Assembly: GCF_900105155.1 (NCBI RefSeq)
Contig: NZ_LT629762.1
Coordinates: forward strand, 496,001-560,000
DNA: 64,000 nucleotides
Direction of reading: 5' to 3'
From: Pseudomonas prosekii
GTDB taxonomy: Bacteria; Pseudomonadota; Gammaproteobacteria; Pseudomonadales; Pseudomonadaceae
This document shows, one piece after another, positions 1-64,000 of this stretch (position 1 is the first letter of the stretch; every line of letters begins with the position of its first letter). The position numbers and the translations under genes are program-made. The notes below the pieces were generated by a model. The model did not search any database. It saw only the letters and a program-made list of their open reading frames with translations, and was not told the DNA's origin.

Positions 1-2
1 AA

Positions 3-524
3 ATCGCCGCTGGCAGTTGGCTCGCAACGCTGACCGGCGTGGCCACCGCGCTGGCCTGGGGCGTGGCGGTCGCCATCACTTCGCAAGCGGCGGTGTCGCG
101 GCTGCTGTTCGGCATGGCGCGCGACGGCAAACTGCCGAAGGTGCTGGCCAAAGTCCATCCGAAACACAACACGCCGTACATCAGCATTTATCTGGTGGCG
201 GTGCTGTCGCTGGTGATCTGCTACTTGTTCATCAATTCGGTCGACACCCTGACCTCGCTGGTGAACTTCGGCGCGCTGAGCGGTTTCATGCTGCTGCACC
301 TGACCGTGATCAATTACTACTGGCGCCGGCAGAAATCCGGCCAGGTGATTCGTCACCTGTTGTGCCCGGCAATCGGCTTCATCATCGTCGCGGCCATCAT
401 GTACAACATGGGCGTTGATGCGCAGAAGCTTGGCTTGATCTGGATCGCGCTGGGTCTGGTCTATCTGTTCTTCCTCAACAAACTGGGCGCCAGCACAACG
501 CTGCCGGACCCGAGCAACGTCTGA
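3..524 (+). CDS. APC-family amino-acid permease, C-terminal part
   Basis: The reading frame is already open at the left edge, so the N-terminal half lies outside the window. About 173 residues remain. They contain the typical APC-superfamily stretch with small residues and 'SRLLFGMARDG' followed by 'LPKVLAKVHPK', then several hydrophobic helices. This is the late part of a cytoplasmic-membrane amino-acid transporter (APC family, by recall of the motif around the SRxxFxMARDG loop). The gene sits just upstream of two arginine succinyltransferase subunits, which makes a basic amino acid or related amine a reasonable but unproven substrate. Ordinary GC-rich codon use. Confidence 0.85.
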   Translation: MAAGSWLATLTGVATALAWGVAVAITSQAAVSRLLFGMARDGKLPKVLAKVHPKHNTPYISIYLVAVLSLVICYLFINSVDTLTSLVNFGALSGFMLLHLTVINYYWRRQKSGQVIRHLLCPAIGFIIVAAIMYNMGVDAQKLGLIWIALGLVYLFFLNKLGASTTLPDPSNV

Positions 525-644
525 CAATAAAAAGGGCGGCGTCTGACAACAAATCAGGCGACCGCTGCTTTAACGCGTGGAAACCGACAGTGATAGTCAG
601 GTTCGGCGGAAAACCGTCGAACCCTTTGATACAGGAGTGCATCC

Positions 645-1661
645 ATGCTGGTCTTACGTCCAGTCGAACTGACCGACCTGCCCCAGTTGCAGCAACTGGC
701 CCGCGACAGCCTGGTGGGCGTGACCTCGCTGCCGGACGACAGCGAACGCTTGCGGGAAAAGATCCTCGATTCCAACGATTCGTTTAACCGGGACGTTGAA
801 AGCAATGGCCCGGAAAATTACTTCTTCGTCCTCGAAGACCTGGCCACCGAGCGCCTGACCGGTTGCTCGGAAATCCTCGCCACTGCCGGGTTCGCCGAAC
901 CGTTCTACAGCCTGCGCAACCGGCACTTCACCAGCGCCTCGCGCGAACTGAACATCGAACACGGCGTGCCGGCGCTGTCGTTGTGCCACGACCTCAGCGG
1001 CCACACCTTGCTGCGCGGCTTTCACATTGACGCGGCGCTGGTGCGCACGCCGTTTTCCGAATTGCTTTCGCGCGCGCGACTGCTGTTTATCGCGGCGCAC
1101 ACGGCACGTTTTTCCGAAGCGGTGATTACCGAAATCGTTGGTTACAGCGATGAACAAGGCCAGTCGCCGTTCTGGAATGCCTTGGGCAAACACTTTTTCG
1201 ATCTGCCCTACGTTGAGGCCGAAAGGCTGTGCGGGCTGCAGAGCCGGACGTTTCTCGCTGAATTGATGCCGCATTACCCGATCTACGTGCCGATGCTGCC
1301 GCCAGCGGCGCAGGAATGCATTGGCCGGGTTCACCCCGATGGCCAGGAAGCGTTCGACATTCTTGAGCGTGAAGGCTTCGAAACCAACAGTTACATCGAC
1401 CTGTTCGACGGCGGGCCGACGCTCTTCGCGCGCACTTCGACGATCAATTCGATCACTCGCAGCCACACGGCGCGGGTGCAGCAGGTTGAGGTCATCGAGG
1501 CGCGTGGCAGTTATCTGCTGAGCAATGATTCGCTCAGGGACTATCGGGCGATTGTCGCCGAACTGGCATTCAACGATGGGCAGACGGTGGGTCTGAGCGC
1601 CGAGATGTGCGCCGCGTTGCACGTGACTGACGGCAGCCCGATCCGGCTGATCGCCCTGTGA
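645..1661 (+). CDS. aruF: Arginine/ornithine N-succinyltransferase, alpha-type subunit
   Basis: A 338-residue protein of the AstA/AruF family, which transfers succinyl from succinyl-CoA to arginine or ornithine, the first step of the succinyltransferase (AST) pathway. Family features visible are the N-terminal 'RPVELTDLPQLQQLA', 'SLCHDLSG', 'GYSDEQGQSPFWNALGKHFF' near residue 165-185, and 'FLAELMPHYPIYVPMLP'. The length equals the usual AruF length. AGGAG lies 8 bases before the ATG. The paired subunit follows after about 60 bases, but the rest of the AST operon (aruC, aruD, aruB, aruE) is not here. It may therefore be a second copy; a rearranged single copy is also possible. Confidence 0.88.
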   Translation: MLVLRPVELTDLPQLQQLARDSLVGVTSLPDDSERLREKILDSNDSFNRDVESNGPENYFFVLEDLATERLTGCSEILATAGFAEPFYSLRNRHFTSASRELNIEHGVPALSLCHDLSGHTLLRGFHIDAALVRTPFSELLSRARLLFIAAHTARFSEAVITEIVGYSDEQGQSPFWNALGKHFFDLPYVEAERLCGLQSRTFLAELMPHYPIYVPMLPPAAQECIGRVHPDGQEAFDILEREGFETNSYIDLFDGGPTLFARTSTINSITRSHTARVQQVEVIEARGSYLLSNDSLRDYRAIVAELAFNDGQTVGLSAEMCAALHVTDGSPIRLIAL

Positions 1662-1722
1662 GCATCACCCGGCCCCGCGCCCAACGACAGCGCCCGAGCA
1701 CGTGCGCAAAAGGAGCTGCATC

Positions 1723-2757
1723 ATGATTGTCCGCCCGGTTAGCGTCGCCGACCTGCCCGCCTTGTTGGCGCTGGTGCAACAGGCCGGTCCGGGGTACACC
1801 ACCCTGCCGGCCAACGAGGAACGGCTCGGCCATCGGGTGCGCTGGTCGCAACGCACGTTCGCCGAACAAGTCGAGCGCGCCGACGCCGATTATCTGTTCG
1901 TGCTCGAGGACGATGATCAGCAAGTGGTCGGGGTCAGTGCGCTGACCGGCGCCGTCGGCATTCGCGAGCCCTGGTACAACTATCGGGTCGGGCTGACGGT
2001 GAATTCGTCGCCGGACCTGGGCATTCAGCGGCAGATCCCGACGTTGTTCCTGAACAATGAAATGACCGGGCAATCGGAGCTGTGCTCGCTGTTTCTGCGA
2101 CCGGATCAGCGTCAGGGTTATAACGGGCGTTTGTTGTCGCTGGGGCGTTTGCTGTTTGTCGCCGAGTTCCGCCAGTTGTTCGGCGAAAAGATGATCGCCG
2201 AGCTGCGCGGCAGTGCCGACGAGCAAGGGCGTTCGCCGTTCTGGGACAGCCTGGGCCGGCACTTTTTCCAGATGGATTTCAGTTATGCCGATCAACTGTC
2301 GGGGCTCGGCAACAAATCCTTTATCGCCGAACTGATGCCGCGCCAGCCGCTGTACACCTGCCTGCTGACCGAACAGGCGCAAGCGGTGATTGGACAGGCC
2401 CACCCGAACACGCAACCGGCGTTGAAAATTCTCAATGCCGAGGGTTTTGCGCATAAGGACTACATCGACATCTTCGACGGCGGGCCAGTGATTGAAGCGC
2501 CGGTGGCGAAGATTCGCACGGTACGCGACAGTCAGCCGCTGATTCTCGGCATCGGTACGCCGGATGATCAGGCGCCGGTGTGGCTGATCCACAACCGACG
2601 ACTGGAGAACTGCCGGATCACTACGGCCCAGGCACGGTTGGTAGGTAACAGCCTGATCGTTGATCGATTGACCGCGAAACGCCTGCAACTGCAACCGGGC
2701 AACTCGGTGCGCGCGGTGCCGTTGCCGAATCAGGAGCAGCAGGCTGTGGCGGCCTGA
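1723..2757 (+). CDS. aruG: Arginine/ornithine N-succinyltransferase, beta-type subunit
   Basis: A 344-residue partner of the preceding gene, in the AruG branch: it starts 'MIVRPVSVADLPALL', with 'EPWYNYRVGLTVNSS', 'NEMTGQSELCSLFL' and 'GRSPFWDSLGRHFF'. Subunits of this type form a hetero-oligomer in Pseudomonas. A longer frame from a GTG at 1702 exists, but AAGGAG just before the ATG at 1723 and the family's N-terminus decide for the later start. The two subunits resemble each other throughout and come from an old duplication. Downstream is a REP pair and an unrelated gene, so the AST operon ends here. Confidence 0.88.
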   Translation: MIVRPVSVADLPALLALVQQAGPGYTTLPANEERLGHRVRWSQRTFAEQVERADADYLFVLEDDDQQVVGVSALTGAVGIREPWYNYRVGLTVNSSPDLGIQRQIPTLFLNNEMTGQSELCSLFLRPDQRQGYNGRLLSLGRLLFVAEFRQLFGEKMIAELRGSADEQGRSPFWDSLGRHFFQMDFSYADQLSGLGNKSFIAELMPRQPLYTCLLTEQAQAVIGQAHPNTQPALKILNAEGFAHKDYIDIFDGGPVIEAPVAKIRTVRDSQPLILGIGTPDDQAPVWLIHNRRLENCRITTAQARLVGNSLIVDRLTAKRLQLQPGNSVRAVPLPNQEQQAVAA

Positions 2758-2776
2758 CTGCATCACCATACGCCCC

Positions 2777-2930
2777 TGTAGCAGCTGGCGAAGCCTGCGT
2801 CGGGCTGCGAAGCGGCCCTAAAATTACCGACCCGGTACACTTCGTTCACTCGATTGAGTGAATTTGTTTATGCAGGTTTATCCAACTGCGAGCGCTGCGC
2901 ACTCGGACGCAGCCTTCGGCAGCTGCTACA
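2777..2930. repeat. REP pair (REPIN-like), copy A
   Basis: Two palindromic REP units in opposite orientation, at 2777-2817 and 2888-2930, separated by about 70 unique bases. The left unit reads TGTAGCAGCTGGCG and the right ends GGCAGCTGCTACA. The same family recurs at 5398, 9292 and 14749. Both units here have drifted from the consensus in the loop half. Confidence 0.8.
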
Positions 2931-3106
2931 AGGAGCTCGGCAAACTGACCAAAATCCAGCCAAGCCCAACCCCGCCGAGAGCGGTATCGTTTCACCCGAG
3001 TTTAAATTCGTCATCATCTTTGCCGCGCTCGCGTGATAGCCTTTTGTTCCTTCGGCGTTGACAGTTTTGTTCAAGCCCTTCCATTCCAATGCAGTGGTGG
3101 AACTAT

Positions 3107-3976
3107 ATGTCCAGGCTTTCCCATCAAGATTTGCGCCGTAACTTTCGTCAATTGCTGGCCTCCGATACCTGCTATCACACCGCCTCGGTGTTCGACCCGA
3201 TGTCCGCGCGCATCGCCGCTGACCTGGGTTTTGAAGTCGGCATTCTTGGCGGCTCGGTCGCCTCGTTGCAGGTGCTGGGCGCCCCCGATTTCGCCCTGAT
3301 CACCCTCAGTGAATTCGCCGAACAAGCCACGCGCATCGGCCGCGTCGCCCAATTGCCGGTGATCGCCGACGCCGACCACGGCTACGGCAACGCGCTCAAT
3401 GTGATGCGCACCATCGTTGAACTGGAGCGCGCCGGCATCGCCGCGCTGACCATCGAAGACACGTTGCTGCCCGCACAATTCGGCCGTAAATCCACCGATC
3501 TGATCGGGGTTGCCGAAGGCGTCGGCAAGATCCGCGCGGCTCTCGAAGCCCGGGTCGACAAGGAAATGGCAATCATCGCCCGCACCAACGCGGGGATTCT
3601 GCCGATCAAGGAAATCATCAACCGCACCCAGCAATACCAGAACGCCGGCGCCGACGGCATTTGCATGGTGGGCGTGCAGGATTTCGACCAACTGGAAAAA
3701 ATCGCCGAAAACCTCAACGTGCCGTTGATGCTGGTGACCTATGGCAACCCGGCGCTGCGCGACGACAAACGCCTCGCGGAACTGGGTGTGCGGGTGACGA
3801 TCGACGGCCACGGCGCGTACTTTGCGGCGATCAAGGCAACTTACGACAGCCTGCGCGAACAACGCCAAATCTTCACCCAGGCCTCGGACCTGAGCGCGAC
3901 CGAACTGACCCACACCTACACGCAGCCAGAAGAATACATTCGCTACGCCGAAGAGTTTATGCGCGTTAAAGAGTGA
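3107..3976 (+). CDS. Oxaloacetate decarboxylase (isocitrate lyase/PEP mutase fold)
   Basis: A 289-residue protein strongly resembling P. aeruginosa PA4872, an oxaloacetate decarboxylase of the isocitrate lyase/phosphoenolpyruvate mutase superfamily that releases pyruvate and CO2 with Mg2+. Recognisable blocks are '[16 protein letters not shown]', '[14 protein letters not shown]', '[16 protein letters not shown]', '[10 protein letters not shown]' and 'IIARTNA'. The Asp-rich 'DADHGYG' segment binds metal. An upstream ATG at 3089 would add six residues, but the family begins at the MSRLSHQ-type start at 3107, preceded by a GGTGG. It stands alone, convergent with the M20 peptidase gene, with a hairpin between them. 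Confidence 0.88.
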
Positions 3977-4008
3977 GTACGGCGCCAGCCGCGACACCGC
4001 TCATCTGA

Positions 4009-4035
4009 TCGTTCCCACGCCTAGCATGGGAACGA
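4009..4035. terminator. Palindrome between convergent genes
   Basis: TCGTTCCCA, a 9-base loop, then TGGGAACGA: a perfect 9-bp inverted repeat in the 75-base gap between two convergent genes. It fits a bidirectional terminator, followed by CCTTT on the plus strand. The same palindrome type is a frequent intergenic repeat in pseudomonads (recalled, not checked). Confidence 0.5.
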
Positions 4036-4051
4036 CCTTTGGCGGTGTGGT

Positions 4052-5293
4052 TCAGCGCTTGGTCAATTCCATGATCATCCGCGACAGCAGATAGATCCGT
4101 GGCGCGACGCTTTCGACTTCGGCGTATTCCTCCGGTGTATGAATGTTGCCGCCGACAATCCCGAAACCGTCGAGCGTCGGCGTACCAACGCCTGCCGAAA
4201 GACTCGCATCCGCCGCCCCACCGCTGCCTTCTTCGGTGAGTTTGCGGCCGATTTCGCCGTAAATCCCCTGCGCCATGGCCATCAGCCGATCCGACTCCGG
4301 CGTTTGCGGCATCGGCGGCAAACCGCGCTCCAGCGTGGTGGTGACCTCGGTGTCGGCGATCAACTTGTCCTTCGACACCCGCGCCAGATCCTTCTCGATC
4401 CGGTCGAACTCTTCCGGCACCGCTGCGCGCACATCGGCCTTGGCGGTGGCCTGATCCGGGATCACGTTGGTGCGGTCGCCGGCCTTGAGCACGGTGAAAT
4501 TGATCGTGGTTTTCTTCGCTTCGTCGCCCAATTTGCCCAATTGCAGAATCTGATGCGCGGCTTCCATCGCAGCGTTGCGCCCCAGCTCCGGCGCAACCCC
4601 GGCGTGGGCGGCTTTGCCCTTCACTTCGACGACGGCAGTGGCGCTGCCCTTGCGCCACACCACCAAACCATCGGCCGGGCGACCGGGTTCCAGATTGAGC
4701 GTGACGTCGTGGGCCTTGGCGGTTTTCTTGATCAGGTCGGTGGCGATGTCCGAGCCGGACTCTTCGCTGGCATCGAGCAGGAAGGTGATCTGCGCGTAGT
4801 CCTTGAAGTCGAGATTTTTCAAGACTTTCAGCGCGTAGATCCCGGCAACGATGCCGCCCTTGTCGTCCATCACGCCAGGCCCGTAGGCGCGACCGTCCTT
4901 GATGTGGAACGGACGCTCGGCGGCCGAACCTTCCTTGAACACCGTGTCCATGTGCGCCATCAGGAGGATTTTCGCTTTGCCGGTGCCTTTGAGCGTGGCA
5001 ACTACGTGGCTGCTTTTGTCCGGAGTGTTAGGCACCAGTTCGATGCTGAAGCCAAGTTTTTTCAGCTCGTCGACGGCGATGTCGCTGACTTGGGTCAGGC
5101 CCGGTTCATAACCGGAACCGGAGTCGATGTTGACCAGTTTTTCCAGCAGTTTCAGCGCTTCGGCCTTGTACTGCTCGGAATCGGCAAGCACTTGTTTGTG
5201 CGGTTCGGCGAAGGCTGCGGGGGCGAAAACGCCGAGGGCGAAGGTCAGTGCGAGGCTGCTGGCCAGCGGGGAGCGAGCGAGTTTGAACGTCAT
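4052..5293 (-). CDS. Secreted M20 metallopeptidase (carboxypeptidase G2-like)
   Basis: A 413-residue protein with a cleavable signal peptide (about residues 1-29, ending 'APAAFAE'). It has the M20 zinc-peptidase layout: metal ligands in 'MAHMDTV' (H114, D116), 'GVMDDKGG' (D144), the catalytic 'DASEESGS' (E177, E178), 'NLEPGRP' (E202) and a late His in 'GNIHTPEEY'. Dimerisation domain around 210-320. Carboxypeptidase G2 and related glutamate carboxypeptidases cleave C-terminal glutamate from folates and acyl-glutamates in the periplasm; the exact substrate here is unknown. AAGGAT lies before the ATG. Single-gene unit. Confidence 0.87.
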   Translation of the reverse strand: MTFKLARSPLASSLALTFALGVFAPAAFAEPHKQVLADSEQYKAEALKLLEKLVNIDSGSGYEPGLTQVSDIAVDELKKLGFSIELVPNTPDKSSHVVATLKGTGKAKILLMAHMDTVFKEGSAAERPFHIKDGRAYGPGVMDDKGGIVAGIYALKVLKNLDFKDYAQITFLLDASEESGSDIATDLIKKTAKAHDVTLNLEPGRPADGLVVWRKGSATAVVEVKGKAAHAGVAPELGRNAAMEAAHQILQLGKLGDEAKKTTINFTVLKAGDRTNVIPDQATAKADVRAAVPEEFDRIEKDLARVSKDKLIADTEVTTTLERGLPPMPQTPESDRLMAMAQGIYGEIGRKLTEEGSGGAADASLSAGVGTPTLDGFGIVGGNIHTPEEYAEVESVAPRIYLLSRMIMELTKR

Positions 5294-5397
5294 GAATCGA
5301 TCCTTGTTTCTCGTCGGGGGTCGTCGAACCCTACCGCACTGGGCCGCGAGGCTCTATACCGGATGCGACATCGACCGCCCGCAACGACACACATCTG

Positions 5398-5532
5398 TTG
5401 TAGCAGCTGCCGAAGGCTGCGTTCGGCTGCGCAGCAGTCGCAAAACCGCAGTAGGTGATTTCTCTGAAACGGTGGTGTTGTTTAAATTGGCGACTGCTGC
5501 GCAGCCGAACGCAGGCTTCGCCAGCTGCTACA
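5398..5532. repeat. REP pair (REPIN-like), copy B
   Basis: Units at 5398-5440 and 5491-5532 in inverted orientation, left unit TTGTAGCAGCTGCCGAAGG, right unit ending GCCAGCTGCTACA. About 50 unique bases separate them. It lies between the divergently placed start of the M20 peptidase and the end of the diguanylate cyclase. The two units are close to the family consensus. Confidence 0.85.
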
Positions 5533-5546
5533 TAGGGCGATTATGA

Positions 5547-6620
5547 TCAGACCGGATCGAGCAATTCATGCCGGGGCTTGCCGTCGCCGCAGCAGATTAC
5601 CCGGTTGCGCCCGGTGCTCTTGGCTTCGTACAGCGCTTGATCGGCGTCGTTGAGCCACAACGTCGCATCGCTGTGCGCCGGGTTGAACGCGGCGAGGCCA
5701 ATGCTCAGGCTGACTTTCAATGCCGGGCTCTGCTCGTAGCCGAGGGTGGCGAAACGATCGCGTAAGGCATCCATGACCATCGCGGCGCTGCTCAGCGGCA
5801 AGTCGGGAAGGATCACGCAGAATTCGTCGCCGCCGTAACGCCCGGCAACATCCGTGGCGCGCAGGTTTTGCTTGAGCATTTTGCTCAGTTGTCGCAGAAC
5901 GATGTCCCCGGCGACGTGGCCATAGGTGTCGTTGATCGATTTGAAGTGGTCGATGTCGATCAGCGCAATCGCCCCGCCCTGCTGCTGCCGATGACAACGC
6001 TGGAATTCGACCTCGAGCTGATCCTTCCAGGCGCCGTGATTCAGCAGGCCGGTGAGGCTGTCGGTGCGGCTCAGCGCCAACAGTTCACGTTTGCGTCGGC
6101 CGAGGGTGTCGGCCTGACGAAAGCAGATCCAACCCAGTGCCAACGGGTACAGGCACAGCAACGGCAAACAGGCGTACAGCTGTAATTGGCTGGTTTGCGC
6201 GATGAACAACGGGGCGAAAATCAGCATGCCGGCGCCCATACCGAAGATCTGCACCACCGTGCCGACCAGCAGAAAACGCAGGCCGCCGATGGCGACGTTG
6301 TTCATCGCCATCATTGAGATCGTGGTAGCGCTGGGCAGCGGATTGAATTGCATGGCCGCGACCCAGAAGCCGCCGAGAAAGGCGTCGACCAGCAAGTTGC
6401 GGTATTCGGCGTGATAAGGCACTGGAGACCGGCGCGCCCATTGATAGGCCAGATGCGGCCAGAGCAAGCCATTGAACAGCATCAGCGCCCAGACCCACGG
6501 CGCCGGATCGAGCGGGTACATCGCTGCACTCACGCACAGTAAACCCAGGACCAGACCCAAGGTGCGCGACGTGTAGAGACGCTTGGCGAGCGAAAGTCCC
6601 TTTCCTCCAGTTTTTGCCAT
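5547..6620 (-). CDS. Membrane diguanylate cyclase, MASE2-GGDEF (DgcC/AdrA type)
   Basis: A 357-residue protein with an N-terminal MASE2-type membrane domain (hydrophobic helices in about residues 15-170, including 'WALMLFNGLLWPHLAYQWA') and a C-terminal GGDEF domain (about 190-345). The active-site motif GGDEF is intact near residue 262, and an RxxD inhibitory site (RATD) lies five residues before it, so c-di-GMP synthesis with product inhibition is expected. The layout matches E. coli DgcC/AdrA, which stimulates cellulose. A GTG at 6635 is possible, but GAGG five bases before the ATG at 6620 supports the shorter form. No partner phosphodiesterase is nearby. Confidence 0.88.
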   Translation of the reverse strand: MAKTGGKGLSLAKRLYTSRTLGLVLGLLCVSAAMYPLDPAPWVWALMLFNGLLWPHLAYQWARRSPVPYHAEYRNLLVDAFLGGFWVAAMQFNPLPSATTISMMAMNNVAIGGLRFLLVGTVVQIFGMGAGMLIFAPLFIAQTSQLQLYACLPLLCLYPLALGWICFRQADTLGRRKRELLALSRTDSLTGLLNHGAWKDQLEVEFQRCHRQQQGGAIALIDIDHFKSINDTYGHVAGDIVLRQLSKMLKQNLRATDVAGRYGGDEFCVILPDLPLSSAAMVMDALRDRFATLGYEQSPALKVSLSIGLAAFNPAHSDATLWLNDADQALYEAKSTGRNRVICCGDGKPRHELLDPV

Positions 6621-6750
6621 AAAGGCCTCGATCACTGAACGGAATCTGATACCCGGGCTTGCGGGGGTGCTGGCAGTCTATCAGGGCGACGTCAAATAGC
6701 CATCACCGGCTGGCGGTGAATCCCCCGGCCCCGATTACGCCGCAACCCCC

Positions 6751-6839
6751 TGTAGGAGCGAGGCTTGCCCGCGAAGAATGCTGACGCGGACTTCTGGAAA
6801 ACCGCGGCGGCGCTATCGCGAGCAAGCTTTGCTCCCACA
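6751..6839. repeat. REP pair of a second family
   Basis: Inverted units at 6751-6778 (TGTAGGAGCGAGGCTTGCCC) and 6814-6839 (ending GCTTTGCTCCCACA). This is the GTAGGAGCGAGGCTTGCCCGCGAA type, distinct from the GTAGCAGCTGCCGAAGG type elsewhere in the window. Located between the diguanylate cyclase and monooxygenase genes, which are divergent. Confidence 0.75.
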
Positions 6840-6885
6840 AAAGCAGGCTATACATGTTGGGTGGGTTCAATAAACGAGGAGGCGC

Positions 6886-8340
6886 ATGCAAACTTTTCAG
6901 GTGTTGATCATCGGCAGCGGTTTTGGCGGACAGTGTGCGGCGGTGAATTTGCTCAAGGCCGGCATCAGCGATTTTCGCCTGTTGGAGCGGCGGGATTTTT
7001 TTGGCGGCACCTGGTGCCAGAACACCTACCCCGGCGCCGCCGTCGACGTGCCCTCGCCCTTGTATTCGCTGTCCTTCGCGCCTTATCCATGGACGCAAAT
7101 GTTCGCCGAACAAGCTGAACTGCAGCGCTACACCGAGCATGTGGTGGAGCAATTCGGTTTGCGCGACAAGGTCGAACTCGAGGCCAACGTCGAAGCCATC
7201 GAATGGGACGACGCCAATAAACGCTGGGCTGTGCACGTCGGCAGCAAAGGCACGTTCTACGCGCAGTTCCTGATCAACGCCACGGGGCCGCTCAGCCAAC
7301 CGGTTATCCCACGCTTCGATGGCCAGGATCTTTTCCAAGGCAAGACCTTTCACACCAATCATTGGGATCATTCCTACGACTACCGCGGTAAACGGGTCGC
7401 GATCATCGGCAGCGGCGCGAGTGCCGCCCAAATCATCCCGGCGATTGCGCCCGATGTCGCGCACCTGCACGTATTCCAGCGCTCGGCGCACTGGGTGTTG
7501 CCGCGCGCCGACCGCAGGTTCGGGCGCTTTCAGCGTTGGCTACTGGGGCTGAAACCGGCCTACAAACTGCTGCGCTGGATGATCTACTGGCAATTCGAAA
7601 CCCGGGTGATTGCGTTCAAATATTCCCGACCGGCGATTCATCTGGTGCAGCAACACGCGCTACGTTTTCTCAAACGCCAAGTGCCTGACCCGGAACTGCG
7701 CCGCAAACTGACTCCGGATTTCACTATCGGCTGCAAGCGGGTGATCGTCTCGAGCACCCTGTATCCGGCGCTGGCCCGGCCGAACGTCACGCTGCACAGC
7801 CGCGAACAGGCCATCGCCACACTTGATGCAAGCGGAATCAATACCCTCGACGGCCAGCACATTGATGTCGACCTGATCGTCTGGTCGACCGGTTACGACG
7901 CCACCGACGGGGTGATTTCCTACCCGGTCACCGGCAAAAACGGCACGCGCCTCAAAGACGTCTGGGCGCAATACCCGCGGGCCTATCTGGGCACCAGCCT
8001 GCCGGACTTTCCCAACTTGTTTATCGTCACCGGACCCAACACCGGCATCGGTCATACCTCGGCGCTGTTCATCATCGAATCGCAGATGAATTACATCCTC
8101 GGTTGTATTCGCACACTAAAAGAACAGGGTCTGCGCAGCATTGAAGTGCGCCCCGAAGCAGAACGTACCTACACTGAAATGATCCACCGGGAAATGGAAC
8201 GCACGGTGTGGAAGTCCGGTGGCTGCAACAGTTGGTATCAAAGCAAGAGCGGTCATGTGATCGCCATGTTTCCGGGGTTCAGTTTCAGCTATCACCGTTT
8301 GACCCGAACGCTGAAACCCGCTGACCACATTCTGTCCTGA
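6886..8340 (+). CDS. Flavin monooxygenase, Baeyer-Villiger type
   Basis: A 484-residue FAD/NADPH flavoprotein. The first Rossmann motif 'IIGSGFGGQCAA' begins near residue 8, the second 'AIIGSGASAAQI' near 172, and between them is 'FQGKTFHTNHWD' (about 150-161), matching the Baeyer-Villiger fingerprint FxGxxxHxxxW[P/D]. 'FGGTWCQNTYPG' is also typical. Enzymes of this class insert oxygen into ketones to give esters or lactones. The next gene, an alpha/beta hydrolase, starts 21 bases downstream and could open such esters. The substrate cannot be told from sequence. An AGGAGG lies just before the ATG. Confidence 0.88.
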   Translation: MQTFQVLIIGSGFGGQCAAVNLLKAGISDFRLLERRDFFGGTWCQNTYPGAAVDVPSPLYSLSFAPYPWTQMFAEQAELQRYTEHVVEQFGLRDKVELEANVEAIEWDDANKRWAVHVGSKGTFYAQFLINATGPLSQPVIPRFDGQDLFQGKTFHTNHWDHSYDYRGKRVAIIGSGASAAQIIPAIAPDVAHLHVFQRSAHWVLPRADRRFGRFQRWLLGLKPAYKLLRWMIYWQFETRVIAFKYSRPAIHLVQQHALRFLKRQVPDPELRRKLTPDFTIGCKRVIVSSTLYPALARPNVTLHSREQAIATLDASGINTLDGQHIDVDLIVWSTGYDATDGVISYPVTGKNGTRLKDVWAQYPRAYLGTSLPDFPNLFIVTGPNTGIGHTSALFIIESQMNYILGCIRTLKEQGLRSIEVRPEAERTYTEMIHREMERTVWKSGGCNSWYQSKSGHVIAMFPGFSFSYHRLTRTLKPADHILS

Positions 8341-8361
8341 TCACGTAAAAGGAAGCGCCTG

Positions 8362-9288
8362 ATGCTTGTGTTGGTAGTCGCGATTGCGGTGTTTATAGCC
8401 TGGAGCTGGTTGAGTTACCCGGCCATCGGCCATTGGTTGTATGACCTGAGCATGGCCCTGGAGGCCAAGTTGTATCGGTTGCACAAGATTGTCGTGCCGA
8501 TCAGCGAAATGACTGTTTCGACCTGGCAGGGCGGGCCTTACGAAGCCTCGAGTGCGGTGTTGATGCTGCACGGCTACAGCGCCGACAAGAACCTGTGGCT
8601 ACGTTTTGCCCGGCACTTTGTCGGCGATTACCGGGTAATCATTCCCGACCTCGCCGGCCATGGCGAAACCGGGTTCAAGGCCGGCGGCGGCTACGACATC
8701 GCGCTGCAAGCGAAACGCATGATTCAGTTGCTCGATGTCTGCGGGGTCGAGAAGGTCCACGTGATCGGCAATTCCATGGGCGGCTACATCGCAGCGTGGC
8801 TCGCGGCCACCTACCCCGAGCGGATTGCCTCGGTGGCGCTGATCGACCCGGCGGGCGTGACCGCGCCGGAAATCAGCGACCTGGAGCGCCAATTGGCCAA
8901 GGGCCACAATCCGTTTTTGATCAATTCCAAGGAAGAATTTCAGCAGTTCTACGCGATGACCATGGCCAACCCGCCGTGGGTGCCCGGCGTGGTGCTCGAC
9001 GCGGTCGCCCAGCGCTACGAGCAGAACCGTGAGGAACTGGCGGAAATCTTTGAGGATTTTCGCACCAGCCCACCGATGGAGCCGAAACTCCCCGACATCA
9101 AATGCCCGGCGCTGTTGTTGTGGGGACGCAAGGATCGGCTGATCGACGTCAGCAGCGTCGCGGTGTGGAGCAAGGGCATCGACAATTTGCGCGTCGATAT
9201 CTGGGAAGGCATCGGCCATATGCCGATGGTCGAGCAACCGGTGCGCGCGGCGCGGTTGTATCAAGAGTTTCTGAAACCGGGCGCATAA
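8362..9288 (+). CDS. Membrane-anchored alpha/beta hydrolase (lipase-like)
   Basis: A 308-residue protein with one N-terminal hydrophobic anchor (about residues 1-20) and a hydrolase fold: oxyanion 'LMLHGYSADKN', nucleophile elbow 'GNSMGG' (serine near residue 141), acid in 'LLWGRKDRLID' and catalytic His in 'EGIGHMPMVE'. It resembles the anchored lipases/esterases of the Moraxella lipase 3 type found in pseudomonads (family recalled from overall layout). It follows the monooxygenase by 21 bases, so the two are probably one operon, with this enzyme hydrolysing the ester formed. Confidence 0.85.
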   Translation: MLVLVVAIAVFIAWSWLSYPAIGHWLYDLSMALEAKLYRLHKIVVPISEMTVSTWQGGPYEASSAVLMLHGYSADKNLWLRFARHFVGDYRVIIPDLAGHGETGFKAGGGYDIALQAKRMIQLLDVCGVEKVHVIGNSMGGYIAAWLAATYPERIASVALIDPAGVTAPEISDLERQLAKGHNPFLINSKEEFQQFYAMTMANPPWVPGVVLDAVAQRYEQNREELAEIFEDFRTSPPMEPKLPDIKCPALLLWGRKDRLIDVSSVAVWSKGIDNLRVDIWEGIGHMPMVEQPVRAARLYQEFLKPGA

Positions 9289-9291
9289 CCC

Positions 9292-9417
9292 TTGTAGCAG
9301 CTGCCGGAGGCTGCGTTCGGCTGCGCAGCAGTCGTAAATTGGTAAATGCGCTATTTCAGGTGGGCAAGGATTTGGCGTCTGCTGCGCAGACGAACGCAGC
9401 CTTCGGCAGCTGCTACA
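9292..9417. repeat. REP pair (REPIN-like), copy C
   Basis: Units at 9292-9334 and 9377-9417, same family as copies A, B and D, inverted with about 40 bases between. It begins directly after the stop codon of the alpha/beta hydrolase gene and lies upstream of glcD. Confidence 0.85.
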
Positions 9418-9506
9418 TGGAGCAAAGGCAAATTGCGGCGGGCGTTACATCAGGTACAAAAAGATTCGGCAACAGCTCAAGAAGGCTTTCTGGAAGGGGC
9501 ATTGCG

Positions 9507-11006
9507 ATGAACATTCTTTACGACGAGCGTATCGACGGTGTCCTGCCAGACGTGGACAAAACTGCCGTGCGCAATCAGCTCAACCAGCAGATCCCCGACC
9601 TCGACCTGCTCTGGCGCGAAGAAGAACTCAAGCCTTACGAATGCGATGGCCTCTCCGCGTATCGCACCACGCCAATGCTGGTCGCCCTGCCCCGGCGTCT
9701 GGAGCAAGTGCAGAAAATCCTCGAAATCTGCCACGCGCAACACGTACCGGTGGTCGCGCGCGGCGCCGGTACCGGGTTGTCGGGCGGTGCTTTGCCGCTG
9801 GAAAAAGGCCTGCTGCTGGTAATGGCACGCTTCAACAACATCCTGCATATCGACCCCGCGGCACGCACCGCACGGGTCCAGCCCGGGGTGCGCAACCTGG
9901 CGATTTCCCAGGCTGCCGCGCCGTTCGGTCTGTATTACGCGCCGGACCCATCGTCGCAAATCGCCTGTTCCATCGGCGGTAACGTCGCCGAAAACGCTGG
10001 CGGCGTGCACTGCCTCAAATACGGTTTGACCGTGCACAACTTGCTGAAACTCGAAGTGCTCACGGTCGAGGGCGAACGCCTGACGCTGGGCTCTGAAGCG
10101 CTTGATTCGCCCGGTTTCGACCTGCTCGCGCTGTTCACCGGATCGGAAGGTTTACTCGGGATCATCACTGAAGTCACGGTCAAACTGCTGCCCAAACCGC
10201 AGGTCGCGAAGGTCTTGCTGGCGAGTTTCGATTCCGTGGAAAAGGCTGGCCGCGCGGTCGCCGACATTATCGCCGCGGGGATCATCCCCGGCGGCCTGGA
10301 AATGATGGACAACCTGGCGATCCGCGCCGCCGAAGATTTTATCCACGCCGGTTACCCAATCGACGCCGAGGCGATTTTGTTGTGTGAACTGGACGGCGTC
10401 GAAGCCGATGTTCACGACGATTGCCAACGCGTGCGCGAGGTCATGCAACAGGCCGGCGCCAGCGAAGTTCGCCAGGCGCAGGACGAGGCGGAACGCGTAC
10501 GCTTTTGGGCCGGGCGCAAAAATGCGTTCCCGGCGATCGGTCGCCTGTCGCCGGATTATTACTGCATGGACGGCACGATTCCGCGCCGCGAATTGCCCGG
10601 CGTGCTTGAGGGCATTGCCCGTCTCGGCGTCGAACACGGGTTGCGCGTCGCCAACGTTTTCCACGCCGGCGACGGCAACATGCACCCGCTGATCCTGTTC
10701 GACGCCAACCAGCCCGGCGAACTGGCGCGCGCCGAAGCGCTGGGCGGGCAAATCCTCGAACTGTGCGTGAAAGTCGGCGGCAGCATCACCGGCGAACACG
10801 GGGTCGGCCGCGAGAAAATCAATCAAATGTGCGCGCAGTTCAACAGCGACGAGTTGACTTTGTTTCACGCGGTCAAAGCCGCGTTCGATGCGCAAGGCCT
10901 GCTCAACCCCGGCAAAAATATCCCGACCCTGCACCGCTGCGCGGAATTCGGCGCGATGCACATTCACGCCGGGCAACTGCCGTTTCCTGAGCTGGAGCGT
11001 TTCTGA
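9507..11006 (+). CDS. glcD: Glycolate oxidase subunit GlcD
   Basis: A 499-residue FAD-linked oxidase, the same length as E. coli GlcD. The FAD-binding PCMH domain carries 'VARGAGTGLSGGALP' near residue 90-105, and the C-terminal FAD-oxidase domain carries 'VFHAGDGNMHPLI' and 'SITGEHGVGREK'. It is the catalytic flavoprotein of the membrane-associated GlcDEF complex that oxidises glycolate and related 2-hydroxyacids. The ATG at 9507 fits the family; the frame is open far upstream through the REP pair, but that part is not coding-like. The usual regulator glcC is not adjacent. GlcE follows with a 1-base stop/start overlap. Confidence 0.9.
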   Translation: MNILYDERIDGVLPDVDKTAVRNQLNQQIPDLDLLWREEELKPYECDGLSAYRTTPMLVALPRRLEQVQKILEICHAQHVPVVARGAGTGLSGGALPLEKGLLLVMARFNNILHIDPAARTARVQPGVRNLAISQAAAPFGLYYAPDPSSQIACSIGGNVAENAGGVHCLKYGLTVHNLLKLEVLTVEGERLTLGSEALDSPGFDLLALFTGSEGLLGIITEVTVKLLPKPQVAKVLLASFDSVEKAGRAVADIIAAGIIPGGLEMMDNLAIRAAEDFIHAGYPIDAEAILLCELDGVEADVHDDCQRVREVMQQAGASEVRQAQDEAERVRFWAGRKNAFPAIGRLSPDYYCMDGTIPRRELPGVLEGIARLGVEHGLRVANVFHAGDGNMHPLILFDANQPGELARAEALGGQILELCVKVGGSITGEHGVGREKINQMCAQFNSDELTLFHAVKAAFDAQGLLNPGKNIPTLHRCAEFGAMHIHAGQLPFPELERF

Positions 11007-12055
11007 TGAGCGATTTCGATGCCAGCGAAGCGTTGCTCGCGCAGGTCAATCAGGCCCGCGACGACGCCACGCCGCTGCGCATCCAGGGCAGTAACAGCAA
11101 GGCGTTTCTCGGACGCGAGGTGGCCGGCGAAGTGCTCGATACCCGCGCCCATCGCGGCATCGTCAGCTACGACCCGACAGAATTGGTGGTCAGCGTGCGC
11201 GCCGGCACGCCGCTGAGCGAATTGCTGGCCGCGCTCGACGCCAAGGGGCAAATGCTCCCGTGCGAACCGCCGTCATTCGGCGACGGCGCCACGGTCGGCG
11301 GGATGATCGGCGCCGGGCTCTCCGGCCCACGGCGCCCTTGGTCAGGCTCGGTGCGCGACTTTGTCCTCGGCACGCGGGTGATTACCGGCCTCGGCAAACA
11401 CCTGCGCTTTGGCGGCGAAGTGATGAAAAACGTCGCCGGTTATGACCTCTCGCGCTTGCTCGTGGGCAGTTACGGTTGCCTCGGCGTGCTGACCGAAGTC
11501 TCGCTCAAAGTGCTGCCCAAACCGCGGCAATGCCTGAGCATCAGCCTGGAAATCGACAGCGCCCGCGCCCTGATCAAACTCGCCGAATGGGGCCAGCAAC
11601 CGCTGCCGATCAGCGCCGCCAGCCACGATGGCCAGCGGTTGCATCTGCGCCTGGAGGGTGGCGAAGGCTCGGTGACGGCGGCCCATCAACGCCTCGGCGG
11701 CGAGCCGCTGGACTCAGGTTATTGGGCGCAACTGAACGAACAACGCCTGGCTTTTTTTGATGAGGGATTGCCGCTGTGGCGGTTGTCCTTGCCGAACAAT
11801 CTCGGACCGTTGGCGCTGCCCGGCGAACAATTGATCGACTGGGCCGGCGCGCAACGCTGGTTGAAATCCGATGCCGACAATATTCAAGCGCTGGCCCACG
11901 AACTCGGCGGCCACGCGACCTGTTTCAGCCACGGCACCAGTCAAACACCGTTCCAGCCACTGGCCCCGGCGTTGCTGCGTTATCACCGGCAACTCAAGGC
12001 GCAACTCGACCCGCAAGGGCTGTTCAACCCTGGCCGGATGTACGCGGAGTTCTAG
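11006..12055 (+). CDS. glcE: Glycolate oxidase subunit GlcE
   Basis: A 349-residue second FAD-binding subunit, with 'LRIQGSNSKAFLG', 'LPCEPPSFGDGATVGGM' and 'GPRRPWSGSVRDFVLG' in the FAD-binding domain (residues about 20-130) and a degenerate C-terminal part typical of GlcE. Stop and start overlap (TGATG) with glcD, so translation is coupled. It works only together with GlcD and GlcF in the oxidase complex. Confidence 0.9.
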   Translation: MSDFDASEALLAQVNQARDDATPLRIQGSNSKAFLGREVAGEVLDTRAHRGIVSYDPTELVVSVRAGTPLSELLAALDAKGQMLPCEPPSFGDGATVGGMIGAGLSGPRRPWSGSVRDFVLGTRVITGLGKHLRFGGEVMKNVAGYDLSRLLVGSYGCLGVLTEVSLKVLPKPRQCLSISLEIDSARALIKLAEWGQQPLPISAASHDGQRLHLRLEGGEGSVTAAHQRLGGEPLDSGYWAQLNEQRLAFFDEGLPLWRLSLPNNLGPLALPGEQLIDWAGAQRWLKSDADNIQALAHELGGHATCFSHGTSQTPFQPLAPALLRYHRQLKAQLDPQGLFNPGRMYAEF

Positions 12056-12056
12056 C

Positions 12057-13277
12057 ATGCAAACCACCCTCAGCGAACAATCGCGCAAACTGCCACGGGC
12101 CGCCGAAGCGGAAAAAATCCTCCGTACTTGCGTGCATTGCGGGTTCTGCAACGCCACGTGCCCGACCTATCAACTGCTCGGCGACGAGCTCGACGGCCCG
12201 CGCGGGCGCATCTATCTGATCAAGCAAGTGCTCGAAGGCGCGCCTGCCACCGCCAAAACCCAATTGCACCTGGACCGTTGCCTGTCATGCCGCAACTGCG
12301 AAACCACCTGCCCGTCCGGCGTCGATTATCACAATTTGTATGACATTGGCCGCGCCGTAGTCGATCAAGCGGTGCCGCGCACGCCCGGTCAACGCCTGCT
12401 GCGCGAAGGTTTGCGGGCGCTGGCGCCGAATCCGAACCTGTTCAAATCGCTGCTGCGAATCGGTGCGACGTTTCGTCCTTTATTGCCACGCAATGTCGAA
12501 GCGAAGTTGCCTCACGGTCTGCCAGTGACCGGCACACGCCCCGCCATTCGGCATGTGCGCCGGGTGTTGCTGCTCGAAGGCTGCGTGCAACCGGGTCTGT
12601 CGCCGAACACCAACGCGGCGGCGGCGCGGGTGCTCGACCGCGTAGGAATCAGCGTGATTGCGGCGCCCGAGGCCGGTTGCTGCGGCGCGCTGGATTATCA
12701 CCTCGACGCGCAAACCAAAGGCCTCGACCGCGCTCGCCACAACATTGATGCGTGGTGGCCGCACCTGGAAAGCGGCGCCGAAGCCATCGTGCAAACCGCC
12801 AGCGGCTGCGGCGCGTTCATCAAGGATTACGCGCATCTGCTTGAACACGATCCGGCATATGCCGCCAAAGCGCAGCGGGTCAGCGCGCTGGCACTGGATC
12901 TGGTGCAAGTGCTGGCCGAGGAACCGCTGGAGCGCGTCTGCTCGGCGACGGCTCAGCGCATCGCTGTTCATTGCCCCTGCACCTTGCAGCACGCGCAAAA
13001 ACTCGGCGGCACGGTGGAAGCGCTGCTCAGCCGCTTGGGTTTCAACCTCAGCGCGGTGCCGGACAGTCATTTGTGTTGCGGCTCGGCCGGTATTTATTCA
13101 TTGACCCAACCGGAACTGGCCCGGCAACTGCGCGACAACAAACTCAACGCGCTGGAAAGTGCTCGCCCGGATCTGATCGTCACCGCCAACATCGGTTGCC
13201 AGAGCCACCTCGCCAGTGCCGCGCGCACACCGGTCCGGCACTGGATCGAACTGGTGGACCAGTCGCTGGGAGAATGA
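12057..13277 (+). CDS. glcF: Glycolate oxidase iron-sulfur subunit GlcF
   Basis: A 406-residue iron-sulfur subunit. Two 4Fe-4S motifs, 'CVHCGFCNATCP' and 'CLSCRNCETTCP', lie in the first 90 residues, followed by two CCG domains ('AGCCGALDYH' and 'LCCGSAGIY') as in heterodisulfide reductase-like proteins. It carries electrons from GlcD/E to the respiratory chain. The ATG at 12057 comes one base after the glcE stop; an in-frame extension to 11871 runs inside glcE and is not used. glcG, which often follows, is missing; an hglS gene is found instead. Confidence 0.9.
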   Translation: MQTTLSEQSRKLPRAAEAEKILRTCVHCGFCNATCPTYQLLGDELDGPRGRIYLIKQVLEGAPATAKTQLHLDRCLSCRNCETTCPSGVDYHNLYDIGRAVVDQAVPRTPGQRLLREGLRALAPNPNLFKSLLRIGATFRPLLPRNVEAKLPHGLPVTGTRPAIRHVRRVLLLEGCVQPGLSPNTNAAAARVLDRVGISVIAAPEAGCCGALDYHLDAQTKGLDRARHNIDAWWPHLESGAEAIVQTASGCGAFIKDYAHLLEHDPAYAAKAQRVSALALDLVQVLAEEPLERVCSATAQRIAVHCPCTLQHAQKLGGTVEALLSRLGFNLSAVPDSHLCCGSAGIYSLTQPELARQLRDNKLNALESARPDLIVTANIGCQSHLASAARTPVRHWIELVDQSLGE

Positions 13278-13364
13278 AGTTCGTAGGATTCTTCGTTTGT
13301 CGGCGTAGCTGAAGGCTGCGATCTTGCCCCTCATCCGATCAGTCCTACGCCAGGAACACTTTTC

Positions 13365-14753
13365 ATGAGCCAGCCGAGCTTCGTCAGCCCCGACCTGATC
13401 CGCCAGCGCTTTTCCAAAGCGATGTCCGACATGTACCGCGAAGAAGTGCCGCTGTACGGCGCGCTGATGGCATTGGTGGAACAGACCAACCGCGACGTTT
13501 TAGCGAGCGACCCGCAGATCGCCCGGCAGCTCGAAAGCACCGGCGAAATTCAGCGTCTGGACCTGGAGCGCCACGGCGCAATCCGCGTCGGCAGCGCTGC
13601 CGAACTCGCCACCCTCGCCCGTTTGTTCGCGGTGATGGGCATGCAACCGGTGGGTTATTACGACCTGACGCCGGCGGGCGTGCCGGTGCATTCGACGGCG
13701 TTTCGCGCAGTGCATGAAGCGGCGTTGCAGGTCAGCCCGTTTCGGGTGTTCACCTCGTTATTGCGCCTGGAATTGATCGAAGATCTGGAACTGCGCGCGT
13801 TCGCCGAATCGGTGTTGGCGCAACGTTCGATTTTCACCCCGACTGCGCTGCAATTGATCGAACTGGCCGAAACCCAGGGCGGGCTCAGCGACAAACAGGC
13901 ATGGCAATTTGTCGAGCAGGCGCTGGAGACGTTTCGCTGGCATCACACCGCCACCGTCACTGCCGCGCAATATCAGCAACTCAGCGCCCAGCATCGATTG
14001 ATCGCCGATGTCGTCGCGTTCAAAGGCCCGCACATTAATCACCTGACCCCGCGCACGCTGGACATCGACATGGTCCAGGCGCAAATGCCTGAGCATGGCA
14101 TCACGCCCAAAGCGGTGATCGAAGGCCCGCCGCGCCGCCAGTGCCCGATCCTGCTGCGCCAGACCAGTTTCAAAGCGCTCGACGAGCCGATTGCCTTCAC
14201 CGATCAGGACAATGCACGCGGCAGCCACAGCGCGCGTTTCGGCGAAATCGAACAACGCGGCGCGGCGCTCACGCCCAAGGGTCGAGCGCTGTACGACCGG
14301 CTGCTGAACGCGGCGCGCGATGAACTGAAGGACTTTCCGAATGAAGCCAACGCCGACCGCTACAACGAATTGATGGCCCAGCACTTTGGCGAATTCCCTG
14401 ACACGCTCGACGGCATGCGCCGACAAGAACTGGCGTACTTTCGCTACTTCGTGACGGAAAAAGGCTTGGCGATGGAAGGATTGAGCGGGGCGTTGCAGGA
14501 CTTGCTGGATCAAGGTCTGGTGCGGGCCGAGCCGCTGGTGTACGAGGACTTTTTGCCGGTGAGTGCGGCGGGGATTTTCCAGTCGAACCTCGGGGACGCG
14601 GCGCAAACGCATTATGGCGAGCATTCGAATCAGCAAGCGTTCGAGCAGGCGTTGGGGCGCAAGACCATTAATGAGTTGCAGCTGTACGCCGAGACCCAAC
14701 AGCGCTCGATTGATCAGTGCTACGCCAGATCGTCCACCACCCAACCCCTGTAG
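13365..14753 (+). CDS. hglS: 2-oxoadipate dioxygenase/decarboxylase (HglS, DUF1338)
   Basis: A 462-residue member of the DUF1338/YdcJ family. Residues known from P. putida HglS for Fe(II) and substrate are all at the expected places: H70 and R74 ('LERHGAIR'), H226 ('KGPHINHLTPR') and E294 ('RFGEIEQ'). HglS turns 2-oxoadipate into D-2-hydroxyglutarate in lysine breakdown. AGGA precedes the ATG. It lies 87 bases behind glcF, whose complex oxidises D-2-hydroxyacids, so a link is tempting. The stop codon lies inside the following REP unit, giving an odd tail (SSTTQPL). Confidence 0.88.
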   Translation: MSQPSFVSPDLIRQRFSKAMSDMYREEVPLYGALMALVEQTNRDVLASDPQIARQLESTGEIQRLDLERHGAIRVGSAAELATLARLFAVMGMQPVGYYDLTPAGVPVHSTAFRAVHEAALQVSPFRVFTSLLRLELIEDLELRAFAESVLAQRSIFTPTALQLIELAETQGGLSDKQAWQFVEQALETFRWHHTATVTAAQYQQLSAQHRLIADVVAFKGPHINHLTPRTLDIDMVQAQMPEHGITPKAVIEGPPRRQCPILLRQTSFKALDEPIAFTDQDNARGSHSARFGEIEQRGAALTPKGRALYDRLLNAARDELKDFPNEANADRYNELMAQHFGEFPDTLDGMRRQELAYFRYFVTEKGLAMEGLSGALQDLLDQGLVRAEPLVYEDFLPVSAAGIFQSNLGDAAQTHYGEHSNQQAFEQALGRKTINELQLYAETQQRSIDQCYARSSTTQPL

Positions 14754-14880
14754 CAGCTGGCGCAGCCTGCGTTCGGCTGCGCAGCAGTCGTTGACCTCTG
14801 CACGCGATGTTTCAGTCAAATTGCGGCGGTTGAATAAACGACTGCTTCGCAGCCGAACGCAGGCTGCGCCATCTGCTACA
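14749..14880. repeat. REP pair (REPIN-like), copy D
   Basis: Units at 14749-14790 and 14839-14880, inverted, about 48 bases apart. The first bases, TGTAGCAGCTGG, contribute the TAG stop codon of hglS (14751-14753). It separates hglS from the convergent DJ-1 family gene. Confidence 0.85.
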
Positions 14881-14910
14881 GGACGGTGTCGGCTCCGGGA
14901 ACGGAGTTTG

Positions 14911-15591
14911 TCAGTTGGCCAGTTTCGCCAGCAACGCTTCAGCCGTAGCTTGCGATGACGCCGGGTTCTGCCCGCTCAGCAACAACCCGTCGGTGGTCAC
15001 GTAGCTTGCCCAATCCTCGCCCTTCGAATAAATCCCGCCCTTGGCTTTGAGCTCATCCTCAACCAGAAACGGCACGATATCGGTCAACTGCACCGCTTCT
15101 TCTTCGCTGTTGCTGAAGCCAGTCACACGTTTGCCTTTGACCAACGGCTGACCGTCCGCGTCCTTGACGTGGCGCAACACACCCGGCGCATGGCACACAG
15201 TGGCAACGGGTTTACCGGCCTGGTAGAGCGCTTCGATCAGCGCGATCGAGTGCTGATCTTCAGCCAGATCCCACAGCGGACCATGGCCGCCCGGATAGAA
15301 CACGGCGTCGAAATCTTCAGCCTTCACGCTGCTCAGCACGACCGTCGAAGCCAATGCGGACTGCGCTGCCGAATCCTTGCGAAAGCGCTCGGTGGCGGCG
15401 GTTTGCGCGTCCGGCTCGTCGCTTTTCGGGTCCAGCGGCGGCTGACCGCCCTTCGGCGAGGCCAGGGTCAACTGCGCGCCGGCGTCTTTGAACGTGTAAT
15501 ACGGCGCGGCGAATTCTTCCAGCCAGAAACCGGTTTTCTTGCCGGTATTTCCCAATTGATCGTGGGACGTTAAAACCATCAGGATTTTCAT
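14911..15591 (-). CDS. DJ-1/PfpI (Hsp31-like) family protein
   Basis: A 226-residue class I glutamine amidotransferase-like protein. The nucleophile elbow 'ATVCHAPG' puts the cysteine at C133 followed by H134, and an N-terminal Glu pair sits at 25-26 ('GFWLEEF'), as in Hsp31-type glyoxalase III/deglycase-like proteins. 'VFYPGGHGPLWDL' is typical of the family. A role in detoxifying methylglyoxal or repairing glycated molecules is likely from family knowledge. It is divergent from an Old Yellow Enzyme gene, with palindromes in the shared gap, so the two may be co-controlled. Confidence 0.85.
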   Translation of the reverse strand: MKILMVLTSHDQLGNTGKKTGFWLEEFAAPYYTFKDAGAQLTLASPKGGQPPLDPKSDEPDAQTAATERFRKDSAAQSALASTVVLSSVKAEDFDAVFYPGGHGPLWDLAEDQHSIALIEALYQAGKPVATVCHAPGVLRHVKDADGQPLVKGKRVTGFSNSEEEAVQLTDIVPFLVEDELKAKGGIYSKGEDWASYVTTDGLLLSGQNPASSQATAEALLAKLAN

Positions 15592-15728
15592 GTCGTACTC
15601 ACTTGATTTCAGGAATGTTCATACGCCTGCGGCGTTCAGGTACAGAGTCATTGACTGCCGCGCCGTGCCGTTTGTTTCACTCAGCGCTGGGCGGTGAAGC
15701 CGGATCATACGCAAGCCTTCCAAATTTA

Positions 15729-15756
15729 GATATTGAAATATCGCAATATTGTGATA
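15729..15756. promoter_or_regulatory. Overlapping palindromes, candidate ArsR-type operator
   Basis: In the 253-base gap between the divergent DJ-1 and OYE genes there is an AT-rich patch holding two overlapping palindromes: GATATT-GA-AATATC (15729-15742, perfect 6-bp arms) and TATCGCAATATTGTGATA (15739-15756, 8 of 9 pairs). The size and form suit a dimeric winged-helix repressor such as the ArsR protein encoded two genes away. Confidence 0.45.
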
Positions 15757-15844
15757 CTCCTATAAAGGCGTTCACAGCGCACCCTGCTCAGCCCACGGCT
15801 GACGGCGCACGAACGCACTCATTCCGCACTACAGGACTTTACCG

Positions 15845-16975
15845 ATGACCGGCTCCGCCCTTTTCACCCCCATCCGCCTCGGCCCATTCACCCTGCAAAA
15901 TCGTCTGGTGCTGCCACCGCTGACGCGCTCGCGCAGCAGCCAACCGGGCAACATCCCCAACGCCTTGATGGCCGAGTATTACCGCCAGCGCAGCAGCGCC
16001 GGTCTGCTGATCACCGAAGGCATTCAGATCGAACCGCGCGGTCAGGGCTACGCCTGGACCCCGGGCATCCACAGTCAGGAACAAATCGACGGCTGGAAAC
16101 TGGTGACCGAGGCGGTGCACGCCGAGGGAAAACCGATATTTGCGCAGCTGTGGCATGTCGGCCGGGTATCGCACACCTCGCTGCAACCGGGTGGCGCGGC
16201 GCCGGTCGGGCCGTCGGCAATCCCGGCGACGGCGGTCAGCGTGTTTATCGAAACCGGCCCGGGCACCGGCGCACTGGCCGAACCGTCCGTGCCGCAAGCG
16301 CTGAGCACCGCGCAAGTCAAGGAACTGGTGGAGCTTTACGCTCAGGGCGCACGCAATGCTCTGGCGGCCGGTTTTGATGGTGTCGAGTTGCATTGCGCCA
16401 ATGGTTACCTGGTGAATCAATTTATCTCCGAGCACAGTAACCAGCGCACCGACGAATACGGCGGCTCGCTGAGCAATCGCCTGCGCTTTCTGCGCGAAAT
16501 CACCGAAGCCGTTGCGGCGGTGGTGGGCAAGGATCGCGTCGGCGTGCGGTTTGCACCGCTGTTCGCCAGCACTGACGAAGCCCGCGTGTACCTCGGCCTC
16601 GTCGAAGAAAACCCGCACGAGACCTACCTCGAAGCGGTGAAGTTGATGGAGCAAATCGGCATCGCTTACGTGTCGCTGGCCGAAGCCGACTGGGACAACG
16701 CGCCGGAGTTGCCGACGACCTTCCGCGAGGCTGTGCGCGAGGCATTCAGCGGGCTGCTGATGTACGCCGGCAAGTATTCGAGCGCGCGTGCCGACAAGGT
16801 TCTGGACAATGACTGGGGCGATCTGATCGGTTTCGGCCGCTGGTTCATCGCCAACCCGGACCTGCCGGCGCGCCTGCTCAATCAATGGCCGCTCAACGAA
16901 CTGGACGCGTCCAGCCTCTATGGCGGAACTGCTGTCGGCTACAGCGATTACCCGCGTTACCAGCCGAGCCTGTAA
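15845..16975 (+). CDS. Old Yellow Enzyme family alkene reductase (NemA/XenB-like)
   Basis: A 376-residue FMN-dependent TIM-barrel reductase. Visible family marks are 'FTLQNRLVLPPLTR' near the N-terminus, 'AQLWHVGRVSH' (about 100-110), the substrate-binding pair H183/N186 in 'ELHCANGYLVNQF', 'EYGGSLSNRLRF' and 'FGRWFIANPDLP'. Such enzymes reduce activated alkenes, quinones, nitroesters and nitroaromatics with NADPH. The unusual cysteine inside HCAN replaces the common Gly or Ala. It is followed after about 100 bases by an ArsR regulator on the same strand and is divergent from the DJ-1 gene. Confidence 0.88.
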   Translation: MTGSALFTPIRLGPFTLQNRLVLPPLTRSRSSQPGNIPNALMAEYYRQRSSAGLLITEGIQIEPRGQGYAWTPGIHSQEQIDGWKLVTEAVHAEGKPIFAQLWHVGRVSHTSLQPGGAAPVGPSAIPATAVSVFIETGPGTGALAEPSVPQALSTAQVKELVELYAQGARNALAAGFDGVELHCANGYLVNQFISEHSNQRTDEYGGSLSNRLRFLREITEAVAAVVGKDRVGVRFAPLFASTDEARVYLGLVEENPHETYLEAVKLMEQIGIAYVSLAEADWDNAPELPTTFREAVREAFSGLLMYAGKYSSARADKVLDNDWGDLIGFGRWFIANPDLPARLLNQWPLNELDASSLYGGTAVGYSDYPRYQPSL

Positions 16976-17072
16976 ACTGCGCCGCAGATCGCGCCGTGGA
17001 ATTTCGGCAGCGATCTGCCGGCCATAAGGTTTCGGCTTATTTCGACGCAGCAAACAGGCGCCAGGCTCGACC

Positions 17073-17378
17073 ATGACTCTTGATCTGAACGACATCATCA
17101 AAGCCCTTTCCAACCCCACACGCCTGCAAATCATGCTGTGGCTGAAGGATCCGCGCGTGCACTTCCCGACCCAGGAACGCGATCCGGAAGAAATCGGCGT
17201 GTGCGTCAGCATCATTCAGGAAAAGGTCGGCCTGTCGCAGTCCACCGTGTCGCTGTACCTGACGGCGCTGCAACGTGCTGATCTGGTGACCTCGCAGCGA
17301 CTCGGGCCGTGGACGTATTACCGGCGCAACGAAAAGACCATTGCCCAGTTCGTCGAGCAGATCGGCGCCAGTCTTTGA
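17073..17378 (+). CDS. ArsR-family winged-helix regulator
   Basis: A 101-residue protein with an ArsR-type N-terminus ('IIKALSNPTRLQIMLWL') and a recognition helix in 'VGLSQSTVSLYLTALQRADLV'. It has a single cysteine, near residue 49 ('EEIGVCVSII'), and no canonical metal-binding ELCVCDL motif, so it is more likely a thiol or electrophile sensor than a metal sensor. The position behind the OYE gene suggests it controls that gene and perhaps itself. The palindromes at 15729-15756 are the obvious candidate target. Confidence 0.83.
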   Translation: MTLDLNDIIKALSNPTRLQIMLWLKDPRVHFPTQERDPEEIGVCVSIIQEKVGLSQSTVSLYLTALQRADLVTSQRLGPWTYYRRNEKTIAQFVEQIGASL

Positions 17379-17397
17379 TGATGGCGCATGGCCTTGA

Positions 17398-17519
17398 TGC
17401 GCAAGAAGTTGCGCACTTGGTTTGCCAAATCAGCCGTCAATGCCGCTGAGCGACCGCCCCGTCAGGCCCTGCAGCCGAGTGCGCAAGAAGTTGCGCAGTA
17501 CTGCGCAAGAAGTTGCGCA
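17398..17519. promoter_or_regulatory. Three copies of an 18-bp palindrome (activator sites)
   Basis: TGCGCAAGAAGTTGCGCA occurs three times, identically, at 17398-17415, 17480-17497 and 17502-17519. Each is a 7-bp perfect inverted repeat around GAAG. The last two start 22 bases apart (two helical turns), the first is 82 bases further upstream. They lie about 90-210 bases before a -24/-12 type promoter, where enhancer sites for a sigma-54 activator would be. Confidence 0.7.
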
Positions 17520-17605
17520 CTTTGCCGGGTGAATCCTTTGCGGAATCTGCGAAATAGCCGACTGGGCTGCCGCAACACCCCGGTTTCACTGGCCACTGAA
17601 GTTTC

Positions 17606-17621
17606 TGGCACGGACCTTGAT
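17606..17621 (+). promoter_or_regulatory. Probable sigma-54 (-24/-12) promoter of hcp
   Basis: TGGCACGGACCTTGAT fits the RpoN consensus TGGCACG-N4-TTGC[A/T] except for A in place of C at the -12 GC. It lies about 70 bases before the hcp ATG, downstream of the three palindromes. No better sigma-70 promoter was seen in the gap between the ArsR gene and hcp. Confidence 0.6.
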
Positions 17622-17689
17622 AACAGTCAGGCACCCACCGGGCGATATCGCCTCCCGGGCACCCTAAATTTTTAGCAAGGAGCACCTCC

Positions 17690-18205
17690 ATGGCTACACC
17701 AGCGTACATGTCCGTCACTGGCGAAAAACAAGGTCTGATCACCGCCGGCGCTTTCACTGCCGATTCGGTTGGCAACACCTACCAGGAAGGTCACGAAGAC
17801 CAGGTCATGGTTCAGGCTTTCAGCCACGACGTCATCATCCCGCGTGACCCGCAGTCCGGCCAACCTACTGGTCAGCGCGTTCACAAGCCAGTTGTGATCA
17901 CCAAGGTCTACGACAAGGCTTCGCCACTGCTGCAAGCCGCTCTGACATCCGGCGAGCGCATGAGCGAAATCGTTATCCAGTGGTATCGCACTTCGGCCCA
18001 AGGGACCCAAGAGCACTACTACACCACCAAACTGGAAGACGCGATCATCGTCGCCATCAACAACAAAATGCACAACTGCCAGGATCCGTCGAACTCGCAC
18101 TTCACGCACCTGGAAGAAGTACAGTTCACCTACCGCAAAATCACCTGGACCCACGAAGTATCCGGTACTTCGGGTTCCGATGACTGGCGTCAACCAGTCG
18201 CTTAA
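17690..18205 (+). CDS. hcp: T6SS tube protein Hcp
   Basis: A 171-residue Hcp-family protein: starts 'MATPAYMSVTGEKQG', with 'GHEDQVMVQAFSHDV', 'HKPVVITKVYDKASPLL' and 'YRKITWTHE' near the end. Hcp hexamers stack into the inner tube of the type VI secretion machine and carry some effectors. AAGGAG precedes the ATG. The gene begins an orphan locus with vgrG and effector genes; no T6SS structural genes are in the window, so the machine must be encoded elsewhere. Expression probably depends on RpoN, judging by the upstream sites. Confidence 0.93.
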   Translation: MATPAYMSVTGEKQGLITAGAFTADSVGNTYQEGHEDQVMVQAFSHDVIIPRDPQSGQPTGQRVHKPVVITKVYDKASPLLQAALTSGERMSEIVIQWYRTSAQGTQEHYYTTKLEDAIIVAINNKMHNCQDPSNSHFTHLEEVQFTYRKITWTHEVSGTSGSDDWRQPVA

Positions 18206-18337
18206 TCGCGGCTGACCGCTTCAAGCATCGGCCAGCTCTGCTGGTCGATGTTGTTTACGCCCCTCCAGAATTTCGCGTCCGTTGACCCGGTTTCCGGGTG
18301 TCGACGAGCGCAGTAAGCACTGCACAAGGAACAAGGG

Positions 18338-20431
18338 ATGTTCGCGCCGGCCAATCAGACTCACTTTGCCCTGACTATCGAAGGCCTTTCCAACGATCTG
18401 CAGGTTCTTGCCCTGCAAGGCCGGGAAGGTATCAGCCAGCCGTTTGTGTTTGAGGTGGATCTGGTCAGTGAGCAGCCGTCGCTGGACCTCGAAACCCTGC
18501 TGCACAAACCGGCTTTCCTGCAGCTTTCGCCCGATGGCAGCGGCATCCACGGCCAGATCTATCGCGCCGCCCAGGGTGATTCCGGCAAACGCCTGACCCG
18601 CTACGCGGTGACCCTGCGCCCGCAACTGTCCTACCTGGCGCACCGCGTCAACCAGCGCATCTTCCAGAACATGACCGTGCCAAAAATCATCGGCAAGGTC
18701 CTCGAAGAGCACGGCCTGCAGGGCAACGCCTACGAGTTCACCCTCGGGGCGACGTATCCCGAGCGCATCTACTGCGTTCAATACGATGAGTCGGACCTGC
18801 AATTCATCCAGCGTCTGTGCGAGGAAGAAGGTATCCACTACCACTTTCAGCACAGCACCACCGCGCACAAACTGGTGTTCGGCGATGACCAGACGGTGTT
18901 CCCGAAACTTGCGCCATTGGCCTACCTGCAAGACTCCGGCATGGTCGCCAACGACCCGGTAATCAAGCGCTTCGACCTGCGCCTGGAAACCCGCACCAGC
19001 CGCACCACCCGCCGCGACTACGACTTCGAAAAACCACGCCTGACCCTCGAAGCGGAAAACCGTGGCGACGCCCTGCCCGACCTCGAAGATTACGACTATC
19101 CAGGTCGCTTCATCGACCGCGAGCGCGGCAAACATCTGGCCAAACGCGCCCTCGAACGCCACCGCAGCGACTTCCGGCTCGCCGAAGGCAAAAGCGATCA
19201 ACCGTTGCTCGTCAGCGGCCACTTCCTGGCCCTGACCGAACATCCAAAAGCCAAATGGAACGACCTGTGGCTGCTCACCGAAATCTTCCACGAAGGCAAA
19301 CAGCCACAAGTGCTGGAAGAGTCGGTCACCAGCGACACCACCGCGCTTAAAGATGACTTCCACCAGGGTTATCGCAACCGCTTCCAGGCCACCCCGTGGG
19401 ACGTGCCGAACCGCCCGCCGCTGAACCACCCGAAACCGCGAATCCTCGGCAGCCAAAGCGCCGTGGTCACTGGGCCAAAAGGTGAAGAGATCCACTGCGA
19501 CCAGTACGGCCGCGTCAAAGTCCAGTTCCATTGGGACCGCGAAGGCCAGGCCGACGACAAAACCAGCTGCTGGCTACGCGTCTCCTCCGCCTGGGCCGGC
19601 GCCCACTACGGCGGCATCGCCATCCCGCGCATCGGCATGGAAGTGCTCGTCACATTCCTTGAAGGCGACCCCGACCAACCGCTAATCAGCGGCTGCCTGT
19701 ACCACAAGGAAAACCTCGTCCCCTATCCACTGCCGGCGAACAAAACCCGCAGCACCTTCAAAACCCTGAGCTCCAAGGGTGGCGGCGGCTACAACGAACT
19801 GCGCATCGAGGATAAGAAAGGTCAGGAACAAATCTTCCTGCACGCCCAGCGCGACTGGGATGAGAACGTCGAGCACGACCAGAAGATTCGCGTCGGGAAC
19901 GAGCGGCACGATACGGTTGAGCAGAACAGCTACACGGAATTCAAGGCTGAAGAGCATCACACGGTTTATGCGGATCGCAAGGTCGAGGCGCGCGCCAACG
20001 ACCACCTCACGGTCGGCGTTAACCAACACATCAAGGTCGGCACCGGCCAGTTCATCGATGCTGGTCAGGAAATCCATCTCGACAGCGGCCTGAAAGTGGT
20101 GATGGAAGCGGGCACTGAATTAACCCTGATTGGCGGGGGAAGCTTCATCAAGATCGACGGCAGCGGTGTAACGCTGAGCGGGCCGGTGATAAATATGAAT
20201 TCTGGCGGCAGCGCCGGTAATGGCACAGGCGCTGCACCGATTCTCCCGACACCACCTAAACCCGCAGACACCGCGCCGGTCGGGCAGACGTTGGGCAATG
20301 CACCGGTAAACGATGCCGCACCGAGAAAAACCCCAGGTGAAAAAGGCGCAGAAGCTCTAATCGTCGATGTCTGGGGTGACCCTGAATTGGGCAGCCAATT
20401 GCAACTACTGGGCCCGGAGGGCAAGGCATGA
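18338..20431 (+). CDS. vgrG: T6SS spike protein VgrG
   Basis: A 697-residue VgrG. The N-terminal gp27-like part covers about residues 1-370 ('FALTIEGLSNDLQVLAL', 'CVQYDESDLQFIQRLCEEEGIHYHF'), the OB-fold about 385-470 ('HCDQYGRVKVQFHWDREG', 'GIAIPRIGMEVLV'), then gp5-type needle repeats to about 610. The last 85 residues form a Pro/Ala-rich extension that likely serves effector loading, not a known enzyme domain. A short hairpin (18285-18299) lies in the gap after hcp. The stop overlaps the effector start by 4 bases, so the spike and its cargo are made together. Confidence 0.94.
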   Translation: MFAPANQTHFALTIEGLSNDLQVLALQGREGISQPFVFEVDLVSEQPSLDLETLLHKPAFLQLSPDGSGIHGQIYRAAQGDSGKRLTRYAVTLRPQLSYLAHRVNQRIFQNMTVPKIIGKVLEEHGLQGNAYEFTLGATYPERIYCVQYDESDLQFIQRLCEEEGIHYHFQHSTTAHKLVFGDDQTVFPKLAPLAYLQDSGMVANDPVIKRFDLRLETRTSRTTRRDYDFEKPRLTLEAENRGDALPDLEDYDYPGRFIDRERGKHLAKRALERHRSDFRLAEGKSDQPLLVSGHFLALTEHPKAKWNDLWLLTEIFHEGKQPQVLEESVTSDTTALKDDFHQGYRNRFQATPWDVPNRPPLNHPKPRILGSQSAVVTGPKGEEIHCDQYGRVKVQFHWDREGQADDKTSCWLRVSSAWAGAHYGGIAIPRIGMEVLVTFLEGDPDQPLISGCLYHKENLVPYPLPANKTRSTFKTLSSKGGGGYNELRIEDKKGQEQIFLHAQRDWDENVEHDQKIRVGNERHDTVEQNSYTEFKAEEHHTVYADRKVEARANDHLTVGVNQHIKVGTGQFIDAGQEIHLDSGLKVVMEAGTELTLIGGGSFIKIDGSGVTLSGPVINMNSGGSAGNGTGAAPILPTPPKPADTAPVGQTLGNAPVNDAAPRKTPGEKGAEALIVDVWGDPELGSQLQLLGPEGKA

Positions 20432-23400
20432 GCAGTTTTAACGACAAGCCCATCAGCGAAGGGACTCGCAAAAAAACCGAATACGAGAACAAGCAGAAAT
20501 CGCGATTGGCGCTGAACGTTCAACGCACCGATGGCAGCATTCTGCAAATTCAGATAATGGTCGACGCCAAGACCACCCAAGAAGAAGAAAAGTATCAGCA
20601 CAATACGATGTTGGCCGTCACTCCGCTGGCGCGACTGCCGGGACATGACAAGCTAAATGAAACGTTACAAGGTGCTCTGCCGCGCCCCGGTCGCATCTAC
20701 GTGTTCCTGAAGAATAAATTGTGGCGGGAACTGGAAGCAGACGGTAAAGGCCAGCTGTTCGAAGTAGACGTGGCCCACTGGCGCAAAATAGCTGAGAAAA
20801 AGGGCGATGCAGACAAGCGCGATCCGGTATGTATCAAACAGCATTTGATTCTGGTGCCTATGTTTCTACAGGGTCGATTCGTTGGCGACCAACTGAGCAT
20901 GGCCTACAGCGAAGTGCCGTGGACCTGGGAATACATCGAGTGGCTTGAAAAGGACTCGGGACGGATCAAGGCGCGCAGTCAAAACATGGCGCCGGCCTGG
21001 GCGGCGACTGCGGGTGAGACGCAGCACTGGAAAGCTTCTTTGATTTATCCAGCGACGCCTGTGAAGAGTCTGGTCAAAGGGTTGCGAGCGCGCGACTTCA
21101 ACATCGAAAGCGCCCTGGAAGATCCTGCAGATTTCACCCCTGAGTTCTCCGCGTTCAAACCTGATGCCCTGATTCTGCAACTGCAACAACGCAAACAGGA
21201 GCTGGCGGTGAAACTCAAGCGCCCTCCGCCAGCGGCGCTACCCACTGCTGAAGCCGGGACAGACGTGCTGGCCCCGAACAAATTGCGAGACTACCCTCAT
21301 TTGGTGGGCATGATTCTCGATGATCCATTGTTCGCCTTGCGCCATACAACTTCTCGAATTCGTGATTGCGTTGATTACTTGCAGACGCTAAACGCGTTGG
21401 TACCCCACGAACCTCATGGGCGCTATGCACAGGTGCTCTACAGCACCCTCGCCGGTCCACTCGCCAAACTTAGCGACGAGGTCGACCTGCCCAAATTGCA
21501 GAAAGCCGTCTTCGAAGAAGCTCGTGAGAAGTGTCGTGAAAAACTGGCGCAACGATTAACTACCCTCGTAGACCTTCTAGACAAGAAACTGCACCCGGTG
21601 CTGCTCGACTGGAGCTACAGTCGCAACGAAGCGCTGCTGGAACCTTATTGCCTGCTGACCGAAGCGCTTGATGCGCTGAACCAGGTCCCCAACCGCAGTG
21701 ACGCCATGTATACCGGCAAGGGCTACCCAGAGCTGATCGGCCCTATCAATCGTCTCGTACAAGGCCTGCTCCAGGGTCAGCACCCGTTGGGCGCCCTGAT
21801 GCTGGCAAAAACCGCCGACCAGCTACCCGACCTGGTTAAACGTCTGAAAACCCTGCGCGACAGCGGTAAAGAGCCAATGCCGGAAGCTATGGGCTTAAGC
21901 ACGTTGATGCTGACGGCATCCCTGACGGGTGAAGTCGACCAACCCAGCGCCGGCAAAGGCTTTGCGTATTTTCTCGCCGACTTACTCGATAACTTCGGTG
22001 CCAGCGTCGTGGCCCAGATCGGCCGTTTGTCGCAGGATGCGTCGAAAATTCAGCTTGATCGATTATTCTCCCCCACATTCGTGACCCTGGCTGCGCTCTC
22101 GCCAAAACTGGCCGAGATCAAGTTAATGCCGCAGGGCCAAGCACTGGCTCAGAACTACGTGGTTGTCGGGGTCGAAGGTGCAGGACTGCGCGGCGGACTC
22201 ACCGACGTTGAACGGCAGGCCCTGACCCGTAAAAGCTACCGTTATGCGACGCTGCATGACCAGTCCGGCACAACCGTGGGCAGTACCAGCCCACGCGGTT
22301 CTGGCGCAGGGCGCCCTACGTTGCGCGATGTCACGGTCATTGCTATCCCTAAAGGGAATGCAGACTTGGCCAACTACAGTACATTCCGGGTTCGTTTCGG
22401 GGCTGTGACCGAGACGATGGAGAAGAACAAAGCTGTACCGACGTTGATGGTGGCGTTTGCGGCTTATAACCTGTGGGTGCAGATTAAAGCATATGACGAT
22501 CTTAAGGCGGGGGGCGAATGGGGTCGTGGGATAGTCGGGGAAATAAGTGCCTCGTTGGACTTGCTGGCAGCCCTCGGTAGCCATAGTAAATTACTGTTCG
22601 GCCCAACCTTTGAACACCAACTGACCAAACCCCGCTTTAACGTAGAGAAAATTTCTACTCGTTGGGCGAAAAATCTCAAAATGCAGACTGGCAGCCCGAA
22701 ACTACCGCTACTTCGAACTGTAGGAGGTGTTGCAACCCTTGGGGGAGCAATATTGAGCGGCTGGGACAGCTACCGGTCGCTGAATCAGGGAGATACGGAT
22801 GCAGCCGCAGCCTATGGCGTAGCCGCTGTCGGAAGTGGCCTATGGAGTGCATATGGCTTTGGACTAATTGTTAATCCTTACGCCCTTGTGGCAGGTGTTG
22901 TGTTAACTATCGGTGGTACCATCGCAGCCAATATATTGACCGACAGCGACATGGAAATCGTAGTAAAAAAAGGTCCATTCGGTCGACAGTTTGCCGAAGC
23001 AGGAATACTGGATCAGGCCTTGGGCAATAGCCTACGTTTCGCTCACTTGAAAGACCAGCAGATTGCCTACCAGCAATTGCTCGGCATTATTGGCAAACCG
23101 CAAATATTCGTACAGAGATTGGCCGACTGGCAAAAAAAAGCACCAGCCGCTCACCGCAAGACATTGCAAAAAGCTGATAGCGATCGTGCGCCACTGCCCG
23201 ACTCGGGGATGCAATGCGTAATGCCCGCAAAACAACCCCTAACAGAGCAAGACTGGGTCATAGTTCTCTCTTCTCCCCTTCTGTCGATGTTCGAGAATGA
23301 CCAACAATTTCAGTTAATCGCCCAGGAATTCCAGAGCAGTCTGCGCATAAATGGCCTATTCGATGTAAAACGCTATCATCGTGTCCCCGCTGCTGCCCCC

Positions 23401-23700
23401 AAGATAGCAGCGCTTTCACTGGATGCCACTAGCGTGCTTTATATTCTTCCAGCCCGTCTACCCGTTGCTCAACTCAGCCCTCTGGATCGCTACAATGTGC
23501 GCGTGACTCAGGGCCTGAAAGTCAGTGCTCAGTTTGTACTAAGTGCAGATGAAGCAAGCGAATTGTTGGTTTTGCCTCAACCTAGCCCTAAAAGCTGGTC
23601 AGCCTTCACCCCAACCAACCGCCGCCTGCCACCAGACAATCTGCCGACAGATAAGGCGCCACCCTATTGGCAGATCGAAACCACTGAGCTCTCTGTATGA
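20428..23700 (+). CDS. Large T6SS effector, VasX-like (BTH_I2691-type) with membrane segments
   Basis: A 1090-residue protein translated from the vgrG stop (ATGA). The N-terminal part with 'ALPRPGRIYVFLKNKLWREL' (about residues 87-106) resembles the VasX/BTH_I2691 effector N-terminus, by memory of the family. The middle is mainly helical. Hydrophobic stretches lie at about 669-690 and 759-777, with a long one at 791-836 rich in Gly/Ala, consistent with a colicin-like pore-forming region. The tail is soluble. Such effectors disrupt the target cell membrane. Position after vgrG and before a membrane protein of probable immunity function supports this. No lipase, nuclease or peptidase motif was seen. 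Confidence 0.75.
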   Translation: MSSFNDKPISEGTRKKTEYENKQKSRLALNVQRTDGSILQIQIMVDAKTTQEEEKYQHNTMLAVTPLARLPGHDKLNETLQGALPRPGRIYVFLKNKLWRELEADGKGQLFEVDVAHWRKIAEKKGDADKRDPVCIKQHLILVPMFLQGRFVGDQLSMAYSEVPWTWEYIEWLEKDSGRIKARSQNMAPAWAATAGETQHWKASLIYPATPVKSLVKGLRARDFNIESALEDPADFTPEFSAFKPDALILQLQQRKQELAVKLKRPPPAALPTAEAGTDVLAPNKLRDYPHLVGMILDDPLFALRHTTSRIRDCVDYLQTLNALVPHEPHGRYAQVLYSTLAGPLAKLSDEVDLPKLQKAVFEEAREKCREKLAQRLTTLVDLLDKKLHPVLLDWSYSRNEALLEPYCLLTEALDALNQVPNRSDAMYTGKGYPELIGPINRLVQGLLQGQHPLGALMLAKTADQLPDLVKRLKTLRDSGKEPMPEAMGLSTLMLTASLTGEVDQPSAGKGFAYFLADLLDNFGASVVAQIGRLSQDASKIQLDRLFSPTFVTLAALSPKLAEIKLMPQGQALAQNYVVVGVEGAGLRGGLTDVERQALTRKSYRYATLHDQSGTTVGSTSPRGSGAGRPTLRDVTVIAIPKGNADLANYSTFRVRFGAVTETMEKNKAVPTLMVAFAAYNLWVQIKAYDDLKAGGEWGRGIVGEISASLDLLAALGSHSKLLFGPTFEHQLTKPRFNVEKISTRWAKNLKMQTGSPKLPLLRTVGGVATLGGAILSGWDSYRSLNQGDTDAAAAYGVAAVGSGLWSAYGFGLIVNPYALVAGVVLTIGGTIAANILTDSDMEIVVKKGPFGRQFAEAGILDQALGNSLRFAHLKDQQIAYQQLLGIIGKPQIFVQRLADWQKKAPAAHRKTLQKADSDRAPLPDSGMQCVMPAKQPLTEQDWVIVLSSPLLSMFENDQQFQLIAQEFQSSLRINGLFDVKRYHRVPAAAPKIAALSLDATSVLYILPARLPVAQLSPLDRYNVRVTQGLKVSAQFVLSADEASELLVLPQPSPKSWSAFTPTNRRLPPDNLPTDKAPPYWQIETTELSV

Positions 23701-24926
23701 CCACGCAAATGGATACTCCTTACGCTGTCGGTGCCTACCGCAGCAACAGTCATGAGCCCTTGCCTCCTCCAAAGTGGCCGGAAGATTCGAATCGCTCAGG
23801 GGCATTTGATACCCACCTTGCTTTTGGTAATTATGCCAACTTGGAACCGGCGATGGAGGTCACCACCCAGGTTCAAGGTGAAGAACAGACGATTTACCAG
23901 CGACAGCAGGAGCAAGGAAAAAGGGAAGAGGTATATTGCGATGCTAGGCGTTGGTGCTTTCAAAACTCAAGTAAGATCCCACATCTACTTTTCGTACTTA
24001 AGATAGTGTGTATTTCGTTTATATGGGTACCGTGGACCGTTTGGATCTTCGGATCAATCAAGCCGGAGCTTGGCCATGGAGCACCGGAAAGTGGCGTCGC
24101 ACTTTTAATTGCGCTTCTCGCTGTTGCTTTAATGCTAACTTCTCTAACGCTATATATGACAGGAAAAAAAATAGTCCACTACCTACAGGTTAGTGGATTT
24201 ATTGCCAGTGCCACCATTGTGCTTTGGCTTAAGGGGTCTCTCTTGGGCAACAGCAGTATGCAGACTGCGTTATGGGCCGGTGCTTTCCTTTATTTCATCG
24301 CGACCATCGGATCAGATGCTCTGCTCTGGCTCCACAGCAAAATAAGCACCTATGACGGCAGCGAATTCAACCGCATCGACGGCATGCTTCGCTTCAAACG
24401 TCGGTTCCGCCGCCAATTCGTTGCACCCTTTGAAGAGTTCGACCCAGTGCTGCAATTGCTACCCAGCGGTTATGGCTCCCACGACTACGCCCTCTGGCTA
24501 CACCACCGCTATACCGATAATAAGATTTGTCTGGCCACCAAAGTCCACTCCTTGGGCCTCGACCAGGCGAATGCCTTGGCTTTCTGGGATTGCCTGCAAC
24601 GTTACATGGACGTCACGCAACCGCTGCCCGACCTGCCAGTGCTGGAGCAAAGTCGCCACCTCGACCCGGTAACTTCCGCCTACGACGGCAAAACGGGCCG
24701 TAACCCGAGACGCTGGCGCGACCAATCGGAAAAGGGTTGGCTGGCGACAGGCTTCAAACAATTGACCCAACAATTGCAGCAATACCCTTGGCAAAAACAG
24801 CCCTGCATCATCAAGGCCCGTATTGATCCGTCGCTGAGCATCGAAACTTACTACCGAGCCCAAGAAGCCAAAGGCATTCAGGCGACGCCGAAGGCCGACG
24901 ACTTTGATGATGTTCATCGCGGTTGA
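23697..24926 (+). CDS. Four-helix membrane protein, probable immunity protein (divergent DUF6708-like)
   Basis: A 409-residue protein starting in a 4-base overlap with the effector stop. Four hydrophobic helices lie at about 94-119, 134-155, 165-184 and 190-211, followed by a soluble C-terminal domain. That domain has 'MLRFKRRFRRQFVAPFEEF' and 'AFWDCLQRYMDVTQPLPD', the same order of motifs as in the downstream proteins ('IRFNRQRREV' and 'LWECMRSYME'). I therefore read it as a distant member of the same family, protecting the cell against the VasX-like effector. The function is inferred from position and topology only. The stop is followed by the first hairpin repeat. Confidence 0.6.
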   Translation: MTTQMDTPYAVGAYRSNSHEPLPPPKWPEDSNRSGAFDTHLAFGNYANLEPAMEVTTQVQGEEQTIYQRQQEQGKREEVYCDARRWCFQNSSKIPHLLFVLKIVCISFIWVPWTVWIFGSIKPELGHGAPESGVALLIALLAVALMLTSLTLYMTGKKIVHYLQVSGFIASATIVLWLKGSLLGNSSMQTALWAGAFLYFIATIGSDALLWLHSKISTYDGSEFNRIDGMLRFKRRFRRQFVAPFEEFDPVLQLLPSGYGSHDYALWLHHRYTDNKICLATKVHSLGLDQANALAFWDCLQRYMDVTQPLPDLPVLEQSRHLDPVTSAYDGKTGRNPRRWRDQSEKGWLATGFKQLTQQLQQYPWQKQPCIIKARIDPSLSIETYYRAQEAKGIQATPKADDFDDVHRG

Positions 24927-24939
24927 ACAGTAAAAGCTC

Positions 24940-24991
24940 AAAGGGGGCAGATTTATTTTCCTACACTAGAAAATAAATCTGTCCCCCTTTT
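24940..24991. repeat. Island hairpin repeat R1
   Basis: AAAGGGGGCAGATTTATTTTC, a short loop, then GAAAATAAATCTGTCCCCC and TTTT. A near-perfect inverted repeat of over 20 bp, ending in T's like a terminator. First of about nine copies confined to 24.9-39.1 kb. Confidence 0.85.
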
Positions 24992-24992
24992 G

Positions 24993-25142
24993 CTGGCACC
25001 CAATGGCGAATTATTGAGCCCCGATGGTGAAATCGTCACCTTGCGCTCCGGCGAACCAACCCCAGAACTTGATCGGGCCAGCATTCACCGCCTAGGTCCG
25101 CAACAGAACCCCTGCTATTTGAAACCCAAGGACAAGGCATGA
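24993..25142 (+). pseudogene. Orphan C-terminal tip, 49 codons
   Basis: An open frame with no start, beginning exactly where hairpin R1 ends and finishing at TGA inside the ATGA overlap with the next gene. It encodes 'LAPNGELLSPDGEI' and ends 'CYLKPKDKA'. The coupling to a probable immunity gene suggests it is the last piece of a lost effector or adaptor whose front was replaced. Family not recognised. Confidence 0.5.
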
Positions 25143-26056
25143 CCTCAGCCACATCCGGCAGCCGCAGAGGACCGCTCTCGCGAGAGGACTATTTGGCACC
25201 ACTGGCCGTTTCTACAGGGCAAACGCCAAAGGATGTCCTAAACACCATTTGGCGCAAGAACGACGTTTGCCTTGACATCGGTTCTTACAGTATTGGCTCG
25301 GCAGTGATGGTCATTTGGCCGGTACTGCTTTTCTGTATCTGGCTTATTCATCACGAGCGCAATTCCGTAATTTTCTGGGAAGCATTGGCCCTTTCGCTTT
25401 TCATAGTTGGCATTCCCATTCTCCTAGTACTGAAAGGTTTAATGAGTCCCGTACCGCCTCCAATCCGCTTCAACCGTCAACGCCGCGAAGTATGTGTGCC
25501 ATTCAAAGATGGCCGATACTGGATCGTGCCTTGGGAGCAGGTTACTGCCCAAGCAGTAGCGATGGACTCGGTGGGGCAGCACGGCAAAACCACTCAAGGT
25601 CTATTGGTAGTGGGCTTCCGCAATCCCGATCCTGATGCGCCGGAGAAGGAGCGCGACTTCAGTCTAGGATTCAACTGCGGCGGTGGCGAAACGGCTATGA
25701 GCCTTTGGGAGTGCATGCGCAGCTACATGGAGAAGGGGCCACATGCGATCCCGGATAGCCGATTGGGACGAAAGCCATACGCCGAGACACAGATCGGCTC
25801 CATCGTAACCAGCTTTTTCAAAGGCGACTTTCTAGACGTATTGCACGGGTTATTTTTCGTTATTTTCCTAGGAACATACTGGGCCGAAAAATTGCAAAAC
25901 TGGAAGCTCGCCCCACCACCTGAGCTGACCGATCCCGCCATCGTCGAATGGTCCCAACCGCTTCCCCCCGACCAATGGGCCAAACGCTCACCAGAGTTGG
26001 AGTCGGCCATAGCTCAGCGGGAGACAGAGCTGGAGATCGAAGCACAAGTCGCGTGA
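25139..26056 (+). CDS. DUF6708-like membrane protein 1, probable immunity protein
   Basis: A 305-residue protein. Two hydrophobic helices lie at about 52-71 and 80-104, then 'IRFNRQRREVCVPFKDGRYW' and 'LWECMRSYMEKGPHAIPD', the marks of the DUF6708-type family (name from memory), and a further hydrophobic segment at about 233-252. It begins in an ATGA overlap with an orphan tip and is followed 45 bases later by a close paralogue. AAGG before both starts is conserved ('CCAAGGA.AAGGCATGA'). Proteins like this occur next to T6SS effectors; immunity is inferred, not shown. Confidence 0.65.
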   Translation: MTSATSGSRRGPLSREDYLAPLAVSTGQTPKDVLNTIWRKNDVCLDIGSYSIGSAVMVIWPVLLFCIWLIHHERNSVIFWEALALSLFIVGIPILLVLKGLMSPVPPPIRFNRQRREVCVPFKDGRYWIVPWEQVTAQAVAMDSVGQHGKTTQGLLVVGFRNPDPDAPEKERDFSLGFNCGGGETAMSLWECMRSYMEKGPHAIPDSRLGRKPYAETQIGSIVTSFFKGDFLDVLHGLFFVIFLGTYWAEKLQNWKLAPPPELTDPAIVEWSQPLPPDQWAKRSPELESAIAQRETELEIEAQVA

Positions 26057-26100
26057 CCCCCAACTTGGGAACCAAACTATTAGAAAGCCAAGGATAAGGC

Positions 26101-27044
26101 ATGAACTCAGCCAAACCCGGTAGCCGCAACAGACCGCTCTCACGAGAGGACTGCCTGGCACCACTGGCCGTTCCGACAGGACAAACGCCCAAGGATGTAC
26201 TCAATACGATCTGGCGCAAGAACGAGGTATTTCTTGACATAGGCTCCTACAGCATCGGTTCTTTCGTCATCGTGCTTTGGCCTGCACTGCTTATCTTTAT
26301 ATGGTTAACCCAGGCGGTTGGTTTTGAGGGACTGAATGCTGCTTACTGGTATGGGTTCATGTGTTTCTGTGGGGTGCCAATCTTAATCCTCATCTACATG
26401 TTGAGCCGTCCGGTCCCTCTCCCAGTGCGTTTCAACCGCCAGCGCCGCGAGGTCTGTGTGGCATTCAATGACGGCCGTTACTGGATCGTCCCTTGGGAGC
26501 AGATTACTGCTCAAGCAGTAGCAATGGACTCCGTCGGTCAGCACGGTAAAACCACCCAAGGCCTATTGGTCGTGGGCTTTCACAACCCAGATCCAGATGC
26601 CCCCGAGAAGGAACGAGACTTCAGCTTGGGATTCAATTGCGGCGGCGGCGAAACGGCCATGTGTCTCTGGGAGTGCATGCGCAGCTACATGGAGGTTGGG
26701 CCTGAAGCCGTTCCGAAGTGCAATTTTGAGGGCGAGAATAGCCAAAAAGGCTTGACCGGCTGGACCTTTAGTATTTTGTCCGACGCATTGAAGTCCGCTG
26801 TCAAGGGCGACTTTAAATCGGCAATTAAAGATGTTTTCTTCACCGTCTTTTAGGTGCTCCCTTAGGTTTTTATTTGCAAGAACGCAAGCTGGTTCCGCCA
26901 CCTGACTTGACCGCCCCGGAAATAAAAGAATGGTCCCGAGCACTCCCGGCCGAGCAGTGGGCCAAACGCTCTCCGGAGCTGGAAGCAGCCATTATTAAGC
27001 GTGAGGAAGAATTGAAAAACAAAGCAAGGTCCGCAACACCCTAA
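26101..27044 (+). pseudogene. DUF6708-like protein 2, frameshifted
   Basis: A close paralogue of the previous gene, sharing long identical stretches ('GRYWIVPWEQ', 'AVAMDSVGQHGKTTQGLLVV', 'CGGGETAM'). The frame ends early with TAG at 26851-26853 after 250 residues. One extra T in the run of four T's just before would restore a frame running on through 'LGFYLQERKLVPPPDL' to 'AEQWAKRSPELEAAI' and TAA at 27042-27044, matching the C-terminus of paralogue 1. It is either a recent one-base loss or a sequencing error in a homopolymer. The truncated 250-residue form may still be made. Confidence 0.75.
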
Positions 27045-27085
27045 ATTAAAAGTCGAGAAACTTGGAAAAGAAAGGGGACAACAAC

Positions 27086-27139
27086 AAAAGGTGACAGATT
27101 TATTTTCCGTTTATTCGAAAATTAATCCGCCCCCTTTTT
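27086..27139. repeat. Island hairpin repeat R2
   Basis: AAAAGGTGACAGATTTATTTTCC, short loop, CGAAAATTAATCCGCCCCCTTTTT. Same family as R1 with several substitutions. Confidence 0.8.
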
Positions 27140-27161
27140 GCTCTTGGAACCGAGCATCTAC

Positions 27162-27480
27162 GTGCCTAAGAAAAAATATGATCGGTTGCCTCATGCATGT
27201 GATATCGAGAGAGAACCGGGCACTGAGATAATCTACTCATCGCCAAAGCCAGTGATGACTGGAGTACAGCCCTATAGTGCACACCGGTTGCACCACTAGG
27301 CCGATGAAGTGGTCTCAGACTTTGTCATTTCCCGAGGAAGCTTTGAGTTGATGGAACGAGCCTGAGTCGGCGCGGTAATGTTCCTGTTGATTTTTATTTT
27401 TTTACTACAGGGATATGATCCTGTATAAGACGAAATTCAGAACCATTTTGGAGCAGCTGGCTGGACTTTTTACAAGCAGA
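27162..27480 (+). pseudogene. Decayed DUF6708-like gene, N-terminal part
   Basis: Nucleotide similarity to the gene at 28845 is plain over its first 320 bases ('GATATCGAGAGAGAA', 'GGAAGCTTTGAGTT', 'CAGCTGGCTGGACTT'). The frame is broken by at least two stop codons (one TAG in place of a Tyr codon, one TGA) and by changes around the first membrane helix. Similarity stops abruptly near 27480. From there to about 27625 nothing is recognised. Confidence 0.75.
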
Positions 27481-27625
27481 CTCCGAGAGAGAGCTAGATA
27501 TTAAGTTATGCACTCACCTCGAAGCCTGCGCCTACAAAACCCTCGATTAGTGTTCGTCACCACCACCGTAGTACTCAGGGCAAACTAGGACAGACCAAAG
27601 CGTCTATAGCATATGAAGAACTTAG

Positions 27626-27786
27626 CCTACCTCGTTGGCATTACCTTGGCATGAAATCGCAAAAAGCAAATTCGTCCTTTTGGGTGCTGTTGCATTCCGT
27701 TTTTCGGAATGCAACAACCGACTCAAAGGAGAATCCTGGGACGGAGCTAAATGGATCGACATTAAGCCGGAGAACGCGCATGTCTA
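27626..27786 (+). pseudogene. Orphan C-terminal tip, 53 codons
   Basis: A start-less open frame encoding 'WHEIAKSKFVLLGAVAF' and ending 'WIDIKPENAHV', whose TAA overlaps the ATG of the next DUF6708-like gene. It resembles in arrangement the tip at 24993-25142: the last piece of some upstream protein, stop overlapping the immunity-type gene. Family not recognised. Confidence 0.45.
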
Positions 27787-28832
27787 AAGATACTTATGAG
27801 AGATTACCGCACGCTGGAGACTTCGAAAAAGAGTCGGGTGTTGAGAGAGTCTACTTGTCCCCCAGGCCAGTACCTACGGGCATGCCACCCATTAGTACCC
27901 GCCAGTTACACCGTTATATTAATGAAACATATTTAGACATCTCTATCGGACAAGGAAACTTTGAGTTTCTTGCTCGAACAGGAATTGGATCAATAAATTT
28001 TATTATTACTTTGTTATTCTTTTTTTCGGGATTTGCCTCCTATCTAAGACGCAACGCTGAGCCTTTCCTGAGTGGGTGGTCAAATTTTTTCTTCAACCCA
28101 GTGCTTTGGTTGATCATTGCTGCCATCGCGACGACATATCTTTATTATTTCACGCAAGCTGCCCGACAGGTTTCCATACATCCTCCCATTCGCTTCAACA
28201 GGCAGCGCCGAGAAGTCGTATTTGTACCAAAAAAAGGTGATACTCCCCTCTATGCGCAATGGGAAGACGTTATTTCCTGCGTGTCAGCTGGAACTCATAT
28301 TAACCAGTATGCGGCAACGCCAGATTACAAGCTAATGATTGGCTTACGTGATGCTAAATCCGGCAACGTATTGTGGTCTGTTATACCGAGCGGAAATTTA
28401 AGTCTTGCCATTTCTGAGTGGGAGGCAATTCGCGCCTATATGGAGGATGGCACATCTGCCCTACCAACCGATGAACCGGACGAACTAGAAGAAGGCACAG
28501 TGGAATTTTTCCATCTGAGTCGTCGGAGCTATCGCGCAAATTATTCCTTTGTACGTTACGTTTGGGGATTTTTAACAATACAGTTTTTTAGCGGCTGGAC
28601 ATTGCCTTGCTACATTTCCGGCTGGGTCAATAACCGCACCAAGGCGGGCTTCCCCAAAGAAGTTCAAAAATGGTCACAACCTCTTCCCACTGAGCAACAT
28701 GCTATGCCTAGTGAAGAACTGCTCCGGGAAAGCACTGAAATACGGAAGGCTTTTGCCAAAGGCCAAAACATGCTGGATTACTTCAAGGTGAAGTTTGCCG
28801 AAACGACTCAAAAGTCTGAATCCGCCACTTGA
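27780..28832 (+). CDS. DUF6708-like membrane protein 3, probable immunity protein
   Basis: A 350-residue protein. The longer frame from 27651 is set aside because the N-terminus 'YERLPHAGDFEKESGVE' aligns with the next paralogue from the ATG at 27780, and GGAG precedes it. Helices lie at about 68-90 and 105-127, followed by 'PIRFNRQRREVVFVPKKG' and 'SEWEAIRAYMEDGTSALP', then a hydrophobic segment about 250-275. It is one of a tandem pair with the gene at 28845. AT content is higher than in the core regions. Confidence 0.65.
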   Translation: MSKDTYERLPHAGDFEKESGVERVYLSPRPVPTGMPPISTRQLHRYINETYLDISIGQGNFEFLARTGIGSINFIITLLFFFSGFASYLRRNAEPFLSGWSNFFFNPVLWLIIAAIATTYLYYFTQAARQVSIHPPIRFNRQRREVVFVPKKGDTPLYAQWEDVISCVSAGTHINQYAATPDYKLMIGLRDAKSGNVLWSVIPSGNLSLAISEWEAIRAYMEDGTSALPTDEPDELEEGTVEFFHLSRRSYRANYSFVRYVWGFLTIQFFSGWTLPCYISGWVNNRTKAGFPKEVQKWSQPLPTEQHAMPSEELLRESTEIRKAFAKGQNMLDYFKVKFAETTQKSESAT

Positions 28833-28844
28833 CGAGTAATACCC

Positions 28845-29885
28845 TTGGAAAATAGATACGACCGACTGCCCCGCGCAGGTGATATCGAGAGAGAATCAGG
28901 CACTGAGACAATCTATTTATCACCAAAGCCAGTACCAACTGGAGTGCAACCCTTCAGTGCTCGCCAACTACACCGCTATGCCGATGAAGTAGTCCTAGAC
29001 TTTGCCGTTTCTAGAGGAAGCTTTGAGTTTATGACTCGAGCCGGAATCGGGGCGGTAATGTTCCTGTTGATTTTTCTGTTTTTCACAACGGGTTTCGGAT
29101 CCTGGATAAGACGTGACATAGAACCTTTCTGGAGTAGCTGGCTGGACTTCTTCACAAGCATTGCCGTTTGGGGCTTTGTGGGGGCGCTGGCCACTCTCTA
29201 CCTTTGCGTTTTTTTCTTTGCAATTCGTCGGGTAAGCCATCAACCTCCTGTACGCTTCAATCGTCAGCTTCGCGAGGTCGTCTTTGTTCCCAAAAAAGGC
29301 ATGACCCCACGTTATGTACAGTGGGAGGAAGTCATTGCGAGTGTCTCGATCAGCAAATTGATCACTCAATATGCTGTCATTCCTGAATTCAAATTAATGA
29401 TTGGGCTACGTGAGACGAAAAATGGCGATGTGCTCTGGATCAGTGTTCCAAGTGGAAATTTGAATCAGGCTATCGCTGAGTGGGAGGCAATCCGTGTCTA
29501 TATGGAAGATGGACCGCGAGCCTTGCCCGAGGGGCAATCGGATGAATTCGAAGCAGGCTCGGTCGCCTACTTTCATATGTGTAGAAAAGGTTATCGCTCC
29601 CATCATTCATTGCTTCGATATCTCTTCGGCTTCCTGATCATTCAATTTTTCAGTGGTTGGACGATTCCTTGTTACCTTGCCGCTTGGATCAATAACCGCC
29701 CTAAGACAGGCTTCCCAAGGGAAGTTCTTGAGTGGTCGCTACCGCGCCCAATTGAAGAACATGCAGTACCTAGCAAGGAACTGATTAATGAAAGTGCTGA
29801 GATCAGAAAGGCATTTTCAGAAGGACAGAACCTGGTGGACTACTTCAAGATTAAGCTTGGCGAGTCGAACGAAATACCAACATAA
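28845..29885 (+). CDS. DUF6708-like membrane protein 4, probable immunity protein
   Basis: A 346-residue protein very similar to its upstream neighbour ('SPKPVPTGVQPFSARQLHRY', 'PPVRFNRQLREVVFVPKKG', 'EWEAIRVYMEDGPRALPEG'). No ATG is available at the expected start: the alignment begins at a TTG (28845), twelve bases behind the stop of the previous gene, with only a weak ribosome site. Translation may therefore depend on coupling. A decayed copy of this gene lies at 27162-27480. It closes the DUF6708 run; half of a hairpin repeat follows immediately. Confidence 0.65.
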   Translation: MENRYDRLPRAGDIERESGTETIYLSPKPVPTGVQPFSARQLHRYADEVVLDFAVSRGSFEFMTRAGIGAVMFLLIFLFFTTGFGSWIRRDIEPFWSSWLDFFTSIAVWGFVGALATLYLCVFFFAIRRVSHQPPVRFNRQLREVVFVPKKGMTPRYVQWEEVIASVSISKLITQYAVIPEFKLMIGLRETKNGDVLWISVPSGNLNQAIAEWEAIRVYMEDGPRALPEGQSDEFEAGSVAYFHMCRKGYRSHHSLLRYLFGFLIIQFFSGWTIPCYLAAWINNRPKTGFPREVLEWSLPRPIEEHAVPSKELINESAEIRKAFSEGQNLVDYFKIKLGESNEIPT

Positions 29886-29886
29886 A

Positions 29887-29903
29887 GCAGACAGATTTTT
29901 TTC
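29887..29903. repeat. Half copy of island hairpin repeat (R3)
   Basis: GCAGACAGATTTTTTTC, the left arm only, directly after the stop of the DUF6708-like gene 4. The right arm is absent. Confidence 0.5.
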
Positions 29904-29987
29904 TTTGACGGAGCTGCCCAGCGCACCCCTTCGACGTAAACACTTACACAGCAAAACCAGGAAGATTTCCCACAAGGAGCAGGACGC

Positions 29988-30674
29988 ATGTTGAAACCCA
30001 TAATCCCATTGATCTTGGCAGCCACCGCCCTCAGCGCCCAGGCAGATATCCAGGTCCAGATCTCGCCAATACCCGAACAACTGAAAAACCTGAAGCCAGT
30101 CACCATTGCGGAAAGCAGCTTGGAAGAACAAAAGCGGCTCAACCAAATCGACGAAATAGTCCAGCGCTTTAACCTGAACATTGAAGAGAAGTTCATCTAC
30201 GTCGACAAAGAAACACCCCACCCACTCCTGGGAATTTTGGATGTCGTCTACAAGGTTTATCCAGAAGAAGCCCAGTTGCAGGTGGTTAAACTCGACATCC
30301 AAAAAGGGTATGCGCGTGTCTACCCTGTCAGCCCCCAGGATATCCAGCCATATTCGAGTTTCGCGACGAGCCCGCTCGACGCCCGGATTGCCAACAATAT
30401 CCTGAGTCCCGGTGCATCCGCGGCCCGATCCAAAGCCTATTTCAAAGACTGGTACGACACTTATCAATCGTCTCGGGTCAAGCTCGCCCGAAAGGTAGTG
30501 GCGAGTGATGCCTGTGAGACTGTCACGAGTGTCGAGCTCTACAGTTTCAACGGGGATGTGTTTACTGCGTTCTGTGGCAATGGCATGGCGTTCCATCAAA
30601 CGCCGGCGCAGGTTGAAGCGGACGAGTCTATTGATCCCGCGATAAAAAAATGGGGTGTCAAACGGCCCCTGTGA
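29988..30674 (+). CDS. Exported protein of unknown function
   Basis: A 228-residue protein with a clear signal peptide ('MLKPIIPLILAATALSAQA') and AAGGAG before the ATG. The mature part has two cysteines near residues 175 and 196 that could form a disulfide in the periplasm. No domain recognised. It sits inside the T6SS island behind the DUF6708 run. A periplasmic immunity protein for an effector acting on the cell wall is one possibility, but nothing in the sequence proves it. Codon use is more GC-rich than the genes around 28 kb. Confidence 0.7.
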   Translation: MLKPIIPLILAATALSAQADIQVQISPIPEQLKNLKPVTIAESSLEEQKRLNQIDEIVQRFNLNIEEKFIYVDKETPHPLLGILDVVYKVYPEEAQLQVVKLDIQKGYARVYPVSPQDIQPYSSFATSPLDARIANNILSPGASAARSKAYFKDWYDTYQSSRVKLARKVVASDACETVTSVELYSFNGDVFTAFCGNGMAFHQTPAQVEADESIDPAIKKWGVKRPL

Positions 30675-30795
30675 GTTCGGGGCTCGTCACCCTGAGCGTT
30701 AGGTCCATTCCGATTGCGAGGCGCCCTCACGCCGAGCAGCGCATTTCTACGTGTCTGTGCGGGACGCCCATTAGACATGTGCCAGAGAGTCAACC

Positions 30796-32658
30796 ATGAA
30801 GAACTCGATACGACGCCGACACTGCGCCCTCTTTGCCGCCTTCCTGCTATCGACCGGCACCGCCGCCTGGGCAGTGCCAGCAGATCAGGCAAAAGCTCGG
30901 CCACCCAGTCCAGCTCAGTTGATGCACGAGGCACAACGTCTGAGCAGTGAAAATTCACTGCCAGAGGCCACGGTCGCCGCCCGGGCGGCCATGGAGGCAG
31001 GCCGCAAGGGTGGCGCAATGGATTTCACGGACCTCGAGGCGGGTGTGTTGCTCGTCAATCTGCTGCATCAGCAGAAGAGATACGACGAGGCCCGGAAAGC
31101 CGCCGAAGAGCAGATCGCGTATTGGGAGCAGCGAGCAGCCTCTGTCGGGTCGACTAACAGGCGCGACCCGCGCATCACAAACATGCTGGGCCTGGCCATC
31201 GAGGCAAGCATGCTGGCGGGTGAAAGAGCCGAGGTCGTACGCCTAGAGGAAAAGCTTTTTGCGGCCGTCAGTCCCTATCCCGGTCTATGGCGCTTGTCGC
31301 CGGACGAGCCGCGCTTGCGTTACGAATTAGCTGACTTCTCGATGCCACTCCTGCTGGGGCGGTGGAAACTGGCGAAGTTTGAACCCGCAAAAAAACGCGA
31401 AGCCACCACCCTCCTCCTCTATACGCAGGAGTTGGCAAACGGCCGCCTGAGCGCCGAGATTTCGCTGGCTTATGACGAAGCTCAACGCAAATACACGGCA
31501 TCGCAACGCCAGGATTGGCTCAAACCCTATCAGGAACAGCGTGAAGTTCGGGCGGTTGCATCGGCGATGCCTGACCTCCCCTTCGACGACCTGGCCGCCG
31601 TCAAACTGGGGAGGCAAGAGGAGTGTGACGGCGAGCAATGCACCAATATTCGTTGGACGGCGCTTCGCGGCGACTGGCGCATGGACATCGATGTGGTGTT
31701 CAAATCGCGGGACAAGGCCCAGGCCGTTGAGCAGATGCAAAAGTTGTTCGCTGCGCTGAACTGGCAAAGCGCACCACCGCTGTTCCGCGAACGCACTATG
31801 GCCGAGCAGACCCAATACATGGATTCAACCTGGGAGCTTCCGGGCGGCGAGTCCAAGGCTGCGGAACTGGCGAAACAGGCGTTGCCCGACGCCATTTTCC
31901 CGGAGGAAGTGGCGCGCGTGCAGACACTTATCGGCGTGTCGCAGTACCGTCACGGCGCGCTGGATGCCGCGCGCCGCTCGCTGGGTTTGGCCGTGCCTGC
32001 CTGGGAGTATGGCTTTACCTATCAACTTCTCTATGGAACTGCGCTGGATTACGCCGCTGATATCGCCTACCGCCAAGGCAGAACTCAGGAGGCCGTCGCC
32101 CTGAACCGGACGCTCATCGAATGGCAGAAAAGCGATGCTACGCTCGGCTGGATAGTGCCGAAGGATGAAAATGCGCTGGTTAACAGCTCGATGGGCATAC
32201 ATCTACCCTTGCGCGTGGGCGACTACCGCCTGAGATTGGGTACGGAATATCGCTTCTATTACGAAAATCTGCAAACAGGGGCACAACTTGGCCTCACCGT
32301 GGGTTCGGCCCAGACATCGGACGAAAAGCTTGAATCAATACTGCGTTCGTTCATGTCGGAAACGCTGGGACTGCAAGCCGGGGATGTGCGCAGGACGAAG
32401 TTTTCGCCCAAGTCGGCCGAGCCCGCAAAGTCGCCAGCAACCGGCGAGAAATGGGAGTTCGATGTTACGAAGCTGCCTGGCGATGAAGCGGCCGTATCCG
32501 ACGACTTCGTTGCTGGCGTCCAGCGCAAAACGCCCATAAAGATGGCGTTCTGGATCGTGGACCGCGAGGGGGAACGGTCGTTGCTAAGGGCGCCAATCAT
32601 GGGCGGTGAGCAAACCAGGAATGAGGCAAATCAGATCGCACAAGCGCTGTTCTGGTAG
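30796..32658 (+). CDS. Exported TPR-like protein of unknown function
   Basis: A 620-residue protein with a signal peptide (about residues 1-26, ending 'TAAWA'). The N-terminal third looks like tetratricopeptide helices ('AQRLSSENSLPEATVAARAA', 'LLHQQKRYDEARKAAEEQ'), with another such stretch at about 370-440 ('GALDAARRSLGLA', 'YRQGRTQEAVALNRTL'). The C-terminal 170 residues are predicted soluble without a known motif. GC-rich codon use like the core genome. It follows the exported 228-residue protein and may share its transcript. Function not recognised. Confidence 0.72.
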   Translation: MKNSIRRRHCALFAAFLLSTGTAAWAVPADQAKARPPSPAQLMHEAQRLSSENSLPEATVAARAAMEAGRKGGAMDFTDLEAGVLLVNLLHQQKRYDEARKAAEEQIAYWEQRAASVGSTNRRDPRITNMLGLAIEASMLAGERAEVVRLEEKLFAAVSPYPGLWRLSPDEPRLRYELADFSMPLLLGRWKLAKFEPAKKREATTLLLYTQELANGRLSAEISLAYDEAQRKYTASQRQDWLKPYQEQREVRAVASAMPDLPFDDLAAVKLGRQEECDGEQCTNIRWTALRGDWRMDIDVVFKSRDKAQAVEQMQKLFAALNWQSAPPLFRERTMAEQTQYMDSTWELPGGESKAAELAKQALPDAIFPEEVARVQTLIGVSQYRHGALDAARRSLGLAVPAWEYGFTYQLLYGTALDYAADIAYRQGRTQEAVALNRTLIEWQKSDATLGWIVPKDENALVNSSMGIHLPLRVGDYRLRLGTEYRFYYENLQTGAQLGLTVGSAQTSDEKLESILRSFMSETLGLQAGDVRRTKFSPKSAEPAKSPATGEKWEFDVTKLPGDEAAVSDDFVAGVQRKTPIKMAFWIVDREGERSLLRAPIMGGEQTRNEANQIAQALFW

Positions 32659-32731
32659 CGCCAGACGACAGCTTATTCAAAACCCTTCTGCTCTTCGTCC
32701 AGCCCGCATCGGCAGGCCGGCAAGCCAAATA

Positions 32732-33136
32732 TCAAACGGCTGCTGGCGTGCCTTGGGGGTCAAGATTGACAATCAGAGGCTTGGTCGCACTTCTGATCAT
32801 CGGCCCCAATATCAGGTTACTGCCGATCAGCATCATCACGGCCACCAGCACCAGGGTGTCGGACTTCAGGAAACCGAGAAAAGTACCGCCGAACACACAC
32901 ACCGATAGCAAGCCACTGAGCATCATGGCCAGCATCATGGGTTTAGCAGGGTTATCGAAACTCAGGAAGCGCTGCTTTTCCACGGCGGATATCACCAGTG
33001 CGGCCTTGCAGCCCTTGCACACAATGGAGTGGTCTTCGCGCAACAGCGTTTGCTGTTTCTTGCCGATGGGAAATTCCTTTTCACAGGCGTTGCAGTGGAC
33101 TTTCATGCCAATGATATTTGCGCGAGAGGAGCTCAT
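32732..33136 (-). CDS. Zinc-ribbon membrane protein
   Basis: A 134-residue protein with two CxxC pairs (C15/C18 and C40/C43), forming a small zinc ribbon, then two hydrophobic helices at about 65-87 and 93-113. AAGGAT stands before the ATG at 33136; a second ATG at residue 11 is possible. Such small ribbon-plus-membrane proteins have no common function. Convergent with the TPR-like gene. Confidence 0.65.
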   Translation of the reverse strand: MSSSRANIIGMKVHCNACEKEFPIGKKQQTLLREDHSIVCKGCKAALVISAVEKQRFLSFDNPAKPMMLAMMLSGLLSVCVFGGTFLGFLKSDTLVLVAVMMLIGSNLILGPMIRSATKPLIVNLDPQGTPAAV

Positions 33137-33252
33137 CTTGATCCTTAAGATTGGCGGAAAACATCGCCGCCGGCAGCTGCAGGTGCGCGGCGGCGGATTG
33201 TTGCATGTTTGAGCAAGGCCAACAGGCTTAGCTGTCGTCCGTTTCTCAATAA

Positions 33253-33681
33253 TTAGTTCGGCTGATCACCTATGCAATCAGGCAGATTGGGGCCGATCTC
33301 GATCATGGCCGCCGACACCGTGGGGTAGGTTCGGCCACCCCAATCCAGAGGCCCGCCAGCATTGACCAGGTCGTAGATTTCGCTTTCGCCAATCAGTTGG
33401 CCGTTGCGATGATCGTACAGACGAAAAAAAGCCGGAATTTCCCAGCGTGCAAACCAATAGACTTCTGCTTCCGGGTCCGGGAAAGCCATTGGGTGCAAGA
33501 ACCAAGGCAAGAGCCAGAAAGGTTGAAACTGCTGAACCCGATAACACCCGTTGGGGCTGATGTCAGGGGCGCCGACTGGTTTCGCCAGGCCCTTTTCCCA
33601 CCACTGCGACGCGGCCCACAGCCCGGCGCAGAACAGGGGCATACAGAGCCAAAAACGTTGACGTCGACTCAGTCTTTTCAT
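33253..33681 (-). CDS. Small membrane-anchored protein (DUF6201-like)
   Basis: A 142-residue protein with an N-terminal hydrophobic anchor (about 8-25) and a conserved-looking body: 'SPNGCYRVQQFQPFWLLP', 'FFRLYDHRNGQLIGESEIYD'. This resembles a family (DUF6201, recalled with moderate confidence) often found next to Rhs and T6SS toxin genes. It may be an immunity or accessory protein. Same strand as the zinc-ribbon gene, about 115 bases upstream of it. Confidence 0.6.
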   Translation of the reverse strand: MKRLSRRQRFWLCMPLFCAGLWAASQWWEKGLAKPVGAPDISPNGCYRVQQFQPFWLLPWFLHPMAFPDPEAEVYWFARWEIPAFFRLYDHRNGQLIGESEIYDLVNAGGPLDWGGRTYPTVSAAMIEIGPNLPDCIGDQPN

Positions 33682-33911
33682 CTTCTGATATCCATATCAA
33701 TCTGCCGAGCCGCGTCTTTTAAACGTAGCGTGGCATCGGCAAAAAAGGCCGAGCAGTTTACCTTATATGAGTTGCACAGCGAGTCTCCTTAATGCCAGAG
33801 TTGCCCGCCTTAATCGCGAGAACTACATCTGTTTCCTTTTTCGACGTGCCGGACTAATGAGATACAACAAAAATCCACAAGCGTCAGCTTGGGCGCGCAG
33901 GTTCGTGGTGA

Positions 33912-34060
33912 AATCAGAGGCGATTCAATGCTTGGCCCACGAGCCTTGAAGTCCCCTTCATCGGGTTTACCGAAACCACTTCCACAAACCTGAATTTCTA
34001 CTTGGCCGCCCTGGTAGCTTCTTACTCTGTTGGAGGGGTACTCAGCGTATCCGCCTCATC
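33912..34060 (+). other. Start-less open stretch before R4, unrecognised
   Basis: The gap 33682-34060 has no convincing gene. From 33912 a frame stays open into hairpin R4 and encodes 'PTSLEVPFIGFTETTST' followed by a hydrophobic stretch. It could be the remnant of a membrane protein cut by the repeat, or chance. Short frames at 33767-33949 look random. Confidence 0.25.
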
Positions 34061-34113
34061 AAAAGGGGACAGATTTAATTTCTATTTATTTGAGAATAAA
34101 TCCATCCCATTTT
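34061..34113. repeat. Island hairpin repeat R4
   Basis: AAAAGGGGACAGATTTAATTTC, loop, GAGAATAAATCCATCCCATTTT. Right arm somewhat decayed. From here rightwards the DNA is clearly AT-rich. Confidence 0.85.
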
Positions 34114-34128
34114 CTCTCTTGTCGGACA

Positions 34129-34558
34129 GGGAATATCAATAACGATATCAACGCCGGTGGAAGAAAAGAGACTGCGACAGAGTTCTATCGAACACAAGTT
34201 TTTGAAGAGACTAACATTCCGGGCCACTTGAGCGGAATCGACTTTAATCAGCCAGTAAATGTAGAGACGTTGAATCGAGGTAAAACGGTTTATCAATTTC
34301 AATCACCCGGAGCCCCACAAGGCAACTATTATTCTCTGAACCCTGCTACAAGCCAATCAATGCTCGGCATTGGTCCGCTCGAAGATAATCGCGCAACATG
34401 CACGGTGGAACTAAAACTGCAAGGCATTTATCGACGACCGGAAAAACGACAGTATTGAATCGACAGCCAAACCGATTGATGATACGTGGTTTGTAAAAGG
34501 GATGACGCAACCGTCATCAGGTGGGGGCACTCAAGTCCTTATCAGCGCTAAAGGCTAA
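34129..34558 (+). pseudogene. Polymorphic toxin C-terminal domain, type 46-like, frameshifted (copy 1)
   Basis: A toxin tip without its carrier. It shows 'TEFYRTQVFEETNIPGHLSG', 'QFQSPGAPQGNYYSLNP' and, after frameshifts near 34435 and 34460, 'DDTWFVKGMTQPSSGGGTQV'. This order resembles the polymorphic toxin type 46 (Ntox46) domain as I remember it. Compared with copy 2 at 37304, two single A's are missing, which break the frame; a C is also gained near the end. It starts about 15 bases behind hairpin R4 and is followed by an immunity-type gene, so it is a displaced toxin/immunity module, the toxin being dead in this form. Confidence 0.7.
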
Positions 34559-34602
34559 CTTTGAAAAAACCAAATAATTTATCAAAATCTAAGAGGCCAC
34601 GA

Positions 34603-34875
34603 ATGAAGCAAACTGATTTATATAACATGGCAAGTCGTTGCGGCTTTATGGTAACGGCGTTTTCGGACCATCCAGACTTCTTTTCATCTTGGTCATTAAA
34701 TATTGGAAAAGACGATAAAAAATACATGATAGAGCACGACAATAGAGACGGCTGGCTAATATTCTACCAAGAAAACGAAAAAAATAAATTCAAAGAAATT
34801 GATAAGAAAATATCTCATGCCATAGACGACAATGAAAAAATAAACCAGTGCGAGTCTTGGCTGTTAAGCGTTTAA
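34603..34875 (+). CDS. Probable immunity protein of the type 46-like tip (copy 1)
   Basis: A 90-residue protein, start chosen at 34603 (AGAGG upstream) since the paralogue at 37528 begins at the same point ('MKQTDLYNMASRCGF'). It is nearly identical to that paralogue over its full length and lies directly after the same kind of toxin tip. Small, charged, soluble, no signal peptide: a cytoplasmic immunity protein is likely. Family not recognised. AT-rich codon use unlike the core genes. Confidence 0.65.
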   Translation: MKQTDLYNMASRCGFMVTAFSDHPDFFSSWSLNIGKDDKKYMIEHDNRDGWLIFYQENEKNKFKEIDKKISHAIDDNEKINQCESWLLSV

Positions 34876-34938
34876 AAAGCAAATTCCAGCGAGAGATCAA
34901 CAAGAGAAAAAAGGAACAAAAGGAACAAAAGAGGGAAC

Positions 34939-35022
34939 AAAAGTGGCCAAATTTATTTCCTATGCTCGAAAATAAATCTGTCCCCTTTCCGGTCCCTAGA
35001 AAATAAACATGCGCCCTTTTCG
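34939..35022. repeat. Island hairpin repeat R5 with an extra right arm
   Basis: AAGTGGCCAAATTTATTTCC, loop, GAAAATAAATCTGTCCCCTTT up to 34989, then a second partial right arm (GAAAATAAACATGCGCCCTTTT) to 35022. The duplicate arm suggests slippage or an internal rearrangement. Confidence 0.75.
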
Positions 35023-35055
35023 CAGCAAATAAGAATTAACGAATAGGAAAATAAT

Positions 35056-35506
35056 ATGTTTGGTGAAGACAAACAAAAAATACAAAATGACTGGGAGGAT
35101 GAAATATATCCTCGCAACAACTCCATAATGTCCTACAATGGATTTTACTGCCTATTCGAGATATCTGAGCAAAGTCAGTCATTACAAAGCAAATCTTGGC
35201 AACCAGCACTAGATTATGCATTAGAGGAAATCAGCTCTGTGAGGGGTTGGCGACCCTTGACATGGTAGAAAAATTTAAGGGCCACGAGATAAAGTGCGGC
35301 GAATGTCTAGCATCCGGAGAGGATGGATTCATATCACTGACAAAAAAAGCAATGACGAATTGGTTTGCATAATTGTATTAAGCACAACAATTCCTTTCGA
35401 AAAAATAGAACTCCACGAAGATTTTATTTATGTGACTTCTTCTAACGGCACAAAGGTAAAAATCCCACCAGAACGCCCGGACAGATTCACGATACAGTGG
35501 GAGTGA
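35056..35506 (+). pseudogene. Immunity-type gene with two frameshifts
   Basis: Three overlapping frames join into one sensible protein of about 150 residues if one G is added to the GGGG run near 35243 and one A to the A run near 35350. The join runs from 'MFGEDKQKIQNDWEDE' through 'LATLDMVEKFKGHEIK' to 'TIPFEKIELHEDFIYVTSS' and 'PPERPDRFTIQWE'. Size, acidic character and position behind a hairpin repeat fit an immunity protein. The family is not recognised. Both defects are one-base contractions in homopolymers, so sequence error must be excluded. Confidence 0.55.
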
Positions 35507-35529
35507 TACGAAAACGAACACTAAAATAA

Positions 35530-35664
35530 AAAATCGAACACCATCCAGCGTTTGGAAGAGTTTTTGTCGCCCACGTTAAATATCGAGAAATAAAAACTTT
35601 TATAAAGATGATAAAGAAGCGTCGTTGCGTCAAGTCAACAATTGATTTAGCTAAAGGTCTTTAA
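35530..35664 (+). pseudogene. Orphan toxin tip before the CPCC gene, 44 codons
   Basis: A start-less frame encoding 'EHHPAFGRVFVAHVKYREIK' and ending 'STIDLAKGL' with TAA one base before the next ATG. It is basic and short, like the end of a nuclease-type toxin tip, and its position before an immunity gene repeats the pattern seen elsewhere in the island. Confidence 0.4.
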
Positions 35665-35665
35665 T

Positions 35666-36193
35666 ATGAAAAAAACATCTCGATCCGATGCGACTTACAT
35701 GCTGAGCAAACAAGCTTTAGCGTCCCTTGACAATAATACACGTGAATTAGTGCTACTGAACTGGTGGGGAATTGATGATAGCGACGAAGAATTCTCCTTA
35801 CTTTCAAAAGAGATGCAAGAACTACTTGTTTCAAACGAAGAACCTCCAAGCGATGTGCAGAATCCTCTATATGACGAATTGCTTTTGATTGCTTTGTACT
35901 CAGAGTACAAAGGCGTGACAAACTCATATTTATCTACCTCCATGAAAAAAATGGGACTTGGCGAACATGAGGTAGTTGGGTTTATCGAACCATTGGAGAC
36001 TTGCCCTTGCTGTGGCTACCGAACGATATCGTCAAGGGCAAACTATGAAATTTGTGATCTATGCAGATGGGAAGATAGTGGAGTAGTTGATCCTGAGCAG
36101 TACAGCGGCCCAAATCATATGACACTCGGGGAAGCGAAAGCGATATTTGCGAAGAGCATGTGCACACTGCCTTTATATAAATGGGCTATCTGA
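35666..36193 (+). CDS. CPCC-family cysteine-rich protein, probable immunity protein
   Basis: A 175-residue protein whose C-terminal 75 residues hold the Cys-rich CPCC domain: 'CPCCGYRTISS', 'YEICDLCRWED' and 'GPNHMTLGEA'. The four cysteines likely bind zinc. CPCC proteins are known as immunity proteins in polymorphic toxin loci (Pfam Cys_rich_CPCC, by recall). The N-terminal 100 residues are a separate acidic, helical region. It follows an orphan tip with one base between them, in AT-rich DNA. Confidence 0.8.
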   Translation: MKKTSRSDATYMLSKQALASLDNNTRELVLLNWWGIDDSDEEFSLLSKEMQELLVSNEEPPSDVQNPLYDELLLIALYSEYKGVTNSYLSTSMKKMGLGEHEVVGFIEPLETCPCCGYRTISSRANYEICDLCRWEDSGVVDPEQYSGPNHMTLGEAKAIFAKSMCTLPLYKWAI

Positions 36194-36365
36194 TAACGAC
36201 CGAGAGGTTGAGATTTATTTTTATACAATGTTTAGTCCTGAACTAAAACTAAGTTTAGTTGAAGACACAAACGGGTGTACCTTAGAGTGTATGACCCTCT
36301 CGTTCCCAAGGAAAGAAAACACCTAAATCTACGAGGCATTCAACCTAAAAAAATCGAATAATAAC

Positions 36366-36420
36366 AAAAACAGGGACAGATTTATTTTCTACGCTCGAAA
36401 ATAGATTCGCCCCCTCTTTT
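36366..36420. repeat. Island hairpin repeat R6
   Basis: CAGGGACAGATTTATTTTC, loop, GAAAATAGATTCGCCCCC and CTTTT. The toxin tip that follows begins at the very end of the repeat. The 170 bases before it (36194-36365) hold nothing recognisable. Confidence 0.8.
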
Positions 36421-36421
36421 C

Positions 36422-36571
36422 AAAGAGGATGGACTTATTCTGAGAAGTACAATTGGCGCCCCAAAAGAAGGGGATAAGTGGTCATGGCAGTATTCGGAAG
36501 ATCGTTGGGGGGAGCAAGAAGTTCTCTTGAAAGGACCCCGCAGCGGGGATATTGAGGTGTTTAAACCATGA
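36422..36571 (+). pseudogene. Orphan toxin tip, about 49 codons
   Basis: A start-less frame running out of hairpin R6: 'FKEDGLILRSTIGAPKEGDK', then 'WQYSEDRWGEQEVLL' and 'SGDIEVFKP', with TGA in an ATGA overlap with the next gene. The Trp-rich, compact end looks like the C-terminal strand region of a secreted toxin. Family not recognised. Confidence 0.5.
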
Positions 36572-36993
36572 ACATATTAGATTTCTTACAGCAGCATTTT
36601 CATCTCGCAGACGGCGGGATGAAATCGGCCCAACTATTAAAAAAATCAGCTAAAGAAAGTTTCGTTTTTAAAAATGCTTACACAATAAATAAAACTAGCG
36701 ACACGTATAAAAAAGAACTCACTATTCAAAAAGAAATTGCAAATACAACCTCATCGGAAATGCTAGGATTTGAAGAGCTTATAAGTGCGATTTCAAATAT
36801 GGCGCCTGACGCAATACTATCAATGCGTTTCATTGATAGCACTAGTTGGGACGGTCGCATTTTTTATGATGAGAAAAATACGCTCATTGGCGCAATAATT
36901 GGAAAAAAGAAAAATAAAGATTGGGAGACGCCCCCAAACTGGGATGGCTCAGAGGAAATGCTACGAACATACAACGCCCAAAAAGACACCTAA
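36568..36993 (+). CDS. Probable immunity protein, unrecognised family
   Basis: A 141-residue soluble protein ('MNILDFLQQHFHLADGGMKS', 'FIDSTSWDGRIFYDE', 'DWETPPNWDGSEEM'). It starts in a 4-base overlap with a toxin tip, so it was co-translated with the original toxin. No signal peptide or membrane segment. Immunity function is inferred from this coupling and from the identical arrangement of neighbouring modules. AT-rich codons. Confidence 0.6.
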   Translation: MNILDFLQQHFHLADGGMKSAQLLKKSAKESFVFKNAYTINKTSDTYKKELTIQKEIANTTSSEMLGFEELISAISNMAPDAILSMRFIDSTSWDGRIFYDEKNTLIGAIIGKKKNKDWETPPNWDGSEEMLRTYNAQKDT

Positions 36994-37250
36994 AACCCTT
37001 ATGAAACGGCACACCCATGCACGAACCGGTCTCCAGTCAAGGCTAAGGTGTTTCTATTTCGTTTAAACGCATGTCGAATCGGGATAAAGCGATAGAAGGC
37101 AGCATCATTACATAATGAAAGATGCGGTTCCTCAACAGCTACAGTTGCACTACTTAAGACAAAAATGGAAAAGTACCTTTTTAAGCCAAGTCGTAAACTT
37201 ACCTTCCGACTGTAAAACGCAAGGACCGAGAAACAGTACACTTTTACCAA
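36994..37250. other. Non-coding gap, nothing recognised
   Basis: About 260 bases without a credible frame, RNA or repeat, between the immunity-type gene at 36568 and hairpin R7. Confidence 0.4.
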
Positions 37251-37302
37251 CAAAGGGAGACAGATTTGTTTTCCATTCTCAAAATAAATCCGTCCCCTTT
37301 TC
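37251..37302. repeat. Island hairpin repeat R7
   Basis: CAAAGGGAGACAGATTTGTTTTCC, loop, CAAAATAAATCCGTCCCCTTTT. The toxin tip resumes two bases after it. Confidence 0.85.
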
Positions 37303-37303
37303 G

Positions 37304-37517
37304 CAGAGATAATCGCGCAGCAGGAACGGTGGAACTAAAACTGCAAGGCATTTATCGAACGACAGAAAAAACGCCAGTATTGAAATCGACAGCCAAATCG
37401 ATTGATGATACGTGGTCTGTAAAAGGAATGACGCAACCGTCATCAGGTGGGGGTACTCAAGTCTTTAGCAGCGCTAAAGGTAACTTTGAAAAAACCCAGT
37501 TATTTATCAAAATCTAA
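37304..37517 (+). pseudogene. Polymorphic toxin tip, type 46-like (copy 2, last about 70 residues)
   Basis: Contains 'DNRAAGTVELKLQGIYRTT' and 'DDTWSVKGMTQPSSGGGTQV', aligning with copy 1 at 34385-34558 but with the frame intact to the stop. The front half of the domain is absent: similarity to copy 1 starts right where hairpin R7 ends. It is therefore a remnant, not a working toxin. Confidence 0.7.
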
Positions 37518-37527
37518 GAGACTACGA

Positions 37528-37800
37528 ATGAAGCAAACTAATTTATATAACATGGCAAGTCGTTGCGGCTTTAAGGTAACGGTGTTTTCGGACCATCCAG
37601 ACTTCTTTTCATCTTGGTCGTTAAACATCAGAAAAGACGATAAAAAATACATGATAGAGAACGACGGTAGAGACGGCTGGCTGATGTTCTACCAAGAAAA
37701 CGAACCAAATAAATTCAAAGAAATTGATAAGAAAATATCTCATGCCATGGACGACAATGAAAAAATGAACCAGTGCGAGTCTTGGCTGTTAAGCGTTTAA
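37528..37800 (+). CDS. Probable immunity protein of the type 46-like tip (copy 2)
   Basis: A 90-residue near-identical paralogue of the protein at 34603, differing at about a dozen positions and ending in the same 'NQCESWLLSV'. It has the same ribosome-site region and the same position behind a tip. The pair 37304-37800 is a second copy of the unit 34385-34875, about 2.9 kb apart in direct orientation. Confidence 0.65.
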   Translation: MKQTNLYNMASRCGFKVTVFSDHPDFFSSWSLNIRKDDKKYMIENDGRDGWLMFYQENEPNKFKEIDKKISHAMDDNEKMNQCESWLLSV

Positions 37801-37826
37801 AAAGTAAAGTCCCGCGAGACGTCAAC

Positions 37827-37876
37827 AAAAAGGGGACAGATTTATTTTCTGTTTGAAAATAAATCTGTCCCCTTTT
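37827..37876. repeat. Island hairpin repeat R8, best copy
   Basis: The cleanest copy: a 22-bp perfect inverted repeat, AAAAGGGGACAGATTTATTT continuing TC, a 5-base loop TGTTT, and the exact reverse complement ending CCCCTTTT. A strong hairpin with a T-run on either strand, thus also a possible two-way terminator. Confidence 0.9.
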
Positions 37877-37878
37877 CT

Positions 37879-38037
37879 CTCAGTGTTGGCCAGCAGGATC
37901 GCAACCTGTTCCAGCGCCGCTACACCTACGATGCCAATGGCAACCTCGCCGGCATCGACGACAGCCGCAGAGGCACCCTGGCAAAGGCGAACGAGACATC
38001 TGGGGTGGAGGCCGAGAAGGGCGCGAAGGGAAAATAA
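37879..38037 (+). pseudogene. Rhs core sliver with short tip
   Basis: Start-less frame beginning two bases behind R8: 'SVGQQDRNLFQRRYTYDANG' then 'NLAGIDDSRRGTLA', an unmistakable Rhs/YD-repeat stretch, followed by 17 unrelated residues ('KANETSGVEAEKGAKGK') and stop. The Rhs part is GC-rich, unlike its surroundings. It shows that the island descends at least partly from an Rhs gene. Confidence 0.75.
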
Positions 38038-38061
38038 AAACGGAATAATTGGAGCACTGAT

Positions 38062-38397
38062 ATGAAACACAATCAATCTATCAAGATAAACGACCTGATC
38101 GATTTCTTAAAGGCTCAGAAAAAAGAACTGACCTATTGTGTTTATGGGAAAGGATCATCGGACCAAGCGACGCTGAAAACCGACTGCGTGATTGATGAAT
38201 ATTCGGAGATTACCGATGACGACGAAGAGATTTTCCCAAAGTACATCACTCAAAACAATCTTGAGTTTTGGTTTACCGACGAACTCTTGGAGGATGTTAC
38301 ATTCAACGCACTGAAGCAAAAAATGTCTGCTACAAATGAGGAAATACTAAAAGCCATTAAACATTATAATGAGCACGACAGCTTCATGAAACCATGA
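38062..38397 (+). CDS. Probable immunity protein (possibly DUF7716-like)
   Basis: A 111-residue acidic soluble protein ('INDLIDFLKAQKKELTYCVY', 'DYSEITDDDEE'-type acidic loop, 'WFTDELLEDVTFNALKQ'). GGAG lies before the ATG and the gene begins 25 bases after the Rhs sliver. The N-terminal pattern recalls DUF7716-type small proteins at Rhs loci, with low certainty. Immunity is inferred from context. Confidence 0.5.
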   Translation: MKHNQSIKINDLIDFLKAQKKELTYCVYGKGSSDQATLKTDCVIDEYSEITDDDEEIFPKYITQNNLEFWFTDELLEDVTFNALKQKMSATNEEILKAIKHYNEHDSFMKP

Positions 38398-38516
38398 AAA
38401 TACAGCACACAAAAATAACCGCTTTCCCTTTTTGCTTGCTGAATGGGAATGCAGCTAGACAAGGTTCGGAAATTGCCCCGCCGAAACGATAGGCTCCCAT
38501 AAACTTGCACACATAA

Positions 38517-38573
38517 ATTAGTAGGCTGGACGGCGATTGGAAGGCGGTTCCGATGCTCTACCTTCAGGACTAA
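38517..38573 (+). pseudogene. Possible toxin tip remnant, 18 codons
   Basis: A very short start-less frame, 'RLDGDWKAVPMLYLQD', ending 17 bases before the next gene. It fits the tip/immunity pattern but is too short to be certain. The rest of 38398-38590 holds nothing recognised. Confidence 0.2.
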
Positions 38574-38590
38574 AACTGAGGAAACAAAAA

Positions 38591-38980
38591 ATGGGGTCGA
38601 AAAAAATCGTTTCTATTTGGACGGCCAATACCGATTGGGAACCGTCTACTCTTCGAGATGTGATGAGCGCAGAGTATTCTGACGACGGAGACTATCTTGG
38701 TTCTGAGTTCGATAAGGCTTTCTCACTTGGCTTTGTTGACGATGACAGTGTCGAAGCAGATAAAATCGAGCCAACCAATTCTCTAATTAATGCAATTGAC
38801 GGATGCTCATACGACCTTGACATCGCGGCTGACATGAAAGATAAAAAAGCTCCTCTGATCGATGCGGCTATAGACACCATAGTTGCAATCTACGACTACT
38901 CCTTCTCAGGCACTACTCAAAATACTAAAATCAGAAACAAGCTCTTTACATACCGAGGAAGCTTTGAATACCAAGACTAA
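38591..38980 (+). CDS. Probable immunity protein (Imm22-like)
   Basis: A 129-residue acidic protein. A longer frame from 38537 exists, but GAGGAA before the ATG at 38591 and the N-terminus 'KKIVSIWTANTDW' support the shorter form. The opening strand with 'SIW', the 'EYSDDGDYLGSEFDKAF' segment and size recall the Imm22 family of immunity proteins (moderate to low certainty). Last intact gene of the AT-rich part. Confidence 0.5.
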   Translation: MGSKKIVSIWTANTDWEPSTLRDVMSAEYSDDGDYLGSEFDKAFSLGFVDDDSVEADKIEPTNSLINAIDGCSYDLDIAADMKDKKAPLIDAAIDTIVAIYDYSFSGTTQNTKIRNKLFTYRGSFEYQD

Positions 38981-39003
38981 ACTCTCAGAGAACAGAACGT
39001 AAG

Positions 39004-39045
39004 GAATAGATATATTTCTGCATTCTTAAATAAATCTGTCTTTTG
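39004..39045. repeat. Island hairpin repeat R9, decayed
   Basis: GAATAGATATATTTCTGCATTCTTAAATAAATCTGTCTTTTGG: the right arm (AAATAAATCTGTC) is clear, the left arm poor. It marks the right end of the hairpin-bearing island. Confidence 0.5.
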
Positions 39046-39054
39046 GAATTCCCT

Positions 39055-39293
39055 ATGAACAGTAATCCGACTTATAAAAGTATATGGAAATTTCCTATCC
39101 TGGCATCTACGATAAAGTCGGCCCAGGCCCCAAAGGCAGTGAACAGACGGGTGCCTTAGGTGATGGCGTGTGCCACTGCGTTGAGCTCACAATTCCCCGT
39201 GATGAATGGCAGCGCACAGCTCCGGACCAAGGTCAAGTACCGTGCGCGCCGATGACCAAAAACCCTGATCAGGGAGTATTCGCAGTTTCCTGA
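39055..39293 (+). other. Island edge, unrecognised open frames
   Basis: A 69-codon frame at 39084-39293 ('YPGIYDKVGPGPKGSE') and another from ATG 39055 overlap. Neither has a good ribosome site or known relative, and composition turns GC-rich here. They are probably remnants at the island border. The first overlaps the end of the small minus-strand gene at 39269. Confidence 0.2.
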
Positions 39294-39436
39294 GCAGTAG
39301 ATTCTCCACTCTCAGTCCCCTTCCCGCTGTCCTCACGCTTCTTCGGATCAGTCGGGCGCAACGCATCGTTATCACGCTCGACTTCACCCGGTGGCCGTGG
39401 TTCGTCGGGGTGTTCGCTTTGGTTAATCGGTTTCAT
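39269..39436 (-). CDS. Small hydrophilic protein, 55 residues
   Basis: Begins 'MKPINQSEHPDEPRPPGEVE' with GAGGAG eight bases before the ATG, and ends 'SGESTAQETANTP'. It is rich in Pro, Glu and Asp, thus probably disordered. Too short for the usual open-frame cut-offs. Similar small proteins are common in pseudomonads, function unknown. It follows the 80-residue protein gene on the same strand by about 10 bases, so the two form an operon. Confidence 0.6.
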   Translation of the reverse strand: MKPINQSEHPDEPRPPGEVERDNDALRPTDPKKREDSGKGTESGESTAQETANTP

Positions 39437-39446
39437 TCGAGTCTCC

Positions 39447-39689
39447 TCACGCTTCGGGGTCGTCGACTTCTTCGGCGACGTTGATGGCCGGCGAATCCTT
39501 ATGGGATTGCTCGGCTTTGGCTTTCAGGGTTTGCCATTGTTGGAGGTCGATGGCGCCCTGCCCCAGCAAGTCGTCGGCGACGCGCAGCAGTTCGCTGTAA
39601 TGCGCGTCGGGGGATTGTTGCCAGTAGGCTTTGTCCTCGAACAGACGTTGCCAGGTGTCGAGGTCCGGGGCTTTGAGGTCGTCGCTCAT
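39447..39689 (-). CDS. Small conserved hypothetical protein, 80 residues
   Basis: An acidic helical protein ('MSDDLKAPDLDTWQRLFEDK', 'SELLRVADDLLGQGAID'). GGAGTG lies before the ATG. No motif for function. It sits between the small 55-residue gene and the ABC-transporter lipoprotein gene, all on the minus strand. Confidence 0.65.
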   Translation of the reverse strand: MSDDLKAPDLDTWQRLFEDKAYWQQSPDAHYSELLRVADDLLGQGAIDLQQWQTLKAKAEQSHKDSPAINVAEEVDDPEA

Positions 39690-39750
39690 GGCGCACTCCA
39701 GTAATCGGTTTCTTAACTTAGGAGGGCGCCGCGATGGCGAGAGTTCCGAC

Positions 39751-40845
39751 TCAATACCCGGTCATTTCCAGATAGCCCTGCCCCGCGTGGCTGCCGCTCA
39801 AACGTACCGGGCCTTCCCAATAGGGAATGCGCAAATCCATCCACGCGTTGGGGTTGAGCGCGGTGGTGCTGATGTCGAGGTTTTTGCTGGGGATTTTGAT
39901 GGTCCAGCGCACCGGCATTTGATGTCCGGCGACCTTCGCGGTGTCTTGCGGCGTGAGGCTGATGTCGTCGCCGTGCAGCGATTGAGTTTGCCCCTGGGCG
40001 TCGATCCAGGTGCCGGTGAGGTAAGGCGCGCCGTCCTTTTGCCGCATGCGGTAGAGCATGACGTTTTCGCCGCTGTCCAGGTGCAGCGAGAACCAGTCCC
40101 AGCCGGTTTGATTAGCGGTCAGTGGTTGGCTGCTCCACTCGCGATCGAGCCACGCCGGGCCGCTGACGGTGAAGGTTTTGCCATCGATTTGCAACGTGCC
40201 GCTCGCCTGGAAAAACGGTTGGCTGTAGTAGTACGACGCCTGGCCTTGTTCGGATTTTTGACTGAAGCCTTTGTCGCCCTGAAGCACCAGCGGTCGAGAG
40301 GATGTCAGGCGTAGTTGATAGCTGAACGCCTTGTCGCGGGCACTGAGTTGCATGTCAGCCAATGGATCGGCGCTCGCGCTGCTGAAGCGCCAGTCATCGA
40401 TCCACGCATTGAACGGCGCCACGCTTACACCGGCCTGCGCCACGCCGCCTCGGGCGTAGCGTTCAGCAGCGTGATGCGCGGTCGCCGAGGTCACCGCTGC
40501 GTGGCCGAGCCAGATGGTCTGGTTGGCCCAGCCCGCCGCCTCGGGCATGGCTTTCAACGCGCTGCGAAAGAGCGTCCATTGCACGCCGAATTCCTCGCCC
40601 TGATCGTCCTTGAGGTTGGCGGTGACGTACCACCACTCGATGCGAAAACCATCGTGCGGTCCGTGGTCTGCCGGAAAACTGAACGGCCGCCCCGCCACCA
40701 CCGGAGTGAACGCCGCCGCGTCGCCACCCATCCCGGCGAAGCCTTTTTCGACCGGCGCGGAATTATCGCAGCCGCTTAACAACGCCAATAACCACGCCAA
40801 TGACAAAGCCAATAACGGCCGGAAAACCTTAGTCCTCATGCGCAA
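39751..40845 (-). CDS. Lipocalin-like lipoprotein, AttH/CrtC type
   Basis: A 364-residue lipoprotein with lipobox 'LLSGC' (Cys near residue 26). The mature part carries AttH/carotenoid hydratase-like marks: 'FPADHGPHDGFRIEWWYVTA', 'SGPAWLDREWSS' and 'GWDWFSLHLDSGENVMLYRM'. In Agrobacterium, AttH belongs to the AttEFGH ABC system. Here it overlaps the end of the permease gene by 17 bases and is preceded by the ATPase gene, so the three form one operon. Substrate unknown; an outer-membrane or periplasmic lipid-related ligand is plausible. Confidence 0.85.
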   Translation of the reverse strand: MRMRTKVFRPLLALSLAWLLALLSGCDNSAPVEKGFAGMGGDAAAFTPVVAGRPFSFPADHGPHDGFRIEWWYVTANLKDDQGEEFGVQWTLFRSALKAMPEAAGWANQTIWLGHAAVTSATAHHAAERYARGGVAQAGVSVAPFNAWIDDWRFSSASADPLADMQLSARDKAFSYQLRLTSSRPLVLQGDKGFSQKSEQGQASYYYSQPFFQASGTLQIDGKTFTVSGPAWLDREWSSQPLTANQTGWDWFSLHLDSGENVMLYRMRQKDGAPYLTGTWIDAQGQTQSLHGDDISLTPQDTAKVAGHQMPVRWTIKIPSKNLDISTTALNPNAWMDLRIPYWEGPVRLSGSHAGQGYLEMTGY

Positions 40846-43300
40846 AAGTCCTTAGCAAATCCGCCGGGCGTGTGCGGTACAGCGTGTACAACGGCCACGC
40901 CGACGCCAGCAGCGTGGCGAGCAGCGCCAGCCCCATCAACTGCAGTAATTGCAGCGGGAACACCCGCAACGGCAGGCGCCAGCCAAACGCCTGAACATTG
41001 ATCACCGTGTCCAGGCACCACGCCAATGCGATGCCCAGTGGCAGCGCGAGCATCAGCGTCAGCACCGCCAGCAGCCAGGTTTGCCCGAGGTTGAGCAGCA
41101 TCAATTGTCGCCGCGTCACACCCAGCGCCCACAGCGGCGCGAGTTGGCCGAGGCGGCTCTGGCTCTGCGTCAGCAGGCTGATGAACAGCGCCACGCCAGC
41201 GACCCCCAGCGTCAGGCTATTAAGCGCGGCAGTGGCGGCGAATGTGCGCTCGAACACTTGCGTCGACCAACCCTTGAGCCGCGCCTGATCGACGATGTGG
41301 CTGTCGTCCAATTCGAAGCGCTTCTGCAACTCAGTCAGGAACGGCGCGACGGCCGGCGGATCAATGCGCAGATTGAAGCGGTTCGGCGTGAGCTGCGGCC
41401 AGCCGCGCAGCAAGTGTTCGACGTTGACCAGCAGGTGGCCTTTGGGATTGCCGTAATCGGCGTAGATCCCGACGATGCGCGGGCTCCACGTGGCGTCCGG
41501 CGTGGGAATTGCCAGGTGATCGCCCAAACGCACCTTCAAACGCCGCGCCAATTGTTCGCTGAGCATCACCGTATCGTCGCTGGCCAGACGTTGCCAAGGG
41601 TTGTCGCCAAGCGCTTCGAGCAGCGGCCAGTGTTCACGATAACTCGGGTGGTCGATCACGCCGTAGACGTCCGCCGGCCAACCTTGCAGTTGCACCGAAA
41701 CCTGCCAATTGGGCAGCACCGCCGTGACCTGCGGTTGTTGTGTAAGCCAGCTCTGCAACTCGCGCGCCTGTGCCGGATTTTGTGGGTTGATGTAGAGCTC
41801 GGCGGTCAGGCGTTGTTCGAGCCAGTCGCTGAAGGTCTGGCGGAAACCGGCGGTCATGCTGCCGGCGCCGATGTTCGCCGCCAGCGCCAGCAGCAACGCC
41901 ATCAGCGCCAGGCTCAGGGCCGGCAATTGCTGGCGGCAATCGGCGAGGAACCATTGGCCAAGCACCGACCGACTGCGCCGCAGCACCAGGTTGAGCACGC
42001 CGTTGAGCAATACCGGGAGCGCCAGCGCGGCGCCGAGCAGCATCGTTGCCATCAGCACAAAACCGCTGGCCAGGCTGTCACCCCAGATCCACGCCGACAG
42101 CGCGATCAGCCCGGCAATGCCAGCGACCCAACCTTGGCGACGCAACCATCGTGCATGCGCCTGATGCCAGGCCTGCGGATTGGCCAGCGCCAACAGCGGC
42201 AGTCGCGCCGCTCGCAATAAACTGTTAGCGCCGGCCAGCAGCGCGCCGAGCAGGCTGAGGCCGACGCCGCTGAGCCACCACAGCGGACTCAAACTCAGCT
42301 GCCCCGCCACTTCGGCGCCGTACAAACCGCGCAAACTGGCGGCGACATCGGGCAGCAATACGCTCGCCAGCAGGTAACCGCTGGCGACCCCGGCGACGCC
42401 ACCGATCAGCGCCAGACCACCCAACTCGACCGACAGACACGCGATCAACATCCGCGCGCTGACCCCGCAAGCGCGCAAGGTTCTGAGCAAACCTCGGCGT
42501 TGCTCCAGCGCCAGACCGATCGCCGCGTGGACGATGAACAGGCCGACGACGAACGAGAGAAATCCCAAGGCATCAAGGTTCAGGTGAAAGCTTTCGGTGA
42601 GGCGCGAAAGATTGTTTTCTTCGCCACTGCTTTTGAGCTGCAACTGGCCTTTGAATTGGTCCGGCAAAGGCGCGTTGAAGTCTTTCGGCAGCAGCAGGCG
42701 CGACAGCTGATCCGGCTGATCGAGGATCTGCTGGGCGAAGCCGATATCGACCAGCAATACGCCGGGCGCCATTTCCGGTTGCGCGTGCAGCGGCGGCAAG
42801 CTGTGCCCGCTCTCTGCAACTGGCCGGTCACCTTCGCGCAACCCCAGCGCCTGCAACGTCTGCGGCGCGATCCAGGTGCTGCCCGGCGGGGTGAAAAACT
42901 CGACGATTGCTTCTATTGCCAAGGCCTGCCCCGCCACCGCCGAACCGGCCGGCAATGACACCGGCTCAATGCCCATCAGTTGCAAGCGCTGATCGTCGTG
43001 CTCCTTGAGCGTCAACCGGCCTTGCAGCACCGGCGATACCGGCCAACCGGCGCGGCGCAAGTCGACGAACAGTTGCTGGGAAAACACCGCGCCGCTCGGC
43101 GCACTCAGGCTGGCTTGGGGTTCGCCGCCGATCAACTGGCTGGCCTTGGCGTAGCTTTCTCGCGCCTGGCTGTTCAGTGCCTGCACGCCGGTGAGCAGGC
43201 TGGTGGCGAGCCACAACCCGGTCAACACACTGAAGAACTGCACCGGGTGCTGGCGCCAATGGCTGAGCAGCGCGCGCAAGGTTTCAGCAAAGACCCGCAC
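40829..43300 (-). CDS. FtsX-like ABC transporter permease (AttF/G-like)
   Basis: About 823 residues. An FtsX-type helix near the N-terminus ('FFSVLTGLWLATSLLTGV'), a large periplasmic domain, then three groups of membrane helices with 'LGFLSFVVGLFIVHAAIGLA' and the late 'LGVTRRQLMLLNLGQTWLL'. It looks like two fused FtsX permeases (AttF+AttG). A GTG at 43333 would add 11 residues and overlap the ATPase gene; the GTG at 43300, directly after the ATPase stop, gives the more typical N-terminus. Both lack a strong ribosome site, so the start is uncertain. Works with the ATPase and the lipoprotein. Confidence 0.83.
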   Translation of the reverse strand: MRVFAETLRALLSHWRQHPVQFFSVLTGLWLATSLLTGVQALNSQARESYAKASQLIGGEPQASLSAPSGAVFSQQLFVDLRRAGWPVSPVLQGRLTLKEHDDQRLQLMGIEPVSLPAGSAVAGQALAIEAIVEFFTPPGSTWIAPQTLQALGLREGDRPVAESGHSLPPLHAQPEMAPGVLLVDIGFAQQILDQPDQLSRLLLPKDFNAPLPDQFKGQLQLKSSGEENNLSRLTESFHLNLDALGFLSFVVGLFIVHAAIGLALEQRRGLLRTLRACGVSARMLIACLSVELGGLALIGGVAGVASGYLLASVLLPDVAASLRGLYGAEVAGQLSLSPLWWLSGVGLSLLGALLAGANSLLRAARLPLLALANPQAWHQAHARWLRRQGWVAGIAGLIALSAWIWGDSLASGFVLMATMLLGAALALPVLLNGVLNLVLRRSRSVLGQWFLADCRQQLPALSLALMALLLALAANIGAGSMTAGFRQTFSDWLEQRLTAELYINPQNPAQARELQSWLTQQPQVTAVLPNWQVSVQLQGWPADVYGVIDHPSYREHWPLLEALGDNPWQRLASDDTVMLSEQLARRLKVRLGDHLAIPTPDATWSPRIVGIYADYGNPKGHLLVNVEHLLRGWPQLTPNRFNLRIDPPAVAPFLTELQKRFELDDSHIVDQARLKGWSTQVFERTFAATAALNSLTLGVAGVALFISLLTQSQSRLGQLAPLWALGVTRRQLMLLNLGQTWLLAVLTLMLALPLGIALAWCLDTVINVQAFGWRLPLRVFPLQLLQLMGLALLATLLASAWPLYTLYRTRPADLLRTFAHED

Positions 43301-43301
43301 C

Positions 43302-43970
43302 TCAGCGCACGTCCGCGTCAGCCAGACGGCCACGGTGCAGCACGACTTTTTCCGCCAGCCGCGCGGCCACCCGCGGACTGTGCGTGACCATCAACAAGGT
43401 CGTCGGCGTGTCATCGAGCAACTCCAGCAACAACTTCAACACCTCGTCGCTGGTCGCTTCGTCGAGGCTGCCGGTCGGTTCATCGGCCAGCAGCAATTTT
43501 GGCTGCGAGGCCAGTGCGCGGCCGAGGGCTACCCGTTGTTGCTGGCCGCCGGACAGTTGCTCCGGATAGCGCCGGAGCAAATCGCCCAGACCCAGCCGCT
43601 GCACCAGATGCGCCTGCCAGCGCGGATCGTGACGCCCGGCCAGCCGCGCCTGAAACGCCAGGTTGTCTTCCACACGTAAACTGCCGATGAGGTTGAACTG
43701 CTGGAACACCAAGCCGATTTCAGTGCGCCGCCAGTTGGCCAGTTGCGCTTCGTTCATCTGATCGAGCCGATGCTCGCCGCTGCTGATGCTGCCGCGATCG
43801 ACCTTGTCCAGCCCGGCAATCAGGTGCAGCAAGGTGCTTTTACCACTGCCCGACTCGCCCATCAGCGCCAGGCTGCTGCCGGGTTTCAGCGTCAGGTCGA
43901 TGCCTTGCAGCACTGGCAATGGACCTTGCGGGGTGGCGTAGCTTTTGTAGACACCTTGGACAGACAACAT
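43302..43970 (-). CDS. ABC transporter ATPase (LolD/YbbA/AttE type)
   Basis: A 222-residue ATPase of the MacB/LolD branch. Walker A 'GESGSGKST' near residue 39, signature 'LSGGQQQRVALGRAL', Walker B 'LLLADEPTGSLD', and the H-loop 'LLMVTHSPRVA'. The frame is open to a TTG at 44000, but the ATG at 43970 begins the typical 'MLSVQGVYKSY'. First gene of the AttEFGH-like operon. Divergent from the beta-propeller gene, so the promoters of both lie in 43971-44148. Confidence 0.87.
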   Translation of the reverse strand: MLSVQGVYKSYATPQGPLPVLQGIDLTLKPGSSLALMGESGSGKSTLLHLIAGLDKVDRGSISSGEHRLDQMNEAQLANWRRTEIGLVFQQFNLIGSLRVEDNLAFQARLAGRHDPRWQAHLVQRLGLGDLLRRYPEQLSGGQQQRVALGRALASQPKLLLADEPTGSLDEATSDEVLKLLLELLDDTPTTLLMVTHSPRVAARLAEKVVLHRGRLADADVR

Positions 43971-44148
43971 GGGCAAACCCGTTTGATAAGCGTGGGGCAA
44001 GGATAGCGGACGCGACCGCAGGTTACCTGACAGTTCTAACAGTAGCGGGCGCGCAGGCGCGGGTATCTAATAATGTCATGCAAGGAGTGTCTGATACCGG
44101 GGATGGTCATCGCTTTGCCCACCAGCGCTGCGCAGGAAAGAGGCTCGA

Positions 44149-45102
44149 ATGATGAAAACGTCACTGCACATCAGCCGCAAGACCGACGCCAAAACCGTCG
44201 GCAAATTCCTGCGCAAGCCGCTGGTCATCGGCGTGGTCGAAGTCGGTCGGGAACCCAACAGCCTCGCGCTGGCCGCCAACGATTGTCTGGCCCTCGTGTG
44301 CAATACCGAGGACCGCACGCTGTCGCTGATCGACACTGATGCGATGTGCGTGATCGCGGTGATAGCGCTGCCGATCCGACCACTGGCGATCGTTGTCGAT
44401 GCCCGAAGAAATCGCGCATATGTCGGCGGACTGGGGCAATCGAAAGTCATTGTGATTGATATTTCGGCGCGCAAAATCGTCGGCGAAATCGCTGCCAGCG
44501 AAGGGCATGCGATGACCATCGATACCCACAGTCAACGCCTCTACGTGCACGCCAACAGCGCCGGCAATGGCCAGTTGTGCATTATCGATACCGCGAGCGA
44601 CAGGCTGATCAAGCGCTTCATCACCGGTCCGTTCGCCAGCGCTGCGGTGCTCAGTCGCGATGGACGCCTGTTCATCTGCGATTACCTGCGCCACGCGCTG
44701 AACGTGCTGGATAGCGTAACCGGTGAGATCACTACGGTGCTGTCACTGCCCGATCCCTTCGAGGAATTCGCGCTCAGCCCTGCGGGGGATTTCGGCTACG
44801 CGCCTTACCGGACGGATGAGCGGATCGTCGCCAAGATCGATCTGGCAAGCTACGACGTGGTCGACCTGCTGCCGGTTCCGCCGCTGCCGCACGGCCTGAC
44901 GTTCAGCCCGAATGGTGCACTCGCGTGTTGCTGTAGCGCGGCTGAACGCAACGTCACGATCATCGACACCGCAACCTGGCAAGTGGTCAGCCGCTTTCAG
45001 GCAGGTCTTTATCCGCAAAGCCCGGTGTTCAGCGCCGATGGCACGCGGTTGTACCTCTGCGATTCGTTTGGCAATGCGGTTTGGGTGGTGGCGCTGGACT
45101 GA
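44149..45102 (+). CDS. YncE-like beta-propeller protein
   Basis: A 317-residue protein composed of YVTN-type repeats of about 40 residues: 'LSLIDTDAMCVIAVI', 'VIVIDISARKIVGEI', 'LCIIDTASDRLIKRF', 'LNVLDSVTGEIT', 'VTIIDTATWQVVSRF'. This is a seven-blade propeller as in YncE. No signal peptide is evident, which is unusual since YncE proteins are mostly exported. Two ATGs in a row start the gene. Role unknown; propellers of this type bind DNA, proteins or act as lactonases. Confidence 0.78.
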   Translation: MMKTSLHISRKTDAKTVGKFLRKPLVIGVVEVGREPNSLALAANDCLALVCNTEDRTLSLIDTDAMCVIAVIALPIRPLAIVVDARRNRAYVGGLGQSKVIVIDISARKIVGEIAASEGHAMTIDTHSQRLYVHANSAGNGQLCIIDTASDRLIKRFITGPFASAAVLSRDGRLFICDYLRHALNVLDSVTGEITTVLSLPDPFEEFALSPAGDFGYAPYRTDERIVAKIDLASYDVVDLLPVPPLPHGLTFSPNGALACCCSAAERNVTIIDTATWQVVSRFQAGLYPQSPVFSADGTRLYLCDSFGNAVWVVALD

Positions 45103-45220
45103 GAAGTTTTAATCGATGACCTCGCATTGCAGCGTCGCCGCCACCCCGCACTGAGCCGCGGGTTGTGCGAGGGCTGGCAGGTGTCGTTAAATCGGCGCAC
45201 TCATATTGCTGGATCCAATC

Positions 45221-47161
45221 ATGTCCGCCCCCTTTGATCCCCTGTCCCCGGATGACCTTCTGGCCGAACCGACGCCCTTCGAAGGTCATGTGCTGGACCC
45301 GCAAATCGAAACGTTGCCATTGCACGATCTGACGTGGCCGAACTTCGAAAAGCTCTGTGCCCGGCTGATCCAGCATCGCTACGACGTGCGCTCGTTCAAA
45401 TACGGACGACCCGGCCAGGCCCAGGAAGGCATCGATGTCACCTGGCGCTTGCCCGCAGCACAAAAAAGGCACGTGGCGCAGGTCAAGCATTGGAAGCAGA
45501 TCAAGGCCAGCGACATCAAGCAGTGGGTCGCGCACTTTTGCAACGGCAAACTCGCGACGCAAACGCAGCAGTACATCCTGTGCCTGTCGATCGACGTCGA
45601 TGATGACCGCAAGGCCTACCACGCCTGGGATGCCGCTGAGCAAAGCCTCGCCGCGCAAGGCATTGACGCGCAACTGTGGGACAAAAGCTGCATCGTCGAG
45701 CTTCTGCGTGAAGCGCCGCATCTGGTGCAAACGTTCTTTTCCAAGGCGATCAAGGAGCGTTTTTGCAACGAGCTGCCGATGCCCGAGCCGGACAGCCAGA
45801 CGTTCCGCCCGCGTTACGTCTCCATCCAGGACTCACTCGTCACGCTGGAAAACACCACGATCCGCCTCGAACTGCTGACGCCAACGCAAGAAAATCCAAG
45901 GCCGTCAGCCATTTTGTCGTTTGGGCGAGCCGACCTCAGCGGCATCATTCTCGGTCTGGATCGCGACGAAGTGGTGGCGTGGCTGCAGTGGGTGAGTCAC
46001 TACCAAGAAGGTGATGCGGTGCCATTTGGGCATCGCAGTTATAACAATGATCAAAAATATATCCTGAGTACGCAGCAATCGCGGCTGACTCTGGAGAAAC
46101 AGGAGCTGGATGATTTGATCTGGGCATTGAAACAAGCCTGGGGACCCTATCGCGCAGCCATCGAAACCCTCGAAGCAAAATGGCAGGTACTGCGTTTCAA
46201 ACGCCTGCACCGTGACGCCGGAAATACCTATGGCCTCTATCGAATCTCGCGCGCGCTGTGGCGTTTGATTTGCGATTACACCCGGCAGCATCAATCCGAT
46301 GACGGTGACTCGCCCGAGCATATTTTTGAATCATCGGGAAGTGGCATGTTGAAGGTGTACGTGCCGCGTAAAACCAGCGATCTGGATGCCGGCCATCACC
46401 TTATTGCCTACGTCTTCCAGGAGGGTGGCCACATCAATGGCTTTGGTGAAGACATGATCACGCTGGGCTGGTCACCGACAAAAATCCACGGCGGCGCAGT
46501 ACAGTTCAGTCCGCGCAAACAGTGGAATGCCGAGATCACCCATCAGTGGTTCGCCGAGCAGTTGATACCGCGCGTTCTGCGCTGGTATGAACGCCAGCAG
46601 TACCAGAATCTGTCGTGGCTGAACAAGCTGCGCCACACCTTGAACGGCGCTGACTTGAACGGAGCTACATCAAACGTAGCTACATCAAACGTAGCTCCCG
46701 CGCGACATCAGCTTGAGGGTCACTTCTACTCCAAGGCCGGCATGGCCACCCGCGCTTTCAATGAGTTCCGCTCCGCCCGGGAAACCATCCAGAGCCTGCA
46801 TCAGATGCAATCACACTTCAGCGTTTATCAGCGCGACGCCGCCATTGAGCCGGCGCTGGTTCAGGTCGCTACGGCATGTGTCGAAGAACTCGCGCACAAG
46901 CTCCCGGAATGCCACCACGACTATGTCAGGGGTAATTTAGGCCTGGACAGCCGCCCGCTGGGCGAAGGGATTTTGCACCTGCTGGCCAATCTCGAAGGTC
47001 GCGCCGGTGCTGCAAGACTGGAGATGACGTTGCGCTCGATCATTTGTTGTTGTGAGACGACGCATGATTTGTCCGACACCGATTACCGCTGGCTGACTCA
47101 CAGCTTGATGCCGGTCTGGCTCAGGATGCGCGAAGACATGCTCTGCGATATGTTTCGTTGA
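45221..47161 (+). CDS. Stand-alone protein with N-terminal Mrr-like nuclease domain
   Basis: A 646-residue protein. Its N-terminal 120 residues match the PD-(D/E)xK pattern of Mrr-like restriction nucleases: E43 in 'NFEKLCARLI', D72 in 'GQAQEGIDVTW' and Q87-x-K89 in 'HVAQVKHWKQI'. The remaining 500 residues are not recognised and could sense or bind nucleic acid. A 15-bp tandem duplication at 46663-46692 inserts a repeated 'ATSNV' into a linker. A TTG at 45206 is an alternative start. No methylase, helicase or NTPase gene is next to it. A defence function is likely from the domain; not proven. Confidence 0.65.
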   Translation: MSAPFDPLSPDDLLAEPTPFEGHVLDPQIETLPLHDLTWPNFEKLCARLIQHRYDVRSFKYGRPGQAQEGIDVTWRLPAAQKRHVAQVKHWKQIKASDIKQWVAHFCNGKLATQTQQYILCLSIDVDDDRKAYHAWDAAEQSLAAQGIDAQLWDKSCIVELLREAPHLVQTFFSKAIKERFCNELPMPEPDSQTFRPRYVSIQDSLVTLENTTIRLELLTPTQENPRPSAILSFGRADLSGIILGLDRDEVVAWLQWVSHYQEGDAVPFGHRSYNNDQKYILSTQQSRLTLEKQELDDLIWALKQAWGPYRAAIETLEAKWQVLRFKRLHRDAGNTYGLYRISRALWRLICDYTRQHQSDDGDSPEHIFESSGSGMLKVYVPRKTSDLDAGHHLIAYVFQEGGHINGFGEDMITLGWSPTKIHGGAVQFSPRKQWNAEITHQWFAEQLIPRVLRWYERQQYQNLSWLNKLRHTLNGADLNGATSNVATSNVAPARHQLEGHFYSKAGMATRAFNEFRSARETIQSLHQMQSHFSVYQRDAAIEPALVQVATACVEELAHKLPECHHDYVRGNLGLDSRPLGEGILHLLANLEGRAGAARLEMTLRSIICCCETTHDLSDTDYRWLTHSLMPVWLRMREDMLCDMFR

Positions 47162-47190
47162 TCGCACAACCAATGGAGATTGAGTTGAAT

Positions 47191-47220
47191 GGGCAGGCCT
47201 GCTCGCGAAGAGGCCCGCCC
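47191..47220. terminator. GC-rich hairpin between convergent genes
   Basis: GGGCAGGCCT, 10-base loop GCTCGCGAAG, AGGCCCGCCC: 9 of 10 pairs. It lies 30 bases after the nuclease gene and 15 bases from the end of the convergent sulfatase gene. No T-run; the loop resembles a fragment of the second REP family. Confidence 0.45.
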
Positions 47221-47234
47221 CGCTCATCATTCCC

Positions 47235-48932
47235 TCACTGCCCCGCCGCCACACTCGTCGCCGACTCGGCCGGCGTGACAATCGTTTTCAGGTCGATGTG
47301 CTTCCACTGCGGTTTCGCCCCCAGCCGCGCGTTGAACCGGTAGTTGAAAGTGAAGTCATCCGCCGTCGCCACGTTCAGCGGTTTGCCGTACACCGCTTCA
47401 ACGCCCGCCAGGTCGTAACCCATCAACTGCAACATCGTCGGGAAGATGTTGTAGTGGCTGGAGCGATCCTTGTTCGCGGTCAATTGCGCTGACCAGTCGA
47501 GCGTCTGCAAATCGCTGCCCTGAATCACCACCAGCGGCACCAGCCCTTCTTCTTCCACCGGATCACCGCCGCAGTGGGTATTGAGCCCAGGATTGCCGCG
47601 CTCATGCAGATCCTGGCCATGATCCGAGGTGTAGATCAGCACCGCATTGCTCAGGTCAGCCTGGGCAAACAGCCGCGAGAAAAACTCCCCGACGTTCCAC
47701 AGCAAAGTGTTTTTGTAGGCGTTGCGGTAGAGCATCCAATCGTCCGGCTGACCATTGAAGCCATCGCGTTTGCTGGTATCCGCCACTTCGACAAATTGCC
47801 CGCGCGGCAAGGTCGGGCGATAGGTCATGAAGGCGTCCGGGTATTTGTCGTGGACCGGAAAATGCGCGCCGACCTTGTTGATCACCACCAATTGCGGCGT
47901 GCCGTCGTTGAGCAATTCGATGAGCTTGGTCGCGGCCGCCATGTCGCGGTCGAGCACGCTGGTTTTGTCGAATTGCACAAATTCGTCAATGTCTTTTTTC
48001 TCGGCATCGTTCATCAGGTTCTGCAGGTTGCCGCCCGTGCGCTGGGCGTCAATGTAGACGGTGCGCAGCCCGGCTTTTTTCGCGTACTGCCAGATCGACG
48101 GCAACGTGGTGTTGATGCGCATGTAGTCGGCGCGGGTGCCGCCGTAGCGCAGGGTGATATTGGTGTCGGCGCTGCAATTGGCGATGGAAGCGGCGTAGCC
48201 ATAATTGAAAATATCGACGCCGGGCCGCGCTTGCTTGAGGTTGCTGTGCACGCCGAACGGCGCGTTGATGTCGAGGTAATTGCCGGAGATGCTTTCGTCG
48301 ATGATCAGCACGATGTCGTGGCCGACCGGTTGCTCGTTGCGCGCCAGTTTTACCGGTTCGCGCGGGCCGACGGTGTTTTGCAGGGCCTCGTAGGTAAACA
48401 GGTTCAGATACGCCAGCGGCGTGTACATGATCGGCAAGCCACGCGCGCCCTCGCCCGCCCTGACGAACAGCACCGCGCTCAATAGCAACACGCCCATCAG
48501 CGGCGCCGCCACCAGCACCGCGCCCGGCAAGCGCAGGCGCCGACGCGGCTTGAGGCCGATGCCGAACAGCAGCAGCAAACCACCGAGCAAACCGCTGATC
48601 AGCGGATCGCGGTACTGGTACGCCGCTTCCTGAATGAACCCGCCCGAGTACACCAGCGAGACAAAACTGCTGTACGTCAGGTAGTCAGCGGTCACCCGCG
48701 TATAGACGTCGAAGAACACTGCCGAAGCAAACATCGCCCCTGCGAACAGATGCCGAATCAATGTTTGACGGATATACGCCGTCATAAACAACGCAATAAC
48801 CAGCGCCGCAAACATGGCGCCAAATAAAAGTAATGGAATACCAATGCCCAACGCACTTAGACGTTCGAGGTAATAGTCATAATTCTTTAGTAAGTACAAA
48901 ACTAAGAGCAGTTCTTTAAGGTATCGATTCAT
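47235..48932 (-). CDS. Membrane sulfatase-fold enzyme (LTA synthase/phosphoethanolamine transferase-like)
   Basis: A 565-residue protein with five or so N-terminal membrane helices (about residues 1-190) and a periplasmic sulfatase-fold domain. The metal-site pieces 'IVLIIDESISGNYLDI' and 'LIYTSDHGQDLHE' are clear, and 'GAHFPVHDKYP' is typical of this superfamily. EptA/LtaS-like enzymes move phosphoethanolamine or glycerophosphate to envelope glycans or lipids; the usual nucleophilic Thr appears to be a Ser here. The start at 48932 ('MNRYLKELLL') is chosen over 49046 since the extra 38 residues are not family-like. Divergent from the exopolysaccharide operon, possibly modifying its product. 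Confidence 0.8.
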   Translation of the reverse strand: MNRYLKELLLVLYLLKNYDYYLERLSALGIGIPLLLFGAMFAALVIALFMTAYIRQTLIRHLFAGAMFASAVFFDVYTRVTADYLTYSSFVSLVYSGGFIQEAAYQYRDPLISGLLGGLLLLFGIGLKPRRRLRLPGAVLVAAPLMGVLLLSAVLFVRAGEGARGLPIMYTPLAYLNLFTYEALQNTVGPREPVKLARNEQPVGHDIVLIIDESISGNYLDINAPFGVHSNLKQARPGVDIFNYGYAASIANCSADTNITLRYGGTRADYMRINTTLPSIWQYAKKAGLRTVYIDAQRTGGNLQNLMNDAEKKDIDEFVQFDKTSVLDRDMAAATKLIELLNDGTPQLVVINKVGAHFPVHDKYPDAFMTYRPTLPRGQFVEVADTSKRDGFNGQPDDWMLYRNAYKNTLLWNVGEFFSRLFAQADLSNAVLIYTSDHGQDLHERGNPGLNTHCGGDPVEEEGLVPLVVIQGSDLQTLDWSAQLTANKDRSSHYNIFPTMLQLMGYDLAGVEAVYGKPLNVATADDFTFNYRFNARLGAKPQWKHIDLKTIVTPAESATSVAAGQ

Positions 48933-49321
48933 AGTATTTGCACGTCTCGTGGAGGGCGTCTGGCCAATAGATTGTCGGCCATTTTTTGACACTAGCACCG
49001 GGCCATCAAACCGCAAGAAATGTCCGACATTTTCAAAAAGCGTCAAAAAATTGTTGACTCAAATCTGACACACTCAAGGCGCTACAGCCCTTGCCCGCCG
49101 GGGCTTTCGACCGTTTATCGTTTTCTTTTAAATGTGAAAAACCCGTCAAAACCGCGGCAAATCCAGCTACATCAAGCCTTTGATGGCAATTCGCCCGTAA
49201 ATATCGCGGTGTACTAACAGTGCAACATGTCATTTTGCTGACACGTTTTTCTGCGGCTGGGCTATACCCCTTTTGACAGTCTAATTCCTGATTTTTTAAC
49301 CGTCTTACGAGGCACGCCAAT
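48933..49321. other. Regulatory gap between sulfatase gene and polysaccharide operon
   Basis: A 389-base gap without genes, AT-rich by local standards. It must hold the promoters of both divergent units. Besides the promoter given at 49273-49300, a weaker possible one is CTGACA (49238-49243) with TATACC (49263-49268), spacing 19. No repeat or RNA structure was recognised. Confidence 0.5.
49273..49300 (+). promoter_or_regulatory. Probable sigma-70 promoter of the polysaccharide operon
   Basis: TTGACA (49273-49278), 16 bases, TTTAAC (49295-49300). The -35 box is perfect and the -10 box matches 4 of 6. It would give a leader of about 15 bases before the ugd ATG, just enough for the GAGG ribosome site. 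Confidence 0.45.
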
Positions 49322-50674
49322 ATGGACGTGAGCGTATTTGGTACGGGCTACGTCGGCCTGATTCAAGCAGCAGCACTTGCCGATGTCGGACACCGAGTGT
49401 TGTGTGTCGATATTGACCCGAACAAGATTAAACAGCTGCAACAAGCTGTTCCGCCTATTAGCGAGCCAGGACTTTCCAGCACGCTGGAAGAGAACATCAA
49501 GGCAGGTCGTTTGCTGTTCACCACTCAGGCCAGCGACGCGGTCGAGCACGCCGAGCTGATCTTCATCGCGGTCGGCACGCCGGCCGATGAAGACGGCTCC
49601 GCTGACCTCAGCCACGTGCTCAACGTGGCGCGGCAGATTGCCAATTTCATGGAAGCCGATCGCACCTTGATCATCAAGTCGACGGTGCCGGTCGGCACGG
49701 CGGACAAGGTCATCGTCACCGCCAATGAAGAACTGCAACGCCGCGGCAAAGCTGCGCTGGCGGTGCGCGTGGTGTCCAACCCGGAGTTCCTCAAGGAAGG
49801 CAGCGCCCTTGCCGATTGCATGCGCCCGGACCGGATCATCGTCGGCACCAACGACGACGTGGCGCGCGACCAGTTGACCGAGCTCTACGCGCCCTTCTGC
49901 CGCAACCGCGAAAAACTCATGTTCATGGACAACCGCAGCGCCGAACTGACCAAGTACGCCGCCAACGCGATGCTCGCCACGCGCATCAGCTTCATGAACG
50001 AACTGGCCAACCTCACCGAATTGCTCGGCGCCGACATCGAAGCGGTGCGCAAAGGCATCGGCTCCGACCCGCGCATCGGTTATCACTTTATCTACCCCGG
50101 TTGCGGCTTCGGCGGCTCGTGTTTCCCCAAAGACCTGCGCGCCCTGCTGCATACCGCCGAACACAACGGCATGCCGCTGCGGCTGTTGCGCAGCGTAACC
50201 GACGTCAACGATACCCAGCGGCACATCCTGTTCAGCAAACTCAAAGCGCAATTTCCTCAAGGCCTGGCCGGCAAATCCATCGCGATCTGGGGTCTGGCGT
50301 TCAAGCCGAACACCGATGACATGCGCGAAGCGCCGAGCCGTTACCTGATGGAAGCGCTGTGGGCCGAGGGTGCAAGCGTGCAGGCCTACGACCCGGAAGC
50401 CATGTCCGAATGCCGGCGCATCTACGGTTATCGCAACGACCTGCATTTGTGCGCGACCCGCGACGACACCCTGGAAGACGCCGATGCATTGGTGATCTGC
50501 ACCGAGTGGAAGAACTTTCGCGTGGTCGACTTCGACGTGCTCGCGAGCAAGCTGCGCTCGCGGGTGATCGTCGACGGACGCAACCTCTACAACCCTGAAC
50601 AAGTCGCCGCCGCCGGTCTGCATTACAGCGGCATCGGCCTGCGCCACGTGGTTCCCGAGGTGCTGCGCCCATGA
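49322..50674 (+). CDS. ugd: UDP-glucose 6-dehydrogenase
   Basis: A 450-residue NAD-dependent dehydrogenase: Rossmann motif 'FGTGYVGLI' at residues 6-14, 'KSTVPVGTADKV', 'NPEFLKEGSA', and the catalytic cysteine in 'GFGGSCFPKD' near residue 267. It oxidises the C6 of a UDP-hexose to UDP-uronic acid; the UDP-glucose assignment rests on family likeness, with a GDP-mannose enzyme less likely. First gene of the operon; supplies the acidic sugar. The stop overlaps the next start by 4 bases. Confidence 0.87.
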   Translation: MDVSVFGTGYVGLIQAAALADVGHRVLCVDIDPNKIKQLQQAVPPISEPGLSSTLEENIKAGRLLFTTQASDAVEHAELIFIAVGTPADEDGSADLSHVLNVARQIANFMEADRTLIIKSTVPVGTADKVIVTANEELQRRGKAALAVRVVSNPEFLKEGSALADCMRPDRIIVGTNDDVARDQLTELYAPFCRNREKLMFMDNRSAELTKYAANAMLATRISFMNELANLTELLGADIEAVRKGIGSDPRIGYHFIYPGCGFGGSCFPKDLRALLHTAEHNGMPLRLLRSVTDVNDTQRHILFSKLKAQFPQGLAGKSIAIWGLAFKPNTDDMREAPSRYLMEALWAEGASVQAYDPEAMSECRRIYGYRNDLHLCATRDDTLEDADALVICTEWKNFRVVDFDVLASKLRSRVIVDGRNLYNPEQVAAAGLHYSGIGLRHVVPEVLRP

Positions 50675-51717
50675 AGATTCTGGTGACGGGAGCGGCGGGA
50701 TTCATCGGTGCCCATTGCGTGTTGCGGCTGATGCGCGACGGGCATCAGGTCTGCGGGCTGGACAACTTCAACGACTATTACGACCCGCAACTCAAGCACG
50801 ATCGGGTGCGCTGGGTGCAGTCGCAAGTCGGCAGTTTCCCGCTCGCACAGATTGACCTCGCCGACGCTGCGGCCATCGACGCCTTGTTTGCCCGTGAACA
50901 ACCAGAGGTGGTGATCAACCTCGCGGCCCAGGCCGGTGTGCGTTATTCGCTGGATAACCCGAAGGCGTACCTGGACAGCAACCTTTGCGGGTTCCTGAAC
51001 ATTCTCGAGAGCTGCCGACACCACCCGGTCAAACACCTGATCTACGCCTCGTCGAGTTCGGTGTACGGCGCCAATCAACAAACACCGTACTCGACGCACC
51101 ACGGCGTCAATCACCCACTGTCGTTGTACGCGGCGACGAAAAAAGCCAATGAGCTGATGGCCCACAGTTACAGCCATCTGTTCGGCATTCCCTGCACCGG
51201 CCTGCGCTTTTTCACTGTTTATGGGCCGTGGGGCCGGCCGGACATGTCGCCGATCCGCTTCGCCCAGGCGATCGTCGAAGGCAGCCCGCTGAAGTTGTTC
51301 AACTACGGTCAGCATCAACGCGATTTCACCTACATCGACGACATCGTCGAAAGCATTGCCCGCCTGGTCGAGCGGCCACCGGTTGCCTCGCCGCAGTGGG
51401 ACCGCGAGCAACCGGACGCGGCCACCAGCATGGCGCCGTGGCGGCTCTACAACATCGGTGGCGAACACCCGGTGGAACTCAAGGATTACCTCGCCCTGAT
51501 GGAAAAACATCTGGGCCGCAAAGCCAATGTCGAGCTGCTTCCCCTGCAACCGGGGGATGTGCTCAACACCTGTGCCGATGTCCACGAGCTGGAACGCGAC
51601 ACTGGTTTCCACCCGCGTATCGAGCTTGACGAGGGCCTTCGCCGGTTCGTCGCCTGGTTTCGCGATTACTACCCACTGCCTGCCCACGCGCCGCTTGCGG
51701 CTGAGCTTTTGGGCTGA
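50671..51717 (+). CDS. NAD-dependent epimerase (UDP-glucuronate 4-epimerase-like)
   Basis: A 348-residue short-chain dehydrogenase/epimerase: 'TGAAGFIGAHC' at residues 6-16, 'NLAAQAGVRYS', active-site 'YAATKKANE' near 153-157, and 'RFFTVYGPWGRPDM'. The latter block is typical of UDP-glucuronate 4-epimerases, so UDP-galacturonate is the probable product, made from what Ugd forms. Coupled to ugd by ATGA. Confidence 0.85.
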   Translation: MKILVTGAAGFIGAHCVLRLMRDGHQVCGLDNFNDYYDPQLKHDRVRWVQSQVGSFPLAQIDLADAAAIDALFAREQPEVVINLAAQAGVRYSLDNPKAYLDSNLCGFLNILESCRHHPVKHLIYASSSSVYGANQQTPYSTHHGVNHPLSLYAATKKANELMAHSYSHLFGIPCTGLRFFTVYGPWGRPDMSPIRFAQAIVEGSPLKLFNYGQHQRDFTYIDDIVESIARLVERPPVASPQWDREQPDAATSMAPWRLYNIGGEHPVELKDYLALMEKHLGRKANVELLPLQPGDVLNTCADVHELERDTGFHPRIELDEGLRRFVAWFRDYYPLPAHAPLAAELLG

Positions 51718-51735
51718 ACTTGAGCGGAGGCGTCT

Positions 51736-52482
51736 ATGACTGGACATGAAAAAGGTGTGCCACTGCAAAACCTGCGGCGCGACAAACGCCTGGACCCCGA
51801 ACACCGAATGCGCCTCGACAGCGCGATCCACATGCAGGGTCGCGGCTGGATCACCGGGCGTGACGGCGGCCGGCCCTGGACCTTGTCGCGCACCAATCGG
51901 GTGGTCGCCTGCATCGGCGCTCTGGTGATTCTGCTAGCGATTTCGCCGCTGTTGCTCGGTCTCGCGGTGGCGATCAAGTTGAGCAGCCCGGGCCCGGTGA
52001 TGTTCGTGCAGAAGCGCACCGGTTATCGCGGCCGCGTGTTCGGCATGTACAAGTTTCGCACCATGGTCGCCAACGCCGAGGAGCTCAAGGAATCCTTGCG
52101 GCACCTGAACAAGCACGGCGCCGACGCGATTGATTTCAAGATCGACAAGGACCCGCGCATCACCCGTATCGGTGGGTTCCTGCGGCGCAGCAGCCTCGAT
52201 GAGCTGCCGAACCTGATCAACGTCTTTACCGGCGACATGCGCCTGGTCGGCCCCAGGCCTACCTCGTTCAACGCCTACCGCTACAAGGATAACCACCTTG
52301 CCCGCCTGAGCATCTACCCCGGCATGACCGGCCTGTGGCAGATCTCCGGGCGCAGCAACATTGACTTCGACCAGCGCGTTGAGTTGGACCTCAGCTATAT
52401 CGCCGAGCAGAGCCTGTTGCTTGATCTGAAGATTCTGTTGAAAACCCCCTTCAAAGTATTCAGCGGCCACGGAGCAAGTTAA
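51736..52482 (+). CDS. Initiating sugar transferase (undecaprenyl-phosphate hexose-1-P transferase)
   Basis: A 248-residue bacterial sugar transferase (PF02397 type). One membrane helix at about 57-77 precedes the conserved core 'GPVMFVQKRTGYRGRVFGMYKF'-like region, 'RTMVANAEE', 'GGFLRRSSLDELPNLINV', 'GPRPTSF' and 'PGMTGLWQISGRS'. It places the first sugar phosphate on undecaprenyl phosphate, starting the repeat unit at the inner face of the membrane. It lacks the N-terminal four-helix part of WcaJ-type enzymes. GGAGG lies before the ATG; the next gene follows without a gap. Confidence 0.88.
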   Translation: MTGHEKGVPLQNLRRDKRLDPEHRMRLDSAIHMQGRGWITGRDGGRPWTLSRTNRVVACIGALVILLAISPLLLGLAVAIKLSSPGPVMFVQKRTGYRGRVFGMYKFRTMVANAEELKESLRHLNKHGADAIDFKIDKDPRITRIGGFLRRSSLDELPNLINVFTGDMRLVGPRPTSFNAYRYKDNHLARLSIYPGMTGLWQISGRSNIDFDQRVELDLSYIAEQSLLLDLKILLKTPFKVFSGHGAS

Positions 52483-53130
52483 ATGGACGGTTCAACCAAT
52501 AAAAGCCTGAGCATTGCCAACCCGAGCGAGTCCAACCTGACATCGACCGTGCTCGATCAAGATCTGCGGATCCTATTCCTGACTGCCGCCAACCCCGGCG
52601 CAGGCACCACCACCAGCGCCCTGGTGCTGGCCAGCCAACTGGCACAAATGAGCAGCGGCCAAGTGCTGCTGGTCGACGCCAGCCAGTCGGCGACCAACTT
52701 CACCGCGCAACTCGGCTTGCAGAAAGAACGCGGCTTCCGCGACCTGCTGTTCAGCAGCGGCACCCCGCCACTGCTGCAGGATTGCGTGGTGCAAACCTCC
52801 AGCCTGCCGTTCGACGTGCTGCCCAACGGCCGGCAAATCCGCGGCACCGAACACCTCACCGCCGAACGCCTGAGCCCGTTGCTCGACCAGTTGGGCAGCC
52901 GCTACCGCTTTGTCGTGATTGACGGCGACGCGGTGTATTCGGCCGCCGACACACTGGTCATCAGCACCCAGGTGGACGGCGTGATCATGGTCGTTCGCGC
53001 CGAAGACACGCGTTGGGAAGTGGCCCAGGCCGCCGTCCAGCGCCTGACTCAGGCCGGGGCAAAACTGGTCGGCAGCGTGTTCAACCGACGCAAGTACTAC
53101 ATGCCCAAGTGGCTCTACAAAAACCTCTAA
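52483..53130 (+). CDS. BY-kinase-like ATPase with defective P-loop
   Basis: A 215-residue P-loop protein of the CpsD/CapB (bacterial tyrosine kinase) or ParA-like type. The P-loop reads 'AANPGAGTTTS' (about 35-45): the Walker A lysine is replaced by Thr. Walker A' 'VLLVDAS' and Walker B-like 'FVVIDGD' remain. A tyrosine-rich tail 'RRKYYMPKWLYKNL' recalls the autophosphorylated tail of BY-kinases. Placed before Wza and Wzz genes as kinases of this type are. It may act as a regulator or scaffold without kinase activity, if the missing lysine means what it does in relatives. Confidence 0.75.
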   Translation: MDGSTNKSLSIANPSESNLTSTVLDQDLRILFLTAANPGAGTTTSALVLASQLAQMSSGQVLLVDASQSATNFTAQLGLQKERGFRDLLFSSGTPPLLQDCVVQTSSLPFDVLPNGRQIRGTEHLTAERLSPLLDQLGSRYRFVVIDGDAVYSAADTLVISTQVDGVIMVVRAEDTRWEVAQAAVQRLTQAGAKLVGSVFNRRKYYMPKWLYKNL

Positions 53131-53152
53131 GCCAGCAGAAAAGGATGACGCC

Positions 53153-54178
53153 ATGAACGCCAAAATGCTGCTTCTGCTGTTGCTGCCGCTTGCAGGTTGC
53201 TCCAGCAATTCCGACACCCAGAACATGCCGGTGAATATCCTCACCGCATCGCCGGCCAATGCGCAGGCCACCGACATGCCCCGCGTCGAACAGACCTTGC
53301 GTCCGCAAGATGTGCTGGACGTGATCTTCCACATCAGCACCAGCGGCTCGGACGCTTACCGCGTGCAGTCCGGTGACCAGATCGGCCTGAACTTCACCGC
53401 TGCCAGCCAGCTCAACGGCAATCAACTGGTGCTGCCCGATGGCACCATCGAACTGCCGGGGGCCAATACTTCGGTGAAAATCGCCGGGCTGACCTCCGAG
53501 GAAGCGCGCACCGAAATTCAGCGCGTCTACCAACGCAAACAACTGTTCCAGCCCAACCGCAATCAGCTGACGGTGCAAATCATCAGCCCGCTGAGCAACG
53601 AAGCGAACCTGAAAAGTGCGCTCAACCACCCTGCTACCGGCATGAGCCGGGAGATCACCGTGGGCACCGACGGCTACGCGAGTTTCCCGGAAATCGGCGC
53701 CGTGCCGCTGCAAGGCATGACCGTCAATCAACTGGAGACCTTCCTCAACAAACGCTACGCGCAACTGCCAGGACGGATGACCGTCGACGTGCTGCTCAAA
53801 TCCACGGCAGGCAACGAAATCTACGTATTGGGCGAAGTCGCGCAACCGGGTTCCTACCCGATTCGCCGGCCGGTTTCAGTGCTCGAAGCGTTGACCCTGG
53901 CCCGTGGCACCAACATCAAGGCACGCCTCGATTCGGTGGTGATCATGCGCCGCAACGGCAATCAGGTTCAGGCCCGGCGCTACGACGTGGAGAAAGCCCT
54001 GTCGGGTGACGCTTCGCAATTCGCCTACCTGCAACCGGACGACATGCTCTATGTGCCGAAGACCAAACTGGCCAGCGCCGGTGAGCTCGCGCGGCAACTG
54101 GCAGACGTCGTGTTGTTCCAGGGTGTGGGTTTCAGCTTCGGCTACCGCGTCGACAACAAAGACAGCGACAGCAACTAA
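53153..54178 (+). CDS. Wza-like polysaccharide export lipoprotein
   Basis: A 341-residue outer-membrane auxiliary protein with lipobox 'LPLAGC' (Cys near residue 16). 'LRPQDVLDVIFHIS', 'YRVQSGDQIGLNF' and 'GYASFPEIGAVPLQGMTVNQ' mark the polysaccharide export (PES) domain; SLBB-like segments follow ('EIYVLGEVAQPGSYPIRRP'). It forms the outer-membrane channel for the polymer. Between the kinase-like and Wzz-like genes, 17-22 bases apart. Confidence 0.87.
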   Translation: MNAKMLLLLLLPLAGCSSNSDTQNMPVNILTASPANAQATDMPRVEQTLRPQDVLDVIFHISTSGSDAYRVQSGDQIGLNFTAASQLNGNQLVLPDGTIELPGANTSVKIAGLTSEEARTEIQRVYQRKQLFQPNRNQLTVQIISPLSNEANLKSALNHPATGMSREITVGTDGYASFPEIGAVPLQGMTVNQLETFLNKRYAQLPGRMTVDVLLKSTAGNEIYVLGEVAQPGSYPIRRPVSVLEALTLARGTNIKARLDSVVIMRRNGNQVQARRYDVEKALSGDASQFAYLQPDDMLYVPKTKLASAGELARQLADVVLFQGVGFSFGYRVDNKDSDSN

Positions 54179-54195
54179 CGCTTGGGGGATCTGAC

Positions 54196-55788
54196 ATGAA
54201 TCCAAAGGAAAACTACCTGCACGAGTTCTTCAGGATCTTCTTCGCCAACAAGCAATTGGTGAAACGAGTCTTCCTGATCTTTGCAGTCGTCGCGCTGATC
54301 TTGCCAATGGTGCTCAAGCAAAGCTTCGACATCACCGCGCAAGTCATCGTCCAGTCGAAAAAACTCTCCCAGGGCGACGCGACCACCTCGCTGACCCAGG
54401 AAAACGCCAGTTTCATTCCGCCGTCACTGGCCGACATGGAAACCGAGAGCAACATCCTGCGTTCGCCGGCGCTGATTCGTCAGACCATCAGCGAACTGCG
54501 GGAAAAAGGCGAGTACACGCCCAGCCCCGGTGCGTTCAACAAACTGGTGTCCGAGCCGTGGACGCGTTATGTCACCACGCCGCTGCGCGAGTATGTGATC
54601 AACCCGGCGAAAGCCGCGCTCGGCATGGAAACCGATCCAGTGCGCGACACCACGCTGGACGCGCTGACTGAAGAAGCCATCGCCAAGCTGAAAATCGAGA
54701 CCCTGCCGGGCTCCAACGTGATTTCGATCATCTACAGCTTCGGCGATCCGCATCAGGGCACGCAGTTCGTTGCGGCGCTGCTGCAAAACTACCTGGTCAG
54801 CCGTCAGCAGTTGCAGTCGATCGAATTGCCGCAAAGTTTCTATGAAACCAAAAAGCAGCAATACGAAGTGCGCCTCGATGGTCTGGAAGGCAATCGCCTG
54901 GCGCTGCTCGAAGCCATCGGTTCGTCTGATCCGAAAGAGGAAATCACCTTCCGCCTCAACGCGATCAACACCGAAGAACAAGCGCTCAACCTGTACCAGG
55001 ACCGTCGCCTGCAAAGCCAACGCTGGCTCGAATACCTGAAAACCAGCCTGGCCGCCGCGAGTGCCTCGAAACTCAACGACTACACCTTCCCGTACACCTT
55101 CACCACCACCGTCGACAACGTGGCGTTCGAAGATCGCGAGATCAAGCAGATGGGCGAAGCGCTGACCTCGCAAGTCAGTCGCTACATGAACGACCTGGCG
55201 ATTTTCCAGCCAAGCAGCGAACCGATGCTGCTGACCCGCGAGCAGATTGCCCGCACCCGTCAGCAGTTCTTGAAAGTGGTGAGCAACCGGATTCAGGAAC
55301 GCACCAACGACCTGGCGATTGTCAGTTCGGTGATCGACCAGAAAACCGCGCGCATCGCCGAGTTCAAGAATCGCATCCACCAGTTGCAGGAAACCCAAAG
55401 CAAACTGCGTCAGATGGACACCGAGATCAACGCCCTGCACGCGGCGTTCGGCACCTACGCCCAGCGTTTTGCCGAAAGCACCGCGACCAGTTCGCTGAAC
55501 AACGACCTGTCCAACGCCCGGGTGCTCAGCCCGCCGTTCGAACCGACGGCGCCGGCGTTTCCCAAGCCGTTCCTGATCATTCCGTTCGGTTTGCTCACCG
55601 GTCTGTTGCTGGCGATTGCCTTGGTCTACGTGCGTGAGTTCTTTGATCATCGCTTCAAGCACCCAGCGCAAATCAGCCACGAACTGGGCTTGCCGGTGCT
55701 GCTGGTGATCAACGATCAACACCTGCTGCCGACCAACCCGCACAAGAGCTGGAGCGTGCCACGCTTCGTGCATTGGGTGCGCAATTGA
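54196..55788 (+). CDS. Wzz/GNVR-type chain-length and export co-polymerase
   Basis: A 530-residue inner-membrane protein with helices at about 26-42 and 457-477 and a long periplasmic coiled-coil middle (e.g. 'QLQETQSKLRQMDTEINAL'). This is the polysaccharide co-polymerase layout that sets chain length and contacts the Wza channel. No kinase domain is fused, in keeping with a separate ATPase gene two genes upstream. Ribosome site GGGGGA before the ATG. Confidence 0.83.
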   Translation: MNPKENYLHEFFRIFFANKQLVKRVFLIFAVVALILPMVLKQSFDITAQVIVQSKKLSQGDATTSLTQENASFIPPSLADMETESNILRSPALIRQTISELREKGEYTPSPGAFNKLVSEPWTRYVTTPLREYVINPAKAALGMETDPVRDTTLDALTEEAIAKLKIETLPGSNVISIIYSFGDPHQGTQFVAALLQNYLVSRQQLQSIELPQSFYETKKQQYEVRLDGLEGNRLALLEAIGSSDPKEEITFRLNAINTEEQALNLYQDRRLQSQRWLEYLKTSLAAASASKLNDYTFPYTFTTTVDNVAFEDREIKQMGEALTSQVSRYMNDLAIFQPSSEPMLLTREQIARTRQQFLKVVSNRIQERTNDLAIVSSVIDQKTARIAEFKNRIHQLQETQSKLRQMDTEINALHAAFGTYAQRFAESTATSSLNNDLSNARVLSPPFEPTAPAFPKPFLIIPFGLLTGLLLAIALVYVREFFDHRFKHPAQISHELGLPVLLVINDQHLLPTNPHKSWSVPRFVHWVRN

Positions 55789-56879
55789 ACGCGCCGCTCA
55801 ACCCGACCAGCGCCCTGCCGATCATTCATTTGCTCAGCAGCGGCGGCTTCTATGGGGCTGAGCGGATGTTGCTGGACCACTGCCTGGCGACGCCGGGGCA
55901 GCACCAAGTGCTGTTTCTCGATGCGCCGCCAGCCCTGATTGCACGGTTCCGCGATGCCGGGGTGGATTGCCAGGGCGTCGCGGGGTTGGGGGCGCTGCTG
56001 ACGCATTTGCGTCAGCGCCGGGCGGAACAGCCGCTGATCAATACGCACAATTTCAAAGGCCTGTTGTTTGGCTGGGTCGGCGCGACGCTGTTGCGTCTGC
56101 CGCTGGTGATTACCCAGCACGGCTTCACGCCGCGCAGTCGCAAGCAGAAGTTCTACACCTGGCTGAGCCTGCAACTGTGCCGCACTGCCTCGGTGAACCG
56201 GGTGGTCTGCGTCGCTGAAAGCATCGCCACGCTGTGCCGTCAGGCCAGTGTGCGGGCGGAGAAATTGCAGGTGATTCCCAACGGCTTGCCGGCGGCCAAC
56301 GGGGTGTTGCCGCAGAGCATCAACCGCCAGCGCTGGATCGCCGGTTACGTCGGGCGCCTGAGCAGTGAAAAAGGCCCCGACCTGTTTCTCGACGCGCTGA
56401 TTCCGCTGTGTCAGCAACACCCGCAACTGGACGCCGTGATGCTCGGCGACGGCCCGGAACGCGAGAGTTTGCTGGAAAGGATCAACGCCGCCGGTTTGCA
56501 AAACCGCATCACCCTGCCCGGCTATCAGACGGACATGGGCTTGTGGTGGCGCCGCCTCGATGCGCTGGTGATCAGCTCGCGCACCGAAGGCACGCCGATG
56601 ATTTTGCTCGAAGCGATGCAGGCCGGCGTGCCCGTGGTCGCGTTTGGTGTCGGCGGAATTCCCGATGTGCTCGAAGAACGGCACAACGGCTTGCTCGCCA
56701 CGCCGACCGACAGCGCCGCCCTCGCCCGGCAGATCGGCACCTTGCTGAGCGAACCGGCACTGGCCCGTGAATTGAGTGACAACGCAAAACGTACACAACT
56801 GGATCGCTATGACCTCAAGGCCCTCGCCGAACGCTGGTCGCAGCTTTATATCCGTACTGCACGGGAAGCACGCGCATGA
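55785..56879 (+). CDS. Glycosyltransferase family 4
   Basis: A 364-residue GT-B enzyme. 'LLSSGGFYGAERMLLDH' at the N-terminus, 'GYVGRLSSEKGPDLFLDAL' in the middle, and the family's 'SRTEGTPMILLEAMQAGVPVVA' near residue 262-283. It adds a sugar to the lipid-linked repeat unit at the cytoplasmic face. No ATG is available: the most likely start is the TTG at 55785 overlapping the wzz stop, with a TTG at 55773 as alternative. Both are weak. Ends in an ATGA overlap with the polymerase gene. Confidence 0.83.
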   Translation: MNAPLNPTSALPIIHLLSSGGFYGAERMLLDHCLATPGQHQVLFLDAPPALIARFRDAGVDCQGVAGLGALLTHLRQRRAEQPLINTHNFKGLLFGWVGATLLRLPLVITQHGFTPRSRKQKFYTWLSLQLCRTASVNRVVCVAESIATLCRQASVRAEKLQVIPNGLPAANGVLPQSINRQRWIAGYVGRLSSEKGPDLFLDALIPLCQQHPQLDAVMLGDGPERESLLERINAAGLQNRITLPGYQTDMGLWWRRLDALVISSRTEGTPMILLEAMQAGVPVVAFGVGGIPDVLEERHNGLLATPTDSAALARQIGTLLSEPALARELSDNAKRTQLDRYDLKALAERWSQLYIRTAREARA

Positions 56880-58243
56880 TCTTTCCACTCTCGATCATCA
56901 GTCTTTTCGGCCTGGTCTGCCTTGCTCTGCTGGCCAGCCCTTATCCATTCCTCGCCCCCGGCGCGGTCCTCGGCCTGGTCGGCTTCGCGGTGCTGTACCG
57001 CAAACCGGCCTGGGGTTTGTTGGGGATTATTGCGCTGGTGCCCTTTGAAGGTTTCTTCAAGGACAACGCGCTCTCCGGGACCAAGTTCATCGGCGCCTCG
57101 CTGGCGCTGATCCTGATGCTGCAACTGGCGCTGCACCAGATTCCCTCGGAACGCCTGCGCAGCAACATCTGGCGTTTCCTGATCTGGTTCATGGTTTTGT
57201 ACCTGCTCAGCACGCTGAACACCGATGACATGGGCATGTCGCTGGGGCATCTGCGTGAACTCAGCGTCGGCCTGGTGTTGTTCGTGATCACGCTGCTGAT
57301 CGGCCGCGAACTGAACCTCGACCTGTTCGCCCGCCTGGCGACCCTCAGCGTCACGGCGACGTGCGCCTTGGCGATGTTCTCCAGCAAGTATCAGGATCAG
57401 GGCCGCGCCGCCGGCCTGCTCGAAGACCCGAACGCCTTCGCCATGCTGATCGCCTTCGCCGTGCCGCTCGCTTTGCTGCTGGTGATCCGCAGCCCGAACC
57501 TGTGGCACCGGTTGTTCTGGGGCGCGTGCTTCGTGCTGCTGCTGGGCGGCATGACCAAAACCGAATCGCGTTCCGGGCTGGTGGTGTTGTTCCTCAGCCT
57601 GATGATTGGCGTCTGGCACTACCGCAGCGAGCTAACGCGCATCCGCCCTCGGCATCTGGGTTTTGCCATGCTCGGGCTGGTGATTGTGATTCCGCTGGCG
57701 ATTTACGCGATGCCGGCCGGTTACGTCGAACGCATCCAGTCGCTGAGCATCTTGAGCGCTGGTGCCAAAAGCCAGGACGAATCCCTCGGCCGTCGCGCCT
57801 CTTATATCGTCGTCGGCGGCCAGATGATCAGCGAAAACCCGCTGCTCGGCACCGGCCCCGGCACCTTCCCGCTGCACTACGCAACCACCGGTTATGCCAA
57901 GGCGTTTTCCGCCAACCGCAAGGTCGGCGACCTCTATCGCCGCGCGCACAACACCTACCTGGAAATCTTCAGCGAACTGGGGATTCCTGCCGGCCTGTTG
58001 TTCGTCGGCATGCTCGCCCTCGGCGTCTACAACATGATCCGCGCCCGGCGCGCGTGGATGCTGCGCAACAACGGCAACCAGGCTGACCTGATGACGCACC
58101 TGGGCATGAGTTTCCTGTCGCTGGCGTTGTTTCTGATGTTTCTCAGCGCGCCCAACCAGAAGTACGTGTGGATCATGCTCGCGCTGACCAGCGTGTTGCG
58201 CCTCAAAGCCGAGCAAGCACCACTGACGGGGGCCAAGGCATGA
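56876..58243 (+). CDS. O-antigen polymerase/ligase-like protein (Wzy)
   Basis: A 455-residue membrane protein with about ten hydrophobic helices. The Wzy/WaaL signature region is 'AFAMLIAFAVPLALLLVI', 'MTKTESRSGLVVLFLSLMIG' and the periplasmic loop 'LGTGPGTFPLHYATTGYAK' plus 'RRAHNTYLEIFSELGIPAG'. It joins repeat units into the polymer at the periplasmic side. Starts and ends in 4-base overlaps. Confidence 0.85.
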   Translation: MIFPLSIISLFGLVCLALLASPYPFLAPGAVLGLVGFAVLYRKPAWGLLGIIALVPFEGFFKDNALSGTKFIGASLALILMLQLALHQIPSERLRSNIWRFLIWFMVLYLLSTLNTDDMGMSLGHLRELSVGLVLFVITLLIGRELNLDLFARLATLSVTATCALAMFSSKYQDQGRAAGLLEDPNAFAMLIAFAVPLALLLVIRSPNLWHRLFWGACFVLLLGGMTKTESRSGLVVLFLSLMIGVWHYRSELTRIRPRHLGFAMLGLVIVIPLAIYAMPAGYVERIQSLSILSAGAKSQDESLGRRASYIVVGGQMISENPLLGTGPGTFPLHYATTGYAKAFSANRKVGDLYRRAHNTYLEIFSELGIPAGLLFVGMLALGVYNMIRARRAWMLRNNGNQADLMTHLGMSFLSLALFLMFLSAPNQKYVWIMLALTSVLRLKAEQAPLTGAKA

Positions 58244-59208
58244 ATCGGATCAGCATTGTTATCCCGATGTACAACGAAGCCCGGCACATTGGCCGCACCC
58301 TGCTCGCCGCGCGAAAAGCTGCGGTGGCGGCCGGTGTCGAGTGCGAGTTGATCGTGGTCGATAACGGCTCCGACGATCACGGCCCGCAGATTGCCCGGCA
58401 GTTCGGCGCGCAGGTGTTGGTGCAACCGGGTGTGCTGATCGGCGCATTGCGCAATCGCGGCACCGCCGTTGCAACCGGCGATTGGCTGGCGTTTATCGAC
58501 GCCGACGTGGAAATGCCCGAAGACTGGCTGAGCCTGTTGTTCAATCTCGAATCCGCCGCGCAGGCCGATGTCTTCGGTCTCGACCTGCACGCCCCGGCCC
58601 AGGCGCCGTGGTATGCCGATGCCTGGCAACGGCGCACCTTGCGCCCGACCACGCAGAAACTCTACGCGGCGCAATGGCTGCCAACCTCCAATCTGCTGAT
58701 GCGCCGCAGCTGGTTCGATCAGGTCGGCGGTTTTGATGAAAACCTGCGCACCGGAGAAGACAAGGATTTCACCATGCGCGTGCGCGCCGCCGGTGCACGG
58801 TTGCTCTCGGTCAATCAAAGCGTCGCGCTGCATTGGGGATATGAAGCCACGTGGCGCGAATGGATGGGCAAGGAGATGTGGCGCCAGGGCAGTCATCTGC
58901 AATTGCTCCGCACCCACGGCTACAGCGTGCGGCTGCTGCGCTTTCCGATGTTGTCGCTGCTGGTCTGGCTGCTGGATTTTCTGGCGATCTCGGCGTTGCT
59001 TGATGGCTTCCCGCACCACGCTGCCGTGATGGTCACCATCACCGTGCTGCCGAGTCTGGCGCTCAGCCTGCGCCAAAGCATCAAACATCGCGATGTGCTG
59101 TTGACCTTGCAACTGTGGGGCCTGCATTGGGTGCGCCTGCACCTGGCCGGCGCCGCGTTTGTCCTCAGTCTGTGTCGTTGGAATGCCAGGAGGCCTGCCC
59201 GTGGCTGA
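58240..59208 (+). CDS. Glycosyltransferase family 2
   Basis: A 322-residue GT-A enzyme: 'ISIVIPMYNEARHIGRTLLA' at the start, 'IVVDNGSDDHG', 'WLAFIDADVEMP' (the DxD) and 'GEDKDFTMRVRAAGARL'. Two C-terminal hydrophobic helices (about 245-275) anchor it. A longer frame from 58168 is not used, since ATGA coupling to wzy gives the family's start at 58240. Adds a sugar to the repeat unit. Confidence 0.85.
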   Translation: MNRISIVIPMYNEARHIGRTLLAARKAAVAAGVECELIVVDNGSDDHGPQIARQFGAQVLVQPGVLIGALRNRGTAVATGDWLAFIDADVEMPEDWLSLLFNLESAAQADVFGLDLHAPAQAPWYADAWQRRTLRPTTQKLYAAQWLPTSNLLMRRSWFDQVGGFDENLRTGEDKDFTMRVRAAGARLLSVNQSVALHWGYEATWREWMGKEMWRQGSHLQLLRTHGYSVRLLRFPMLSLLVWLLDFLAISALLDGFPHHAAVMVTITVLPSLALSLRQSIKHRDVLLTLQLWGLHWVRLHLAGAAFVLSLCRWNARRPARG

Positions 59209-60337
59209 ATTCATTTTCTGGACGTGCCTGCTCTTGCCGGTCTACGCCTACCTCGGTTATCCGCTGCTGCTGACGCTGCTCGCGCCGTTGTTCGCCGCGC
59301 GCCGTCACGACGCTGCGCCGCCGCTGAACATCAGCATCGTGATCGCCGCGCACAACGAAGCGCGGCACATCGAGCACAAGTTGCGCACCCTGCTCGCCCA
59401 GGATTATCAACCGGCGACGCTGGAAATCATTCTGGTCAGCGACGGCTCCACCGATGACACCGTGGCCTGCGCGCATAAAGTCGTTGACCCGCGCATTCGT
59501 GTGCTCGACCTGCCGCGCCAGGGCAAAGCCGCGACCCTGAATGCCGGCGTAGCCTTGAGCAGCGGCGACATTCTGGTGTTCACCGACGCCGACAACCAAT
59601 GGTCGCGCGACACCCTCGGGCATTTGCTCGCGCCGCTGACTGACCCGAAAGTCGGCGCCTGCGCCGGGCACATGGTGATCCCGGTGACCGGCGGTGGCTT
59701 GAGCGTCGGCGACAGCCTGTATCGGCATTACGAAGGCTGGTTGCGCCGCGTGGAAAATCGCACCGGTTGCATGGTGTCCGCTGACGGTGCGCTGCTCGCG
59801 TTGCGCCGCGAATTGTTCGAAAACGTACCGGCCGAGGTCAACGACGATTTCTTCATCAGTACCTGCGCGCCCGTGGCGTTCAAACGCATCGTCTATGTGC
59901 CCGAGGCGCAAGTCATCGACCACGGCGTCGACGAAGCCGACAAGCAATTTCGCCGCCGCCAGCGCGTCACCGTCGGTGGCCTGCAAAGCCTGGCGCAGCG
60001 CCGCGAACTGCTGAATCCGCTGAAGCACGGCTTGTATTCGATTGCGTTGATCAGCCACAAACTGATCCGGCGTCTGGCGCCGATCCTCTTGCTGCCGTTG
60101 CTCCTGAGCAACCTGTGGCTGTGGGATGACCACGGTTTTTATCAATTCTGCCTGGTGGCGCAACTGCTCGGTTACGCGGTGGCCATCGCCGGTCTGCTCG
60201 ATTCACAACACCGTTTACCGAAACCCTTTCGCCTCGCCGCGTTCCTCCTGGTGACTCTCGCCGGGATGAGCATCGGTCTGTGGCAGTTTCTGCGTGGCCA
60301 GCGGTACAGCCAGTGGAACCCCGAGCAAAATCGTTGA
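59201..60337 (+). CDS. Membrane glycosyltransferase family 2 (processive-type layout)
   Basis: A 378-residue enzyme with an N-terminal helix, a GT-A domain ('NISIVIAAHNEARHIEHKLR', 'ILVSDGSTDDT', 'ILVFTDADNQWS', 'RRRQRVTVGGLQS', i.e. a QxxRW-like position) and three C-terminal helices. It starts at GTG 59201 because AGGAGG stands eight bases before it; the ATG-containing extension upstream overlaps the previous gene too far. Overlap with the preceding gene is 8 bases. Confidence 0.83.
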   Translation: MAEFIFWTCLLLPVYAYLGYPLLLTLLAPLFAARRHDAAPPLNISIVIAAHNEARHIEHKLRTLLAQDYQPATLEIILVSDGSTDDTVACAHKVVDPRIRVLDLPRQGKAATLNAGVALSSGDILVFTDADNQWSRDTLGHLLAPLTDPKVGACAGHMVIPVTGGGLSVGDSLYRHYEGWLRRVENRTGCMVSADGALLALRRELFENVPAEVNDDFFISTCAPVAFKRIVYVPEAQVIDHGVDEADKQFRRRQRVTVGGLQSLAQRRELLNPLKHGLYSIALISHKLIRRLAPILLLPLLLSNLWLWDDHGFYQFCLVAQLLGYAVAIAGLLDSQHRLPKPFRLAAFLLVTLAGMSIGLWQFLRGQRYSQWNPEQNR

Positions 60338-60349
60338 GAGGCGCGCGCC

Positions 60350-61351
60350 ATGGCGATCAAACAATTATTAAAACGCACCAGTGGCTGGCTGTACCTCAAC
60401 TCACCGGTGGGGCGCAATCAGCTGCACGGCGCCGGGGTGATCCTGATGCTGCACCGGGTGCTGGCCAGCGACCGCGCCGCCGACCTGCCGCATCGCAATG
60501 AATTGTGCGTCGGCCCGAAGGCCTTCGAGCACTTGTTGGCGTGGCTGAAAAAACACTTCGACTGCGTGCCGCTGATGGACATTCTGCAACCCGGCACCCA
60601 GCGTTCGGAGCGGCCGAAAGTCACCCTGACCTTCGACGATGGCTGGCGCGATAACGACATCAATGCCTTCCCGCTGCTGCAGAAATACCAGGTGCCGGCG
60701 AGCATTTTTCTCTCCACCGATTTCATTGGCAGCCGCCAGCGTTTCTGGTGGGAAAGCATCGGCGAAACCCTGTGGGGCAGTTATGGCGAAATCGCCCGCC
60801 ATCATCTGATCGAAAGCCTGCTGCAGGTCGGTCGAGCGCTGCCGGTGTTGCTTGATGACCTCGACGTCGAGCGCCGCAGCCTGACGTTGCTGCACTACCT
60901 GCAAAGTCTGAAAAGCCTGTCGCCCGACGACTTGAACCGGCTGACCTACGAATGCCCAGACGAGTCGATGCCCCAGGCGCTCGACTGGCAACAAGTGCGC
61001 GCGCTGGAAGCTTCGGGGCTGGTGCGTTTCGGCCCGCATGGCGCCAGTCACGCGATCCTCACCGGCCTCAGTGATCGGCGCCTCGACGAAGAACTCAGCC
61101 GCAGCCGCGAGGCGTTGTTGCTCGGCTGCAATCGGCCGTTGCCGGTCTACTGCTACCCCAACGGCGACCACGACGCGCGGGTGCGCCAGCACGTCGCCGG
61201 GCATGATTTTCCGTTCGCCCTCGGCACCGGCACCGGTATTTATCGCGGCGCCAGCGACCCCTTGGCCTTGCCGCGTTTCGGCGTCAGCCAACGCACCGCG
61301 CGTAACCCGGAATTGCTCTCGTGGCGCATTTATCGCGGAGCACGGCCATGA
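60350..61351 (+). CDS. Polysaccharide deacetylase family protein (NodB-like)
   Basis: A 333-residue protein with the NodB motif 1 'VTLTFDDGWRDND' near residue 91-103 and later 'RFGPHGASHAILTGLSD' (motif 2-like His) and 'CYPNGDHDARV'. No signal peptide, so it acts at the cytoplasmic face or is membrane-associated. It may remove acetyl groups from an amino sugar of the repeat unit. GAGAGG precedes the ATG. Confidence 0.82.
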   Translation: MAIKQLLKRTSGWLYLNSPVGRNQLHGAGVILMLHRVLASDRAADLPHRNELCVGPKAFEHLLAWLKKHFDCVPLMDILQPGTQRSERPKVTLTFDDGWRDNDINAFPLLQKYQVPASIFLSTDFIGSRQRFWWESIGETLWGSYGEIARHHLIESLLQVGRALPVLLDDLDVERRSLTLLHYLQSLKSLSPDDLNRLTYECPDESMPQALDWQQVRALEASGLVRFGPHGASHAILTGLSDRRLDEELSRSREALLLGCNRPLPVYCYPNGDHDARVRQHVAGHDFPFALGTGTGIYRGASDPLALPRFGVSQRTARNPELLSWRIYRGARP

Positions 61352-62652
61352 GCCGCAGCCATTACCTCAAACACCTGGCCCTGAGCATGGGCACCAAACT
61401 GGCAATGATCGGCCTGCGCTTGCTGCGCAACGTTTTGCTCGCGCGGATCCTCGGGCCAAGCGAGCGCGGTCTGTTTGCCCTGCTCAGCACCCTGCCCGAC
61501 CTGATCAGCGCCGCCACCAGCGGTGGCTTGAATTCGGCGGTCGGTTATCAAGCCGCCAAGCAACGGCCGATGGGTTTGCTGCTGAGCCAAGTATTGGTGT
61601 TCGGTTGCCTGCTGGCGCTGTTGCTGACATTGCTGGTGGTGGCGTTGACCCGTGAATTCGGCAGCGAACTGGACATCACCACGCAGCTCGGTTTGCTCGC
61701 CTGGCTGTTGTTGCTGGCGGTGCCGTTGACTGTGCTCAAAAGTGGTTTGCTCACACTGCACAATGCTTCCGGCGGCGTGGTTGCGTTCAACGTCTTGCGC
61801 CTGATCGAATCGCTGGCGCCGCTGCTGCTGTTTCTCGCCCTGTTCTGGATGTGGAAAGAAGCGGCGCTCGAAGCGGCGGTGATCAGTTGGCTGGCCGGCA
61901 TCAGTCTGGTGGTGCTGGCGGGTTGGATCTGGCTCAAACGCAGTCAACCGGTGACGCTGCAATGGGACCGCGCCAGTCAAAATGAACTGCTGCGCTACAG
62001 CGCGCGCAGCCATCCCGACTTGTTGTTCCAACAAGTGATCCTGCGTTCCGATTACCTGTTCATCGGCGCCCTGCTCGGCAGCACCGCGCTGGGGCATTAC
62101 GCGATGGCCAGCGCCGCCGCCGAACTGCTGCTGATCGTCCCGGAAGCGGTGACCACGCCACTGATGAAACGCCTGTTGCAGCAAGAGGCCGGGATCGAAA
62201 AAGTCACGCCACTGGCGCTGCGCCTGACCGCGACGGTGATGCTCGGCGCGTGCCTGAGCATGGCGGTGATTGGCGAATGGCTGATCGTCACGTTGTTCGG
62301 CGCCGCCTATCAACCGGCGTATCCGGCGTTGCTGGCGCTGCTGCCGGGGCTGTTCGGCTTGTGCTACGCGAGCATCCTGCGCCTCGACCTGCTGGGCAAA
62401 AATCGTCCCGGCACGATCTCGCTGATGATGGGCCTGGGTGCGGTGCTCAACCTCGCGCTGAACCTGCTGTTGATCCCGACTTACGGCATCGTCGGCGCCG
62501 CTGCTGCTTCATCCGTCGCCTACCTGGCGGTGACTGTGGCGATGCTGGTGCTGTATTGCCGCTTGAGCGGCGTGCCGGTCTGGCAAACCCTGATTATTCT
62601 GCCCAGCGACATCACGCCGATGCTGCTGATGCTGCAACGGAAATCGGCATGA
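61348..62652 (+). CDS. Wzx-like oligosaccharide flippase
   Basis: A 434-residue MOP-superfamily membrane protein with about twelve helices and the N-terminal 'MGTKLAMIGLRLLRNVLLAR' and 'LGPSERGLFALLSTLPDLI' typical for Wzx. It turns the lipid-linked repeat unit over to the periplasm for Wzy. ATGAG overlap with the deacetylase gene; ends in an ATGA overlap with the next gene. Confidence 0.85.
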   Translation: MSRSHYLKHLALSMGTKLAMIGLRLLRNVLLARILGPSERGLFALLSTLPDLISAATSGGLNSAVGYQAAKQRPMGLLLSQVLVFGCLLALLLTLLVVALTREFGSELDITTQLGLLAWLLLLAVPLTVLKSGLLTLHNASGGVVAFNVLRLIESLAPLLLFLALFWMWKEAALEAAVISWLAGISLVVLAGWIWLKRSQPVTLQWDRASQNELLRYSARSHPDLLFQQVILRSDYLFIGALLGSTALGHYAMASAAAELLLIVPEAVTTPLMKRLLQQEAGIEKVTPLALRLTATVMLGACLSMAVIGEWLIVTLFGAAYQPAYPALLALLPGLFGLCYASILRLDLLGKNRPGTISLMMGLGAVLNLALNLLLIPTYGIVGAAAASSVAYLAVTVAMLVLYCRLSGVPVWQTLIILPSDITPMLLMLQRKSA

Positions 62653-64000
62653 AATCCGTCGCCCGACGGTTGCCGCGCAGACTGGCGCGCGGGCTGACGC
62701 TCGGGCTGCTGCTCGGCTGGGCGCTGGGCTCTCACGCGGCGCCGATGCATTGGGGCGAGATTCGTGACGGCAGTCTGTACCTGCAAGCCAATCGCCCTGA
62801 CACGGTGACCGTACGCTGGGCGCCGGCGTGGCAGGCCGACGCCAATGAAGAACGGATTTATCTGATTGACGGCCAAGGCAAACTGCAGGGCGAACGCCTG
62901 ATCGCCGCGACCGAATCGCGCGGCAAGCAGAGCTGGCCGTTGCTGCCCGGCGCGGCGAGTTATCGACTGGAAATTCCCGGCTACAGCTTCCGCCACTACA
63001 AGGTCGAACACGACGACAGCACAGTCGCGCTATTCGCCCCGGCCAAGGTGCATTTCAGCGCCGAAACCCATGACGGCACCGAGTTGTATTTCAAAGTCGC
63101 GCCGGGAGAACGCGCGGTGCTTGCCGGCAAGTTCCATGGCGGCGTCAGCACCCTGCAAGCGCAACGGCTGAGCGACAAACTGCAATTGCTGCTGCCGCTC
63201 AAACCGTATCGCGCTTATTGGCAATTCGATGAGGTTGAACTGCCGGTGGCTGTGACCGAACAAGTCTGGCGCCTGCGGTTACGCGGCAGCGGCAAAGCGG
63301 CGTTCTGGCTCGACGGCACGGCTAATCTGTTCGCGCAAAATCCGCAGCAACTCAAGCCGCTGCGCGAGGACGCTGGCCAGACCCAATTGACCTTGCACAA
63401 CGAGCTGCTCGGGCCGACGCCGAACCTGGGTGTCGCCCTGCCCTACGTGATGCCGCCGCCGTCGAGTTTTGCCGTGCTCGATGCGCTCAAGGCACGCTCG
63501 GCGAGCTACTACAGCTTTGTCGACGTCACTCAGAAACAACCGAAATACGAGAACAAATTTCGCCAGCTCTATCAGCAGCGTTTTGGCATAACCCACGACA
63601 TCACGTTGCTCGCCGGCAGCCAACGCCAGGCCGATTTGCGCGCCGACACCATGAGCAATGCCGGCCTCGACGCCTGGCTCGCCGCCACCCGCGCGCTCGG
63701 CGGCAAAGGCACGCATTACATCGGTTTCGCCGACGAGCCGAACCTCAATTACCCGGACTACGCCAGCTACCAAAGCATCTTCAACAGCATGGCCAAACAA
63801 GTGCGAAGCAACCCGGCCAACGCCAAGGCTGGCGTGCGCATCGCCATGCCGGCCACCTCGCGGCTGGTCAACGGGCCGTTCGCCGACAACGCGGCGGACA
63901 AGCGTGGCATCGACTGGGCGAAACGCCTGCTCGCCGAATCCGCCGATCAGGTCGATGCGCTGGCGTGGCACGAATGGATGATTCGCGATTTGCTCGCCAC
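62649..64000 (+). CDS. Exported protein of the polysaccharide operon, C-terminus outside the window
   Basis: An open frame of 450 codons reaching the right edge without a stop. Signal peptide in the first 31 residues ('LTLGLLLGWALGSHAAP'). The first 230 residues look like beta-sandwich material; from about 260 a barrel-like region follows ('GLDAWLAATRALGGKGTHYI', 'GFADEPNLNYPDYASY'). The 'FADEPN' piece recalls acid residues of glycoside hydrolases, so a periplasmic glycanase acting on the polymer is possible. Family not recognised. Confidence 0.7.
   Translation, partial: MKSVARRLPRRLARGLTLGLLLGWALGSHAAPMHWGEIRDGSLYLQANRPDTVTVRWAPAWQADANEERIYLIDGQGKLQGERLIAATESRGKQSWPLLPGAASYRLEIPGYSFRHYKVEHDDSTVALFAPAKVHFSAETHDGTELYFKVAPGERAVLAGKFHGGVSTLQAQRLSDKLQLLLPLKPYRAYWQFDEVELPVAVTEQVWRLRLRGSGKAAFWLDGTANLFAQNPQQLKPLREDAGQTQLTLHNELLGPTPNLGVALPYVMPPPSSFAVLDALKARSASYYSFVDVTQKQPKYENKFRQLYQQRFGITHDITLLAGSQRQADLRADTMSNAGLDAWLAATRALGGKGTHYIGFADEPNLNYPDYASYQSIFNSMAKQVRSNPANAKAGVRIAMPATSRLVNGPFADNAADKRGIDWAKRLLAESADQVDALAWHEWMIRDLLA

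What the first reader, a model, noticed from the sequence alone, without database searches (positions are those of the whole stretch)
34061..39045. Array of hairpin repeat / toxin tip / immunity gene modules
Five times a near-identical hairpin (R4, R5, R6, R7, R8) is followed by a start-less C-terminal toxin piece and/or an immunity-type gene. In R6, R7 and R8 the coding similarity or open frame begins within 1-3 bases of the repeat end. The tips often end in an ATGA or one-base junction with the immunity gene (36571/36568, 35664/35666). Orphan Rhs/CDI tip arrays are known, but a hairpin placed exactly at each join suggests the repeat is the recombination or insertion point by which modules were captured, or that replaced the toxin fronts. 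This is the strongest candidate for an undescribed arrangement in the window.
Basis: partly seen in the sequence, partly recalled or inferred. Interest (0 to 1): 0.85.

Follow-up and report, generated by a model that had tools for sequence, protein, structure and literature searches.

The report
Transposon hairpins dividing toxin-immunity gene arrays
Short mobile-DNA hairpins often sit right at the joins between spare toxin and immunity genes in this Pseudomonas-type genome and in relatives, which points to a little-studied jumping-gene family as a possible shaper of bacterial weapon arsenals.

Summary
The hairpin is the paired terminal repeat of a known, little-studied transposase class, TIRYT (RAYT-like Y1 transposases; TIR motif GGGGWSAS). 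In relatives the same 22-nt arm flanks such a gene; the window's genome shows only gene-less hairpins. In 37 complete genomes of the genus, 29 of 60 hairpin regions hold a VgrG, Rhs, T6SS-effector or CdiA homolog against 2 of 40 random regions. Transposase loci lie within 25 kb of a TPS-domain (CdiA-type) gene in 11 of 16 cases, against 2 of 70 for other Y1 transposases. Homology between loci stops 1-12 nt from a hairpin at 90 of 398 block ends (intergenic-placed null in the same band: mean 15, maximum 38). One tip (Ntox46) is fused to an Rhs frame in a relative, and the window copy begins 9 nt after hairpin R4. No gene except the transposase was found inside an arm pair, so cassette transposition is not shown. 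Best reading: hairpins inserted by TIRYT, then acting as breakpoints where toxin fronts were lost and immunity modules reshuffled. Element and arrays are known kinds; my literature searches listed no report of their linkage.

The parts
24939..24990 (.). R1 hairpin, between gene 23697-24926 (no family) and DUF6708 genes
27086..27138 (.). R2 hairpin between DUF6708 genes
29883..29904 (+). R3, single decayed arm (6 mismatches) at the end of the last DUF6708 gene
34061..34113 (.). R4 hairpin; homology to the Rhs-borne Ntox46 tip starts at 34123
34123..34455 (+). start-less Ntox46 toxin tip; its open frame stops at profile position 118 of 157
34603..34875 (+). putative immunity gene of the Ntox46 tip; a homolog follows the same tip in L166
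   Evidence: no Pfam or NCBIfam match (77, 78)
34939..35020 (.). R5 hairpin (34939-34989) plus an extra - arm (34999-35020, 4 mismatches)
35056..35506 (+). open frames 35056-35268 and 35294-35506 (possibly one broken immunity-type gene; inference)
35666..36193 (+). gene with a Cys_rich_CPCC domain; homologous DNA in G137 covers window 35632-36189
36368..36418 (.). R6 hairpin; the next base begins the start-less 50-aa piece
36419..36571 (+). start-less 50-aa tip, ATGA overlap with the next gene
36568..36993 (+). putative immunity gene, no family
37252..37301 (.). R7 hairpin; the truncated second Ntox46 module begins within 6 nt of it
37302..37517 (+). second, 5'-truncated Ntox46 tip (profile 99-157)
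37528..37800 (+). second copy of the Ntox46-linked immunity gene (start read off by likeness to 34603)
37828..37876 (.). R8 hairpin, perfect 22-bp arms, 5-nt loop
37877..38036 (+). slice of Rhs-type coding sequence with an unrelated tail; Rhs likeness is 31 residues
38062..38397 (+). DUF7716 immunity-type gene; homolog at L100 6687-7022 beside a hairpin
38514..39025 (+). Imm22 (DUF4284) cassette; homologous DNA in L079 and L100 lies between hairpins, with other neighbours
39005..39040 (.). R9, decayed hairpin at the right end of the Imm22 cassette

Best explanation
Each hairpin is a non-autonomous TIR pair of a TIRYT element, a Y1 (HUH) tyrosine transposase flanked by inverted 22-nt arms. In Pseudomonas these elements concentrate in polymorphic-toxin loci (CDI, Rhs, T6SS effector/immunity arrays). 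Hairpins inserted between and inside modules. Short like arms then served as join points: toxin fronts were deleted up to a hairpin, and immunity or tip-immunity modules were brought next to new neighbours at hairpins, giving arrays punctuated by the repeat. Shown: hairpin sequence = TIR of the transposase; concentration in toxin loci; homology breaks at hairpin edges. Inferred: that insertion came first, that recombination or template switching between hairpins made the joins, and that keeping immunity genes is what selection favours.
For: Arms flank transposase genes: of the 23 loci L135-L157 (>=63% identity), 22 have both arms within 265 nt (<=6 mismatches) and 16 within 120 nt (<=3 mismatches). 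Regions: 29 of 60 vs 2 of 40, Fisher 1.4e-6. Transposase loci within 25 kb of a TPS-domain gene: 11 of 16 vs 2 of 70 other Y1 loci; the zone is 1.9% of the genomes; 5 of 8 for the clade with these arms, 6 of 8 for the more distant clade. A CdiA homolog in 20 of 32 transposase regions (10 of the 20 fetched for the transposase alone) vs 0 of 40 random. Block ends 1-12 nt from a hairpin: 90 of 398 vs mean 15.2, max 38 in 500 intergenic placements; beyond the join 85 of 86 tested pairs show no homology. Same Ntox46 tip, complete, fused to RHS repeats in L166. 264-bp Rhs-type slice between two hairpins in L125, uninterrupted in nine other loci. Imm22 cassette in three genomes with different neighbours.
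Against: 31 of 60 hairpin regions have no delivery gene by this test. Of nine such regions viewed, L199, L207, L210, L218 and L230 look like toxin/immunity loci by eye, L200, L227 and L231 ordinary, L223 unclear. Hairpin clusters without a transposase gene lie near a TPS gene in only 5 of 48 cases. Outside Pseudomonadaceae 1 of 81 hairpin loci has a marker, against 10 of 38 inside (markers are Pseudomonas proteins). Of nine N-less Rhs/CdiA fragments as I judged them, four have no hairpin at the 5' edge. If positions inside hairpins are counted in the nulls, they rise to mean 47 (max 76) and 37.5 (max 70) against 90. At <=3 nt the first test showed no excess (40 vs 42.4). No before/after pair was found. 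No transposase of this clade was found in the window's genome.
Confidence: 0.6

Rival explanations
1. Neutral tolerance: the element inserts anywhere harmless, and AT-rich, decaying immunity arrays simply offer more harmless spacer DNA. The joins coincide with hairpins because both lie in spacers.
For: Hairpin centres are mostly intergenic, 179 of 227. No target motif outside the arms. Ordinary intergenic copies exist (L200, L227, L231, L003, L004).
Against: A null that keeps hairpins in intergenic DNA gives a mean of 15 ends at 1-12 nt against 90 seen. Other Y1 transposases of the same genomes are rarely near TPS genes, 2 of 70. Spacer length and AT content were not matched, so this rival is weakened, not closed.
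Confidence: 0.2
2. Cassette capture: the Y1 transposase moves hairpin-gene-hairpin units as single-stranded cassettes, an integron-like system for immunity modules.
For: 22 of 157 homology blocks have hairpins at both ends, shifted mean 1.6, max 12 (10 of the 22 involve the one L125 slice). The same cassettes appear with different neighbours (window, L079, L100). Transposase genes reside in CDI arrays.
Against: No gene other than the transposase between a + arm and the next - arm at 46-1200 nt. No X-h-gene-h-Y versus X-h-Y pair was found. No such transposase found in the window genome.
Confidence: 0.15
3. Terminators or insulators: hairpins are kept because they stop transcription between modules.
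For: Strong stems with A/T flanks in R1, R7 and R8; some follow stop codons closely (34875/34939, 37800/37828).
Against: The AT half of the arm is conserved too (though those arms were chosen at <=3 mismatches), the six arm letters not fixed by the search pattern mostly agree in other phyla, and the arm differs with the transposase clade. A terminator needs only pairing. R2 and R4-R6 fold more weakly.
Confidence: 0.05

Closest known systems
TIRYT / TIRtron TIR families (Di Nocera et al. 2013, PMC3733652; mostly RAYT group 1 = TnpA_REP subclass 2.1, Quentin et al. 2018, PMC6006769)
   Same: GGGGWSAS motif, inverted arms around a Y1 transposase gene, copies as dimers and clusters
   Different: The passages read do not mention CDI, Rhs or module joins; in the window genome no transposase of this clade was found
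Orphan cdiA-CT/cdiI and rhs-CT modules (Poole et al. 2011, PMC3150448; Ruhe et al. 2016, PMC4927057)
   Same: Toxin tips, each followed by an immunity gene, downstream of a full delivery gene
   Different: In the passages read the shared border is a coding motif (VENN), and transposase/integrase genes are mentioned only in general; here the border is an extragenic hairpin of one named element
T6SS immunity-gene arrays of Vibrio cholerae (Kirchberger et al. 2017, PMC5361080) and polyimmunity loci (Zhang et al. 2012, PMC3482391)
   Same: Strings of different immunity genes gathered by horizontal transfer
   Different: In the passages read they compare with integrons without evidence of an integrase, or point to nearby XerC/D recombinases; no repeat at each join is described there
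Correia elements and DUS inverted repeats in Neisseria T6SS clusters (PMC10210955)
   Same: MITE-like or inverted repeats in and around effector/immunity clusters
   Different: Different repeat families; no breakpoint statistics in the passages read
Integron cassette arrays (recalled)
   Same: Hairpin-forming sites between cassettes
   Different: No integrase shown here, symmetric arms, no cassette excision shown

Membership tests
TIRYT-type TIR element (non-autonomous copy) | TIR with GGGGWSAS motif | tested here: met
   GGGGACAG at arm positions 5-12 (the 347 arms were chosen at <=3 mismatches); motif from PMC3733652 (passages)
TIRYT-type TIR element (non-autonomous copy) | same TIRs in inverted orientation around a RAYT-like Y1 transposase gene | tested here: met
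   22 of 23 loci L135-L157 within 265 nt; Pfam Y1_Tnp for the L013 and L014 proteins, NCBIfam REP_Tyr_transpos just under its cut-off (74.6 of 80 bits). Not found in the window's own genome
TIRYT-type TIR element (non-autonomous copy) | HUH motif and C-terminal HTH of subclass 2.1 | tested here: inconclusive
   H-V-H seen by eye in the L013 protein; no HTH domain among Pfam matches up to E 0.01
TIRYT-type TIR element (non-autonomous copy) | mobility | tested here: inconclusive
   two empty-site searches in 38 relatives met only divergent flanks; no within-species Pseudomonas set at hand
GTAG REP / REPIN | GTAG tetranucleotide tag beside a small palindrome | tested here: not met
   arm consensus AAAAGGGGACAGATTTATTTT has no GTAG and no motif stands just outside it
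Orphan toxin-tip/immunity array | start-less toxin domains next to immunity genes, related to tips of full delivery proteins | tested here: met
   Ntox46 tips, complete Ntox46 fused to RHS repeats in L166; Imm22 and DUF7716 genes
Integron | integrase plus attC sites giving precise cassette excision | not tested
   no integrase or attC search was made; no excision pair seen in the loci compared
Rfam structured RNA | match at the gathering score | tested here: not met
   0 matches in 24000-39500

The most novel reading that the evidence does not exclude
TIRYT transposases and their hairpins form an exchange system specialised on polymorphic-toxin loci: hairpins act as single-stranded join sites through which immunity and tip modules are gained, trimmed and swapped, an HUH-based counterpart of the integron, with the transposase resident in CDI loci.
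Probability: 0.2. Interest if true: 0.9.

Novelty: new variant of a known kind. Interest (0 to 1): 0.68.

Why it matters
How immunity-gene arrays and orphan toxin tips are assembled is open: the Vibrio study compares them with integrons but states there is no evidence of an integrase (PMC5361080, passages), and Zhang et al. point to nearby recombinases as a possibility (PMC3482391, passages). A named transposase family that often sits in CDI loci, with its repeats at module borders, gives that question a concrete candidate that can be tested in laboratory strains. It also suggests a niche for transposase-like proteins whose functions are described as largely unknown (PMC6006769, passages).

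Tried and rejected
Plain REP or Rfam element: no GTAG tag, no Rfam match. A dispersed repeat with no locus preference: rejected for this genus by the region test, but closer to true outside Pseudomonadaceae (1 of 81, with Pseudomonas markers).

Genes as cargo inside a TIR pair: none seen at spacings of 46-1200 nt apart from the transposase; the + ... - pairs without it are nine in L219/L220 and one in L036, all with 71-72 nt between the arms. Exact excision pairs: none. Empty sites in relatives: flanks too divergent; the conserved stretch beside the 338-kb hairpin is a tRNA-Gln gene. Viral contigs for the DUF7716 protein: no relative. Plasmids, phages and E. coli: no match to a 75-nt query holding R8, with E-value limits that only near-perfect copies would pass.

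The first junction test (80 loci) included transposase blocks, which end at TIRs trivially; it was redone without them on 79 loci with 227 hairpins. Hairpins were masked, so an observed end cannot fall inside one; nulls that count inside positions are higher and are given under evidence against.

Limits of counts. Of the 60 regions, 59 come from the arms (one of them, L015, was fetched earlier) and one (L252); five are from the window's own genome, L253 being the window itself; L227 and L228 overlap; L217 has no 22-nt arm at <=4 mismatches; one control region (L284) has an arm. The 40 controls were drawn at random from genomes that hold arms. Markers were six Pseudomonas delivery proteins, taken from the window, L013, L093, L097 and L100: leaving out loci that supplied a marker gives 28 of 59 regions, 7 of 35 Pseudomonadaceae 8-kb loci and 19 of 31 transposase regions. 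The 32 transposase regions are part of the matches, and 12 of them had been fetched because of hairpins; the others were not fetched. TPS-domain hits include adhesin-type genes besides CdiA. Junction loci were chosen because they hold hairpins and are not independent by descent; one pair of loci in different genomes (L051, L221) shares 792 bp at 99%. The one search count leaves out L158, a gene fragment with only the upstream arm.
Full report
What is there. The window holds a VgrG gene (by likeness), a T6SS effector of BTH_I2691/VasX type (both family matches under their cut-offs), four DUF6708 genes just over the cut-off, and from 34 kb on an array of toxin pieces and immunity-type genes. Hairpins R1, R2 and R4-R8, with decayed R3 and R9, lie among them. 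The arm consensus is AAAAGGGGACAGATTTATTTT(C). In the 6.09-Mb genome an 18-nt core (up to 1 mismatch) has 13 hits, 8 of them in the window; one lies in another VgrG/effector/immunity-type cluster at 2998 kb (L002) and four at three other sites, one of them 7 nt from a tRNA-Gln gene. The genus is Pseudomonas by inference: contig C253 of G053, in the same genus group, has the length and hairpin position of a P. frederiksbergensis contig.

What the hairpin is. In some of these loci the two arms enclose a RAYT-like transposase instead of a short loop. In 199 genomes of the genus, 43 have this transposase at E<=1e-30. Of the 23 loci L135-L157 (>=63% identity), 22 have both arms within 265 nt (<=6 mismatches) and 16 within 120 nt (<=3 mismatches); the exception, L136, lacks a downstream arm. 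In the printed flanks of six more distant homologs (42-44%), four show GGGGTCAGACCAC and two a GGG(G)ACAGACCAC variant instead (by eye). This matches TIRYTs with GGGGWSAS terminal repeats (PMC3733652 and PMC6006769, passages). The window genome has three Y1 transposases, none with these arms (<=5 mismatches) in 1.5-kb flanks, and no match to this clade at E<=1e-30. So the hairpins here are gene-less copies.

Where it lives. In 37 complete genomes the exact 16-nt arm occurs 119 times, in 26 genomes. Sixty 20-kb hairpin regions were compared with 40 random regions: a VgrG, T6SS effector, Rhs or CdiA homolog is present in 29 of 60 versus 2 of 40 (Fisher 1.4e-6). Of nine negative regions with at least four arms that I viewed, L199, L207, L210, L218 and L230 look like toxin/immunity loci by eye, L200, L227 and L231 ordinary, L223 unclear. 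For the transposase genes, 11 of 16 loci lie within 25 kb of a TPS-domain gene, against 2 of 70 loci of other Y1 transposases in the same genomes; that zone is 1.9% of the sequence. The clade with these arms gives 5 of 8 and the more distant clade 6 of 8. Hairpin clusters without a transposase gene give 5 of 48. A CdiA homolog is present in 20 of 32 fetched transposase regions, 10 of 20 among those fetched for the transposase alone, and in 0 of 40 random ones. In the separate 8-kb set, 10 of 38 Pseudomonadaceae loci and 1 of 81 other loci have a delivery marker; random tiles 2 of 120. The link is therefore a Pseudomonas matter as far as tested.

Whether joins fall at hairpins. With hairpins masked and transposase blocks removed, 398 internal ends of homology blocks among 79 hairpin loci were measured: 90 lie 1-12 nt from a hairpin, 78 of them within 7 nt. 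Placing hairpins at random intergenic positions gives a mean of 15.2 ends at 1-12 nt and a maximum of 38 in 500 trials; counting positions inside hairpins too, 47.2 and 76. Circular shifts give 37.5 and 70. Beyond the hairpin the two sequences show no homology in 85 of 86 pairs tested. Fifty different hairpins in 31 loci mark such ends. Blocks with hairpins at both ends: 22 of 157, shifted mean 1.6, maximum 12; 10 of the 22 involve one slice in L125.

Examples. The Ntox46 tip at 34123 is part of an open frame with RHS repeats and a complete Ntox46 domain in L166; the window's copy starts 9 nt after R4, and its second copy starts within 6 nt of R7, at profile position 99. The Rhs-type slice behind R8 starts at the first base after the hairpin. 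L125 has a 264-bp Rhs-type slice between two hairpins that is uninterrupted in nine other loci. The Imm22 cassette 38514-39025 recurs in L079 and L100 with hairpins near its ends and other neighbours. Of nine N-less Rhs/CdiA fragments that I judged secondary in the loci examined, five abut a hairpin (within 23 nt) and four do not.

How it probably works. Close arm pairs are nearly always + then - (147 of 157 in the two Pseudomonas sets), and no gene but the transposase was found between a + arm and the next - arm at 46-1200 nt. The mobile unit is thus the hairpin, or the hairpin with transposase; immunity genes lie between units. I take the hairpins as insertions that became join points, by recombination or by the transposase's own strand transfer. 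Which of these acts is not shown, nor is the order of events.

What is known. Orphan modules, immunity arrays and TIRYTs are each described. In nine literature searches no listed row ties this transposase or its repeat to toxin loci; five of them listed only part of their hits. The arm letters occur in no held paper, and no held paper has both 'REP-associated tyrosine transposase' and 'contact-dependent'. Passages were read of PMC6006769, PMC3733652, PMC10210955, PMC5361080, PMC3150448, PMC4927057, PMC4725963 and PMC3482391; other papers were seen in listings only. Bertels et al. 2017 was not seen; its groups are taken from passages of PMC6006769.

Noticed in passing
L219 8381-12226, L220 8517-11619: A longer form of the element, 115-116 bp with 71-72 nt between the arms, nine copies in two regions of one genome that also hold CdiA homologs.
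   Followed up: partly
L159-L164: More distant transposases (42-44% identity) have arms of other sequence (GGGGTCAGACCAC type); the distant clade is near TPS genes as well, 6 of 8 loci.
   Followed up: partly
L001 5185-5331: A hairpin ends 7 nt from a tRNA-Gln gene, a usual integration landmark.
   Followed up: partly
L168 354-1334: In another genome a DDE transposase gene lies within the same Ntox46 tip, splitting it.
   Followed up: partly
L019, L027, L041, L061, L064, L071, L087, L089, L091 and others (JACRHF contigs): One Nitrospirae MAG holds many copies of the hairpin, so the element thrives far from Pseudomonas; none of these loci met the delivery-marker test.
   Followed up: no
window 23697-29885: Four DUF6708 genes behind the T6SS effector, with hairpins R1 and R2 before and among them; probable immunity array (inference).
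   Followed up: partly
L066 1017-1058: A record titled Klebsiella pneumoniae MAG carries the hairpin; possibly a mislabelled or chimeric bin.
   Followed up: no
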